Below, in pieces: positions 1 through 64,000 of a DNA stretch of 64,000 nt. The DNA comes from Sinonovacula constricta. Its lineage: Eukaryota; Mollusca; Bivalvia; Cardiida; Solecurtidae. The position numbers and the translations under genes are program-made. Location: NCBI GenBank assembly GCA_007844125.1, contig CM017565.1, positions 14,992,730-15,056,729 on the forward strand, in the 5' to 3' direction. The notes beneath the pieces are model-generated. The model had not been told where the DNA came from, searched no databases, and worked only from the letters and a program-made list of their open reading frames with translations. The first letter of the stretch is position 1. Each line of letters starts with the position of its first letter.

Positions 1-1080
1 TGCGGACTAATTCTGAACCCTACACCTATCTTACGATGATCCGACGCTCATCCAATATCGCTATCAGTTACCGGTTGTAAAGTGTTATGAACAGCAACAC
101 AACAAGCAGCCATAAACAGTTCCGTTGCAAAAAGAAAAAAAAATCCTGGAGTTCAAAAATATCATTTAATAATTTAACATTTATAAACGGTATTTTTAAT
201 ATGAATAAACAGTCGGTCAAGGCTGTCATTTAACGCACAATGAATGATGGTAGAAAAGGTTGTATTGTATTGATTCAATAATACATGTATGTTTGTTTGA
301 TGTGTTTTAGATTGATTAACAACACAAAAAATATTAACATAAATCATACGTCATTTTATGTCTATATTACTCAATGAAAATAATTCAAGAAGCAATCAAT
401 GTTTATATAAACAATATCACATGGGGGAAAAGAAACTGCAAAAATGTACTAAAATCTTATGCGAATATTTATGTTCTCTATAACTGCAAGTGTAGCTTTA
501 TTTTTACATGAATTTATTTAACAATTTGTTTGTTTTTGCTTTATTTTATTTTTTTGTCTAGCGCCAAGCGGGAGTTGTGATAAAAGTTTAGTGTAAGGGA
601 AGCAACTCGATCTGAATATCTATTCAAGTTACGTTTTGGTTGTTTCCCTTAGACAACAAAGCCACATCCATAATTATCCAGTTTTATTAAAATTAAAATG
701 TGTTTTTATGTTTTAACTATCTTTTGGATATTTTTTTTTACAATTTAGATGCAGTTTATTTTGGTTTATTTAGTCGTTGATGATCAAGCAGTATTTGATA
801 AAATTTCAAATTAATAGTATAAATATTTTTTATTTTTATAATGTTCATGGTAAGAAACACAAGCTTTACCCATGCACCTCTTAATTAATAAACAAGTGTT
901 TACTTATTAACTCATTTGGACTGTGTAAGAACATTATGCAAAGTCAACGCTTATTTTTGAAATATATATAAATTATACAAACTGTAATTATGCATATATC
1001 AGGAATTATGGAAAATCGACTTTAATGAAAGCGTACAACTGCCACTACAAAAAAACCAACTCAACAGCAACTACTACTTC
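1..1080. other. AT-rich intergenic DNA, no gene seen
   Basis: No coding exon or named repeat is recognised. The only local structure is a short imperfect inverted repeat, TAAGGGAAGCAAC at 594-606 against GTTGTTTCCCTTA at 639-651. It may be a remnant of a small inverted-repeat element. Confidence 0.5.
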
Positions 1081-1128
1081 TTCTAATGATAATGATGATG
1101 CTGATGATGCTGCTGATGATGAAAAAAT

Positions 1129-1344
<216 letters not shown>

Positions 1345-1689
1345 TAAAGTACAACCTGTTATGTTACTCGACTGACTATAATTTTTTGTATAACCAAAAT
1401 GTAATCTCTTTGCGAGGAATTGTTTTCACGATAATGCGCTTTATGCTCTCTCTAATACAATTCTTTATGTCAGTTTTGAATTCTCTTGAACCTGTTGCCT
1501 GTTTGTATGTTTGTTCAAATTATCAAATGTAATTTACATCTGCAATCTCCAATTTGGAGGAATTAAAGAATAAAGAAATCGGAAGCTTTAAGGCTAAGTG
1601 TATCTTACCATTAACTCATCTTTAATTAAAACTTAATCAGACATAAACATAATCAGAAAATTTATGATTATGTAATACAATAAATCGAA

Positions 1690-1736
1690 TGGCCTTTGGA
1701 ATTTTTGCCGATGCTGTGCAGCGACATTCCTATCAT
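1690..1736 (-). repeat. 3' tail fragment of SINE family 1
   Basis: The reverse complement reads ATGATAGGAATGTCGCTGCA and then GCATCGGCAAAAAT. This matches the 3' part of the full SINE at 29981-30257 and of the fragment at 53551-53734, with a few substitutions. It is a tail-only copy about 370 bp from the minus-strand SINE at 2110-2334. Confidence 0.7.
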
Positions 1737-2109
1737 TTTAATGTAAATGATAAGGTTTCGGATATGCATTAAATATAGGCATAAAAGAATCAGAGATACA
1801 CTTGTATTCTGCATTGACAGCTATATCTGACAGTGAATGTATGTATAATAATCGATCTCTACATAAATTTAAATGCTTTAGGTCCCATCGCTACAGAAGA
1901 TTTACCATTCATAGACATTTTCATTGTTAAGACTGTAGTATATTATTGTATTATATACGATATAACCATTAATGTTTGAAGTTTTGATAAAGCAAAATTA
2001 TTCGTTTTTGGTTCACGTGACATGTTTATTATCTATATGTATACACGTTGTAAAGATAATATACACTATTATATGTACAAACCTTAAATGAAATTTCTGT
2101 TCTGTTCTG

Positions 2110-2334
2110 TATCATTATAGCACAGGGGCACTTATGAGGTGTCCAGGGACTGAATACGGCCGGTCCATTATACTGACACCGACGAGTCAGGCGTAATGCT
2201 GTCCCCTTAGCACAAGCGATAGGAGGGAAGCCAGTTCTACCAACTTTAAAGTCTCTGGTTTGACCCGACCGGGGTTTGAACCCGCGACCTCCCAATCCGC
2301 AAGCCGATGCTCTACCACTTGAGCTATTGCGGCC
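2110..2334 (-). mobile_element. tRNA-derived SINE (family 1)
   Basis: On the minus strand the head begins GGCCGCAATAGCTCAAGTGG. It has a pol III A box (TAGCTCAAGTGG) and a B box (GGGTTCAAACCCC), as in a tRNA, followed by a conserved non-tRNA body ending CCTGTGCTATAATGATA. The same body recurs at 29981-30257 and 53551-53734. The copy stops earlier than those two and is followed by TTCTG repeats (2095-2109) in place of the AAATGTCGCTG tail. It is therefore either 3'-truncated or a subfamily with another tail. No target duplication was found. Confidence 0.85.
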
Positions 2335-3704
2335 AGTCGACGAATTAAGAAGGAGAGGCAAATACCATGCAAAAATACAAAAAACAACAACAAACAAACA
2401 AAAAACAGCAACAACAACATAGGAATAAAATCTCACTACAACAAGTATGAAGGATAATAATTCAAAATCAATCGAATAAAATTTATCCAGCAAAGTCGGT
2501 GTTAAAATGGCTTTTGTACACAAAATGAACCTATTTTTTCTGCATGTTGTCAAATTAATAGATGGCAGAAAAAATATTAACGCGAACATCAATAATGATT
2601 TTCTTTTTTCCTGTCAATTCTAAAAGTAACGTTTAACGAAAGAGCTTATGAAAGCTGAAAAGTGCAGCGCAAAGGAAAGAAAAGATAAAAGAATATGAAA
2701 AACAGTCTGGACATAATTTTGCATGTATTGTGTGATGGAAGTACGTCTTACTCGTGATGATGGTCACAATGATCCATCACCTGTTACAACATTTTTCTAA
2801 GCAGTTTCCACCTCTACATATAATGTGATTTGCAGTTTGGCACTGCTGCTTTAGGACTCGGCTTGGCGCCATCTGGAGGGTTTCGATCTTTTCAGCATAA
2901 TTCTCTCCTCCTTACACCTACGGCTGTTATCGGTTTAAGTGATCGGTCACTACCCCTAAGGTAAAGAAAAGTATTAAATCTTTTCTATAGATTTTTAATT
3001 AAAATCAAATTAAGCGTGTACAGCAATGGAATTACCCATGAGCGCCTGCTTGTATCTTTTTTAAATAGACTTCCGGGTCTTTGCCGTTAAAATCCAAAAT
3101 GTTGTAAGCGATATGCCACACATTGCTTCAACTAAGGAAAAGAAACGATTATAATTTCTAACAAAATACTCATTCAATGCCAATTTTTAGTCGTTATCCT
3201 TAGAACCATGTGTTTTGCTGTTAACAAACGCGTTCGAAATTCCTTTTCAAGGAACTTAAAACATCACTGTTTAACAGCGATATCTCAACGCCTTCAAAGA
3301 ATGAGACCGTTTTTATATGAAGCTAATTGGAAAATAGGATCTGAAACTTCCCGCCTTCGATTGATCACACAGCAATTATAAAACTACCTATTGATCAGTG
3401 ATTATACGATGTTGCCCAAAGATTTAATACTCGGATGTCAGTCCTCATTCATTTTTCTTTACCAAGAACGGATGTTTAGCCAAAGCTCGTAGACCTCACC
3501 ACCGCGGCATAACGTTCGAAACGTTTCATTAGCTCAATTTAACATGTGAAAAAGTTTTTTTTCTGTACTCTTGTAAATAGCCAATGTAAAAGATGTTTTA
3601 AATCCGTAGCCTCGAACCATATGGTTAGGATCGTTTTTCAGACTTAATTCATTTCTCAGCTTTTTATTACTGTGTCTCACCGATTTGAGCTGGGTATAAT
3701 TATA
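2335..3704. other. Intergenic, nothing recognised
   Basis: AT-rich sequence with CAA-rich stretches near 2385-2420. No coherent exon, RNA gene or internal repeat was recognised on either strand. Confidence 0.4.
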
Positions 3705-3709
3705 GGCCG

Positions 3710-4237
3710 ATGATTCGGCTGAAGCACTATCGGGTCGCGCTGGGACGAATCAACGCCGGGAACCACCGCGGTTTTATGAGCTGCGAGTTGTCGAACCTGA
3801 TACAAAATTTGGCAACTTCGGCACGAATCGTGTCAGATAGGCCATCATTAGGGCGGGTGGAGAAATCCACACCCCTGGGTAGATACGGAGGTAGTAGAGG
3901 AGTGTGAAAAAACACATGTCACTCCAGACAAAAACGTATGTTTTGATGAAAGTCGAGATTTTTTCACACTGGTAAAACCTGCCCTGAACAATGAACTTGT
4001 GTTGCTTGATCGGCGACAAAGAAGATAAATTGCTAACATGACTGCGCGGATAGAGTTTGCATAAAAGGGCAGTGCATCTATGTCTTGCGAGTGAGGTTCG
4101 CTATGCATTGATGTGACTAGTATTTTGGTTTGGAAGCCAACTGTCAACCTCCTTTGCATGGTTATCGTTATAAATAGTTTCCATGTGATGTCATAGGCAC
4201 TGATAAGCCGGTTTGAGGCAGCCATCTTTGAAGGCAC
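3710..4237. other. GC-richer segment with unassigned overlapping ORFs
   Basis: The first 200 bp (3710-3907) are clearly more GC-rich than the surroundings and keep one forward frame open for 65 codons from an ATG. A minus-strand frame is open from 4237 to 3848 (129 codons) and contains a methionine in the context AAAGATGGCT. Neither translation resembles a family I recognise, and the two overlap. They could be remnants of a transposon or exons of an unknown gene; I do not call a gene. Confidence 0.2.
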
Positions 4238-4426
4238 AAGCTAATTCATGCCGAATTCGGGAAGCATGTGCTGTATTAAACTAAAAATGGGTTTGTTTTT
4301 AACTGTCAAAACGCAGACGAGATATTGAATTGTTTACAAATGAGTAACCGCATGGTTTTTAAGAAACCACGTTGAACCGAACGAAGTTTGGTAGTTATCA
4401 CACTTACTGATCAGTGGTGAACAGTG

Positions 4427-4908
4427 TTAAAGGTGGTATATGACAGTTTGGACCAAAATTTATTTTCTCAAATAATCAAATAATTCGTTGTTATCTGATA
4501 AGATCCTGCAAAATGCTGTTCATTGGTATCTTAAATTTGTGTGAACAATCAAGCATAAATCAGCACTCATCATTGCAAACATCTTTTTACTATCCGAGCT
4601 AGAGATAGATATTTTTAAACTTGACCTCTTACTTTAAAGAACCCATTATGTAGTCATCCGGGTAATCCGCTCTGGTGTCGATATCTATTTTTAGCAGAGA
4701 CCACATTCGAGCCTTTTATACAGTGGGAAAGAACACACAGATTGATTTTTCGCAATGATTTCTGTCTAACAATTTAGTTAGTGTTAAAAATCGTATTTAT
4801 TACGACTAAAGTATAAATTTATATAAAAAATGCAAACATTCACTAAAGCAGTGGTTCGATGTTGTTATATCTATTTTATATTCGCAAACTGTCAGATACC
4901 ACCTTTAA
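4427..4908. mobile_element. TTAA-bounded MITE (family M1), full copy
   Basis: The left end reads TTAAAGGTGGTATATGACAG (from 4427) and the right end is its imperfect inverse, CTGTCAGATACCACCTTTAA (to 4908). TTAA lies at each border, about 474 bp between borders. The interior has no ORF but shares landmarks with copies at 18519, 31267, 34373 and 49559 (AAATGCTGTT, CATCCGGGTAATCCGCTCTG, TATTTTTAGCAGAGACC). TTAA borders would fit a piggyBac-like insertion, but the terminal bases are not the usual piggyBac ones, so the superfamily is left open. Confidence 0.75.
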
Positions 4909-5214
4909 AATGAATTCGAGATAATATAACGAGACAATATATTTACATCTTGTACCGTTTTCCGTAGTTCCATTAATCATTGGTATACTTTTACAAAAGG
5001 CAGAGTCAATGAAACTATATCAATTCTACATTGTTTCAACATGTAAGAGTTAGCAGTTTATTGTCATCGAAAATGACGTCATCAAAGGAAAGTGACATCA
5101 GTCAACAAGGGAAACAAGCGTGTATTTTTTTGTTAATTTTCAATGTTGCTTCCATGGAATAAATTTGCAACCCACCACCAACCAAGTATAAGAGTAGAGT
5201 TGTGAGAACACATG

Positions 5215-5390
5215 CATGTAAACATAAAAAAATACAAAGCTTTTAGTAAATTGTGTCTGGTGACTGCTTAGGTCGAAGTTAGGGCCCGTCACGGTGTATA
5301 TATATATCTAGTATTTACTACAAGTATGTTGAATGGATCTTAATTCATACTCCCTCCACCACCAAAAATTCTGGAACCGACCCTGTTGAG
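5215..5390 (+). repeat. Dispersed repeat, paired with 19035-19210
   Basis: Shares GTCGAAGTTAGG, TATATCTAGTATTTACT, GAATGGATCTTAAT-like and CCACCACCAAAA blocks in the same order with 19035-19210. No ORF. It could be the tail of a non-LTR retrotransposon; this is inferred only from the two-copy comparison. Confidence 0.6.
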
Positions 5391-5524
5391 CGTAATTGTG
5401 AATTTAGCAACATGGGGAGTATAACTAATAATAACAGCCATGATATACCACGGTAGACTTGATCTCATTTTGTTTTTGTTTTGGAAATACATTGCAGCGA
5501 CCATTTATGATCATAATAGTAACG

Positions 5525-5675
5525 TCCAGCTTTTTGGTGTAGGAAGACCCTAGACACATATCTGGGTAGAACCACCAGCGCACCGCAAGTCAGCTGGAAG
5601 ACCTCAAATTAAGTCCTTCGCCCCGAACGGGACTCGAACCCACGCGGTGAGAGGCTAAGCAGTCAGAGGAGGTAG
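5525..5675 (-). mobile_element. tRNA-derived SINE (family 2), partial
   Basis: On the minus strand a B-box-like GGGTTCGAGTCCCG lies in CCGCGTGGGTTCGAGTCCCG. It is followed by a body containing CAGCTGACTTGCGGTGCGC and GGTGGTTCTACCCAGATA. Related bodies occur at 21735, 46943, 52155 and 62812, all on the minus strand. The A-box side is degraded. Confidence 0.7.
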
Positions 5676-5689
5676 ACTTTATCATGGTA

Positions 5690-7195
5690 AAAACCTTCTT
5701 TATAATATAAACATTATTATTTGATAACTCTAGAATTCTTTATCAGTTATGCGCCTCATAACTGATGGCAAACTGTTGACGATTTTCAATGAATGCCATG
5801 TTTGCTCATGCTACAATAATCTTGCGTTTTGGTGTGACATTCTAATCCCACATTTGCAATAACTATTGTAGCGCTATTATTCGACATTACTTTTGTCGCA
5901 CGAGTCAATTAACAAAAATGATCAAAACGATCCTAAATCAATCAGTAAAGTACGTTCTATGTACTTAATCGATATAAAAGCTTAAATGAATTTATTTCAC
6001 ACACCCAGATTTTCAGTCTGACCTAGCAATAAAATACCCATCTTTTTCTTATGTCAAGTTTTTATGCTGTCACCTTAATGTTATGTTTACATGACACATG
6101 CATATACAAATATATTAAATTTAATGTTAAGTGGTACCGCTCGGCGCAATGCGTAAACTGTCTAAACACATAATCTTAATTAAAATCACATCACACATAA
6201 TGTCAGCGTTTAAATGAGGTGATGATGATAGATCGCCGAGATGCGTTTGTCATTTATAGTTTACAATCATGCAAAATAATTTTCGACAAGATTATATATT
6301 TTTAATCAACATTTTCACATTGACATATGTTTTTCACAATAGGGATTTGAGAATTATACATTATAGCCAGTATAGGGGACGATTAGGATAATTAAATTAT
6401 GCAAATTTATGCAAATAGTCCCATCAGTGCAATAAATCACTGAGCTCAGAGTAAAAGCATGTAAAGCCGTAAAGTGACCACCCATCGCTTCCGTTCGTAA
6501 TTAGTAACCGGCAAAATGATCCCGACCCGTCGTGTTTATGTTCAAAACGTAGAAACATCTTTCACGTTAAGGGGGGCCATAGAATCCGTTCCTGCATACC
6601 CGTTTAACAACCGTGGATCCTCTGTTGATAAACACAGTAGGTAGCAACTTCCATATGTTTGATTCTATTTTTTTTCCACCAAATTCAACCGACTCGTATG
6701 TAGCAACTTAATTTGAAATTTAACTTTATTTGAATAAATCCGCTGCGACATTTTACCTCTTCGTTCCTTCGTCATTTTCTTGGCAGGCGCACGGGATTAA
6801 CACACGGGTTTAAGACATTCACATCGAATAATTAAGTCTGGACTTCGGAATGGAAGGAGTATGATTAATGGGCAAATTAATGGACTATACCGGAGCTTAT
6901 TGTAAGTCAGTAATATTAATATGACAGCCTACATCTTCTTTCAAAGCGGCGTTTTTTGATTGATCGCGGCTCGAGAACATCACCCGGCATGGTGCCTATC
7001 GTAGTCTGCTTTGATATGCTGATGCCGACTCGTTCCATTACAAAAATACTATCTTGTCAGCGCGATGAACATAGGCTAGATGAATAAAAATTTACACGGA
7101 AATGTTTCATGTGCCTTTTTTTTTTCAAGTTGCGTCACTCCGTTGCCTAATTAATGTCTCGATTAAGTAAGATGAACAGTAAAACGCCAAGGAAT
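5690..7195. other. Low-repeat intergenic block with paired octamers
   Basis: No gene or known repeat is recognised. The segment around 6360-7060 has higher complexity than its neighbours, with repeated TAAT-type cores and two ATGCAAAT octamers (6399-6406 and 6409-6416) spaced by two bases. Such sites are bound by POU-domain factors in animals. A role here is inference. Confidence 0.3.
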
Positions 7196-7400
7196 GTACA
7201 AAAAAGAAACATCAAGAACAACATTAGCAACAACGAAATAAAAACAACAACAAAAACAATCACAACTAAAGAACACCTTCACCAAACAAGAACAATATCA
7301 GCAGCAGTAGCAACAACAAAACAACAATAACAACAAACAACAACAAAAAACAACAAAACAACAAAAAAACAACAACAAAAACAACAACAAAAACCAAAAA
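7196..7400. repeat. CAA-rich low-complexity tract
   Basis: An A/C-rich tract dominated by CAA and AACAA units (longest clean part about 7310-7395). Open frames in it are compositional artefacts. Confidence 0.85.
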
Positions 7401-7819
7401 CAGCATCGGATTACATCGATTCGAAACCGGAGCTAGAACAGTTTTCAACATAACATGTGTTATAGTTGTTTATATTCAACAGACCTTATCAGTCTATTAT
7501 TATGAAAACGGTTTCAAGAAAACAATACAGATGAATTGTCCTGCGAAGTTTAGACTTGCGCTGAAAACAATAACAGGAAACGTAAGGCGGCTGTAAATGC
7601 AACGTGCAAGAAAGTTAACTTACTTATTTAGTAATTAATGAAACATAAGCTAAACTAGGCTGTCAACCTTAAACTAGTAAATTAATTGACATAATTATTA
7701 TAAAAGAATTTACTCACAGTCACAAACGGGGTAAGCATGGAATATAATGATACATATATACAACACACTGTTATCGTATTAAAGATTTACATTAAACACC
7801 ATATGATATCTACTGCATC

Positions 7820-8075
7820 TTTTTTCCTAACTTCAAGCGGGAGTGTTTACTCAGGGCATAAAAGATTCAATCTTAAAAACAAAGCCGCTCCGAAACGACA
7901 GCGAATTCTGTTATTACCTGCTACAATTGTTTTTACATCTTATTATAATTGCTAGCTGCACTGTTAACATCGGCATACTCGATTCTTTTCTTTTAAGAAT
8001 ATTGCCAAACAGCTGCGATTTCCTTTTTATTGCCTGCTGCATTTTTGCAATACATAGTATTTCATAAAAATACCG
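7820..8075 (+). repeat. Dispersed repeat R4, degenerate copy
   Basis: Contains GCTAGCTGCACTGTTAACAT, CGGCATACTCGATTCTTTTC and CAAACAGCTGCGATTTCC. The same ordered blocks recur in diverged form at 20590-20796, 60570-60685 and 62390-62710. The frames across it show no recognisable protein. Confidence 0.55.
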
Positions 8076-8542
8076 CTATCCAGACGGCCGTAGGCCCATT
8101 TGGAAACGTATGTACTCATATAAAGCATCGTTCATCATTATGCAATTTTATTAACTATTTATTAAAAGTTAACTTTTAAATTAAAAGTTCCTCTTATTTT
8201 TTTTTTTGTTCTTATTGTGCACAGAATTTAAAGAGATGCAAATACACCACTGTTTATAGCATAATAATCAATAATATTGGTATTGCTTTACAATCTACAC
8301 AGTGTATGCACCTTTAACGGCGTTGGCAGAAAAAGAAACAACAGAATAACAGCTATTTATGTATTTTTTTATCTTTTACTGCTGCTTGTTGTTGACATTG
8401 ACGTCTGGATGAAATTTCGGTTATCACACTTCACTTCTATCAAGTAGTAATGTGTCAACACCCGACAGAACAAACCGTTCCCATTTGCTTATTTGTAACT
8501 GTACATAGATCTTAAAAGAAAGATATTTGACAAATAGAATCA

Positions 8543-9538
8543 GTTTTAAATAGGACTGTCACGATATGCTTGAAGTGTACCACGATATTTTGCGATACAG
8601 AAAGATCATATTGTAATATGTACCTCAATATATTGCCATATTTGAACAAACTATTATAGGGAGCTATTGCACTAAACATAATGAACAGAATAAGCAACAA
8701 ATACCCGAGTAAAATATGGCATAGCTTTATAAGCTGCACAACAGGTAAACACAGAAACAAGAAAGTATGTAATATAAATAGAAGGTCGCAAAGTACAAAA
8801 AATAAACAGCAAATTAAATGCAAAACCTCACAACAGTGTAGTGTGATGCTCCTAATGAAATTCGATGATGACGATATACAATTGTATTTCGGTTGGTGGG
8901 GCCTCAAACGCATCTTACCAGTGCATTAAATGTTCGCAGAAGGCAACGCCTTTAACAATTTTCCTTGTTGATCTGTCTTCCTTCAGCCTGAAGTGGTCCC
9001 ACATATAGCTTTTATTCGTCGGTCTTTCGAAAGAATCAGCTGGAGATCGGCCATGTTGTTTAAATATTGCAACGGTTGCGTTCTATTAAATTGCAGAACA
9101 ATAGGTAATAATAATGTTCTAAGTATTCCAGAACGAACTCTCTCAGAACAAACTCGTTATTGCAGTAAATTGTATGTGAAGTAAAGCTAATTATTTCATC
9201 CGATATTCGTTTTTCTAAAATCGAGAAAAAAATTGTTTTGATAAAGTAAAACATATTATTGGGAATACTGCAAATGCAAATCGAGTAGACATGATTGCCT
9301 GGGCTATTTATTAGTTTTTAGAATGGAGCTCCTGACATATAATCGACTTAAGACTACATTTTCAGTCGGTTACTGGCGATCGCATTTCATCAAAATGACT
9401 TAAAATGCACAAAATGGTGGCAAATTATATAAAATATTACAAAAAACACCGATACGACCATAGTGTATCGCGGTACTGTATTGCCTTCACTTAGTATCGC
9501 AAAACACCGGTAGATATCTCGACAGCACTGGTTTTAAA
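8543..9538. mobile_element. Non-autonomous hAT-like DNA transposon with 8-bp TSD
   Basis: The 8-bp sequence GTTTTAAA occurs directly at 8543-8550 and 9531-9538. Between them a 980-bp element starts TAGGACTGTCACGATAT, and its inverted end reads CAGTGCTGTCGAGATAT. Both ends share an inner GATA..TTTTGCGATAC block, giving terminal inverted repeats of about 55 bp with mismatches. An 8-bp duplication and CAGTGCTGTC-type ends are typical of the hAT superfamily. No transposase-like ORF is visible inside, so it is non-autonomous. The first two bases of the left end differ from the canonical CA, suggesting decay. Confidence 0.8.
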
Positions 9539-9630
9539 CAAGCAGTCTATGTGAAAATTCTCAATGGATTATGGGCCAGAATAACTTTAAAATAGACGGT
9601 GATGCCTATGGGTAAAAAATACCTAACCTG

Positions 9631-9640
9631 CTATTTATGA
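9631..9640 (+). repeat. Target-site duplication, left of foldback element
   Basis: CTATTTATGA here is repeated exactly at 15931-15940. Because the inverted repeat begins with A at 9640, the true duplication is probably the nine bases CTATTTATG, the tenth identity being fortuitous. Confidence 0.85.
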
Positions 9641-12100
9641 GGTTTGTGAAGTTGGCTGGGAATTGGGAATTGGGTATTGGGTATTCAATATCCAGATACA
9701 ACCGAATACCCAGCCAGCTAGGAATTGGGTATTCGCGAATTCCTAGATACAACCGAATACCCAGCTAGCTAGGTATTGGGTATTGAATATAGAGCTGCAG
9801 TCGTATTCCGAGCTGGCTAGGAATTGGGTATTCGAAATATCAATGCAGAGTTTGAATATCGTGCTAGACCTGAATACCGAGCTGGCTGGGAATTGGGTAT
9901 TCGAAATACATTCTGTAAAGAAACTATTCAAAGCAGATTTGAATATCGAGCTAGACATGAATACCCAGCTGGCTGGGAATTGGGTATTCAAAATATTTTT
10001 ATTATTTGAACAATTCAACGCAGAGTTTGAATATCGAGCTAGACCTGAATACCGAGCTGGCTGGGAATTGGGTATTCGAAATATTTTCTGTAAAAATACT
10101 ATTAAACGCAGAGTTTGAATATCGACCTAGAGCCGAATACCTATCTGGCTGGGAATTGGGTATTCAAAATATTTTTTTTTAATAGAAACATTTTAAGCAG
10201 AGTTTGAATATCGAGCTAGACCTGAATACCTATCTGGCTGGGAATTGGGTATTCGAAATTTTTTTCTTATAGAAACAATTAAACGCAGATTCTGAATATC
10301 GAGCTAGACCTGAATACCGAGCTGGCTGGGAATTGGGTATTCGAAATATTTTCTGTAAAAATACTTTTAAACGCAGAGTTTGAATATCGAGCTAGAGCCG
10401 AATACCTATCTGGCTGGGAATTGGGTATTCGAAAAAAAATTTTTAATAGAAACTTTTTAAGCAGAGTTTGAATATCGACCTAGAGCCGAATACCTATCTG
10501 GCTGGGAATTGGGTATTCAGAGTTTGAATATCGAGCTAGACCTGAATACCTATCTGGCTGGGAATTGGGTATTCGAAAAAAAATTCTTATAGAAACAATT
10601 AAACGCAGATTCTGAATATCGAGCTAGACCTGAATACCGAGCTGGCTGGGAATTGGGTATTCGAAATATTTTCTGTAAAAATAATTTTAAACGCAGAGTT
10701 TGAATATCGAGCTAGAGCCGAATACCTATCTGGCTGGGAATTGGGTATTCGAAAAAAATTTTTTAATAGAAACTTTTTAAGCAGAGTTTGAATATCGACC
10801 TAGAGCCGAATACCTATCTGGCTGGGAATTGGGTATTCAGAGTTTGAATATCGAGCTAGACCTGAATACCTATCTGGCTGGGAATTGGGTATTCGAAAAA
10901 AAATTCTTATAGAAACAATTAAACGCAGATTCTGAATATCGAGCTAGACCTGAATACCGAGCTGGCTGGGAATTGGGTATTCGAAATATTTTCTGTAAAA
11001 ATAATTTTAAACGCAGAGTTTGAATATCGAGCTAGAGCCGAATACCTATCTGGCTGGGAATTGGGTATTCGAAAAAAATTTTTTAATAGAAACTTTTTAA
11101 GCAGAGTTTGAATATCGACCTAGAGCCGAATACCTATCTGGCTGGGAATTAGGTATTCAGAGTTTGAATATCGAGCTAGACCTGAATACCTATCTGGCTG
11201 GGAATTGGGTATTCGAAAAAAATTTCTTATAGAAACAATTAAACGCAGATTCTGAATATCGAGCTAGACCTGAATACCGAGCTGGCTGGGAATTGGGTAT
11301 TCGAAATATTTTCTGTAAAAATAATTTTTAAACGCAGAGTTTGAATATCGAGCTAGAGCCGAATACCTATCTGGCTGGGAATTAGGTATTCGAAAAAGAA
11401 ATTTTAATAGAAACTTTTTAAGCAGAGTTTGAATATCGACCTAGAGCCGAATACCTATCTGGCTGGGAATTAGGTATTCGAAAAAAATTTTTAATAGAAA
11501 CTTTTTAAGCAGAGTTTGAATATCGACCTAGAGCCGAATACCTATCTGGCTGGGAATTGGGTATTCAAAATACTTTTTTATAGAAACTTTTTAAGCATAG
11601 TTTGAATATCGAGCTACACATGAATACCTATCTGGCTGGGAATTGGGTATTCGATTTTTTTTTCTTATAGAAACAATTTAACGCAGATTCTGAATATCGA
11701 GCTAGACCTGAATACCGAGCTGGCTGGGAATTGGGTATTCGAAATATTTTCTGTAAAAATACTTTTAAGCGCAGAGTTTGAATATCGAGCTAGAGCCGAA
11801 TACCTATCTGGCTGGGAATTGGGTATTCGAAATACTTTTTTTAATAGAAACTTTTAAAGCAGAATTTGAATATCGAGCTAGACCTGAATACCTATCTGGC
11901 TGGGAATTGGGTATTCGAAAAAAATTTCTTATAGAAACAATTAAACGCAGATTCTGAATATCGAGCTAGACCTGAATACCGAGCTGGCTGGGAATTGGGT
12001 ATTCGAAATACTTTCTGTAAAAATACTTTTAAACGCAGAGTTTGAATATCGAGCTAGAGCCGAATACCTATCTGGCTGGGAATTGGGTATTCGAAATATT
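9640..12100 (+). repeat. Left arm: tandem ~88-bp monomers
   Basis: Each monomer carries GAATATCGAGCTAGACCTG, a GAATACC..GGTATTC inverted pair enclosing GGCTGGGAATTGG, and an A/T-rich linker ending CGCAGAGTTT. Anchors (start of GAATTGGG) fall at 9890, 9977, 10065, 10153, 10242, 10330, 10418, 10506, 10562 and so on: steps of 87-89 bp plus one short step of 56 bp where a 32-bp linker is missing. The outermost units are irregular and unlike the interior. Confidence 0.95.
10242..11290 (+). repeat. 320-bp higher-order repeat in left arm
   Basis: Equivalent anchors recur exactly every 320 bp (10242, 10562, 10882, 11202 and 10330, 10650, 10970, 11290). Each unit comprises four monomers with steps 88+88+88+56. 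The units are almost identical in sequence, showing recent amplification of a multi-monomer block and not of single monomers. Confidence 0.92.
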
Positions 12101-12470
12101 TGCATATGCTACATACGGACAAATACATTGCCATGCCATTGCGGGCATAAAAAAATGTTGACTTATCGTCATATTGTTTTATTATCCGTAAGAAATTGTT
12201 GCCGACGGAGTCCGAATGATTTTTGCCGGCGATTAATTTAAGCATTTTAGGTGGGTATTTTGATCGGCATGCAGAATAATGCAGACTCTATTTCCGACGG
12301 AAATAGAATGTTATAGACGGTGCAGCCGTTAGAGATCTCAATAAATATGCCGACGGAATGTTAATTTTGCAGACGAAGACTTAAATGTGTTTTACCAACA
12401 GTGGATTGAATAATGTTGCCGACGGAAACCGGAAATGTATTGCCGACGGATAATGTAAAATTAAAATTTT
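12101..12470. other. Unique centre of the foldback element
   Basis: This 370-bp loop lacks the arm repeats. It holds four copies of GCCGACGGA (12201, 12349, 12418, 12442) and one CCGACGGA (12293), all on the same strand. No transposase motif and no convincing ORF is present. The repeated GC-rich nonamer stands out against an AT-rich background and could be a protein-binding array, which is inference. Confidence 0.7.
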
Positions 12471-15400
12471 TTTTTCGAATACCCAATTCCCAGCCAGATA
12501 GGTATTCGGCTCTAGCTCGATATTCAAACTCTGCGTTTAAAAGTATTTTTACAGAAAATATTTCGAATACCCAATTCCCAGCCAGCTCGGTATTCAGGTC
12601 TAGCTCGATATTCAGAATCTGCGTTTAATTGTTTCTATAAGAATTTTTTTTCGAATACCCAATTCCCAGCCAGATAGGTATTCAGGTCTAGCTCGATATT
12701 CAAACTCTGAATACCTAATTCCCAGCCAGATAGGTATTCGGCTCTAGGTCGATATTCAAACTCTGCTTAAAAAGTTTCTATTAAATTTTTTTTTCGAATA
12801 CCCAATTCCCAGCCAGATAGGTATTCGGCTCTAGCTCGATATTCAAACTCTGCGTTTAAAAGTATTTTTACAGAAAATATTTCGAATACCCAATTCCCAG
12901 CCAGTTCGGTATTCAGGTCTAGCTCGATATTCAGAATCTGCGTTTAATTGTTTCTATAAAAAGTTTTTTTCGAATACCCAATTCCCAGCCAGATAGGTAT
13001 TCAGGTCTAGCTCGATATTCAAACTCTGCTTTAAAAGTTTCTATTAAAAAATATTTTGAATACCCAATTCCCAGCCAGATAGGTATTCGGCTCTAGGTCG
13101 ATATTCAAACTCTGCTTAAAAAGTTTCTATTAAATTTTTTTTTTCGAATACCTAATTCCCAGCCAGATAGGTATTCGGCTCTAGCTCGATATTCAAACTC
13201 TGCGTTTAAAAGTATTTTTACAGAAAATATTTCGAATACCCAATTCCCAGCCAGCTCGGTATTCAGGTCTAGCTCGATATTCAGAATCTGCGTTTAATTG
13301 TTTCTATAAGAAATTTTTTTCGAATACCCAATTCCCAGCCAGATAGGTATTCAGGTCTAGCTCGATATTTAAACTCTGCTTAAAAAGTTTCTATTAAAAA
13401 AGTATTTTGAATACCCAATTCCCAGCCAGATAGGTATTCGGCTCTAGGTCGATATTCAAACTCTGCTTAAAAAGTTTCTATTAAAAATTTTTTTTTCGAA
13501 TACCCAATTCCCAGCCAGATAGGTATTCGGCTCTAGCTCGATATTCAAACTCTGCGTTTAAAAGTATTTTTACAGAAAATATTTCGAATACCCAATTCCC
13601 AGCCAGCTCGGTATTCAGGTCTAGCTCGATATTCAGAATCTGCGTTTAATTGTTTCTATAAGAATTTTTTTTCGAATACCCAATTCCCAGCCAGATAGGT
13701 ATTCGGCTCTAGGTCGATATTCAAACTCTGCTTAAAAAGTTTCTATTAAAATTTTTTTTTCGAATACCCAATTCCCAGCCAGATAGGTATTCGGCTCTAG
13801 CTCGATATTCAAACTCTGCGTTTAAAAGTATTTTTACAGAAAATATTTCGAATACCCAATTCCCAGCCAGCTCGGTATTCAGGTCTAGCTCGATATTCAG
13901 AATCTGCGTTTAATTGTTTCTATAAGAAATTTTTTTCGAATACCCAATTCCCAGCCAGATAGGTATTCAGGTCTAGCTCGATATTCAAACTCTGCTTAAA
14001 AAGTTTCTATTAAAAAAAAATATTTTGAATACCCAACTCCCAGCCAGATAGGTATTCGGCTCTAGGTCGATATTCAAACTCTGCTTAAAAAGTTTCTATT
14101 AAATTTTTTTTTTCGAATACCCAATTCCCAGCCAGATAGGTATTCGGCTCTAGCTCGATATTCAAACTCTGCGTTTAAAAGTATTTTACAGAAAATATTT
14201 CGAATACCCAATTCCCAGCCAGCTCGGTATTCAGGTCTAGCTCGATATTCAGAATCTGCGTTTAATTGTTTCTATAAGAATTTTTTTTCGAATACCCAAT
14301 TCCCAGCCAGATAGGTATTCAGGTCTAGCTCGATATTCAAACTCTGAATACCTAATTCCCAGCCAGATAGGTATTCGGCTCTAGGTCGATATTCAAACTC
14401 TGCTTAAAAAGTTTCTATTAAAAAAATTTTTTCGAATACCCAATTCCCAGCCAGATAGGTATTCGGCTCTAGCTCGATATTCAAACTCTGCGTTTAAAAT
14501 TATTTTTACAGAAAATATTTCGAATACCCAATTCCCAGCCAGCTCGGTATTCAGGTCTAGCTCGATAGTCAGAATCTGCGTTTAATTGTTTCTATAAGAA
14601 TTTTTTTTCGAATACCCAATTCCCAGCCAGATAGGTATTCAGGTCTAGCTCGATATTCAAACTCTGCTTAAAAAGTTTCTATTAAAAAAGTATTTTGAAT
14701 ACCCAATTCCCAGCCAGATAGGTATTCGGCTCTAGGTCGATATTCAAACTCTGCTTAAAAAGTTTCTATTAAAAATTTTTTTTTCGAATACCCAATTCCC
14801 AGCCAGATAGGTATTCGGCTCTAGCTCGATATTCAAACTCTGCGTTTAAAAGTATTTTTTTCAGAAACTATTTCGAATACCCAATTCCCAGCCAGCTCGG
14901 TATTCAGGTCTAGCTCGATAGTCAGAATCTGCGTTTAATTGTTTCTATAAGAATTTTTTTTCGAATACCCAATTCCCAGCCAGATAGGTATTCAGGTCTA
15001 GCTCGATATTCAAACTCTGCTTAAAAAGTTTCTATTAAAAAAAAATATTTTGAATACCCAATTCCCAGCCAGATAGGTATTCGGCTCTAGGTCGATATTC
15101 AAATTCTGCGTTTAATAGTATTTTTACAGAAAATATTTCGAATACCCAATTCCCAGCCAGCTCGGTATTCAGGTCTAGCTCGATATTCAAACTCTGCGTT
15201 GAATTGTTCAAAAAATAAAAATATTTCGAATACCCAATTCCCAGCCAGCTCGGTATTCAGGTCTAGCTCGATATTCAGAATCTGCGTTTAATTGTTTCTA
15301 TAAGAATTTTTTTTCGAATACCCAATTCCCAGCCAGATAGGTATTCAGGTCTAGCTCGATATTCAAACTCTGCTTAAAAAATTTCTATTAAAAAAAAATA

Positions 15401-15930
15401 TTTTGAATACCCAATTCCCAGCCAGATAGGTATTCGGCTCTAGGTCGATATTCAAATTCTGCGTTTAATAGTATTTTTACAGAAAATATTTCGAATACCC
15501 AATTCCCAGCCAGCTCGGTATTCAGGTCTAGCTCGATATTCAAACTCTGCGTTGAATTGTTCAAAAAATAAAAATATTTTGAATACCCAATTCCCAGCCA
15601 GCTGGGTATTCATGTCTAGCTCGATATTCAAATCTGCTTTGAATAGTTTCTTTACAGAATGTATTTCGAATACCAAATTCCCAGCCAGATAGGTATTCAG
15701 GTCTAGCACGATATTCAAACTCTGCATTGATATTTCGAATACCCAATTCCTAGCCAGCTCGGAATACGACTGCAGCTCTATATTCAATACCCAATACCTA
15801 GCTAGCTGGGTATTCGGTTGTATCTAGGAATTCGCGAATACCCAATTCCTAGCTGGCTGGGTATTCGGTTGTTTCTGGATATTGAATACCCAATACCCAA
15901 TTCCCAATTCCCAGCCAACTTCACAAACCT
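12470..15930 (-). repeat. Right arm: inverted tandem monomers
   Basis: Reverse complement of the left-arm monomers. Anchors at the GCTCGG-type monomer (12565, 12884, 13234, 13586, 13850, 14202, 14522, 14875, 15140) are spaced 319, 350, 352, 264, 352, 320, 353 and 265 bp. These equal three or four 88-bp monomers, with or without one 32-bp linker deletion. The arm is about 1 kb longer than the left one. Confidence 0.95.
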
Positions 15931-15940
15931 CTATTTATGA
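15931..15940 (+). repeat. Target-site duplication, right of foldback element
   Basis: CTATTTATGA, identical to 9631-9640 and in the same orientation, directly abuts the element end CACAAACCT. Confidence 0.85.
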
Positions 15941-17660
<1,720 letters not shown>

Positions 17661-18518
17661 TGGTTTCCAACAATTTGAGGATAAAAATAATGGGCAAAAT
17701 TGTCGGATACCACATTGAATAAAATGAAGATGTAGACTTATTTCATACACTGTGTCCTCAGTCATATCAACTATTACATATCGTGTTTTTTTATCCATAT
17801 GCTATAAGCATGGTCTTGATTTTTGCTTGAATTTTTGTTTATTTTTGTGTAACATTGATAAGACATATAGACGAGAGGCCTATGTTTAACGAGCGATTGT
17901 TTCGGAAGTTTACGGACGGGCCTATGGGCGGAGCTTCGAATATGGCGCGGAACGTGTTAGGTTATATCTGTGTCAATGCGTACGTACAAATGTAGACAGC
18001 GCAGTGCAAAGACTGAAAGATGGTTTGGTTAACAGACATTCGTTTAAAATACATTGCCACTATGAATAATTCAACACATCAAATATTTCTTTTACGAGTT
18101 TCCCATTACATATTTACAATGCAAAGATGACAATCTTAAAATAAAAGTTTATGCATGAAATGTGAAAGTTTAAAAGTGAAAATGCAAGTCACACGACTGT
18201 CTAGTTACAAAGTTTCATATTTCCAATGTCGACTCCACATGTCCGGATTTTGTCGTTTTTACAGGTATCATAAATTCATTCCTGCAGCAAAACATCAATT
18301 CCCTTTGTGAATGAATTAGCATAGGTTAACTCCCTTGTTAATAAGACGTAAAACGATTATTTGATAATACCAGGCTTTGCGTGCCGCCATTGCATACTAT
18401 GCCATATACATGCGCCCTTATGTGAACAATCTGAATAATTGTAACAGGTCAACCATTTTCTTCCAACTGCAAATCTTCCGGTGACGAAAATGCAACCAGG
18501 AAAAAACGCCAGAAATTG

Positions 18519-18840
18519 TTAAAGGTGGCAAACGGCAGTTTAGATCTTTAAAATTATTTTAAAAAGCCCCGCATAATGATTATAGCCTACATCTTTGTGG
18601 AAAGTGGAGCATAATATCCGACGTGTCATGACAAACACATGCTTCCTACTTGATCCAAGCTGCACAATTTATTATTTTTAAATAAAGAAAACCATATGAC
18701 CACTTACTTTTAAGATCACTTCATATCATCACTGGTTAATTCGCTCTGAAGTCGATATCTATTTTAAGCAGCTATCTTTATCGTTGTAGTTCATTTTGTT
18801 TTGCTATTTTAAACCTTTTTCTTTTTCCATTTGGTCTGAA
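18519..18840 (+). repeat. MITE family M1, left-end copy
   Basis: Starts TTAAAGGTGGCAAACGGCAG. It retains the AGAAAACCATATGACCA-type and TCGCTCTGAAGTCGATATCT-type internal blocks of the full copy at 4427-4908. No right terminal repeat is found, so the copy is truncated or decayed. Confidence 0.6.
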
Positions 18841-19034
18841 CTTACGCGCACACCATGATACATTTTCCCACCAGGGTATTCATGCGACTCTGAGATTCTG
18901 CTGCCTTCATTGTGTTAGGATAACAAAACGAAACCTATCAGTCATGGGATATTATCCGGACACTGTGCAGACAATCTTATAAACACTGTGTGTTGATGAC
19001 CAAGTGTTAGCCAGGGAGCAGGAATGGATACAGG

Positions 19035-19210
19035 GGTCGGGGATGCATGCTTTTGAGTAAATTTTGTCTGTTGATTGATAGGGTCGAAGTTAGGTTCCCT
19101 AATTGTTTTTTTTTTGTATATCTAGTATTTACTGCGATTAAGTCGAATGAATCTTAATCCAATCCCCCGACCCCCACCACCACCAAAATTTTCTGGATCT
19201 GCCCCTGCCA
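19035..19210 (+). repeat. Dispersed repeat, paired with 5215-5390
   Basis: Same ordered blocks as 5215-5390 (GTCGAAGTTAGG, GTATATCTAGTATTTACT, CCACCACCACCAAAA, TCTGGATCTGCCCCTG). Diverged but clearly homologous by eye. Confidence 0.6.
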
Positions 19211-19500
19211 GGGAGATATTATCATCTGTATTTATTATCGATGAAATTGAAGCCTATATTTCTATTTGTTGGTTGATTATTCTGTTCACCAACAATATAT
19301 TTCAATTATTCCGTCCACTTGAAGAAGACATAATGTTGCCTTCACACTGTATAGCATGCTGTGAACACATGGCATAATGTCCCCCCCACCCCCCCACACA
19401 CATTATTCCATCACCAGGTCAATAAGTCATACATGTAACCTTATATTTTTGCCTCAGTGTCACCAATGGAGCTATATCAGAAACATTTTAAGGACTTTTG

Positions 19501-19578
19501 TGCGCTGTGGCCTGGGTTTGAACTCATGGCTTACCGTACCTGGATCCGGTGCTCTATCATTTGTGTTACCAGCTGCAG
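19501..19578 (-). repeat. tRNA-like SINE head, degraded
   Basis: On the minus strand it reads GGTAACACAAATGATAGAGC (A-box-like region), then ATGAGTTCAAACCCAGGCC with a B-box-like GAGTTCAAACCC. Spacing and a poor acceptor stem indicate a decayed SINE head and not a working tRNA gene. Confidence 0.5.
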
Positions 19579-20589
19579 TCGTGAACTTCTGAACCAGGAA
19601 CCATGATTTTATGCAAATTTACTGTTTATCAGAATAATTAGCTTATAGGTAAACAAATATTTGATTTTGTATGATTAAAATTTAATAAGGATTTTAAAAG
19701 AAATCAGCCTGTACACTTCCTGATGACCGTAGGTGAGAAAAGAACTCGCATAAATCCTGTCCTAAAGTTGTCTTTATTAGAGAGAATGAACGTTTTGTTA
19801 TTTTACGATTTGTACCGTCTAACAACGGAGGTAGAATCCAAACTGGTGTTTAATAAAATATAAGTTTATCCAGAAATTAGGTTCAAATTTAACCACAATG
19901 TGTACGGTATTGTTCAATTATTCAGTAGTGTCAACATATGCTGTTGATCCATTCTGGCTTTTACTCACTTTTAATGAAACAGATTTGTCACCTGTACTTA
20001 TCTTATATATTATATTTTTATCAGTACTTGTTCTAAGAAACGAAATGTATAAAACAGGAACACGTGCAATTGATGTTTATGGTTGGGTTATCTTGCGCTT
20101 TGATGGATTGATCAAAGTACGATAATGTAAGCATAAATACCAGATAAACATTTTAATCGCACCCATCAATCAATCTGTTTATAAGTTTGGCGGGGTGTAA
20201 ACCAATTCATTGAGAAAGCCTAACATGGCGTTCACTTGTAGAATCGGTTGTTTACATTTAACTGCGGGCGAAGCCCCCATGAATTGCCCGGTAGACCTGA
20301 CAGATGAAAATGTTTATTATTTTGTACAGGTAAAAATATCAGATCACAGCGAATTCTTTTTTTTCCAACTTTCCAACTTATTATACACTTATTTTAAACA
20401 ACATGCACGTGGTACAAAAGTTCAACTTGCAGCTTATAAGAGTTTGATTCTTAGACAACTATCATTAGAAAGTTTCTGCATATTATACTTCCATAACATT
20501 CGAATGAATATATGAAACTAAGGAAATCGAATACACAAGAAATGTACGTTCTCGGCAATATATATATCACCACACAGTTGAAAATTTCT

Positions 20590-20796
20590 GTTAACGGCTG
20601 CTACCTTTTAAAATTGCAAGTTACACTTTATTGTTGCAAGCTACACTGTTAGATGTGCAAAATGTGCAATACATGGTTCTCTTCTATGAAAACGGTTTCA
20701 CAGAACAGCTGCAATTTCCTGTTATTGCCTTCTCTACCACCATCCTCCAAAAATGCATTCCATAAGAGTCACCGCTCTCAAGAGCGGTGCCAAAAC
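20590..20796 (+). repeat. Dispersed repeat R4, copy 2
   Basis: TTGCAAGTTACACTTTATTG, CTATGAAAACGGTTTCACAG and CAGCTGCAATTTCCTGTTAT align with 62500-62700. It also carries a small perfect hairpin, ACCGCTCTC-AAGAGCGGT, close to its right end. Confidence 0.6.
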
Positions 20797-21452
20797 ATTC
20801 TATACATAGCGTGTGACGTCACTACGTTAAAGTCACCTCTATACTACGACTCGTAACTCACCAAAAATTTGAGATTTGTGCCTACATAAAAAATAGTTCC
20901 GCATAGGAAATACGTTCGATTATAATATTCATTAAATTAAGAAAAATGACTAAACAACCATATTCTAAGGCCTTATTCTATGTCCAGAAACTTTTTAAGT
21001 CTTGATATTTATAGATAAATGGAAAAAAATACGATGAGCAAGTTTTGCTACTTTCGCTTTCGTTAAACAGTAATATGTCAACAAGACAAAATGGATGATA
21101 AACTGCGTTGCGTCAACACACCGTTGCGTCAACACACGGTCAAAATGTAGTGACGTCACACGCTATGTATAGAATGGTGTGCACGTCGATCTACACCGAA
21201 TTTAATTGACAATATTACCAAAGTTCTGGACCGTTTACAAAATTTAGTTCAAAATGTTTGCATGAAACATATTTTAACTATTAGAATGTATAAAAAAATG
21301 CCAAAATAATCTTTTGTATACCTCTTCGTACTTGTTTTGTTCATTTTAGCAATCACTTCCATATTCATAACAGCCATGTTGAAGAACTACTTTACCCACA
21401 ATACACCGAGGGCATTCACACAGGTCATTTTGACCGTGTGTTGACGCAACGG
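20797..21452. mobile_element. Two interleaved inverted-repeat (MITE-like) elements
   Basis: A perfect 30-bp inverted pair (starting CATTCTATACATAGCGTGTG) lies at 20797-20826 and 21147-21176. A second perfect 27-bp inverted pair (starting CCGTTGCGTCAACACACGG) lies at 21121-21147 and 21426-21452. The right arm of the first begins on the last base of the left arm of the second, so the elements interleave. The tip GCGTTGCGTCAACACAC is also tandemly repeated just before 21121. A related but rearranged copy is at 31566-32106. No ORF of note. Confidence 0.8.
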
Positions 21453-21734
21453 TGCCAAAATACAAAATACTTTATCATAAGGGAGATAACACAATTCAAT
21501 CTTAAAGCATAGTTAGAGTTATGTACCCATATAAACGAAAAGACGGATTCTAACATGACTATAAATGATTACATTTTGGCAAACGATACTTTTATTTGTG
21601 ACTTTGACCAAAACTAATACATGCTTATTATTTTACTTTGAGTGCTACATTTATTGTTTATCTTGTAAGTATAATATTGATTTCAGATGAGTTGAACTGA
21701 AATACCTAAGTTCACAATTGCGACACAGTTATTA

Positions 21735-21845
21735 TCGGTTGAGGAATAACAGTGAGTGATGTCTGGATAGCACCACTTCGTAGGTCAGATGGAAGACCAC
21801 CCCCACAGGAAAGGTTTAGCCTGGCTAGGGCTCGAACTTAATCGG
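21735..21845 (-). repeat. SINE family 2 fragment
   Basis: Contains AGGTCAGATGGAAGACC and GGGCTCGAAC, matching the body and B-box region of family 2 copies at 5525 and 52155 in degraded form. Confidence 0.5.
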
Positions 21846-22305
21846 ACTTTTTTTTAAAACGTTTCTTAATGTGACCTATGCTACATTGCGTGTGGTGATG
21901 TATTTGCATAATGTCGAATAAAATACATATACACGTACATGCGTTTAATCCTATCTTTTTATGCGCAATTGGACTATTTTGCAATGAGGTTTTCTGTAAT
22001 TGGAATTAGATGAAACCATTCACACAACTTTAGTTCAGCTAATTTCACTTACCACACATGTTCCCGAGGCTTCAGTCCCGATTTTGAGAGAAATCGTTTG
22101 ATACAACATGGGGTGCATAATAATTTTATTTCAACATTGTGTTCACATTAAAGTTAGATTAATTTTACATTTTCCCATAATTTAAGAGATGCGTTGATGG
22201 CGGTCTTCTTGCAAGGAATCGCGAATAATTATGCTTGCGTTGAATACTTAGACTACTAAAGAGCTGCATGTTTTCAATAAATCCTGTTTTATTTAATTTT
22301 AATGA

Positions 22306-22560
22306 CTATTTGATGCCTTTTGAAGCAAATCCTTTACGGGTGAGTTTACTATAGAGCCAGCTTGCAAACGTGTCTCGTTGAGTAAATACAAGAAACATAT
22401 TTTGCTTAAGAGCATAACTCAGGTTTTTATGCAGAATTAGAATAATCTCTCCTTGTTTATTTTCCTCTTCTTTAGAACCACAGGACAACATGTCGTAGGC
22501 GCCTATCTTGCTACGGTTCGTCAAAACATTTTCAATCAAGTACGCCCGATTCACAACCAT
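22306..22560 (-). CDS. Unassigned small ORF with strong start context
   Basis: An 84-codon frame begins at an ATG in the near-ideal context AACCATGGTT (22560-22558) and ends TAG. Codon content looks mixed and protein-like (MVVNRAYLIENV.. ending ..RKGFASKGIK) and not low-complexity. About 12 bases after the stop, an AATAAA lies on the same strand (TTTATT on + at 22289-22294). I recognise no family, signal peptide or membrane segment. It could be a small gene, a terminal exon, a gene relic or chance. The in-frame TTG at 22584 is not taken as the start. Confidence 0.25.
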   Translation of the reverse strand: MVVNRAYLIENVLTNRSKIGAYDMLSCGSKEEENKQGEIILILHKNLSYALKQNMFLVFTQRDTFASWLYSKLTRKGFASKGIK

Positions 22561-22699
22561 GGTTCTTGATGTTCCGCAAAACAAATCAAGCGCGACTATC
22601 GGTCTGTCAAAGCTTTGTATGTATTAGTAAAACGCCCATATTTATTCAATCTACCCACAATTCATTCGTAAAAATTCTGGGCATGTGTTCTAATCGTGT

Positions 22700-23780
22700 T
22701 AAATAATCAGTTAATATGATGTATAAACTTCGAGTCAGTTTTTAATGGGAAGAGATTAGTAAATTTTAATGAATAATGAGGATTTGATTTAAAAAACGCA
22801 TAATGACAACCTAAGTTATTCATGTTGAAATACCGACTTCGCCCCAATATTATGTGGAACGCAGCGTGAATTAATAAATAGACGCACATTTAGTAGAGAT
22901 TAAAATGAATTAGACGGATTTCCTCGACGGCAGATTAAAATCGTACGTGTCTGTCAGGTCATGATGTTTACATTATGAACTATTAATTTGTTAAGAAAAA
23001 GTGAATAGATGTGATTTATGATGTCGCCATATAACAAAACAAACTGTACACCCTTTTACAATGGCTATTAATATATCATTCGTCAACACTAAAAGTTCCC
23101 GTCCACAAATCAATTTATTTTCACCGCTTTCTTTTGAATCGGTCATCTGGACGGGCTAATCACAGAAACTACAACGACTGTTAAACAAGACTAATGTAAA
23201 ATATTGTGTCGGTAACGCTTAAGGACAATCTTTCCTCAAAGGATGTCATTATTATCTGAAAAACTGAACAAGAACCAAAAAGAAAAGAAATCAAACGGTC
23301 GTATTAGGGTTAACGACTAATGAGTAAGCGATGTGTCTTCTATTGACGACAGTGACATTGTAGGATAAAGGCATTCGGGTAATGAAGGTCTGTCGTCAGA
23401 TTCCGTTTTCCGGCCATTTTTCTTATAGAGTGACTAAACCTGTTGATAAACATACTGTCAACTCATTTGAAGAGGTTGTTCAATTAGAGTCGGGTTTAAA
23501 CATGTAAATAGGACAAGATTAAAGACGACCACAAAATGAATTAATATCTTGCTCATAGCTTGTAATTTTCAGTCGATGTGAGAAACAGTTATTTGTAATG
23601 CTATGCACACAATTTGAGCAGATGAACAACCGCGAGGTTCCGCGTGTTTGTCCACTTCCATTTTGTTGAAAGATTTACCTTTGTTGAAAGATTTAACGGT
23701 ACATTTTGTATTCATGTTTTAATCAGGACCTTCTAACTTGTATCAAACCTTGTTTTATTTTTGTTAATTTAAACGCAATG
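22700..23780. other. Low-repeat intergenic block
   Basis: No repeat family seen elsewhere in the window and no exon is recognised. It has moderate complexity with scattered TAAT and CTAATG cores (for example around 23150-23500). It is a candidate for conservation testing, nothing more. Confidence 0.3.
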
Positions 23781-23789
23781 ACAAACATT

Positions 23790-24158
23790 TATGACTAGTA
23801 ACCCCTGCATAATTCCGCAAGTTGGTCTTTTCATTTGTTTTACTTTGTTGTTATGCTTGTGCTCTTTGGTGAGTATGTTGACTTTTCTGCCTTTCTTGTG
23901 ATACCCAGGTTAACCATCGTCAACAAACACTTCCATTATCTTTTTAAAGTAACAAATCTCTCTAAGTATTAAAATGGATGTTAAGCTTATATTTATGCAA
24001 AAGTAAGAAATGTCACTGTTGATTATTGCACCATCTACAAAGGAACAGGCGACAAAGTCCAAGAATTCCAACTAAATGGACCTACCTACTGTTTGGAATA
24101 CCTCGGATATTAACTAACAAGGGAGACAATTTCCATTTCATCAATGTTTCTCATTATT
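23790..24158 (-). repeat. Dispersed repeat R5 (~370 bp), copy 1
   Basis: Reverse complement of the copies at 51754-52130 and 59920-60293. Shared blocks include CAAGGGAGACAATTTCCATT, GGCGACAAAGTCCAAGAATT, TATTTATGCAAAAGTAA and GTGATACCCAGGTTAACCAT. The family ends are imperfect inverted repeats around ATTGTCTCCC, suggesting a short DNA transposon. Confidence 0.75.
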
Positions 24159-24651
24159 GGGCTATTAAGTCATATCATAAAAAGAAATAGCGTCTTTTGG
24201 CTTTATTCGAAATGAAATATAAACTGAACGTATTTATCTTATTTGTGCACAATGATTTCAAAGTGAAAATTGTGTTTTGTCCCAATGGTTGTATTCTTGC
24301 TTTTAACTTTTATTTTTGTCCTGGCATTTGTTAAGCGTAAATAGCATATATCTTCAGTATTATCTCCAATTAATTAAGTTTTATGTAAGGTTGATTACTT
24401 CCATTTCCATTTATTAAACATTAATTACGATAAAATAAAGTGAGCAGTCACTGGTGTCAATAAAATATCGTTAGCAATCTACAGAGGAGATTTTACAGCA
24501 ACGTAATAGAACTGCTGATGGATTATAAACCCCGAGACAATACATGAGCCGGTAACCGGGTTCTAAACTTTGGTGTATTTATTATTGCATCATGTTAAGT
24601 TTATCTGTTGTTCTTGTTTTTAAATATATGGTATCGGTGTAAGATAAAGCC

Positions 24652-24924
24652 TTAAAGGTTCCATACCGATAACACATATATCATGGTATTTTCTAAAAAT
24701 GCCGACTCCTTATGTCATTTTTTGTTTCATCAAATACACGTTAACCTGGATTGGGGGCATTGGGGCATACTTTCTGCAAAAAGTCAAACCTAACTCTAAC
24801 AATAGACGATTTTGAAGATTGCCATCAATAATCAGCATTTTGCGTGATCTTTTCAGGCAGCAATAATTTATTTGGTTATTTGAGGTAAAAAAATCAGGTT
24901 CAAACTGTCGGGAACTACCTTTAA
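24652..24924 (-). mobile_element. MITE family M1, short copy with both ends
   Basis: TTAAAGGTTCCATACCGATA at the left and CAAACTGTCGGGAACTACCT followed by TTTAA at the right, TTAA-bounded. The interior (ATCAGCATTTTGCGTGATCT) is the reverse complement of the 4427 copy's left half. At 273 bp it is an internally deleted derivative. Confidence 0.65.
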
Positions 24925-25289
24925 GGGATCAATGGCTAGTGAACAAGCTTATTGTTAATTATTTATACTCCTACATATGTTAGTGTTTAACAATTTCTCA
25001 ACACTTTAAGTGTTTTGATTATTTACTAAAACGAAGATACGTTGGAATGTTCAAAACAATAATGCATGTATATTTGGCATTACAAAAATACGACCTTGTT
25101 AAATAATATTGAGTAGTTATACGTGTGTATTTTTGTTACTTCAATAATAACTATCACATAAATAATACATATGACTAGATAGCTGTACCATACATGGTTT
25201 TATGATTGTATTCTTTTCTATGTGGACGCATAAGTCGTTTTGTATTATTAAAAAGTCCACGTTGTAATACGACAAAAGGAGGTCTAATA

Positions 25290-25580
25290 CTAGTTCAATC
25301 TCCAATTAATCATCAATTCTTGTACAAGTAAAAATTGTTTCTTTATAAGAGCATGTAAGGATGACACATAATAAAAAGAAAATAAATAAAATATAAATAT
25401 TAAAAAATTATGTCTGTTGCAATAATTATTATTATTGTTTGTGATTAAGCGTTTATGAAATATGTATTTCTCACATGATTTCACATTGTATACACATTGT
25501 TTTACCATGTTTGTTGACGAGAAACTATTGTAGTTTTAGTCAATAAAATTCTGCTCTGTTCTGTTATGTTAATCCGGGAA
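25290..25580 (+). repeat. Possible LINE 3' tail
   Basis: AT-rich sequence ending CAATAAAATTCTGCTCTGTT, i.e. a poly(A)-signal-like hexamer followed by TTCTG-type repeats. Similar TTCTG tails occur at 2095, 37879 (inverse) and 47663. I infer a non-LTR retrotransposon 3' end; no reverse transcriptase is visible. Confidence 0.35.
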
Positions 25581-25863
25581 CAATCGATTTATTAAAATAC
25601 CGTTGCACTCAGCAAAACCCACCATTCAAAGTGAATGATAGCAAATGCATTTAATGTCTTCCTGCACACTACCTTCATGCCTTTATTTCAGATAACAGAG
25701 GAAAATATACATAATGTATTTTCTCCTCTTTTCTATTTGGATATAAACATGTACATGAACACACGCTTACGCATGCACGCAAACTACTGCACTGATATGG
25801 CAGTAGATATTGCGTTGGCCATAGTGACATTATGCCCTTTGTTTTATCCCTGTCTAGGTTATA

Positions 25864-26093
25864 TTAAAGGTGGTATCCGAAAGTCTGAATCAATATGTGT
25901 GTTTCTCAAATAACTAAGATAAATTGTTGTTACCCTTGAAGTGTATTGCCTAACAATATTAATAGTGTTTATCTTCGTTTAGCTTAAACTAAAATAATAT
26001 TGTATGCAGAAATTATGCCGAAATATTATAAAGCAGTGGTAAGATACTGGCACGTGTATTTGATTTAGACAAATTGTCGGATACAACATTTAA
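25864..26093 (+). mobile_element. MITE family M1, deleted copy
   Basis: Left end TTAAAGGTGGTATCCGAAAG and right end AAATTGTCGGATACAACATT followed by TAA, about 230 bp. The right end is followed directly by two further tandem copies of the element's 3' part (26090-26440). Confidence 0.65.
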
Positions 26094-26440
26094 TAGATTT
26101 ATAAATATATATCAATTAAAGCGATTTATTTCACGTTATGTATGGTCGTAAAACTGAAGTAGGGTCAGAACCGTATTTGCGCAGACGAAAGTATGAGTTT
26201 ATGAAGATGCCGTAAAATATTGTTACATGTATTTGATTTAGGCAAACTGTCCGATACAAAACCTTTAATAGATTTGGAAAGAATGGACAATTTAAGCGAT
26301 TTATTTTACGATGTGTAATGTCTAACACCTGCAGTAGGGTCAGAAACGTATTTTGCAGACGAAAGTATGCGTTTATGAAGAATATTTGTCGTAAGATATT
26401 GTTACTTGTATTGGATTTAGGCAAGCTGTCCCACCCTTAA
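26090..26440 (+). repeat. Tandem duplication of the MITE M1 3' part
   Basis: Two ~174-bp direct repeats begin TTTAATAGATTT at 26089 and 26264. Each contains GCGATTTATTT, GTAGGGTCAGAA, GCAGACGAAAGTATG and ATTTAGGCAA-CTGTCC. Both end in the M1 right terminal repeat, so three successive M1 right ends lie within 370 bp. Confidence 0.75.
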
Positions 26441-26639
26441 AGGCCTAAAATGCAAACCATGTATTCAGTATGGTACACATACGACAGGTCGGCACTTTGT
26501 CATGATAATGTGACTGGGTTTGGGAACGTGCCAGGTAGTTATGTCATGCTATATCAGTATAGCAGCATTTAATATGTTTCAAGTGGGCATAGATTCCGGA
26601 TGACTTACACGTATTAAGTGGAATGTTCAACTGAAAACC

Positions 26640-26890
26640 ACTGATTGGAATTCTTGGTCTTTATCGCCTGTTCTTTTTTTCTGGTGATATAACAAGTAGT
26701 GGAATATCTTATTTTTAAATATTTATAAGCAATAAACCTATTGGAATACGTATGAATGTGAAATTCAACAAAACGCAAATAAAGTTAAGATACACTCCTA
26801 AGAGTTCAAGCATTAAACCGAGTAATCCAAATGAAAGGATATATTTGTGTGTATTGAGTATTCAGGGGAGACTATCCACTAATGTGATAA
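26640..26890 (+). repeat. Dispersed repeat R5, copy 2 (5'-truncated)
   Basis: Begins inside the family at TTGGAATTCTTGGTCTTTAT and ends CAGGGGAGACTATCCACTAA, like the end of the 59920-60293 copy. It lacks the left terminal repeat and a central block. Confidence 0.6.
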
Positions 26891-26899
26891 TCGTCTTCA

Positions 26900-29510
26900 G
26901 ACCTAAATATAAATAGTGGGTAAGAACTTCGATGTCCAGACATAAACACAATCGGAACACCTCGGATAATTCACGAATCTTCTCTCGGATGTATATAGGT
27001 ATTTGGATCGGCCATTTCCATAAATAGTACTCCTTTTGTGACATACGTCAAAACAAAGATGGCAGCTCGTATGACAGCTCACTACAGTATGAAGCCTGTA
27101 AAACTTCAATTTGTGGCGGCTTCAAACTTAAATCTTCTAAGTTTAATTAACGTAGCGCAACAGACACGCAGCTGTCAAACGACACCATTGTTAATGTTTT
27201 GTGCGAACTGCATTTTAGGCATATTCTTCTCCCGATTTCTCGCGAACAAAACGATCGTGATTTCAGTAAGTATCATTGCACCAGATACATCCGAGGGATG
27301 AGTGTCCCGATGACGGTATTACCCGAGGAGTTCCGATTGACATAAACATATATTTTCCTAGTTACAAATATACAAATATATTTACACATATGACAAGTGC
27401 ATAACTTTACACTTTATGCAATTGACAAAAATAAATAAATAATAATAATAAAATAAAAAAATTAATAATACTGGATAAAGTGTGAGGTCGAAGAAATCCA
27501 ACTGTACTGTGAGCAGAAAGGGAAATAAAGTGCATTAATGTGCTTGCGAAGTTTTCATTGTATTCTTTTTTTTCCACTTCTTATCACTAAGACAAAACCG
27601 CGAGATATACCACGTGTAACATTACTCGCGTAAAAATTCTTACCTGCAAGAAAGATCACGGATGTGCGATATTAATTAATTTCAGGACGAATATTTACAA
27701 AACAGATATTTCGATGTTCATTGTTATTGTTTTCTAAAAATTGTTTGTCGTTGCTTTCTAATGTGCCTTTCATTGTTGTCGGCAACATTAATATTATGGA
27801 AATTGCAAGCTGGACACTTGCGCTCGGCATGCATTTTCTTGGGAAAAAACAACAACAACAACAAACAAACAACAACCCACTCTAACCAAGACTTTGTCAA
27901 GCTGCAAAGAATTTTGGTTATTGTCTGCTAGCGTGTTTTATTGTCTGCTATACTGATATGTTTCGTAATTGCAACTAGCACTAAAAACAATAAAATACAT
28001 GAGTGGTTTGACAGAAAACACTTGCCAAGAAATTGTCAAACCATTGAGAATTCCTGTTGTTGTCTGCTACATCATTTTCTCCTCACACAGGGCTGTTTCG
28101 TTGTTATTAAGACATCTCTGGTCATGTTTGTTCATGATTCAAAAAGTTAATTTTATTTATAGTCAACCATTTTTGTGTAGTTTTTCAAATCGAAATAATA
28201 CCATATTCTTTTCTCAACACTATGTGGACATTATTTTTCAATGGCGTCACTACTTTCGTCATAACTTATAGAAAATATCAGCGCTTGGACATTTTGTATT
28301 CATAAAGATCGTGATTTCTTTTTTCATTGCTTGAATTTGAGAAACTCGTCAGGAAGTGCGAGGTTAGAGCTCCGTAAACCCGGTTTAAGCAACGCAGTCG
28401 GTCCATATTGCCGGCTGACCGTTCCAAGGCGGTAACTGTCGGGTTTGCTCTTTTCGTTAAATGACTCATCGCATATTTGTTCTTACTTTTCGCTTGGCTT
28501 GCATGTGAAATACCTTTGTTCTGTGCCTTTTCGGAGTTTGGTATATGTTGCAATGCTCATAGGACTTTGTCATATATTCTTATACTGATATGTATGCACG
28601 TCGCTTTAAAATGTTGCTATAACCTGGTCATTTTCGGAAAAAAAGCTTTTAAACTGACACGATTTGTTTAATGTGGAAACGTTTGGTTTATTAGATTAAA
28701 CGAAAAAAAACAACAAAACACATTCAAAGTATGCAGTCACGTTTACTGTTAACAACAACAAAAAAGAACTGCGTCTCTTTCCTAAATTAGATAGATTTAT
28801 TTATTACCAACAAAGCTTTAAGAGTCATTAAATTTGTCAGATTAACGTCACAAAATGCAGCTCACTCACATTTTAAGCTGTTAATACCTGATATCTCTCG
28901 ATGAAGTAGCGAAAACACAATGGGGAGATTGGGTTTTAAAACCGCCAAAACTGTAATCGATGTCTTGGCGGACAGGGGCCTATAATTACACGTGACATGA
29001 GAAGAGAGAAAATCTGGGACTAGCTACAGTTCTGTTTAAGTCCAGGTAGTAAACCATGTCATTAGCGCTCTCGAAATAGTGGACAAATAAACGATACCGT
29101 CCGACAATCCGTAACCCGAGCCAAAACATATGTTCAGCATTTTGAATGAGTAATTACGGGTGAAAATATGTTTCAACCAAGGTGTCAAGCCGGAGCATTA
29201 TTTAAAACAATTATATACCCGTGTGAAAACGGCGGTGACACAAATGTTTTCTGTTCGTTACACAATGATCAACGTAGCGTATGAATCTGTTGATGATACT
29301 GGTCGTTACAAGATGGGGGAAACTGTCCATTTAGCGCTTAGTGTCGGTATTTTGCGTCATGGCATGCCCAATGTTGCCGACAATTGACAAAATCAATTAA
29401 TGACACCTGATTGTTACTCACCAAAGATAACCGCTACTTTCGTTATAAATGTTCACCTAAGCGAAGAATTTTTGTAATCAATTCAAAATATAAAACCGTA
29501 TTTTTTAGGT
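26900..29510. other. Intergenic, no recognised gene
   Basis: Several short frames exist, for example 27059-27301 from an AAGATGGCAGC start and 29160-29387. None matches a family I know or continues across a credible splice. A CAA-rich patch lies at 27850-27875. Segment 28370-28460 (GTTCCAAGGCGG) looks like an old repeat but has no partner in the window. Confidence 0.3.
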
Positions 29511-29574
29511 GTGTGTGTGTGTGTGGAAGGGGGGGGGGGGGGGGGGGGTGGTGGTGGTGGTGGTGGTTTTGGTG
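29511..29574. repeat. (GT)n(G)n(GGT)n low-complexity tract
   Basis: A GTGTGT run passes into about 20 consecutive G and then GGT units, followed by TTTTGGTGG. G runs of this length can form quadruplexes and are prone to sequencing error. Confidence 0.95.
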
Positions 29575-29980
29575 GTATCATTTAAATATTAGTTCGTTTT
29601 ACTGGTCTCATAGAAAAATACTACATACGGCATTCTGCAACGATTTCTTTATTTGCCTTCCTATAACGGAATTAAGACCCATATGACAATGACTATCTTT
29701 TTGCACACATACTTCTTCATTTATTACATATAAAATATTTTCATTTATATTTTCATTCAAATATTATTTCTGAAATAACTCAATACATGTTCAGTTTTAA
29801 AATTTCAAACACTGTGACGATCAATGGCGCAACAGACAGCAAAAACCAAAAAACAGCAACAAGGTATTTAACTATTTTTATAGTAAAGTCAAAGCTGATT
29901 CAAGTCCTTATAAAATTGTTCGCTTACTTGGTAAAAGTCCAAATTTTCTTTATACATTCCACAACAATCCATAATTATGA

Positions 29981-30257
29981 ACAGGCCGCAATAGCTCAGG
30001 TGGCAGAGCGTCGGTTTGCGGATCGGGAGGTCGTGGGTTCAAACCCGGCCGAGATCAAACCAAAGGCTTTAAAGTTGGTAGTAGTGGCTTCCCTCCTGAT
30101 GCTCGGGGATAAGGGGACAGCATTACGCCTGACTCAGCGGTGTTAGTGTAAAGGACCGGCCGGGTTCAGTCCCTGAGCACCTCATAAGTGCCCCTGTGCT
30201 ACAATGATAGAAATGTCGCTGCACAGTATCGGCAAAAATGCCGGCTAATCCCATCCC
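29981..30257 (+). mobile_element. Full-length tRNA-derived SINE (family 1) with TSD
   Basis: The 12-bp sequence CCATAATTATGA lies at 29969-29980 and again at 30256-30267, a perfect target-site duplication. The head has A box TAGCTCAGGTGG (29992-30003) and B box GGTTCAAACC (30036-30045), consistent with internal pol III promotion. A body follows (GGCTTCCCTCCTGATGCTCG, CATAAGTGCCCCTGTGCTA) with the tail GCCGGCTAATCCCATCCC. The 119-codon frame over it is the translated SINE and not a gene. It is the best reference copy for the family in this window. Confidence 0.92.
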
Positions 30258-31099
30258 ATAATTATGATGGAAGAGGGCGATATTTTTACAATAACCCAAC
30301 AACACACTAGCTGTAATCCAAATGAATATTCCCACACTGTCGTTATTTTATTTTATAACACTTGTTGTATTCAGGGTTGGTCTTTTTAGTCTTGAATGTT
30401 TAAACAGGTCTTATTTAAGATAAAACAAGTGTAGTAGAAAATATATAGAATTTGAAAATAAACACAACAAATGACTTGTATACTTTAATGTAGACGTGTA
30501 TGCCAAGTTTTAAGAAAATTCTCGATCCAGTTTTGTATTTATGGATATTTCTGTTTTCTAAAATTGATATTAAATGTGTCTTCCTTTTAGAAATAAGCAA
30601 ACTCCAAATATTATGTTATATCCTCTTTAGGTGAGGAGAAGTGTTTTGTTATTGAGTATCAGTTGGAAACAAGATATAGCATTAGGCAAACCAACCAAAC
30701 ATGTTACTTGATTAGTTTGACTCAAGCTATCCTAAATATGTAATAAATTGCTTACAAACCCACTCCATTTAAGACTTGTTTTCCCGATTTTATTTTACTT
30801 GTTGCACTTTATTGCAAAAATCGCCGAGCTCGTGATAGCCACATGCTTTATTTCAGAGTTGCCCCAAAATGTTCTATAAGTATTTTGGTTGATGCTGAAA
30901 AATAAAAAATAATTTCACCATATGGTTTTTACTTTTTAGACTTTGAATATATCAGGTAACGAATTTGTCATCAAATTTATCACAAATCATACAATTAAAA
31001 TTCATTTACAAAAGTAAAATTAAAAGAATACACGTTTCCTGGTGATTAAAGTGATGCAGAAATTACTATAAAAGTGAAAAAGTTGAAAGAAAAAAAAGT

Positions 31100-31190
31100 T
31101 GACCATTCGTGCCCATACCGGGATTCGAACCCTCAACCCCCAGGTTTGAAGCATTTTGATACTCTTCAGTTGGAGGTGCAGCATTACATT
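31100..31190 (-). repeat. tRNA-like SINE head relic
   Basis: GATTCGAACCCTCAACC on the + strand is the inverse of a B box (GGGTTCGAATC). It is followed by GAAGCATTTTGATACTCTTC where an anticodon-arm region would be, and by a GGTGCAG region. It is too degraded to place in family 1 or 2. Confidence 0.4.
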
Positions 31191-31266
31191 TGCTTTACCT
31201 TAACATAAGAAAACGTCCCATATGTAATAGTTAGAATATTCGAGAACGTACCAGTTGCATCAGCCA

Positions 31267-33007
31267 TTAAAGGTGGTAGTCGGCAGTTTGAACAAAAACA
31301 TTTTTCTCAAATAACCAAATAACTCATTGTGACCTGAAAAGGTCCTGCAAAATGCTGTTTATTGATGTCCTGATTTGTGTGAACATTCAAGCATTTATGC
31401 ACACTCGTCATTGCAAACAGTTACTTCCGGTCTGAACCACCTTGCAGAGATAGCTATTTTTCAACTAAGAAAACCACGTGACAACTTACTTTTGAGATCA
31501 CCTTATATCGTCATCCGGGTAGTCCGCTCTGACGTCGATAGCTATTTTTAGTAGAGACCTATGTCGTACTTATTTATAGTCACTACGTTAGTCATCTCTA
31601 TACTACGACTCGTAACTCACCCAAAATTTGAGATTTGTGCCTACATAAAAAATAGTTCCGCGTAGGAAATACGTTCGATTATAATATTCATTGAATTAAG
31701 ATAAATGACTAAACAACCATATTCTAAGGCCTTATTCTATGCTCAGAAACTTTTAAAGTTTTGATATTTATAGATAAATGGGAAAAAAAAAACGATGAGC
31801 AAGTTTTGCCACTTTCGCTTTCGTTAAACAGTAACATGTCTATTCTATACATAGCGTGTGACGTCACTACGTTAAAGTCTGTACCGTTTACAAAATTTAG
31901 TTCAAAATGTTTGCATGAAACATATTTTAACTATTAGAATGTATAAAAAAATGCCCAAATAATCTGTTGTATACCACTTCGTACTTGTTTTGTTCATTTT
32001 AGCAATCACTTCCGTATTCATAACAGCCATGTTGAAAAACTACTTTACCCACAATACACCGAGTGCATTCACACAGGTCATTTAGACTGTGTGTTGACGC
32101 AACGAACACCAGACAGACCATAGTCTATCAATGAGTGACGTAGCAATGACGTAGGGGGTGTCCTAAAATGCGACCGACACAAGGTCACACACGATGCGTG
32201 GCTCTTGCATAACAGGACCCATTTGTATAACGCAACACATATCACGTACCCGCTTCTCGTTCGCTAGTTCAAAGTTAGTCCCCAGAATGTAACTAGTAAT
32301 TTGTGTGATTTATCTGTCTGCAAAAGAGATGGGTTTGGATACACGAAGAGGCGTTCCATCGTAACTTAAAAAAATAAGTTTCACATTGTTAGTTAAAAAT
32401 GTTAGGTCTGCATAATACTGGCCTTAAGCTTTCGTATATAAATATTTAATATTTATTTAAACTAGTGTATGTATTGATTGCACTTATTTTAATAGTTTCG
32501 GGTTTAAAAAGAAAAAAATGCACAAAAGATAGATGCACATCACCGGCATATACATGTAACAACAATTGAACCCTTGGATACATTTGGAGTATTTGTACAT
32601 GAAAGGTAAGAAATCCATACTTTAATCTAAGCAGTTTAAAGCTTCCTCTATTTTAAAACAGTACCTCTGTTCAATACATCGCTTTTAAGTTTAAATGTGT
32701 ATTCTTTTCTAATTTATAAATTAACACCTGTGGGATTTCTGCTAAAAATAGACATAGACGAGAAAGCAGATTAATCAGATGATATAACATGGTCAGATTA
32801 TTTTATTAGTTTTTAAATAGCTAACTGTGCAGGGTGGCTCACACAAGAAATAAATGTTCGTAACAAAGATTATGCTTTACTTTTTACACAGATGGAGAAC
32901 AACATTCAATAAACAACATTTAGCGGGGATCCGTTCAGGTAACAATTCTTAATTTTGTTGTTTTAGGAAACGTGTTTTGATCCAAACTGCCTGATACCGC
33001 CTCTAAT
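31267..33007 (+). mobile_element. MITE family M1 split by later insertions
   Basis: The left part (31267-31565) starts TTAAAGGTGGTAGTCGGCAG and follows the 4427 copy closely through TCATCCGGGTAGTCCGCTCT and TTTTTAGTAGAGACC. The matching right end, CCAAACTGCCTGATACCGCC, appears only at 32983-33002. The gap is filled partly by the rearranged inverted-repeat element at 31566-32106. The join between the halves is inferred from family consensus. Confidence 0.6.
31566..32106. mobile_element. Rearranged copy of the 20797-21452 element
   Basis: Shares long stretches with 20797-21452 (for example CTATACTACGACTCGTAACT and CCATATTCTAAGGCCTTATT), ending GTGTGTTGACGCAACG. In the middle (31840-31880) the CTATACATAGCGTGTGACGT block points the opposite way from the same block in the first copy. 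The ~90 bp with the doubled GTTGCGTCAACACAC tip is absent. Confidence 0.75.
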
Positions 33008-33009
33008 TG

Positions 33010-34370
33010 GATACATACAATGTAGATAGGTGTTGTTTTCTACCGATTACAAGAAAGGTTTATTTATTTTTCAAATAAAGGAATAAAATAGCACCTCATC
33101 TGAGCAAGTATTCGTTTTCTTTTCACTATTTAAATGGGATGGAAATATTTGTCGTTTGTTGTTGAATATTATGATTTTATCTCTTTGAAACGACATTTTG
33201 TCAATTTATATATTTAAATTATAAATACCTTCCATAAAAAGTTAAAATCATTGTTTATAGTTATTTATAAATCTGCTTGTCATGTAAATTGACCTCGAAC
33301 CAGATGGACACAATGTTGAAGCCTTCAAAACTAATGGCACCGTAATTGTAGCCTTCGAGCTGTCAGATGGGTCGTTTAGTTACTCGACCATTCGCACCTG
33401 TCCACAACCAAGTTCTAATAGTCATTTTAACTATTTGTCTCGGATGGGGAATTCAAAATTAAAGTTTTAAATTTCAAGGAGGGTCAAAAGAGACTATATA
33501 TTACGTCGATCATATTCTGTTTACTTTGACATCAGTGATACTACTCGCTGAAGACACTTTCAAGTGTTGGTTGACAACTCAGGATTTTTCGTTCCGCCAT
33601 TTTGAGAAAAAAGGAAATATCGTGTTAAAGATCAAGAGATAAAAGAAGCTTATAGTCCACAGGGTAAAGATGAAACATTATCTTATCTGTTTTCATAAGC
33701 ACATATTTCATAGGTGAAACACTATACTTTTTACAATGGAAGTTATTAATTTGCGGGAACTATTTGATGGGTGCGGAGGTGTTAAAGGCGTAGTGATATT
33801 TAACTCCGCGTATTTGTGCTCATGTTAAGGCGAGAAATCCCATGAAATAGTACCTAAAACACGACAAGACTATAAATTCAGGGTTATGATGGAATGACTG
33901 GTTGACAAGAAGAATTGACTTCGTGTTCAGATTGTATTCAATTCCTTGTTCTATATACAAAAGGCCAACTGTATCATTTATTACTTTTGGTAAAGAAACC
34001 ATCGGCGATGTCATAAAACATGTGTGAAGGTTTGTAAGCCATGTTTTATGTTTCAATGCCGGTCCTAATAATCTTTTCAAATCGCAGATCTCCGATGACT
34101 GACTTTTGCAAGAAACACCTGACTTTGTATATGAGACCCGAAGGGTGAACTCTTTAGCAGGACGACAGACGCTTAGTCATGCTGGGCAAAAAAATATGAG
34201 TTTCCAGCCCCTTTCCAACTCTCAAACGCGCCTTACAAAATCGCACTGATATTTTCAACACCTCTTGTTGCTAGGTTACGAAAATGTGTGGTTTAATGGT
34301 ATGTTTTATGCGTTTATGCGTTTTGTATCAAAAATTTTAAAGGATACCTTTACTGAGTCTGTTGTTTTGC
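33010..34370. other. Intergenic, nothing recognised
   Basis: AT-rich, with no exon, RNA gene or internal repeat. The minus frame 33820-34080 has no recognisable domain. Confidence 0.35.
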
Positions 34371-34372
34371 CT

Positions 34373-34700
34373 TTAAGGAGATATCCGACAGTTTCGACCA
34401 TTTTACCCCTCACATGCAACCAAATAAATTATTGTTACCTGAAAAGATGCTTTTATAGCGTATCCTACATCCATGTGAAAAGTAAAGCATAAGGCCCCTC
34501 TTGTCACTACAAATATGTATTTCCTTTCCTTGCTACGCTGCACAGTCAGCTATTTTTAAACTACGAAAACAACGTGACCATTTACTTTTGATTCAGGTTA
34601 CATGATCATTCGTGTAATCAGCTCTGGCGTCAATATCTATTTTTAGCTGAAAACCCTATCAGGCATATTTATAGATTTGGAAATAATGGATAGTTAAAGC
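34373..34700 (+). repeat. MITE family M1, left-end copy
   Basis: Starts TTAAGGAGATATCCGACAGT. It keeps TACTTTTGATTCAGGTTACA-, AATCAGCTCTGGCGTCAATA- and TATTTTTAGCTGAAAACCC-type blocks of the family. No right terminal repeat was found. Confidence 0.6.
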
Positions 34701-35365
34701 GATATATTTCAGGATTTTTACCATCAAAGAATTGGAGTAATGTTATAAACTCTATATTTAAACTAAGCTATAAATTTACTTAGGAATTATGCAACAATTC
34801 CATAGAACCGCCTCAAAATGTTGATAAATGTATAAGCTATAGGCAAATACCGCCTTAAAAGATAACGGACTTCCTTTGGCCATACGTGGTCGATGTAATG
34901 TACCTTTGATAAAAAAAGAACTTACATTCATAAAGATAAGCGAATCTAAGTGGTCATACAAGTCTGTGTTCGTATGTTGGTTTGTGTTGTTGATACCCTA
35001 CGAGATCTAAACGACATAAATATATTTATTATGGCGTCGTCGGGTGGGGGTGGGGACAAATATTAGGAAAAACTCCAAACATAGGTTTTTCCCAATAGCG
35101 TTTTTGCGTACACAGTGCTAACGTGTAGCCACACTCACGGTAAATATATACCTGAATTAGAATTCAGACATAACAATTAACTAGGCTCCAGATAGACATA
35201 ATTATTAATTGAAGGTTAGTACTTTGTACCTTTTTTGCTAAAATACTATACGTGTACATACATATCAACGTGATCACATAATTGCTTACTCACATACGTA
35301 AATTTAATGAGAAAACGCATGCATTTATTACGAAAGCGCGCGCATACATAAATGTACATACACAC

Positions 35366-35400
35366 TCGAACTCACGCACGCACGCACGCACTCACGCACG
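35366..35400. repeat. (ACGC)n short microsatellite
   Basis: ACTCACGCACGCACGCACGC and further ACGC/ACTC units, about eight tetranucleotides. Confidence 0.9.
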
Positions 35401-35700
35401 GAAATAAAGTGTTTTGTTATAAATTTAAAAAAATGCAAAAGGGATCAAATGTGTCGATGTCGCTTTAAAGGCCGAGTATCGAATTTGAGTTCCGAAGATA
35501 ATGTTAATATATGGAAAAATCGCACAATCCCCAGTTTCGGAGCTTTTTTAAAAACATTTGTGGATACTCTTCAATTACAAATGCAGCATAAGACTTGCCT
35601 CGCCTTAAACGAACAGTATCTTATATCTTAACATAGTTTAATATAAAAATTAAAACAACAATAACAATTAAAAGAAGAACAACAAAAACAACACTATAAA

Positions 35701-35882
35701 TCATCTTGAGCCTGTGTCATATCCCAATGACCATATTGTTAACGCTGATAACACCAGTATAGTTGTCAGGGGGCAGATAGCGATCGCCATTAAAATGATT
35801 CACAGCGAGATAATAACGGACCTAATGAGGGCTTGAGATAGAATCGTAAGTGACGTGTTTGAAACATACTACTTCCGGTTTC
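35701..35882 (+). repeat. Local module A, copy 1 of 3
   Basis: ATCTTGAGCCTGTGTCATAT, AACACCAGTATAGTTGTCA, GCAGATAGCGATCGCCAT, GAGATAATAACGGACCTAAT, GAGGGC and TACTTCCGGTTT. The same ordered blocks recur at 36655-36835 and 37255-37440. Each copy is preceded by CAA-rich DNA, so the original duplicated unit was probably longer. No ORF. The cluster lies 5-7 kb upstream of the Irx start codon. Confidence 0.8.
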
Positions 35883-36359
35883 AAATTGAAATACACATAA
35901 AACAACAACAACAACAAATATAGCTTCAACATCACAGGCATATTATTGTAAACATTTGATGATTTCATACTGCTACGGGATTTTACCTTTGTGGCATTCT
36001 TTCGGTAAACACTATAATAGATATATGAGGGACTATTTCTTGTCGCGCTATTAATAGTTGAACTCTGTTAGGTCGGCTGCCTTGCACTGAATGGTAACAT
36101 TGTATTCACTGCCAAGGCAACGGATATATACAAAAATTTCCAAACATGCAAACTATCGTCACACAGATAGCCATTAGAGTGTATTTAAATGTAAAATGTA
36201 AATGTAGTTTTAGGTAATGTTATTCAATATTTACACGAGAGCGTTACTATACGTTAAGTGTTTACAATTTAACACGATACTTTTAAACTAAAGAATTAAA
36301 CAGCAATTACTTTAAAGATCTAATCAGTATAAGTATCAGTTTAAGCAACATTGTCAGAA

Positions 36360-36396
36360 TTGTAACCAAAACAATATACACACTCTAAACAACAGC

Positions 36397-36432
<36 letters not shown>

Positions 36433-36600
36433 AACAAAGCACAAATCAACAACAACAACAACACACACACCAAAAAAGATAGAAAATGTAGCAAAAAAAA
36501 TTAATATGCAAAAAACAACAACAAAAGACAAAAAAACCCTAAAAAGTAACAAATGAAAAGAATATTAAAAAAACAACAACAGACAATTTAATCAAACAGC
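36360..36600. repeat. CAA-rich tract
   Basis: A long (CAA)n run at about 36390-36430 with further AACAACA-rich sequence to 36590. Confidence 0.9.
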
Positions 36601-36654
36601 CATACATAAACAATAGATAATGACAACAACCGTTACCTAAGATCTGGCCGTCAG

Positions 36655-36835
36655 TCACCATTAATCATTAATTATCGTTCGCCTGTCTTATATTGCACTG
36701 ATCACAGTGATAATGCTGTAACAACAGTATTGTTGTCAAAATCATAGCGATAACACCGAGATAGTAACAAGCCCTAATGAGCGCGTGATATATAATTAGA
36801 AAGTAAGTATCTAACATACTGTTTCCGGTTTTGAG
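36655..36835 (+). repeat. Local module A, copy 2 of 3
   Basis: CGCCTGTCTTATATTGCACT, AACAGTATTGTTGTCAAAAT, CATAGCGATAACACCGAGAT, CCTAATGAGCGCGTGATAT and CTGTTTCCGGTTTT align with copies 1 and 3. Confidence 0.8.
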
Positions 36836-36936
36836 TATTTTAAATTTTCAAAGAACGATAAGATTATATTAATGTGAATTGGGAAAACAATACAAAAAAA
36901 GAACATTTTTATGTTTTAATTAACGAAAGGAACAGC

Positions 36937-36939
36937 AGT

Positions 36940-36983
<44 letters not shown>

Positions 36984-37035
36984 TATCATCATTATCATCA
37001 ACAACAACAACAACATCATCCTCAGCAGCAGCAGA
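36937..37035. repeat. (ATC)n/(CAA)n/(CAG)n compound microsatellite
   Basis: About 20 ATC units (36941-36998) followed by CAA units, CATCATCCTCAG and short CAG units. Confidence 0.95.
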
Positions 37036-37254
37036 AACAACAACAACAGTAAAATCGACAAATCATAGACAAAACAACATAACCAACATCATTAAGAACA
37101 AGAGGAAAAGAAGAAAAACAACAACAATAACAGTTATAACTGTAACGACCAAAACAACAGTTACTCTTACCAACAATGCCCGTACATAAGTCAAACAAAT
37201 CAATCAAGACAGCCACAACAAAAACATATTAACAACCGTTATACATCAGTTACC

Positions 37255-37440
37255 ATTAGTCATAAATCATCTTGTGTCTTATATCCCAGCGATAATATTG
37301 ATATAAATACTGGTACAACAGTATAGTTGTCAAGAGGCAGATAACGATCGCCATCAATATCAGACAGATCACAGAGATCGCATCGAGATAATACTGGTCC
37401 TAATGAGCGCACGAGATATCATTAGAATCATAAAGCCATA
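37255..37440 (+). repeat. Local module A, copy 3 of 3
   Basis: ATCATCTTGTGTCTTATATC, AACAGTATAGTTGTCAAGAG, GCAGATAACGATCGCCATCA, CGAGATAATACTGGTCCTAA and TGAGCGCACGAGATATCAT. Closest to copy 1 in the GCAGATA.CGATCGCC block and to copy 2 in its leader (CAGTTACCATTAGTCAT). Confidence 0.8.
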
Positions 37441-37869
37441 AATGTTGTATGTAAGATTATATTAATTTTGTATAATCTTACACACAAAATGTTTCGTGTT
37501 TCAAAATTTACATATAATTATAAAATACCAATCTTGAAATGAATTTGAAGTTAAATTTTATTTTATATGAATTGCGTATTTTAAATGATGTTGCTATTGT
37601 TTATACATGTATATGTCAATTGTTTACTTAAAATGATGTTGGCATTGTTTAAAATAATGCAAATGACATATTATAAGACTTGGAAAAAACAACAACAAGT
37701 AAACATAGGTACATGGTGATGATAATTTCTTCGGGTTAACTTTTAAAAGAAACAAATTAACAGTGGTAATTAACATATCATGTGCCAAGTCTTTGATAAG
37801 TAGTGTGGACTGATATTGGTCAAAGAATATTATTTTTATTCCGGAGCTTATTGCAATAATGATATTGAA

Positions 37870-38130
37870 CTTCAAAAATGAACAAAACAGAACAGAACTT
37901 TAATAAGACTTAAGTATTACAGCTCAGAATAAATGAGCAATTAAATGCAATTAATGTAAGCATCGACAAGTCAAATATACAGAAACAATAAGAAAATAAA
38001 GGTATACAAACAGTTTAAATTAACATTGAGAGTATGGCAATGGCAGGACTGAGTGTTGAAAAATAATTAAGCTTTTCTATTTTTAGAACATAGGGACAGA
38101 TTGCGTAACCTTATAATGTAGCTTAATTGT
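37870..38130 (-). repeat. Probable LINE 3' end, paired with 52590-52770
   Basis: The reverse complement contains ACATTATAAGGTTACGCAAT, CTGTCC.TATGTTCTAAAA, GCCATTGCCATACTCT and TATAAACTGTTTG-like blocks. These are in the same order as 52590-52770. It then runs to a TTCTGTTCTG tail (inverse of 37879-37892). An ordered AT-rich 3' end with a short tandem tail suggests a non-LTR retrotransposon. No coding part is visible. Confidence 0.6.
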
Positions 38131-38504
38131 AATTATAAAACGAAAAAAACTATGCACGAGCGTATAATTTCCCAATTATTTTCTCTGCAATATAACACGG
38201 TGTATAGTAATTCAAATGTATTTCAACCAGGTTTTTATGGGTATAACATGAAATTACTAAAATGGAGGACAAACATGACATGCTCCTGGTCACAGTTTTA
38301 GACAAGAAAAAAAAGCACTTACATAAAATATTGAGGGTCAAAATGTTGAAATACAATTTAGAATATCTATTTTAAAGTATGCATGGATGTCATTTTTATT
38401 ATCTAATAACTGATTTCAGGTTTAAAACAAAAAGTAAGAGTTTAAAAATCAATTAATTATCAAAATAATATTTAAATTAACAGATTATTCTATGTTGATA
38501 TAAC

Positions 38505-38860
38505 TACTATGGTTATAAATTTGCCAGATTGTAAAATTAGAACCATAAAATTGTCATCCACCATACTTTTAGACAACAATCTCTTTTGTAGATATTTTTT
38601 TTTCCATTTCAGTGCTGACCTTTTCCCACCAACAACACGTTTATCCAGCAGCATTGATATAATCTACCTGACCACCGGTCACATGATGCATATCAGCTTC
38701 CGGTACCTAACATGTCACGTGCCGAGCCAACACTAATTTACAGTGACCTATTTCGGCAAAAGATAAATATATTTTTATGTGAGTCAAATAAAATAAAGAT
38801 AAATATTTTACAATATTTACCAATGCGTTTACATGTCCTGTTCATGACATCTAAAAACTA
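38505..38860 (+). repeat. Local module B, copy 1 of 4
   Basis: Carries ATAAATTTGCCAGAT, AAAATTGTCATC, ACCACCGGTCACATGATGC, TTCCGGTACCTAACATGTCA, a CACGTG at 38716-38721, AAAGATAAATAT and TTACATGTCCTGTTCATG. Very similar to copy 4 (41262-41630) and less so to copies 2 and 3. Confidence 0.8.
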
Positions 38861-39190
38861 TTGAAACAGTGTGTTTTTGTTGTTGGCAACAAATTTGGTC
38901 TATAATAACATTCAAAAGAAAAACAAATCAACCAAAATTATCCGGCGTAACTACGTAAAGTGTCTTATTGCTGCAAAATATATAAAACCTTTTTAATCTA
39001 GCACGTAAATATCCTATTTTTATTTCATACAAATTTTGCCATAAGTATTTATAGAAGTGTCTTATATTATAAGTATAAGAGAATGTGAAATAAGTAGTCT
39101 TAGTGCAAATCTTTTACGACAGCACCATAAAATTGTCATTATTATCATCATCTTATCATATTACAACCGATTCGATCGAGGTTATACTGT

Positions 39191-39603
39191 TGAATAAGTA
39201 CTGGGTTAATCGGGGTTAACCGGTTCTATACATTATATGGTACTACCATTATAGCATATGGTATAGGGTTAAATTATTGAGTAAAACGGGCAAATAGAAT
39301 CTCCTCACATGGTGGGTTTTGCACGATTTCCATGAACTACGATTCTTTTTATTTTCGGAAGTTTCTCGGCAAAATGCAATCTTTTCATGTTTAGTAAGTT
39401 AGTTTAATAGAAAATGGCTGCTGCTGCAATCCGCACATAACGATACACAATTTTTACGGATACACCGTAAACGCGTTATCTCATTGGTCAATACAAAAAT
39501 CTGTTGAACAGGTTAACCCCAATACCATATGGTAGGATGGTACTACTAGGTCAACTGTTGAGCGAGCAAACCCCGTTAAACCTTGTTCTTATTGAATAAG
39601 ATA
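39191..39603. mobile_element. MITE-like element with ~35-bp imperfect inverted ends
   Basis: The left end TTGAATAAGTACTGGGTTAA.. and the inverse of the right end TTCAATAAGAACAAGGTTTA.. share about 70% of positions, continuing into CGGGGTT. Inside, CATATGGTAT is also inverted near both ends. It sits between module B copies 1 and 2 and accounts for their larger spacing. No ORF. Confidence 0.5.
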
Positions 39604-39639
39604 ACACTAGCTGTATCGAGTGCATATGAATACAATAAT

Positions 39640-39920
39640 CAAATTAATTATTTTGAGACAAAAATATTTGCGAGAATGTATTCCAGTCCAATACATACCT
39701 CCCCCACACACCTACTACATGATTAGATAAGCAACCTAGATGTATGTACATGAACACCGGTCACGTGATGAATATCAACTCTAGCGTATCAACGATAATT
39801 AGCATGACTTCTGTCAGTCAAAGATAAATATTTAGATTCTGGAGGTAATTGCAATACAAAAATGTCATTGAAATAATCAACACGTGGTACATTTCCTGTT
39901 CGTGTACAATTGAATATAAC
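39640..39920 (+). repeat. Local module B, copy 2 of 4
   Basis: Contains ACACCGGTCACGTGATGAAT (CACGTG at 39762-39767), CAAAGATAAATATTTAGATT, GGTAATTGCAATAC, and ACGTGGTACATTTCCTGTTC. The left part is diverged. Confidence 0.75.
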
Positions 39921-40364
39921 CCGATGTTCAGCTTGTATTTATAATGTTTGTGTAATCCAGTCTATGCGAGTTTAAACAAAGAAGACACTAGAGAGAATTT
40001 AATTTTAATTAACAATAATCCTAAGACCAAACAAGAGAAAAAAACGTAGAAAAAAATGTTGATAAACATATAATTAATTTTTAATTTTTTTATCAAAAAG
40101 TTTTTGAGAATATCTATATATACATGTACAAGGTTTTCCTTGAATGGTTTTCTTTACTCTAACATAGCCACTGAGACAAAGCAATGATTCAGGATAAAAT
40201 TTTAAACGAAACAATGCAGTAAACGCTAGAAAAAGTAACCATGATTAAACATTAAAATGATTAATTATTAAATATATTAACAATATAAACATACATTTGA
40301 CATTTTACAAACAAAATGCTAAAAGAACACCCACGTGATCATACAACACAAGTATACAAATATT

Positions 40365-40800
40365 ATGCTGGTAATAAATTTGCCAGATAAAGATGCCTTT
40401 ATTATCACCCTGATGTTTCGATATAATACTCAATTATTTTTAGACAATAATCATTTGAGAGATTGCGAATCTAAGCACATACCTTTCCCCACCCACTTTT
40501 TTGCTTAGATTAGCAAAGTTGATAACATATATCTAAGTCACGTGATAAATAACATATCAGGTGCTGACCTTACAAATATTAGCAACAAAACAAACAAAAA
40601 CAAGAACAACAAGAGCAGTACAAAATCCGCAAAACACACACACACAAAACTAACACACAAAAAAAACAAACAACAACAAACAAAACATATATACCAAAGA
40701 TAAATGTTTTGATTATGTAGTTAATTGCAATGAAGAAACTTTAATTGAATTATTTACACGTAAAACATTTTCTGACTGACAACTGATTCATTTAAGGGTC
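40365..40800 (+). repeat. Local module B, copy 3 of 4, with CAA insertion
   Basis: Contains ATAAATTTGCCAGATAAAG, TTTAGACAATAATCATTTGA, AAGTCACGTGATAAATAACA (CACGTG at 40539-40544), CCAAAGATAAATGTTT, TTAATTGCAATGAAGAAACT and CACGTAAAACATTTTCTG. A CAA/CACACA-rich insertion at about 40580-40685 splits it. Confidence 0.75.
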
Positions 40801-41261
40801 AGTACATTTTCTGGTCGCGCACAGTGTAGCAAGATGCATAACTAGAATTGATAATGTACTTTCGTTAACTAAGTGAACAAATACATTAAAAAAAACATGG
40901 ACAAACAATTAAAACAGTGACAATAACTATACACAAAGAATAAATACAAAACTATATCAAAATAAGTAAAGAAAGAGGGTAATATTTTTTTAAATACTTA
41001 TATTGAGAGGATTGTGAAAATACAAGGATAAGTCCGTTTTTACTAATATCTCAATAAAACATACTTTTGGACTAAAGTTAAAACAATACGACAAGAACAA
41101 CATTACGTAAAAACAACAACAAACAACACCAATAGTTTTAAAGCACAAACTATTTTTTATAAAACTAATAATAAATGTACAACTCTTTATTCTCATACTG
41201 TTGTACAAAACACGAGATTGCATATTTCATTTGCAACATTTAGGATAATGGAAATATATTA

Positions 41262-41630
41262 CTATTTTGGTCATAAATTTGACAGATCTGTTGATAAAGA
41301 CCAATAAAATTGTCAGTATTGTAATCACGATTTCAAACATGATACTTTAGCCAATTATTTGAAGACAACAATCTTTTGAGGGATATTATTCCATTCAAAT
41401 ACGTGCCTTCTATGTTTACATTAACCACGTTGATATTATCTACCTGAGCACCGGTCACGTGATGCATATCAACTTCCGGTACCTAACATGTCACGTGCCG
41501 AGCCTAAGATAATTAGCAACAACCGATGTAAGCCAAAGATAAATATTGTTTATTTTGGTGCTAATTGCAATGAAGAAATTTGATGGAAATTATTTACTCG
41601 TGGAACATTTCCTGTTTATGTTATTTTACA
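41262..41630 (+). repeat. Local module B, copy 4 of 4
   Basis: Contains ATAAATTTGACAGATCTG, ACAACAATCTTTTGAGGGAT, GAGCACCGGTCACGTGATGC, TTCCGGTACCTAACATGTCA, two CACGTG sites (41456-41461 and 41492-41497), CCAAAGATAAATATTG, CTAATTGCAATGAAGAAA and CTCGTGGAACATTTCCTG. It ends about 1.35 kb before the Irx start codon. Confidence 0.8.
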
Positions 41631-41639
41631 ATGTAAATG

Positions 41640-42590
41640 ATGCAGAACATTTGCAATTAGTAATAAAAAACAACAACAGCAGAATTGAAAATAACAACAA
41701 AACAAGAACAACGAAAACGAATTAAAATAACAATAACCCATGGAATAAAACCACACACCCACAAACCTCAGCAAAAGTGATAAAATCTAAATTATTATAA
41801 TATTTTATTATTGCGCATAAAGATTAGAAAATTACATTAATACATACTATAAAATATATACCATTAAACAATAAACTATTTAGATATGTATATTGTGAAT
41901 AATATATCATTTTCTATCATCAAAATTTAAATTTAATGTCATTTACGTACCAATATTTATGCCATGCCTACTTGCATGCAAACTGGTATAATATAAGAAA
42001 TAAAACAGAACATGTAATGGAGACATACAACTGCACCTGATCATGAAAATTACACACTTCATGTCTTGCTACACACAAAGCAATGTATTATACATATATT
42101 ATTTTTTTCTAGTACGGTTGTAGTGAAATTTATGAAAACTATTCCGGATTCATAAAAAACGCCATTTGACTAATTCATGTATTTGAATAATATTGGCATT
42201 GATCATATTTTAATGACACATATTGTCTTTTTACGTCGCCGCGATGTATGTCGAAAACTCTTTCTACAAGCTTTGGCTAATTATAAGCATATATCACTGT
42301 CAAGACATAAAAATAATACAATCATATCCTTCTATTTTCGATATTGTCCATCTAATAGATTCACTGCCCCCATGTTGTCAAAATCTGCACAGTTTTCCCC
42401 TCTAGCTATTGGATTTTAATTGATAAAACTAGTAAATCGATGTTTTGAAATAAATTACCGCTCCCCGTGACCATATTTAGATAGTTAACGCCGTAGGGGA
42501 AGAAGTCATTATTTCCCACCTCCAAAAAAAAAAAAGCAGAATGGGAATCAACTTGATTTCGAATTAAAGTGCGCTACCGATTTTCTACCT
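41640..42590. other. AT-rich DNA upstream of the Irx promoter
   Basis: CAA-rich at 41665-41745, otherwise AT-rich. The + frame 42177-42419 shows no recognisable domain. No repeat partner in the window. Confidence 0.4.
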
Positions 42591-42599
42591 GGCGATTGG

Positions 42600-42985
42600 G
42601 GATAGTTGACAAGACCCGGAGGCGGGGTTCGGGGATTACTTCCAGCCGCGGAAGATTAAATCGCGATAATGTCATAGGCAGGGCAGTTAGGCGCTGATAT
42701 GAATCTAGCCAATAGAATCGGGGCGGGGGACTAATGATTTTCAAGTACCCGTACCCGCGATCCGTCGAGTGATATAAATACAGGACAACGACTGTCAGAG
42801 GTAAATCAAAACTTGTTTTGAATCTGTCAAGCTTGTATTTGAGTGACAGATAGATATAAAGCATCAACAAAGCCATAGAGCATTAACAGTTGCAAAGTAG
42901 AGTTTGACCAAACAGGAAGCACATTGAAGTTTGAAGGAGACAATATTTTCATGCTGTGCATTTCGGATTTAATCAGAAGTTAAAT
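42600..42985 (+). promoter_or_regulatory. Irx core promoter and 5' UTR
   Basis: A locally GC-rich segment precedes the first exon. It contains a CCAAT box (42709-42713), a GC box GGGGCGGGGG (42720-42729) and a TATA box TATAAATA (42773-42780), in the classical order and spacing. A TATA box at 42773 predicts initiation near 42803-42810 and a 5' UTR of about 180 nt. The transcription start is inferred from the motif only. Confidence 0.7.
42951..42983 (+). promoter_or_regulatory. Upstream ORF in the Irx leader
   Basis: ATG CTG TGC ATT TCG GAT is followed by four more codons and TAA, ending two bases before the main ATG at 42986. It is in a different frame from the Irx CDS and, on the inferred leader, would be met first by scanning ribosomes. 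Such a short uORF may dampen or condition Irx translation; this is inference from position. Confidence 0.5.
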
Positions 42986-43009
42986 ATGTCAGCAGCATCA
43001 ATGGCTCAG
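42986..43009 (+). CDS. Irx exon 1 (coding part)
   Basis: Eight codons, MSAASMAQ, ending at the donor CAG|GTGTGT in phase 0. Upstream in-frame codons reach back to a GTG at 42956 but contain no ATG. A coding exon this short is the least certain part of the model. Confidence 0.7.
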
Positions 43010-44794
43010 GTGTGTATTTTTTTTTGCATTTTTAAATTTTATTTGCACTTATTTTCAAACGACGTCAATTTCTGCACATCTGCTGTGGTTGCTTCAATAA
43101 TTTATCAATGCATACCGTTTTTAATCGTATATAGTTGAGCTTGCTCCTTTGCAACAAGTTTATGACTATTAACAACCTGGGGTACATTGTTGCTGTCGCT
43201 GAAGTTCAAAGCAAACTGTCACCACTGTACACGGGCTTGGTTTAATGGTTGAATTGTCTATATATTCATGATATATTTCAGAAGATTGTTTTTCTTTTTC
43301 ATATAAAACAGCAAACGCACACATTGTGAATACGCTAATGTTTTTGAAGTAGCAATGATTTGGTTGGTATTAAAAACAACATCAACAACAACAACAACAA
43401 TAACAACCGTGTGAGTCTTTCCGGGGACATTCCAATGCCAGTATTATAACTGTCATATTGTAATAAAAATATTTGCCCAGATTGTACATCGTGTGTGGGT
43501 TGTATTATGGTTTCTAATTTTTTTTTTAAATCGCATTAGGAGTAAAAGTGGAGTAAAATAGCAAAAGGATGGCTTTATCCTAAGAATATAAAAAAGGAGT
43601 CCAAGATGTATAAAGACAAGATTATTATTACCCATAAACTCCATCCCTATTCTAAAATACGTTTATTATGGGGCTGGTTAATGACTGTGGTTACAATTTA
43701 AATACACTGGGTACTTGTCACAATGGGAAATTGTAGACCTATGTAGAAATGCCTACTAAGAGGTACAATTATCTATCGAATTTCATGACATCCCATAGCT
43801 GTGGTGAGAAATGGGGGTCCATACCATTGTATATGAAGATAGTTCACGTATTTGCCTTGCGGTTTATGGAACGATTGCGAGATTTTATTTTAACCTGTAA
43901 CGCTCATAATTATGCGAGACATAGAGAATTTGCATATTTTACCGCAAACGGGGCTATGTTATAATACAAATATAATATCTTTTTTGGTTTAACAGTCTGT
44001 GGATATTCGCAGAATGTTAAGAATTACGGATATGTCTATTGCTAAGTATGTGTATAATGCTGTAATACGATGTTATGATTGCTTATGTTGAGTCTCTTTC
44101 ATGTAGGTTATGTTTTAATTTATATTGATAGATGGATACGCTGTGAGGCCAGTTGTTGTTCGTCGCAAATTGCTTAATAGCCATTATTATATCATTAAGA
44201 ATATCATTTATAATACCGGATATATTTCTTACTAAAAATTAATGTTAATTAAAATCATATCATCATAACGCCATAAGAATAAGAATATTAATGCACATAG
44301 TTAATTATTAATAGTCAATGATATTTAAAATGAAATTTCTTGTGCCATTTACGACAATAAACCATTTTCAAGAGCAATACAATTATTTGTTATAAATTTA
44401 TTATTTATATGATTTATATTTTTTTCTCTTTTCAGAGCATGAAGGCACCTCTGCACTACCGACCACCTGTTTCTATGGGTTCGAACCCCTGTTGCTCCAC
44501 TGGTCGACCTGTCCTTAGCGACCCGATTAGCGGCCGAGTCGTCTGCTCATGCCAGCTTCAGACCGGTCTACCAGCCTACTTGTCTAGGGTCCCAAGTCTA
44601 CCAGAAACCGTTTACGGTTCAAACACCAACATGGGATTGTCTCAGACGTCACCAACAGAGCAACAAGCACACTATTTACACATGGTGAGAAATTATATTT
44701 ATATATCTAGTTCTTTCCATAATATGGTGTAACCACTGTATTATCTTAACGGTAAAGAAGATAAAGTTGTTGGTTATGGTGGTGGTGGTGATGC

Positions 44795-44848
<54 letters not shown>

Positions 44849-46192
44849 GTAATAGTAATAATTAGAATAATATATTGACTTTTTTCAGTATCAGGACCGT
44901 ACCACAGACAGTCTGAAAGCAGCGCCCCCAAGCAGTCAGTACCCGTACTACATGTCCGAACAGATGATGGCAGCACACCCATATGGTGCTTTGTAAGTAA
45001 AATTGACTATTGTTTTGGACAAAACGCATTTTTTCACTAATTTCTCTTCTCAAACATTCATAATAAGTTGTCTTTTGGTATAATTCTCTTAAAAACACCA
45101 AAAACTATTGTTTGAACAACAGCATAAAAATAGAGCATTCTTTTAAAATTATTTACTTAAATTCATCATTAATGTTTTAATGCAATGCAAAGGACGCCTT
45201 CTTAAATTCTGTCAACTTTTTTCAAAAAGATTATCGAATTTCACAGAAATCACGTTTCTTGATTGTAAATTGTATTTGTCTCATTTATTCTATCAGCTAC
45301 CCAGGATTTGACATAAACGGTGCACGTCGTAAGAACGCCACGCGCGAGACAACCAGTGCTCTGAAGGCATGGTTGCACCAACATTTGAAGAATCCCTACC
45401 CGACAAAGGCAGAGAAGATCATGTTGGCGGTGATCACACAGATGTCGCTGACACAGGTGTCCACGTGGTTTGCCAATGCCAGAAGAAGGTTAAAGAAGGA
45501 GAACAAACTAAACGGTGGCAGTCCAGTGGATCTCAACGATCTGGACATGGATGGTGAGTTAGACAAAGATATTTCCGATAAGTCAGATCAACTGAACGTT
45601 GGTGATGTAATGGCATGGGTCTTTTTTAAGTTATAAGTAGAAAAAAAATAATATAACGATAAGAATAAGTAAGATAATGAGTCGTAATTTATTTTACTTT
45701 TAATAGTTATTTATTTGATTTAAATTTCTATAACATCGCCATTTTCTTATTTTTCCAGACGTCTCAACACACAATGACAGCCTTTCCAGTCGAATTTCTG
45801 AGAGTGATTCTGACAGTGTAGCAAACCTCACGAAGAGCTCCGCCGAACTTTCCGATGTATCTGACGCGGAGGAACAGACAACAAACATCAAACCCGCCAA
45901 GAAATGCGTGCAGCGCCTCTTTTCCCCAGACGGCAGAAATGAACTATTTTTAGAACGCATCCCATCACCCGGCTGTGACAAGGTCACTGTGCACAAAGAC
46001 AATGGCAGTGTGTTTTCTTCAAACTGCGCAATCTTTTCACCAGCTGCGTCATCCAGTGAGCAGAAGTCTGAACTCCTACAAACAAGTTCTCAAGATATTG
46101 ACGTAGTAACCGTGACGCCATCTGCAAAATCTCAAATAGCCCCTGTACAGTCAAAGCCAAAGATTTGGTCAATAGTCGATATCATGTCATGA
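42986..46192 (+). CDS. Iroquois-class (Irx) TALE homeobox gene, five exons
   Basis: Nuclear DNA-binding transcription factor of the Iroquois family, which patterns nervous system and body regions in animals. Joining 42986-43009, 44436-44684, 44889-44992, 45297-45553 and 45759-46192 gives an uninterrupted 355-aa frame with GT-AG introns. Residues 27-48 carry the invertebrate Iroquois Cys-rich motif (CC..GRP..DP.SG..VCSCQ). The TALE homeodomain is about residues 135-197. It has the three-residue loop PYP (159-161) and the recognition helix WFANARRR (183-190), with Ala at homeodomain position 50 as in Irx. Ser/Asp/Glu-rich sequence (212-245) follows. The protein ends in [12 protein letters not shown] (344-355), like the KPK[IL]WS motif of Irx proteins. 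Oddities: the homeodomain has LHQHL, TKAEK and ITQMS where Irx usually has NEHR/QEHR-, TKGEK and ITKMT, and the MTW after the homeodomain is missing. I read it as a diverged Irx paralogue. The start is the first in-frame ATG (A at -3); Met6 is an alternative. Confidence 0.92.
43010..44435. other. Irx intron 1
   Basis: 1,426-bp AT-rich intron from GTGTGT to a pyrimidine-rich TTTTTTTCTCTTTTCAG. It has a CAA-rich patch at 43377-43410. No conserved element is recognised. Confidence 0.8.
44436..44684 (+). CDS. Irx exon 2
   Basis: 83 codons (residues 9-91), phase 0 at both ends, donor ATG|GTGAGA. Encodes the Cys-rich Iroquois N-terminal motif [15 protein letters not shown] and VVCSCQ. Confidence 0.9.
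44797..44856. repeat. (AAT)n microsatellite in Irx intron 2
   Basis: About 17 TAA units plus TAG variants lie only ~35 bp before the exon 3 acceptor in a 204-bp intron. Length changes could affect the branch point to acceptor distance. Confidence 0.95.
44889..44992 (+). CDS. Irx exon 3
   Basis: Residues 92-125 and two bases of codon 126. Acceptor TTTTTTCAG, donor GCTTT|GTAAGT. Encodes [20 protein letters not shown] and on to HPYGA(F), the Tyr/Pro-rich stretch that precedes the homeodomain in Irx proteins. Confidence 0.9.
45297..45553 (+). CDS. Irx exon 4 (homeodomain)
   Basis: Completes codon 126 and encodes residues 127-211, then one base of codon 212. Donor GATG|GTGAGT. Starts [17 protein letters not shown], matching the Irx signature (D[LI][11 protein letters not shown]), so the intron sits just before the homeodomain as in other Irx genes. 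The whole TALE homeodomain is in this exon. Confidence 0.97.
45759..46192 (+). CDS. Irx exon 5 (C-terminal)
   Basis: Acceptor TTTTTCCAG. Residues 212-355 and TGA. Begins with a Ser/Asp-rich acidic stretch and ends with [13 protein letters not shown]. Shorter than the C-terminal regions of most Irx proteins. Confidence 0.93.
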
Positions 46193-46315
46193 TCGTGTTT
46201 TGTTTGTGTTTTGTCATGTTTTCAACTTACGAATTTTGTTTTTATCATACGGGTGCAGAATGATTGTTATTTATATTTTTGTATCTCATTTGCAATAATT
46301 ATGATGTAGAAAACC

Positions 46316-46321
46316 ATTAAA
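46316..46321 (+). terminator. Candidate Irx poly(A) signal ATTAAA
   Basis: ATTAAA lies 124 bases after the stop codon, followed by a T-rich stretch from 46331. It is the common single-base variant of AATAAA. Cleavage is predicted near 46335-46345. Confidence 0.5.
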
Positions 46322-46349
46322 CATGCAATGTTTTATTTTTTTGTATGTT

Positions 46350-46940
46350 TTAATTTAATAATCCAAGAAACTTCTTATTTTCGTTTCCTTAGTGACATTT
46401 TTTTTTACATAGAGAGCATCTATGGTGACCACACTTATGGACTAGAACACTACAGGAAAGGCGTGTACGCGTTCAACAGCTTTCACATGTTATATTATCA
46501 TACAACACATGCAATTCAACTTATAAAGTATCTAAAAATGAAATATTTACAATGAAATATGACAGCGTGAGCTAGTCAACAAAGGCAGTATTGTGTCATC
46601 GGCATAGCAGACGCATGCGTGCGACGTCACGTTCGTGTAAAAATAACGGTGTCTTAATAATTCAAGTAACTACTCGAAGTAAAGCAAAAACTTTCCAGAA
46701 TACATTTTAAAACTGTTTCTGAATGGCTAGAGCGTTTATACGGCGTGCACCGGTATAGGGTTAGTATGGTTATAAAGAACGATGTAGTGCACGTGTATAC
46801 ATTAAATCACGAACATTGCTTAGACAGCCCTAGAACACAAAATAATGTTTGATTATTTCAAATACATCGTATTAGCTAATAAACAAATTTGTTTTGGTGT
46901 ACATCGCAGAAACATAATTAAAGCGTCATCCGGCTAAAAT
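46350..46940. other. Intergenic, nothing recognised
   Basis: No exon or repeat partner. A GCGACGTCACGTTCG motif lies at about 46621-46635. Confidence 0.4.
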
Positions 46941-46942
46941 AC

Positions 46943-47068
46943 AACGTCAAACAACTATTTAGGTAGAACCACCGACCCACCGCAGTTAATCTTAAAAAAT
47001 CCAATTTGAAACCCGGGGCATCCAGTACCTGGAGCCGACGCTCTACCAATATCGCTACCGGGTCCGGT
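46943..47068 (-). mobile_element. tRNA-derived SINE (family 2-like)
   Basis: The minus strand starts CCGGACCCGGTAGCGATATT, with an A-box-like GGTAGAGCGTCGG region and the B-box region CCCCGGGTTTCAAATTGG. A body with ACTGCGGTGGGTCGGTGG and TTCTACCTAAATAG follows. The body matches family 2 (5525), while the head resembles 56935-57007. Confidence 0.7.
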
Positions 47069-47069
47069 A

Positions 47070-49555
47070 ACCGTTATACGACTTTCTCCTAGCTTTTCTT
47101 TGTAATGTTAAAGGCAACTAAAATTAAAAGGTAAGTATGCTTTCCTTAGCAATATTTACATCGTTGGACACGAGTCTGTTGTATGTTCCCTGTCGCGATT
47201 TATTTCTTTTGTTTCAAGGATCCGTGGTACCGATTACTCCCTTCTAAATTTACTAATTATATAAAGCTAATTACTTAATTTAATTTACCAACGCAAACAC
47301 ACATATTTGTCAATCCTTAAATTAATACAATATTATACAGATCATTATTGGGGAATGTCTTGAACTCCTTAATAACGATCACGTATTAGTTAAATGAGAA
47401 ATGACTTGCATATCACTTTATATATAGCAAAGAAACTTACAATTGAACCACACCAAGCAATTACCTAATCTTTCTTGGCTAAAATTTTCATAAAAATGTC
47501 TACAGTAATTCGTGTATATCTTTTAGTATCCAAGTCTGATAAAGAAAGCACAATTATTATATTTAGCATTTGAAATTAATTACATGTCTTTGGATCATGC
47601 ATTGATGCAATCAGATGCTTTCACTGTGCTGATGAGAAACTATTTCAGAGAATTCAACCGGTTCTGTTATGTTCTGTTCTGTTATGCTCAAACATTACCA
47701 TCTTGTGATTCATCATACATAGGGAAGAATATGACAATGTTAAGACATGACAGGAGAACTTGAGTTACTCAGATTACATTAGCAACGTATGCGTTTACAC
47801 ACAAGTATTAGATTAATTTGAAGTTAAGCCCATATGTGCGAAAAGACGGCAGCAATGTATTATAACACGAGTTTATTATATACAAAAAACAAACAAAACA
47901 CTTTATGTGCATTTAGAAATAAAGACAACAACAACAGCAACAACAACAACAACAACGACGACGACGACTACAGAGAATTCTATAACTGGTCAATTCTTAT
48001 TCAGAGATTTTTATTATCCCTGTAGGAATGCGAAAATATGTGTATACACATACATATATTACAACAAATGTGGTTAGATATCATTACACGCGTACTTCAA
48101 TTCATTTTACACATATAAAATCAACAACTTTATACGCATTAAGAGAGATAGAAAAAACACACACAGCTAAATACCAAGAATTCTATAAGAACATATGATG
48201 ATTTGATAAGAAGAATAATATAAATAAGATAAAAACATAACAATATTGTATTCTGTTAAAAAATCCTGGACCACTAGTACATGACGTTCAAAAGCAAATA
48301 ATTCGCACCTCATATCCGAATTCCACGGACGCTTCTATGAAACAACCCAGGATGTATATGGAATGAAAGTTGTCAAGACGTTGCGATTTGCTTTGATGAA
48401 CATACATGTAGTTATTTTTTCTCGCTTGATTTTAAGTCACAAATCTTCCTTGATAAGACTCAATAAAATAACTATAACTAGTTCGTGTTTTCGCATAGAC
48501 TCTGTTGATTAGTTAGCTTAATACAGTAGTGTGACTATTTTTTTTCAAAACTACTACGCGCCCTTTTTATTTGGCGCATTAATAAAATATGTTAAATGTG
48601 TTTAATTTTGAACAATGTGCGACGTAACTTACCATACACCCAAGACTATTTTGATAAAACGTCCCTGTATTCGTACGCCATCTTTATTTAAAGACCCCGT
48701 GTTTATTTAAAATGTAACGTTGTGAACAAAGCATTATATTATTAAGATAAGTAGAAAGTACGCAGGCATGATTACACAAATATTAATGCATAAGTAAATG
48801 AGTGACATTATTCACGTGTGTGAAGGCTGAATAAGCTTTTCTGGGTAGATCAATGAATTGAAATACTGGCATACGTGTTTTGACTAAACCCTTATAAGAC
48901 AAATTGACATGAATGTTGTGCACATATTTAAGAAGTTCTACATAAAAGCTTTTAAAACATACGTGTTTTTCTTCTTAACCTCTACTATACAGATCGGCCT
49001 CAAAAGTATATAATAAAACATGATTTATTAATAGCGGGGCTCACTTTAGGCATTGAAAGAATTACTTTGCGGTAAATTTAAAAATAAGTCTTTTTGCTTT
49101 GTGAGGATTGCAATTAGACCCGGTTGTTAATACAACAATAATATAAATAATGATAATAATTAATATTACATTACGCTATAATGTATGATGGTTGAAGGAC
49201 AACATTATTTTTTCTCAAAATATTTACATACCCTGAACGTATATAAGTCTTTGGCGCATGACTCAAAGCTGTCAGGTGATATGAGTCTATGAACAAGACT
49301 GTTTACTACGCTTTGTCCTAGGTAGTAAATAGCTTACTGATTCTTACCAGGCAGTGGACTAGAACAAACAAGAGATAAAGCCTTATGTGATGCTTTTTTT
49401 GTCATTCTTGCAATTTAATAATAAAAAAAACGCACATTAAAGTGCGATTGTCACATGATTTCAATCTAACATGACATCCCATTTCATTTTAAACAACAAC
49501 AGCATAAAAAACTACAACAAACAAAACAGACACCGTAAATCTGGGCGTGTATTTT
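47070..49555. other. AT-rich intergenic DNA
   Basis: Contains a TTCTGTT-type tail at about 47659-47690 and a CAA/GAC tract at 47925-47970. No gene is recognised. Confidence 0.4.
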
Positions 49556-49558
49556 ATC

Positions 49559-50027
49559 TTAAAGGTGATATACAGTTTGGACCAAAATTCTTTTCATTAA
49601 ACAACCAAATAAATCATTGCTACCTGAACAGATCTCTCGAAACGCGGTTTATTGGTGTCCTACTTCTGTGTGAAAAGTGAACCATAACGATACAATCATC
49701 ATTTAAACATGTATTTCCTATCTGAGCCATGCTGCATAGATAGCTATTTTAAAACCAAGAAAACCACGTGACCATTTATGTTTTAGCTCATCCACGTCAT
49801 CCGCTCTGACGTCGGTGTCTATATTTAGCAGGAATCCCAAGCGATCTTATTTAAAGATTTAAAAAGAATGAACATTTTAGTGTTGATTAACAAGTTTTAC
49901 TTCCTAAAATTGAGAAACTGGTGAAAATCGTTTAAGCTTAGACTAGAGACCTTCTGCAGAAACTCTGCACAAATACCCCAAACAGAGGTCAGCTATTGTT
50001 TGGGCAAACGGTCGGATATAACGTTAA
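49559..50027 (+). mobile_element. TTAA-bounded MITE (family M1), full copy
   Basis: Left end TTAAAGGTGATATACAGTTT and right end AAACGGTCGGATATAACGTT followed by AA, with TTAA at both borders (49559-49562 and 50024-50027). Internal blocks match the 4427 copy (AACAACCAAATAAATCATTG, AGAAAACCACGTGACCATTT, CATCCGCTCTGACGTCGGTG). At 469 bp it is close to the length of the 4427 copy. Confidence 0.78.
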
Positions 50028-50573
50028 AGCCTCCTTTTCGCTTCTTCATGAATCTGGTACTTAGAGATTTATAATACAGTCTCAATGAAAATCAAACATG
50101 CACAACAGCAGTGACCACATTTTATATTTGGTTTTCAGTGCAATAGTACGCCTTTTACCATAAATACGAACCATTTTTGTGGCTTCACAAGCACAACCGC
50201 CTCTCTGTAATTATGCAAACTTCACATCTTCACGTTCAGGCACATTATATATTTTTATTAGATTAACATGCTTTTATAAAGCGACAAAAAACTCTAGCCT
50301 CATCTTCGGTGCTCTTTTAGGTGTGCTTGAAAAGGACTACGCAACCCCATTTTAACACCACTGCGACGATTAAAACAGTCGTAAATAGCGAAACATGAAC
50401 TACATATCACATAAGAATAACATATAAATTATTAATTGTAAAACTTGACATGCAGATAAGTGTCAAATACTATCTAGTCAGTGAATATTTTTTGACACTA
50501 AGGATATCATTACCAGTATCATTAACATCGACCCCCAGTCTAATATATATCTCTCAGTCAAAGCGGCTTATTT

Positions 50574-50700
50574 CAAATTATCATAATTATGATAATTTGT
50601 TTTTCTCTTAGCCTGCCAAGCACGAATTAATCAGGCTTATGCAAATAGTGCGGATCCAGATCAGTTAGCCCCTCCCCCAGCTGGGAGATGCTTGACCAGG
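50574..50700. promoter_or_regulatory. Palindrome plus octamer segment
   Basis: A perfect 26-bp palindrome (50574-50599, half site CAAATTATCATAA) is followed by AAGCACGAATTAATCA, an ATGCAAAT octamer (50639-50646) and CCCAGCTGGGAG. A similar order (GAGCACGAATTGATCAAG, GCAAATA, GGAGCTGGGAG) recurs at 51512-51572. Multiple ATTA cores and an octamer suggest a homeodomain/POU-bound element downstream of Irx. Function is inferred. Confidence 0.35.
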
Positions 50701-51753
50701 ATTTACAGACCTTGCTGTTGAATTTTCTAGCAAAATGTCCAGAAATCTCTGTGTGAATTGGAGGAAAATGATTTGGAATAAATATGGTTTGTTTACAAAC
50801 TGTTGCATGGTAAGGGCTTAAAATACATTCCGCTTGTCTTTATTTAAATACCCACAACGTCGAGCAGACCTGTAAATGACTACAAATGGGTGCACAGATT
50901 TAAAGTGTTCCCGGCCTATAAACATATGCAAATCACGTCTAATTATTTATGTACCACCAATCTCTTCAAATAAACCTTTATAAAGATATTAATTAACGTT
51001 TTACTCCGTTTTAAATATGCCCGTTATCAAAGAAAAATAATGGTACCCGGAGGAGGAAAGCACCGCGCTACGTTGTCAAAGAAGAACCGGTGCCTTGGCT
51101 CGAAAAGTACCGTGCAAACATAGCGTCATCAACACATCAAACAAGCATGCCATTACAGACATAATAAACATTTCTTTTATTCCCAATACTTTGCGCATAT
51201 ATTATCCATTGATAGTTTCCATCGCCAGAAGTGTTACAATTAAACCTAATACATTTCATTTAAATACGGTAGTGAATCATACTTATTTCCTGACGTAAAT
51301 AGGCCTTGATAGAACGTGGATGTATTGTTTATGAGACAAATTCTGAAACAGAAATGATGTGCAATGATAAAAAATCCAACGTTTTTTGTCTCTAGGTGTA
51401 TTTACGCGCGTTTATGTACTTTTCAAAGTGTTTTTTACAGTACTCTAAGTGTTGGTTCTTGTAAACAACACGTCATTGCAGAACCGGAAATTAACATTTA
51501 TTTCTTGATTTGCTGAGCACGAATTGATCAAGTTTCGGCAAATAAATTAGACCAAGATTAGCACGCTGCGGAGCTGGGAGCTGTCTGAATAGGATCCGCA
51601 CTATTTAGCTGTTTAATATTTACACTTGTATGTATCGATTGCGACATAAGCTTACAGATGTACGTAGATAACTAGTTTTGGTAATGTTTCGAGGCTTGTT
51701 ACATCGCATAGACACAATCATGGTTAGATTTGCGACGCCCAGCCAATAGGTTA

Positions 51754-52130
51754 CATTGGTGAAATGGAAATTGTCTCCCTTGTTAGTTTGTATCCGAGGT
51801 ATTCCAAACTGTAGGTGGGTCCTTGTAATTGAAATTCTGGGACTTTATCGCCTGTTCTTTTGTAGATATTACAATAACAAACAGTGAATTTATTACTTTT
51901 GCATAAATATAAGCTTAAAATTAATATAAATATTTATAGAGATATGTTATTTAAAAATAAGAAAATTGACATGTTTATTGACGATGGTTAATCTGGGTAT
52001 CATAAGAAAGGCAGAAAAGTCAACATACACTCCAAAGAGCACAAGTATAAAAACCGAGTAAAACAAATGAAAGGACCTACTTGCATTTAGGCATTATTCA
52101 CGGGAGACTATTCATTAATGTCTCTCATTA
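51754..52130 (+). repeat. Dispersed repeat R5, copy 3
   Basis: From GTGAAATGGAAATTGTCTCC to CGGGAGACTATTCATTAATG. Near-full length, alignable along its length with 59920-60293 and the inverse of 23790-24158. Confidence 0.8.
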
Positions 52131-52154
52131 TTTCTGGTGGATGCATACCCTATA

Positions 52155-52305
52155 CAAATGTTCTGTTAGATCTACAGGCGCAGCGCAGGTCAGCTTGTAG
52201 ACATCCCCATGTGAAAGTGACACACCTGGGACTCGAGCCCACGCGGTGAGGGGCTGAGGAGTGACTCAAGTAAGTCACTCTAACCGTTCTGCCACAGGCA
52301 CCCCC
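52155..52305 (-). mobile_element. tRNA-derived SINE (family 2), near full length
   Basis: On the minus strand: GGGGTGCCTGTGGCAGAACG (A-box area), a GTGACTTACTTGAGTCAC hairpin, and GCGTGGGCTCGAGTCCC (B box). The family 2 body with AAGCTGACCTGCGCTGCGCC follows. The hairpin in the variable-arm position suggests descent from a long-variable-arm tRNA (Leu or Ser type); this is tentative. Confidence 0.72.
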
Positions 52306-52589
52306 TGCAGATAACTGAGAATGTTGTACGATGCAAACTTACTAATATATAGTTCAGACTGATAATATATCCGGTAATCTGGCAGTTCTTAAGTAAGTTT
52401 TGCGAATCTCTCATTCCTCTGATTAAAACATATACATGTATGCCTGTAATTTGCGTCGTTTTTGTTTCTTTCTGCCCGCCTATAATTAAATTTAACATCA
52501 CACAATCTTGGTTACAGGATAATAATAGTAGTAGGTAACATGTTGTCAGATTCATGGTTTAGTATCCTGTATCGCTTAACCATTACAAG

Positions 52590-52770
52590 TAAACTACATT
52601 ATAAGGTTACGCAATCTGTCCATATGTTCTAAAACTGAAAAAAGGCTTAAGTATTTATCTACACCCAGTTTAGCCATTGCCATACTCTTTGTGTTTATAT
52701 AAACTGTTTGTTTGTATAATTTTATATTCTTATTGTATATGCATATTTAATTTATCCATGCACACATTGG
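52590..52770 (+). repeat. Probable LINE 3' end, paired with 37870-38130
   Basis: ACATTATAAGGTTACGCAAT, CTGTCCATATGTTCTAAAAC, GCCATTGCCATACTCTTTGT and TATAAACTGTTTGTTTG match the inverse of 38120-37960 in order. Confidence 0.6.
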
Positions 52771-52779
52771 TTGTATCTG

Positions 52780-53550
52780 GTTGCTCATAGACGATGGAGA
52801 CTTAATACGTGTTTTTTCTGTAAGTTTGTCTATGACATTCCTCCACCAATAATTAGTTGGACGTCGCCAATATAACATAAGAGAGTCAGTGCTATGCAAG
52901 AAAATAAATAAAACAAACAAACAAAACAACAACAAACAAACAAAACAGTCGTGGAAACGTATTTTTTTTTAATTTACTTGTGAATATATTTGTAACTTAT
53001 ATGCTTATATACTTATTAATCTAGTAAATGATTGTATTTATCCTTCCGTAAAATGATCGAAGTAACATTTAAAATCTTTCCCAGAAAAGCTTTAGAAATA
53101 TACTGGGTTTCCTTTTTGAAACGTGTATTTTGCCATAAGCGTAAAGACAACTGCTGCATTCTTGTGAAAGAATTTGTGACATACGAGATGTATAGATGCT
53201 AATTGTTTTAACAAATTCTGTTATATTCTTTGATAATTCACTGTTTGGTATAAAAAATTTCTAGACGGCGTTGTCTAACATCTTCAGAAGTGATATCTTA
53301 ACTATGTAGAGTAATTAAAAGATAGTATAAGGAATTGCGATGAAAAGCAACCATTATTTTGTTATTATGACGGATAAAATGTAAATTAATAATGCGACTT
53401 CAAGGTATTTTCATTATTCGGCATTCCCAAATAAAGATTTAAAAGCGTATTCCCAAGAATCACTGGAATTTATAAATTAAGTGTACTTTGACTTTTGTGT
53501 ATGTGTTTACTAAACACCATTAAAATAATTTTACTATTTACATACGAGAG
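52780..53550. other. Intergenic, nothing recognised
   Basis: AT-rich, with a CAA/AAC-rich patch at 52905-52945. No exon was recognised. Confidence 0.4.
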
Positions 53551-53734
53551 AAAGTTTGAAAATGGCTTCCCTCCTAACGCTCGGGGCTAAGAGGACAGCA
53601 TTACGACTGACTCGTCGGTGTCAGTATAATGGACCGGCCGGGTTCAGTCCCTGGGCACTTCATAAGTGCCCCTGTGCTATAATGATAGAAATGTCGCTGC
53701 GCAGTATCGGCAAAAATGCCGGCTAATCCCATCC
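53551..53734 (+). mobile_element. SINE family 1, 5'-truncated
   Basis: Lacks the tRNA head; begins AAAGTTTGAAAATGGCTTCC and continues with the full body and tail (GGTGTCAGTATAATGGACC, CATAAGTGCCCCTGTGCTAT, GCCGGCTAATCCCATCCC) as at 29981-30257. Confidence 0.88.
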
Positions 53735-54116
53735 CTTTTCTTTTTTTCTGGCGAGACAAGTGATAAAACGTACATATAGCGTTCTTAAAAGAAAACGGAG
53801 ATCTACAAGTTTAGAATCAAAATTTGAATACTTTGGCAGATATGGACCGGAAAGAAAAACAGAAAACTGACATCTTACCTCGATTTTTTGGGTCCGTTTT
53901 GCTGTGGATTGTGGGGTTTTATGGGGAAAACCTTTTAGTTGAAGAAGTCAGTTTGGCTACCCAAGTTGACAGTTGAGGCGGGTTTTCGACACCCCAAGTC
54001 GTGAAGAGTTCTAAATAGGTGTCGCCAAAGTGTTGAGAGTTACAAATTTTGTTTCAAAATGTCTGAAGGACTTAATGTAAAGGTAATGTTAGGATGCAAA
54101 TGTGTGGGTTATACTT

Positions 54117-54285
54117 GAATGAAAAAAGCGAAGTTCTTTTTTGTTTTTGTTGAAATAATAATGATATATATATAAACGTTTTACCTTATTCATTTTTATT
54201 ATTTCAACAAAAAAAAAACGAACTTCGCTTTATTTTCATTCATAAAGCGAAGTTCTTTCTGTTTTTGTTGAAATACAAAATATAT
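54117..54285. repeat. Hairpin plus direct repeat (AGCGAAGTTCTT)
   Basis: GAATGAAAAAAGCGAAGTTC through TTGTTGAAATAATAATGA (54117-54165) is inverted at 54190-54241 with a ~25-bp TATATA spacer. The first part is repeated directly at 54244-54276 (AAGCGAAGTTCTTTCTGTTT). This looks like a small MITE or a tandem/inverted duplication. Confidence 0.8.
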
Positions 54286-54289
54286 ATTA

Positions 54290-56340
54290 TTTCAAGTCGT
54301 TGACATATATTAGTCGGTATCGCTTGGTCTAGCTAGTTTTTCACCTTTCCCTCAAATCAGCTCGGCAACAATGAATTCAAACAGGCACTTTAGGCGTGTA
54401 CAATGTTTCTGAATCCATTTATCAAAATGGTAATTACGCTGTACAGGAAATTAAAGTAATACATTGTTTATACATGACTGCGCAAAAAAGTCTGTAAAAT
54501 TATACATCGAAAACTTTTAACTACCGGTACGGATTAAGACGATGTGTATGAAAATACAATTACAAAAGGTAGATGTATAAGTCAAAAAAGCACTTGCTTT
54601 ACATGAATGGGTAAACTGAGTGTTTACTAATTTGGCTTGAATTTAAACTTCCTTGCACCCTGGACTACCTCAAGAAAAAATTGATACTGTAAAAAGTAAG
54701 CCGCATCATTCATTACATTGGAAAGAATCTTAAGATACTTCGTCGATATGGTTGCCAAGAGGTCAAAACGAACTAAGGTGGCGCCAGTGGCTCAAGCATT
54801 CCATTTCTCGCGATGGTCCTGAAGTTTGACAGGCGTTACTAATGTTAAACACGATCCTATAGTCAATACAGTAGGTTGTCCCTTTGTTTGACTATTTGTC
54901 CGTGGTTTTCACCGGTAAACATTTCCCTGATGACAGTGATGCCTGTCATGGGTATTACATCTCCAAGAATCATTTGCCCGTTACTTAATACCCTATAATC
55001 CCCATCGTCTCAATCGCTTCGGAAAAGAATTTCTATGACAGAATATTAGGAACATTGTGAAATCAGTCAACAATGTAGAGTATTGGAAACTATCAATCAA
55101 ACAGTCCCTGAGCCCAAACTTGTGAATTAGCCTGGAATTACTCCTATCGCATATTGATACGTGCTTAAATCTTACACACACACGTTACTGGATTTGTTTA
55201 TTTGTGCACTAATCCTGTTTTCTAATCGAAATTTGCTTGTTGTTTTAAAGTTTTCCAATGTTTGAAAAAAGCTCCACTTCAGTCCCAGCATGCAATTTAC
55301 GCGGATCATGGAGTCTCGTTGATAGTTGGTGGTCGGCTGGAAAGCGTGCAAACAGAAAAACATTGTTGCGGCTTTTGGCAAATAAATGTGTATCCCTTGT
55401 CAGTCCCAGGCTACCGTTGACATACAGGTTTGTATCTTTACATCGATGAATTGTACATCGTGTAGGCATCTTTTTGTAAATAGCCAACTTGAAAACTCAC
55501 CGGTGCTACAGTACGAGCAGTGAGATATGTGTTGTGGTCTACTTCACGCCGCGGAAATTGTTTTGTTATCGATAGGCCTGTTTATTTTCGAAAACACTTG
55601 AAATCAATTACCGGTATTTCACACTACCTTATGGAGATAATAAATTGTTAACAAGATCATTAACGGACATTGATTAGATACCCTGGCGCCAATGGGGATA
55701 TGGTCGCCGTCATGTCTTGGCTTCATTGTTTTGACAGCTTTTGAAAGTTACATATTCCCGAAGCTTTGTTCGTGTTGAGAAAATACTGAATCATGTTTTT
55801 GCCCATAACTAGATTCCTATCTAAAATTTGTCATAATTGACGTGACTTTTGTATGATTCATCGACCGTTATGCAGATGAAATGAGAAAACATTCAGAACC
55901 GAAATCCCGAAGTTGAATAATGATATGTTCTTTGTTCGGCAAATTATGTAAACAACCAATTTTACAAGCACTGGTACAAATCCTTTTCAGCGATTGTTTG
56001 TCATTACTAGTCAAACTGAAATGTCTGATTCCAATTTGCTATAAATGGATATTTAAAGCGTCAATCTAACCGTGAGAAGATATAAAATAGAAGTGACATA
56101 GATGCGCATTCTTACCAACGGTTTTAATTACAGAAACTTAAAGATAACAGATCAACCACAATGTTCAAAATAGAAACCAAAACACCAACAATTTTACGAC
56201 TGTACAATAAAAATATTGTCTTTTTCAATTGATAAGAAATAAGGTCCATATTCACCAACCATTCCTAAGCCTAAGTCACGACTTAAGCCCAAGTCACAAT
56301 TTTCGGACCACCAAAAATTAGCTTATTTATGAAGTTTCTA
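54290..56340. other. Intergenic, no recognised gene
   Basis: Relatively repeat-poor. Short frames on both strands around 55245-55487 have no recognisable domain. GGCGCCA motifs at 54780 and 55685 have no clear context. Confidence 0.3.
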
Positions 56341-56347
56341 TGTGACT

Positions 56348-56540
56348 TTAAAGGGTTATTCGGCAGTTTACCTGTGTCAAATATATGTAACAATATCAGA
56401 CATCTATTTGGCGTTTTGCTGCATAATGTCTGCAGAAAGGTCATACTTTAATCTAAGCTTAGACGATTTTTTAATAGTGTCTCAATTTCAGAGCAATAAA
56501 ACTCGTTAATCAACACTAAAATGTTGCCCTTTTGAAACAT
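56348..56540 (-). repeat. MITE family M1, right-half copy, inverted
   Basis: Starts TTAAAGGGTTATTCGGCAGT, then ATAATGTCTGCAGAAAGGTC, ATCTAAGCTTAGACGATTTT and CGTTAATCAACACTAAAATG. This is the inverse of the right half of 49559-50027. Confidence 0.65.
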
Positions 56541-56934
56541 ACCGAAGATATAGATAAAGGCACCTAACATAATAAATAAATGCATGTTCCATTCGTGTGT
56601 TATAACACAAAAAAAACGGAGGTTTTAAATGTACCGCCAAGCAATTCCTGTAATAATTGGTAGCTTAATAAATATACCGGTACAGTTTTCTTACAAGTTT
56701 CTATAATTTGTTTATTTGGTTTATCGTCCATAACAGCATTTCAGTTATCTGGAGACGTTGTAATTTTAAAACAGATATTGCGATGCCTCTACTGTGTACA
56801 GCATGCCATTAACCTCTGGCATGATACTACACCCAGTCAAATTATACTTACACCAGGCCAGGCAGTCATGGAACTTCCCTTTTAATTGCTCATCGTTAGC
56901 AAGGGAGCTATAAAACGGCCATTTTAACGACTGT

Positions 56935-57007
56935 GGTATGTCGCATCCCGGGCTTGAACCCGAGGCCTCTCATACATGGAGCCGAATGATTGCGCTACCA
57001 GGTCCGG
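56935..57007 (-). repeat. tRNA-like SINE head
   Basis: On the minus strand: CCGGACCTGGTAGCGCAATC (A box TGGTAGCGCA-like), GGCTCCATGTATGAGAGGCC, TCGGGTTCAAGCCCGGGAT (B box GGTTCAAGCC). About 73 nt, close to tRNA length, but the acceptor stem does not pair well and the head resembles that at 46943-47068. Confidence 0.55.
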
Positions 57008-57119
57008 TTTGGGGTCGTCAGGTGATACAATTTCGACAACTGAATAATCGGCACATGGCTACATGGGTTGGAATTTCACCGAGTGGAACAATTTCAAGGT
57101 TCATCCCATTTCATCCTTC

Positions 57120-58200
57120 ACAAACTTACAACATTAAAATTCTCCTCCCTGGGCAGAAAGAGACATTATAAAACCTCGCTCCCTGCGAAGAGACAATCGC
57201 TTTCAAAGTCCCATCCCCGGAGAGAAACAAACATTTTCAAATTCCCTTGCCTGGAAACATACATACATTTTTAATTTCCCTCCCTGGAAACATACAAACA
57301 TTTTCAAGGTCCCCCTTCCTGGAAACATACATACATTTTTAATTTCCCTCCCTGGAAACATACAAACATTTTAAAGTACCCCTTCCCCCTCCCTGGAACA
57401 TTTTTTTTTATTTCACCCCCTCCCTCCATGAGAACATACAAATATCCCCCCATCCCCCATAGGAACATACAAATATTGTCAAATCCCTCTCCCTGAGAAC
57501 ATACAATATTTTTTCAAGCCCCCCCCCCTCCCCCCCCCTCCATAGGACCATACAAATATTTTCAACCCGCTGCCCTCTCTGAGAACATACAAATATTTTC
57601 AAGTTTCCCTTCGTGGGACCATATACACATTTTCAAACCTCCTACTCTCGGAACATACAAACATTTTTTTAATTCCCTTTCCTGGGAACATACAAACATT
57701 TCCAAATTTCCTCTCTACAAACAATTTCAAATCACCTCCTTGGGGACATACAAACACATTCAAATCCCTTTCCTTAAAATATAGAACCATTTTCAAATTT
57801 ACTAATTTTAAACATACAAACATTTCCAATTTCCTCTATTGAAACATTAAAACATTTTCAAATCGCCCTCCCAAGGAACATAGAAACATTTTTAAACCTC
57901 CCTCCAAGGGAACATACAAACAGGTTCACTCCCCCCACTCCCAGGGAACATACAAACACCCCCCCCCCCCTCCCAGGGAACATGCAAAGATTTTTAAACC
58001 TCCCTCCCCCCACTGCAAGGGAACATACAAACATGTTCACCCCCCCCCCCACTCCCAGGGAACATACAAACATCTTCAAATACCCTTCCAGCGAACATAC
58101 AAACATTTACCCCCCTCCCCTCCCACCCATGGAGCATACAAACATTTCACACCCATCCAAAGGAACATACAAACATTATCAAATTTCCTCCCTGGGTAGG
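57120..58200 (-). repeat. Degenerate ~33-40-bp minisatellite
   Basis: About 30 units of the form (CCCTCCCTGG)GAACATACAAACATTTTCAA, with interior C runs of variable length (for example 57521-57540, 57959-57970, 58039-58050). ACATACAAACATTTTCAAA is the conserved core. The strand sign reflects long frames with repeated MFVCSL on the minus strand, which exist only because unit lengths preserve frame locally. I do not regard them as genes. Confidence 0.9.
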
Positions 58201-58204
58201 TGCG

Positions 58205-59915
58205 GGTGTGGGTGTGACGCTTGAAATCGTCACACCGGGCATTTCAAGGGATCTCCCATCGCTATCATCGAAATCTCTTCGATGGAAGCTTAGTGAGGTT
58301 GGAAAACAAGAGTTATTGAAATCGTAACACCAGAGGAACCAAAATGCGCCCCACCCCTACTACATAAACCAGTTTATGTTTAAAATGATTTATTAAAATG
58401 ACTCCAGTTTAGAAATAGAAATACATCTTTTATTTAAATAGTATGCACTACTTACCTATTTGAGTTGACATAATTAAAAATATGTATTTTAAATTTGTTA
58501 TCTGGAATAATAGAAGCCGAAATGACACGTGTTTTTGCTACAAAAAAAGAAGAATTATCATGTTGTTTAAAAAAATAATAAATTTCAACATTAAGAGTAG
58601 CAAACTATCATAATGCCATAATGCATTTAGTTGAACTTTATTTGTCTTGGGGATTCCTTCTTGCGTCAAATAGTAAAACACAATAAACAACCCTGTCTTT
58701 TACTGTTTGGTTAAATGTTGTTTTTGCTAAATGTATCTCGTATAGAACACCGCTATTTGGCTTGAGCCCCGGAAAAGATGGTATTTTGTTACAACAATTT
58801 TGAAGACTAGCGTCCGAAATATGAGTACTTGACTAAAGGTCAATGTCACTGGCGCAAGTCATGGGATGATCAAGATTTGATCGTCTGAATCCCCAAGTTT
58901 GTCCTGTCCCACCGTATCACATCCCATTCAAGAAGCTATTCAAGCGGTGATATTTGACAAGTTTATATAAAGACTATATACAAAACTCCCCAACAAAAAA
59001 TCGCTTGCCGTTTCGTGTTTGTGTTAGAGTCCATTCTAAAGCTGATAATCTCGTTGGTCTAATCCCTTTACCCCACCACCTTCTCTATCAAGGACTAGAC
59101 TCGATTTGACAAACGACCTTTTAGCAGAATCACCGCGTTATCCGCTTTTAATGGAGTACTTGTTTTTCAATTTGTTCATCCACCGTATTAGCCATGCATA
59201 AATTTGTTGAATTTACATTACTGGTAAGTTGGGCTCTGCAGGACGCTGGCGCCATGGTTTTCTCTCAACTGTGTAGAATTCACGGGACACCGGCTCACCA
59301 TCCATAATGCTTCAGCCAAAAAATCAGCACTAAATCAAACAGATTCATTGAAATATAAATAAATACAGCTCCCGGTCTTTATTGGATCAAAATAAAAAAT
59401 TGGATACACGGTTTACAAACGTCGGTCTTTCAATTTTTGCATTTTTCAGATTTTGCTGTGTTCTCCCTCCTACACATGGCGACAGGTAACTAGAAATGCG
59501 TGACTGTAAGTCTATAAGTGAATGATCAGTAATCATATACCGTTAATGAACCTTTGCCGCCAGATTAAATGATTTTAAATTTAATTTTATCTTGGTTCAT
59601 TGATACGATGAAGTACATCTGATTAAGTATATTTTTCATGTTTGAATACAAAATTAATTTTATTACCAAATTGATGTGCTGTTTATAAGTGTAAGCATAA
59701 CTCCAGGTCGTAAGTCGGACATCTTGTTTTTACACGTTTCTTTTTTCGCTGCCTACGCTGTATGAGAATTTTCCAATGGTATTTTACCTAAAACAAACAA
59801 GCTGCCAATCAACGGAAAAAAAGATAATATGGAAGTAAAATAAAGCTTGCTTTGCATGCGTCTAAACAAACTTGGTAATAAAACAGTCAAAATCTAATAA
59901 AGTACATTTTAATGG
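58205..59915. other. Intergenic, nothing recognised
   Basis: TTGAAATCGTCACACC (58223) and TTGAAATCGTAACACC (58317) form a short direct repeat. No gene or larger repeat is recognised. Confidence 0.35.
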
Positions 59916-59919
59916 AGTA

Positions 59920-60293
59920 CATCAGTGAAATGGAAATTGTCTCCCTTGTTCAATAATCTTCGATGTAGTCCAGATAGTAGGTGGGTCCTTTAAGTTGTAA
60001 TTCTTGGACTTTATCGCCTTTTCCCTGCAGATGGTGCAAGTAAAAACGGTGAAATGCTTTACTTTTGCATAAATTTAAGCTTTAAATCGATTGAAATACT
60101 TATTGAGATATGTTATTTAAACAAGAAAATGGATGTTTTTGTAAATGATGGTTACCCTGGGTATCACAAGAAAGGCATACAATTCAGCATACACTCCAAA
60201 GACTACAAGTATGAAAAACCGGGTAATCCAAATAAAAGGACCCCCTTCCATTTTGGGATTATTCAGGGGAGACAATCCACTAATGTCTCTCAT
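59920..60293 (+). repeat. Dispersed repeat R5, copy 4 (near full)
   Basis: From ATCAGTGAAATGGAAATTGT to CAGGGGAGACAATCCACTAA and TGTCTCTCAT. The ends are imperfect inverted repeats around TTGTCTCCC. The 98-codon frame 60054-60350 is within and past this repeat and is not called. Confidence 0.8.
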
Positions 60294-60414
60294 CCCACAA
60301 CATTAAAACAGGTAGAGGGATTCAAATGTGATAATTCATATAATTCGTAAAATTTCAGAAATGATCCTTCTGTTTTAGTTATATCGTGACCAGATATTTT
60401 TTTTTATAAAAATA

Positions 60415-60685
60415 TACAAGAAGGAGCACGGATTTGAGACATCCAATGCGACTTAGAGAGCATGTTCTGTAACAAGAAGATGGATATCCTGCCGACTAAA
60501 ACACTCTATTTATACTGTCGATTCATTACATAAATATCGCAAAGTCACGAACCGTAACTCTCATGGGAACTAAACTATCTGCTACGTTGCTTCCTTCCTT
60601 GTTGTCGGCTACATCTGTAATGACAAGCTGGATTGCTAACATCGGCATACTCGGTTTCTTTTGTTAAATAATACTTCGCTAAACC
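60415..60685 (+). repeat. Dispersed repeat R4, copy 3
   Basis: Aligns with 62218-62490: AGAGAGCATG, AACAAGAAGATG, ACTCT.TTATACTGTCGA, CTAACATCGGCATACTCGGT and TAAATAATACTTCGCTAAAC. It is a direct repeat about 1.8 kb from copy 4. Confidence 0.7.
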
Positions 60686-60689
60686 ATAT

Positions 60690-62215
60690 ACCTAGGTGTG
60701 TTATGTTTATTCATTTAAAATATATGCAATGTATTGAGAGGAGTCCGCCTATGTTGCTCAGTTCTCCGATTCCGCCAGTACTGGCAAGTTGTGCCTTGTT
60801 TTTTTTTTCTCCATTAGTTAATCAACGTTTCGTAATTTCTCATTGGATCAGCTTTCGTTTTGTAAGTTAAGTTGTAATAACAAACAATTTGTTTATATTT
60901 TTAAAGCCTGTGACCTCATTTGATAGTTTAAACTCTCTTAGATACAAATGTAAATTGATAAATTGTTTAAAACAATTTCAAAATAATTCAATTTCGACAC
61001 AAGAGAGACTAATTTTCAGGAACATTTACTTTCATCTAACGTACAAAATGTTTTTATGTTACAAAAACTCATAAAATCATATAATATTATATTCTTAGTT
61101 GTGATACTTTTATACTGGTAAAAAACAACAGTACAAATATTCTTTATAAACGAAAAACATGATATCTCATATATTTTTATATTACAGAAATGAAAAATAG
61201 AATAAGAGTGAAATAAGAAAATAATAACCGTCGGTATGTGTCTATTAATAACAAAAAGAAAACATTACACATTTTAATAACATCCATAGAGTCATGTACT
61301 TCCGCTAGATACCACTTCCGCTGAATAGGATAATGCTCGATCCCTTTAATAATTAATCTAGTTAATGGTTTCTCCCAAATAGTAGCGTATCATTTTAGGC
61401 AACCATTATCCTCTGACACTTGGACATAAAATTTCTCATCCTCATATCAACGGACAAACCTAGTCAAATCTCGAGTGTTATTTATCCCATACTAGAAAAC
61501 ACGATCAAACGGGATGTATTGTTTTCTTTATCCCGCCAAGAAGTAACCTTTTGAGCTACAAACAAATAAAAAGGTCATCGTTTATACAAGCAATTAAAAT
61601 AGCAAACACGTCGGGCTGAAATCGTGATAAATGGTCGCGGAATTGAAAATTAAATTGAAATTTAGGTAAAACACGTGCTCCCGCTTAAGAATGTTGATTG
61701 ACACCTACTGGAAAAATATTGACATCTTATTTTCTCCACCGCGTCACGTCGTTATTTGTTGAAACTTCTCAATTAAATTCGAATCTACCACAAGTACTGT
61801 TTGTCCACCCCAGACAAACCGGACACCTTTGTCGCAAAACGTTACGGAGGCTTTACTGGGCGCTAAGTGTTATTGTCGTAAACTTAACGCCTTGCCGTCA
61901 AGCGGCGCACGAGTTCGATCAAGACAGTAATTCCGTTTTAATTAGCACATCCGGGTGATAAACCCTTAACCGGAGACAGTCTTACTTTGGACACAGCTGA
62001 TGTTGACCACATGTTAAGACGTCCGAAGTCGCGTTAAATTACATCTACAATGTCCAAACTTGGATAAAGTGATAATCAAAAATACATAGATGCCATACAT
62101 GCTATAGATGTTTCGGTGACATTTATTGGCGGTTTTAGCAAGATCTCCAGCATACGAAGATTAAAGAAAGGCTGGTTATGTTATTTGTAGTAATAAGGCT
62201 AGATTCATGATTCTA
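60690..62215. other. Low-repeat intergenic block
   Basis: No repeat partner or gene is recognised. The segment 61480-62060 has higher complexity. It includes TGATTGACA at 61695-61703, the core recognised by PBX/PREP TALE factors, and the unassigned frame 61698-61958. Candidate for conservation testing only. Confidence 0.3.
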
Positions 62216-62217
62216 CT

Positions 62218-62710
62218 TTACTACAAGAAAGAGCTAGGATGTGAAACATCTATGGCTCCGTAGAGAGCATGCGCTTTAAACAAGAAGATGTCTTTGCTGG
62301 GAACTAAACACTCTCTTACACTGTCGAGTAATTACATGAACATTTGACAGACAGTAACGAAGCAAAATACTGTTATGAAGTAGAGTATTTGCTACTGTGT
62401 TTGTTTTCCTTGTTTTCTGCAAAATCTGTAATTACAAGCTGTTTTACTAGCATCGGTATATTCTGTTTCTTTTGTTAAACAATACTTCGCTAAACAGCTG
62501 TGAATTCCTTTAAATCTAGTTACCTTTTTATAATTGCAAGCAACACATTATTGTTGCCAGCTACAATTTTAAAAACTCATTACTCAGTTATTCTCTCCGA
62601 AAAAAGTCTCATAGAGTAGTAGCGATTTCCTGTTTTTGCACTACCGTCTTCATAAAATATGCATTTCATAAGATGCAACGCTTTCTAGAGCGGCGGCAAT
62701 GCTAAATATA
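62218..62710 (+). repeat. Dispersed repeat R4, copy 4 (longest)
   Basis: Includes the 60415-60685 region plus the R4 right half (GCAAGCAACACATTATTGTT, GCGATTTCCTGTTTTTGC, TTTCTAGAGCGGCGGCAATG) shared with 20590-20796 and 7820-8075. It is the most complete copy and a reference for the family. Confidence 0.72.
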
Positions 62711-62811
62711 CATTTAAGAACATTTCCTGCTATTTAAAATCAACAGAACAGCCGTATATTCGTAAAGAGTTTTTTTTAACATCTCATCGACATCATTATG
62801 GTCATATTGAC

Positions 62812-62985
62812 GACGTCCAGCTAATTATTGGTGGAGGCAGACTCCAGACTTATGTCTGTGTAGAACCACCGGCGTACCGGAAGTTAGCTGGAGGACTCCA
62901 TACACGAACATAAAACCCCGACCGAGACATGGTGAGGGTCTGAGGTGTTAAGGTTCGGTGACTCTAACGGCTCGGACACAGGCTT
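62812..62985 (-). mobile_element. SINE family 2 copy
   Basis: On the minus strand: GCCTGTGTCCGAGCCGTTAG (A-box area), CTCACCATGTCTCGGTCGGG, GTTAGCTGGAGGACTCC-inverse body, and GGTGGTTCTACACAGACATA. Same order as at 5525 and 52155. Confidence 0.65.
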
Positions 62986-63332
62986 ACATTAACTCGTAAA
63001 GATACACATTTTACAATCAGTATACATAATTCCAAAAGAGACATATATTCAATAAGATGCCTATGCGATTTTTTTAATATTCTGTATTATGAGTAAATGT
63101 ATCTGGGACACTAAGCCATGGAAAAAAAACAGCAAATACGTACGTGTATGTGAAAGAAATGTACGATATGCGTGGAATGGTTATTTGTTTCCATTAGAAT
63201 GACCCATTTCTTTATGACAACTTTATACCTTCATAGTGTCGACAACCATCCGTCAACTGGTATATTTTTTACTTCTATAAATGGCTTTATTATATTTACG
63301 ATTGCATTATAAAGTGTTCACAGACACCCTCA

Positions 63333-63645
63333 GTATAGTATAGTATAGTATAGTATAGTATAGTATAGTATAGTATAGTATAGTATAGTATAGTATAGTA
63401 TAGTATAGTATAGTATAGTATAGTATAGTATAGTATAGTATAGTATAGTATAGTATAGTATAGTATAGTATAGTATAGTATAGCATAGTCGTATAGTATA
63501 GTATAGTATAGTATAGTATAGTATAGTATAGTATAGTATAGTATAGTATAGTATAGTATAGTATAGTATAGCATAGCATAGCATAGCATAGCATAGCATA
63601 GCACAGCACAGCACAGCACAGCACAGCACAGCACAGCACAGCACA
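63333..63645. repeat. Pentanucleotide array (GTATA)n(GCATA)n(GCACA)n
   Basis: GTATA units fill 63333-63570 apart from one interruption near 63484-63492. They are followed by six GCATA units (63571-63600) and nine GCACA units (63601-63645). Each block differs from the one before by a single T-to-C change. The LYYTI- and LCCAV-type frames on the minus strand are repeat translations. Confidence 0.98.
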
Positions 63646-63649
63646 ATGT

Positions 63650-64000
63650 ATGTGTTTATAACAATACTGAATTCGTTTTATTACAATAATAAATGTGCTA
63701 TTGCAAAGGTTAAAAAAAAATTCGGTCGTGCACGAAGTGTCCGATGACTTTTATTCTTCCTAAATATGTTTTTGTCGAAAGTTAACATGTTTTGAAATAA
63801 GATATATCATATATTGAAATATTATAGTAATTTCTTTGCCATAATTTGCTGAACAAAATATGCAAACATAATTGTAAATAATTAGCATGCAAAACATTAT
63901 ACAACATTTTGTAACTGAAGAAATTTGCGGTGAATATATTAATTTTTGATAAAGTATTTTTTAATTCATTATTACTTATACTCTTTTTTACAGCGGTTAA
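63650..64000. other. AT-rich window end, nothing recognised
   Basis: No gene or repeat recognised up to the window boundary. Confidence 0.4.

What the first reader, a model, noticed from the sequence alone, without database searches (positions are those of the whole stretch)
9631..15940. Intact foldback transposon with 2.5- and 3.5-kb tandem-repeat arms
Seen: exact inverted ends, mirror-image arrays of ~88-bp monomers, a short unique centre, and CTATTTATG(A) directly duplicated at both borders. Known: Drosophila FB elements combine long inverted repeats built of tandem subrepeats with 9-bp duplications, and Mutator-like elements duplicate about 9 bp. Inference: this is a non-autonomous foldback element, possibly an undescribed family, mobilised by a transposase encoded elsewhere.
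Basis: partly seen in the sequence, partly recalled or inferred. Interest (0 to 1): 0.88.

Follow-up and report, generated by a model that had tools for sequence, protein, structure and literature searches.

The report
Long-armed foldback transposon in a bivalve
This is a real mobile DNA element from a clam-like animal: two mirror-image arms built of dozens of repeats around a small core, one copy of a family of many with nearly identical ends; no protein gene was seen in it, so it probably moves by borrowing another element's enzyme.

Summary
The element is window 9640-15930 (6,291 bp): inverted ends (205 of 206 bp identical), arms of 2.46 and 3.46 kb made of ~88-bp monomers, CTATTTATG on both sides. 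In the host genome (a bivalve by homeobox homology) the exact 21-bp tip occurs 68+68 times, control 0. Of 32 end pairs examined, 28 have an exact 9- or 10-bp target-site duplication, 3 match at 8 of 9, 1 has none. Repeat copies in the window show uninterrupted empty sites for two other insertions. So this is a non-autonomous foldback transposon, not an assembly artefact. Two corrections. It is not intact: 12 of 13 other whole copies have a 2.7-3.3 kb centre, this one keeps 366 bp. Its transposase is unidentified: no long frame in the 17 copies scanned; Mutator-like is inferred from duplication length. A near-invariant dyad, GAATACC-N17-GGTATTC, in almost every monomer is a candidate transposase site. 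Arms reach 7.26 kb, longer than arms of complete foldback elements in the sources seen. New member of a known kind.

The parts
9631..9639 (+). left target-site duplication CTATTTATG
   Evidence: 9-bp length confirmed by other copies
9640..9845 (+). left outer domain: tip AGGTTTGTGAAG, first exact dyad at +65, degenerate ~48-bp repeats related to the monomers, strong hairpin potential of 9640-9780 (DNA fold z = -5.0)
9845..12096 (+). left array of ~88-bp monomers in a higher-order order of four types (A-B-C-D, assigned by eye), with three 56-bp short units
12097..12462 (+). retained 366 bp of the centre (2.7-3.3 kb in 12 other whole copies), no long frame, with GCCGACGGA repeats
12460..12462 (.). 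internal-deletion junction, 3-bp overlap ATT between centre and array
12463..15725 (-). right array of ~88-bp monomers (mirror image), with two 56-bp short units
15725..15930 (-). right outer domain, 205 of 206 bp identical to the left one
15931..15939 (+). right target-site duplication CTATTTATG
30164..30260 (+). copy of a SINE-like repeat serving as a paralogous empty site for another insertion of the family (C4:52868183, duplication TCGCTGCAC)
   Evidence: 91.8% identity across the junction, target present once and unchanged
53642..53735 (+). second copy of that repeat, same empty site, target once with one base different
   Evidence: 91.6% identity
28521..28583 (-). repeat copy serving as a paralogous empty site for the insertion at C8:49286008 (duplication CAGTCCTAT), target once with one base different
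   Evidence: 85.7% identity over 63 bp

Best explanation
Window 9640-15930 is an internally deleted copy of a young, non-autonomous foldback DNA transposon family in a bivalve. Shown: inverted ends, mostly 9-bp target duplications at many different sites, paralogous empty sites, near-identical copies, no long open frame in the copies scanned. Inferred: a transposase encoded by another element binds the ends, cuts the element out and inserts it at a new site with a 9-bp stagger. A Mutator-like enzyme is the likeliest (about 0.75), from the duplication length and most foldback precedents. Inferred: the near-invariant dyad GAATACC-N17-GGTATTC (26-92 exact copies per element in 13 copies, 35 or more in 12 of them) is the transposase-binding site, multiplied by unequal exchange and by exchange within and between arms. 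Inferred: this copy lost ~2.75 kb of centre by end joining (3-bp overlap at the junction), as internal-deletion derivatives of cut-and-paste elements commonly do (recalled).
For: Ends: exact 21-mer tip 68 forward + 68 reverse, reversed-pattern control 0/0; with up to 2 mismatches 119+127, control 0/2. Duplications: 13 of 13 copies exact 9 bp. Of 19 further pairs, 13 exact 9 bp, 2 exact 10 bp, 3 at 8 of 9, 1 none. Three sites occur twice, leaving 26 of 29 distinct sites with an exact duplication of 9 or 10 bp. Empty sites: 3 of 30 joined flanks compared with the sequences held found an uninterrupted paralogue: C4:52868183 (two window copies of a SINE-like repeat, ~92%), C8:49286008 (window 28521-28583), C2:80531867 (a relative of the element's own centre). 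Youth: centres of 12 copies have median pairwise identity 98.7%, range 97.5-99.9%; tips are identical in the 40 places scored at full length, but these were the best 40 of 316 candidates, so that figure is selected. No gene: longest stop-free frame in 13 centres 128 aa. Dyads: spacer 17 in 778 of 788 over 13 copies; among 369 distinct monomers the dyad core is the most conserved of 88 31-column windows, 0.971 against 0.844 for the rest. Arm dynamics: the two copies at one C8 site have one arm equal (3,449 bp) and the other 967 or 3,255 bp. Deletion.
Against: No transposase-encoding copy was found. None of the listed PF10551 (MULE) matches on contigs C1-C12 lies within 69 kb of the 100 listed ends; the test is partial, since 150 of 302 candidates were scored and 100 of 136 exact ends listed. 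The tip begins AGG, while most arthropod MULE tips have G/C in the first three bases (PMC13359780, passage). Dyad conservation may partly reflect homogenisation, slippage in the A/T-rich linkers, and the seed used to cut monomers, which covers the left part of the dyad. One pair (C12:8233235) has no duplication, and 36 of the 100 listed ends have no exact-tip partner within 23 kb. All copies examined were picked by near-perfect tips, so old copies are under-represented. A Pfam match at its cut-off in the centre (CDC24_OB2) is judged spurious but not disproved.
Confidence: 0.85

Rival explanations
1. The foldback element is moved by a transposase of another superfamily, such as P (as for Galileo) or hAT.
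For: Galileo has the same kind of arms but a P-superfamily transposase (PMC3573991, PMC3688188, passages). No transposase was found here, so sequence does not exclude it.
Against: Galileo makes 7-bp duplications. Here they are 9 bp in 26 of 32 pairs and 10 bp in 2. P and hAT elements are known for 8 bp (recalled).
Confidence: 0.15
2. An inverted satellite array or segmental palindrome without mobility.
For: The arms alone look like satellite DNA with higher-order repeats, and three insertion sites occur twice on one chromosome.
Against: Exact duplications at 26 of 29 distinct sites, paralogous empty sites, and balanced numbers of forward and reverse tips (68/68) and cores (1,718/1,715).
Confidence: 0.01
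3. Assembly artefact (mirror image of one tandem array, or an unsplit hairpin read).
For: Long inverted repeats are prone to mis-assembly; arm lengths in particular could be wrong.
Against: Flanks differ on the two sides, arms are unequal, a shared centre lies between them, and the same build recurs at many loci with exact duplications.
Confidence: 0.01
4. The dyad arrays serve in some way other than transposase binding, for example as sources of double-stranded RNA, or have no function and grow by slippage and unequal exchange.
For: Arrays expand and contract freely (967 or 3,255 bp at one site). Long TIRs of MULEs are linked to small RNAs (PMC6446971, passage).
Against: The 17-bp spacer is kept in 778 of 788 dyads and the second half-site, outside the cutting seed, is 0.99 conserved. 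Binding sites in TIR repeats are shown for Galileo (PMC3688188, passages).
Confidence: 0.4

Closest known systems
Tetris of Drosophila virilis (PMC4079207: abstract, section on characterisation and part 1 of the discussion read)
   Same: Non-autonomous foldback element; outer domain plus arrays of tandem repeats in the TIRs; 8-10 bp duplications; repeat number differs between allelic copies; repeats share a stretch with the outer domain; placed in Mutator by duplication length only.
   Different: Tetris TIRs reach 1,735 bp with ~220-bp repeats; here arms reach 7,257 bp with ~88-bp monomers in a higher-order repeat. Against uniqueness: Tetris repeats also form satellite-like arrays of up to 66 copies, thought to have grown inside Tetris. 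Bivalve, not fly.
Tm1 of root-knot nematodes (PMC3169594: abstract, part 1 of 3 of the results, TIR section, passages)
   Same: Composite TIRs with a variable number of direct repeats, unequal between ends, 9-bp duplications, copies without a transposase gene.
   Different: Repeats ~14 bp, 1-9 per TIR. A Phantom-type MULE transposase copy is known for Tm1; none found here.
Muta1 of Aedes aegypti (PMC5225508: abstract and passages)
   Same: Palindromic terminal motif plus subterminal tandem repeats; 8-9 bp duplications; non-autonomous copies with variable repeat number.
   Different: 12-bp repeats, 145-bp TIR, and an active autonomous copy.
Galileo (P superfamily; PMC3573991 and PMC3688188: passages)
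   Same: Long internally repetitive TIRs, with demonstrated transposase-domain binding sites in the repeats; first site ~70 bp from the tip (here the first exact dyad starts at +65).
   Different: 7-bp duplications, TIRs to ~1.26 kb in the passages seen, different transposase.
Drosophila FB elements (recalled; mentioned in the papers above)
   Same: Long inverted repeats made of tandem subrepeats; 9-bp duplications (recalled).
   Different: No sequence comparison made; different host.

Membership tests
Foldback (FB-like) elements, a structural class | long terminal inverted repeats that make up much or most of the element | tested here: met
Foldback (FB-like) elements, a structural class | direct tandem subrepeats inside the inverted repeats, variable in number | tested here: met
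Foldback (FB-like) elements, a structural class | target-site duplication at dispersed sites | tested here: met
   28 of 32 pairs exact
Mutator-like elements (MULEs) | 8-11 bp target-site duplication | tested here: met
   9 bp in 26 of 32 pairs, 10 bp in 2
Mutator-like elements (MULEs) | long TIRs (typical, not universal) | tested here: met
Mutator-like elements (MULEs) | MULE (DDE) transposase in an autonomous copy with the same ends | tested here: inconclusive
   none found; search incomplete
Mutator-like elements (MULEs) | G/C in the first three bases of the tip (a tendency) | tested here: inconclusive
   tip AGG; criterion from a passage of PMC13359780
P superfamily (Galileo type) | 7-8 bp target-site duplication (7, 8 recalled) | tested here: not met
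   9 bp or more in 28 of 32 pairs
P superfamily (Galileo type) | P-type transposase in a copy with the same ends | not tested
   no P-family search of the genome was run

The most novel reading that the evidence does not exclude
The arms are a selfishly amplified array of transposase-binding dyads: a transposon with no gene that wins the competition for a foreign transposase by carrying dozens of sites per copy (26-92 exact dyads in 13 copies), and in doing so makes and spreads satellite-like higher-order-repeat DNA through the genome.
Probability: 0.35. Interest if true: 0.62.

Novelty: new member of a known kind. Interest (0 to 1): 0.45.

Why it matters
Foldback elements have been known for decades, yet how and why their arms grow is unsettled. 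This family gives many copies with nearly identical ends, arms from under 1 to over 7 kb, a constant dyad, paralogous empty sites and same-site copies that differ in one arm. That makes it possible to test whether arm length affects transposition, and it is a natural case of satellite-like higher-order repeats inside a transposon. The arms here exceed the 1-2 kb maximum quoted for foldback elements in 2007 (PMC1952172, passage), the 1,735 bp of complete Tetris copies, and the 1,193 bp maximum of an arthropod MULE survey (PMC13359780, passage). They do not exceed the satellite-like arrays of up to 66 repeats derived from Tetris.

Tried and rejected
Prokaryote and virus collections: one 18-bp hit in what looks like phage coding sequence (L001), judged chance; no hits for 21-bp words. 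Protein search with an arm reading frame: nothing at E 0.01. Rfam: nothing in the window or in one full copy. Pfam on six frames of one full centre (C10:29256215), stops read as X: CDC24_OB2 at 25.0 bits, its cut-off, E 3.1e-5, with no single stretch significant, in a stop-filled frame that covers a 382-bp tandem duplication; judged spurious but not disproved; two weaker matches (Sushi, MA3) below their cut-offs. tRNA scan of one full copy: none. The 651-aa MULE was considered as partner and rejected: 3.6-kb element, tips unlike these.

The retained centre (12101-12472) and then a piece of the full centre were sent as genome queries and never answered, so whether the centre occurs outside these elements is open. 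A genome-wide query with 28 joined flanks for empty sites did not complete either; 30 joined flanks were instead compared with the 111 sequences already held.

Rows left out of counts: one search left out C12:8233235 (no duplication) and the 1,082-bp copy; one search left out C12:8233235, the 1,082-bp copy and one of each of two same-site pairs; one search left out the three outermost units of each arm and pieces under 50 bp, another the four outermost.
Full report
WHAT IS THERE. The element occupies window 9640-15930. It begins AGGTTTGTGAAGTTGGCTGGG and ends with the reverse complement; 205 of the outer 206 bp and 98% of the outer 714 bp agree between the two ends. CTATTTATG stands directly outside on both sides. 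Inside lie a left array (30 cores, ~2.46 kb), a short centre, and a right array in opposite orientation (41 cores, ~3.46 kb). Most monomers are 86-90 bp, with some of 55-56 bp. By eye they fall into four main types in the order A-B-C-D; clustering gave 5 to 7 groups depending on the threshold, in a recurring order. Tandem Repeats Finder reports periods of 320 bp (left) and 353 bp (right) beside 88 bp, as expected of a four-monomer higher-order repeat with a short form of one unit.

ARMS EVOLVE TOGETHER. Of 65 monomers compared, 15 have their nearest relative strictly in the opposite arm, 28 tie and 22 are nearest within their own arm; nine sequences occur more than once, five of them in both arms, including a 55-bp unit found once in the left and twice in the right arm. 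The outer ~650 bp are collinear; further in, the arms align only with gaps of whole monomers. Exchange between arms plus gain and loss of monomers explains this; descent of both arms from one ancestral arm explains part of it too.

THE HOST. The window holds exons of an Iroquois-class homeobox gene. A protein put together from three frames matches bivalve proteins best among named records (Mercenaria mercenaria 44-46%, then Dreissena and Mya); one unnamed record matches at 85%. The genome has 1.22 Gb in 177 contigs. The species was not identified.

IS IT MOBILE? The first 121 bp of the element hit the genome at 80 places; the 40 full-length ones are 100% identical, but they are the 40 best of 316 candidates, the only ones scored. 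The exact 21-bp tip occurs 68 times on each strand, and its reversed control never; with two mismatches allowed, 119 and 127 times, control 0 and 2. The first 100 of the 136 exact places were listed, giving 32 pairs (64 ends) less than 23 kb apart; 36 ends stay unpaired. Twelve further copies were fetched whole and, with the window copy, 13 of 13 have an exact 9-bp duplication. Of the 19 other pairs 13 have an exact 9-bp duplication, 2 an exact 10-bp one, 3 (including a 1,082-bp copy, read by eye) match at 8 of 9, and C12:8233235 has none. Three sites occur twice on the same chromosome, which leaves 29 distinct sites, 26 with an exact duplication (one of these has a second copy matching at 8 of 9). 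All these copies were chosen by exact tips.

EMPTY SITES. The flanks of 30 pairs were joined with one duplication removed and compared with the 111 sequences held (367 kb); 3 of 30 found an uninterrupted relative of the target. The insertion at C4:52868183 lies in a SINE-like repeat; window copies at 30164-30260 and 53642-53735 run through the site with the target once, at ~92% identity, unchanged in the first and one base different in the second. The insertion at C8:49286008 lies in another repeat with an uninterrupted relative at window 28521-28583 (85.7%, target one base different). The insertion at C2:80531867 lies in a relative (77-82%) of the element's own centre. These are paralogous empty sites, not alleles.

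THIS COPY IS A DELETION DERIVATIVE. In the 12 other copies the centre is 2.7-3.3 kb, with median pairwise identity 98.7%. The window copy matches the first ~370 bp of that centre at 98.6% and then passes directly into array sequence, with a 3-bp overlap (ATT) at the junction. Four more copies were read in part and match 2.4-3.3 kb of the centre. The 1,082-bp copy, also whole, has only a remnant of the centre by eye.

NO GENE SEEN. The longest stop-free frame in the 13 centres is 128 aa. No frame of 150 aa or more lies in three further copies, and none over 106 aa in a fourth, that one in the array. The 1,082-bp copy was not scanned. One copy carries a nested insert with its own frames. Pfam, run on one centre, gave one doubtful match at its cut-off. 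A gene in short exons is not excluded. The first ~900 bp of the full centre hold 12 GCCGACGGA-like motifs on one strand and none on the other, partly because of a 382-bp tandem duplication. In the window's centre 4 exact copies compare with none in 500 shuffles. What they do is unknown.

THE DYAD. GAATACC and GGTATTC, 17 bp apart, occur 67 times in this copy and not elsewhere in the window. Over 13 copies the spacer is 17 in 778 of 788 cases. Among 369 distinct monomers the 31-bp dyad is the most conserved of 88 circular windows (0.971 against 0.844 outside). Both half-sites and the inner CTGGCTGGGAATTG are at 0.99, the A/T-rich linker at 0.80 and the last 22 columns at 0.91. The seed used to cut monomers covers GAATACC to CTGGCTGGGA, so conservation there is favoured by the method; the second half-site is outside the seed. 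The outer domain has one exact dyad at +65 and two imperfect ones, and aligns to the monomer consensus, so the array probably grew from the end, as proposed for Tetris.

ARM LENGTHS. In 26 arms of 13 copies the median is 2.58 kb and 30.5 cores, and the longest is 7,257 bp with 84 cores; two arms (C6:37319978 left, C1:59563512 left) are cut short in this count by the gap rule. The two copies at one C8 site, whose 100-bp flanks are identical, have one arm equal at 3,449 bp and the other 967 or 3,255 bp: gain or loss of ~2.3 kb of array after the site was duplicated, or between haplotypes. Exact cores number 1,718 and 1,715 on the two strands genome-wide, control 0, and 707 of 3,433 lie in these 13 copies. 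The balance of strands speaks against large one-way satellite arrays of this monomer, without excluding them.

HOW IT WORKS. Shown: copies with the same ends sit at many sites between 9-bp (twice 10-bp) duplications, so transposon-type insertion took place, and recently, judging by the 98.7% identity of centres. Inferred: the enzyme comes from another element. A 9-bp duplication and the precedent of Tm1 and Muta1 point to a Mutator-like transposase; Galileo, with 7-bp duplications, shows that the foldback build can arise with another enzyme. 146 MULE-domain matches were listed in the genome, 150 of 302 candidates being scored; on contigs C1-C12, typed by hand into the script, the nearest to one of the 100 listed ends is 69,751 bp away. 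The 20 best MULE loci show no match to the element within 1.5 kb. P and hAT transposases were not searched for. Inferred: the dyads are binding sites.

COMPARISON AND NOVELTY. Foldback membership is met as a structural class. Mutator membership is likely but undecided at its defining feature, the transposase. Seven literature searches showed no foldback family from a bivalve in their listings; they cover open-licence papers only. Bivalve MULEs are known (PMC10294476, passages). The family is therefore probably undescribed, of a known kind, with exceptionally long arms.

Noticed in passing
window 44361-46192: Exons of an Iroquois-class homeobox gene, best named relatives in bivalves.
   Followed up: partly
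window 2110-2337, 29981-30260, 53560-53735: Copies of a dispersed repeat (perhaps a tRNA-derived SINE, by eye), 86-92% alike; one insertion of the foldback family lies in it.
   Followed up: partly
window 23777-24147, 51753-52129, 59918-60293: A ~375-bp dispersed repeat in three copies, 78-84% alike.
   Followed up: no
window 20818-21451 and 31579-32104: Two-part repeat 94-96% identical, ~10.7 kb apart.
   Followed up: no
window 57201-58177: Irregular ~33-bp minisatellite, and an (AGTAT)n run at 63332-63601.
   Followed up: no
L064-L066 (G000 C1:59563412-59586377): A copy of the foldback family whose left arm is interrupted by a ~17-kb insert with the same integrase-like frames in both orientations, resembling a Polinton/Maverick (identification by eye).
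   Followed up: no
G000 C8 3.16/8.78 Mb; C6 0.91/9.34 Mb; C6 31.95/37.32 Mb: The same insertion site found twice on one chromosome, inverted in the first two cases; joined flanks 100%, 87% and 100% identical over 111 bp. Segmental duplication, unmerged haplotypes or repeated target; not resolved.
   Followed up: partly
L013-L018, L020-L022, L067-L069: A 3.6-kb MULE with a 651-aa frame and a PHD-like finger (by eye), nine matches listed with that frame length, 62-bp inverted repeats, possible 8-bp duplication.
   Followed up: partly
L075 (G000 C2:33228523-33229804): A 1,082-bp short and more diverged member of the family with few monomers and a remnant of the centre, perhaps near the ancestral form (by eye).
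   Followed up: partly
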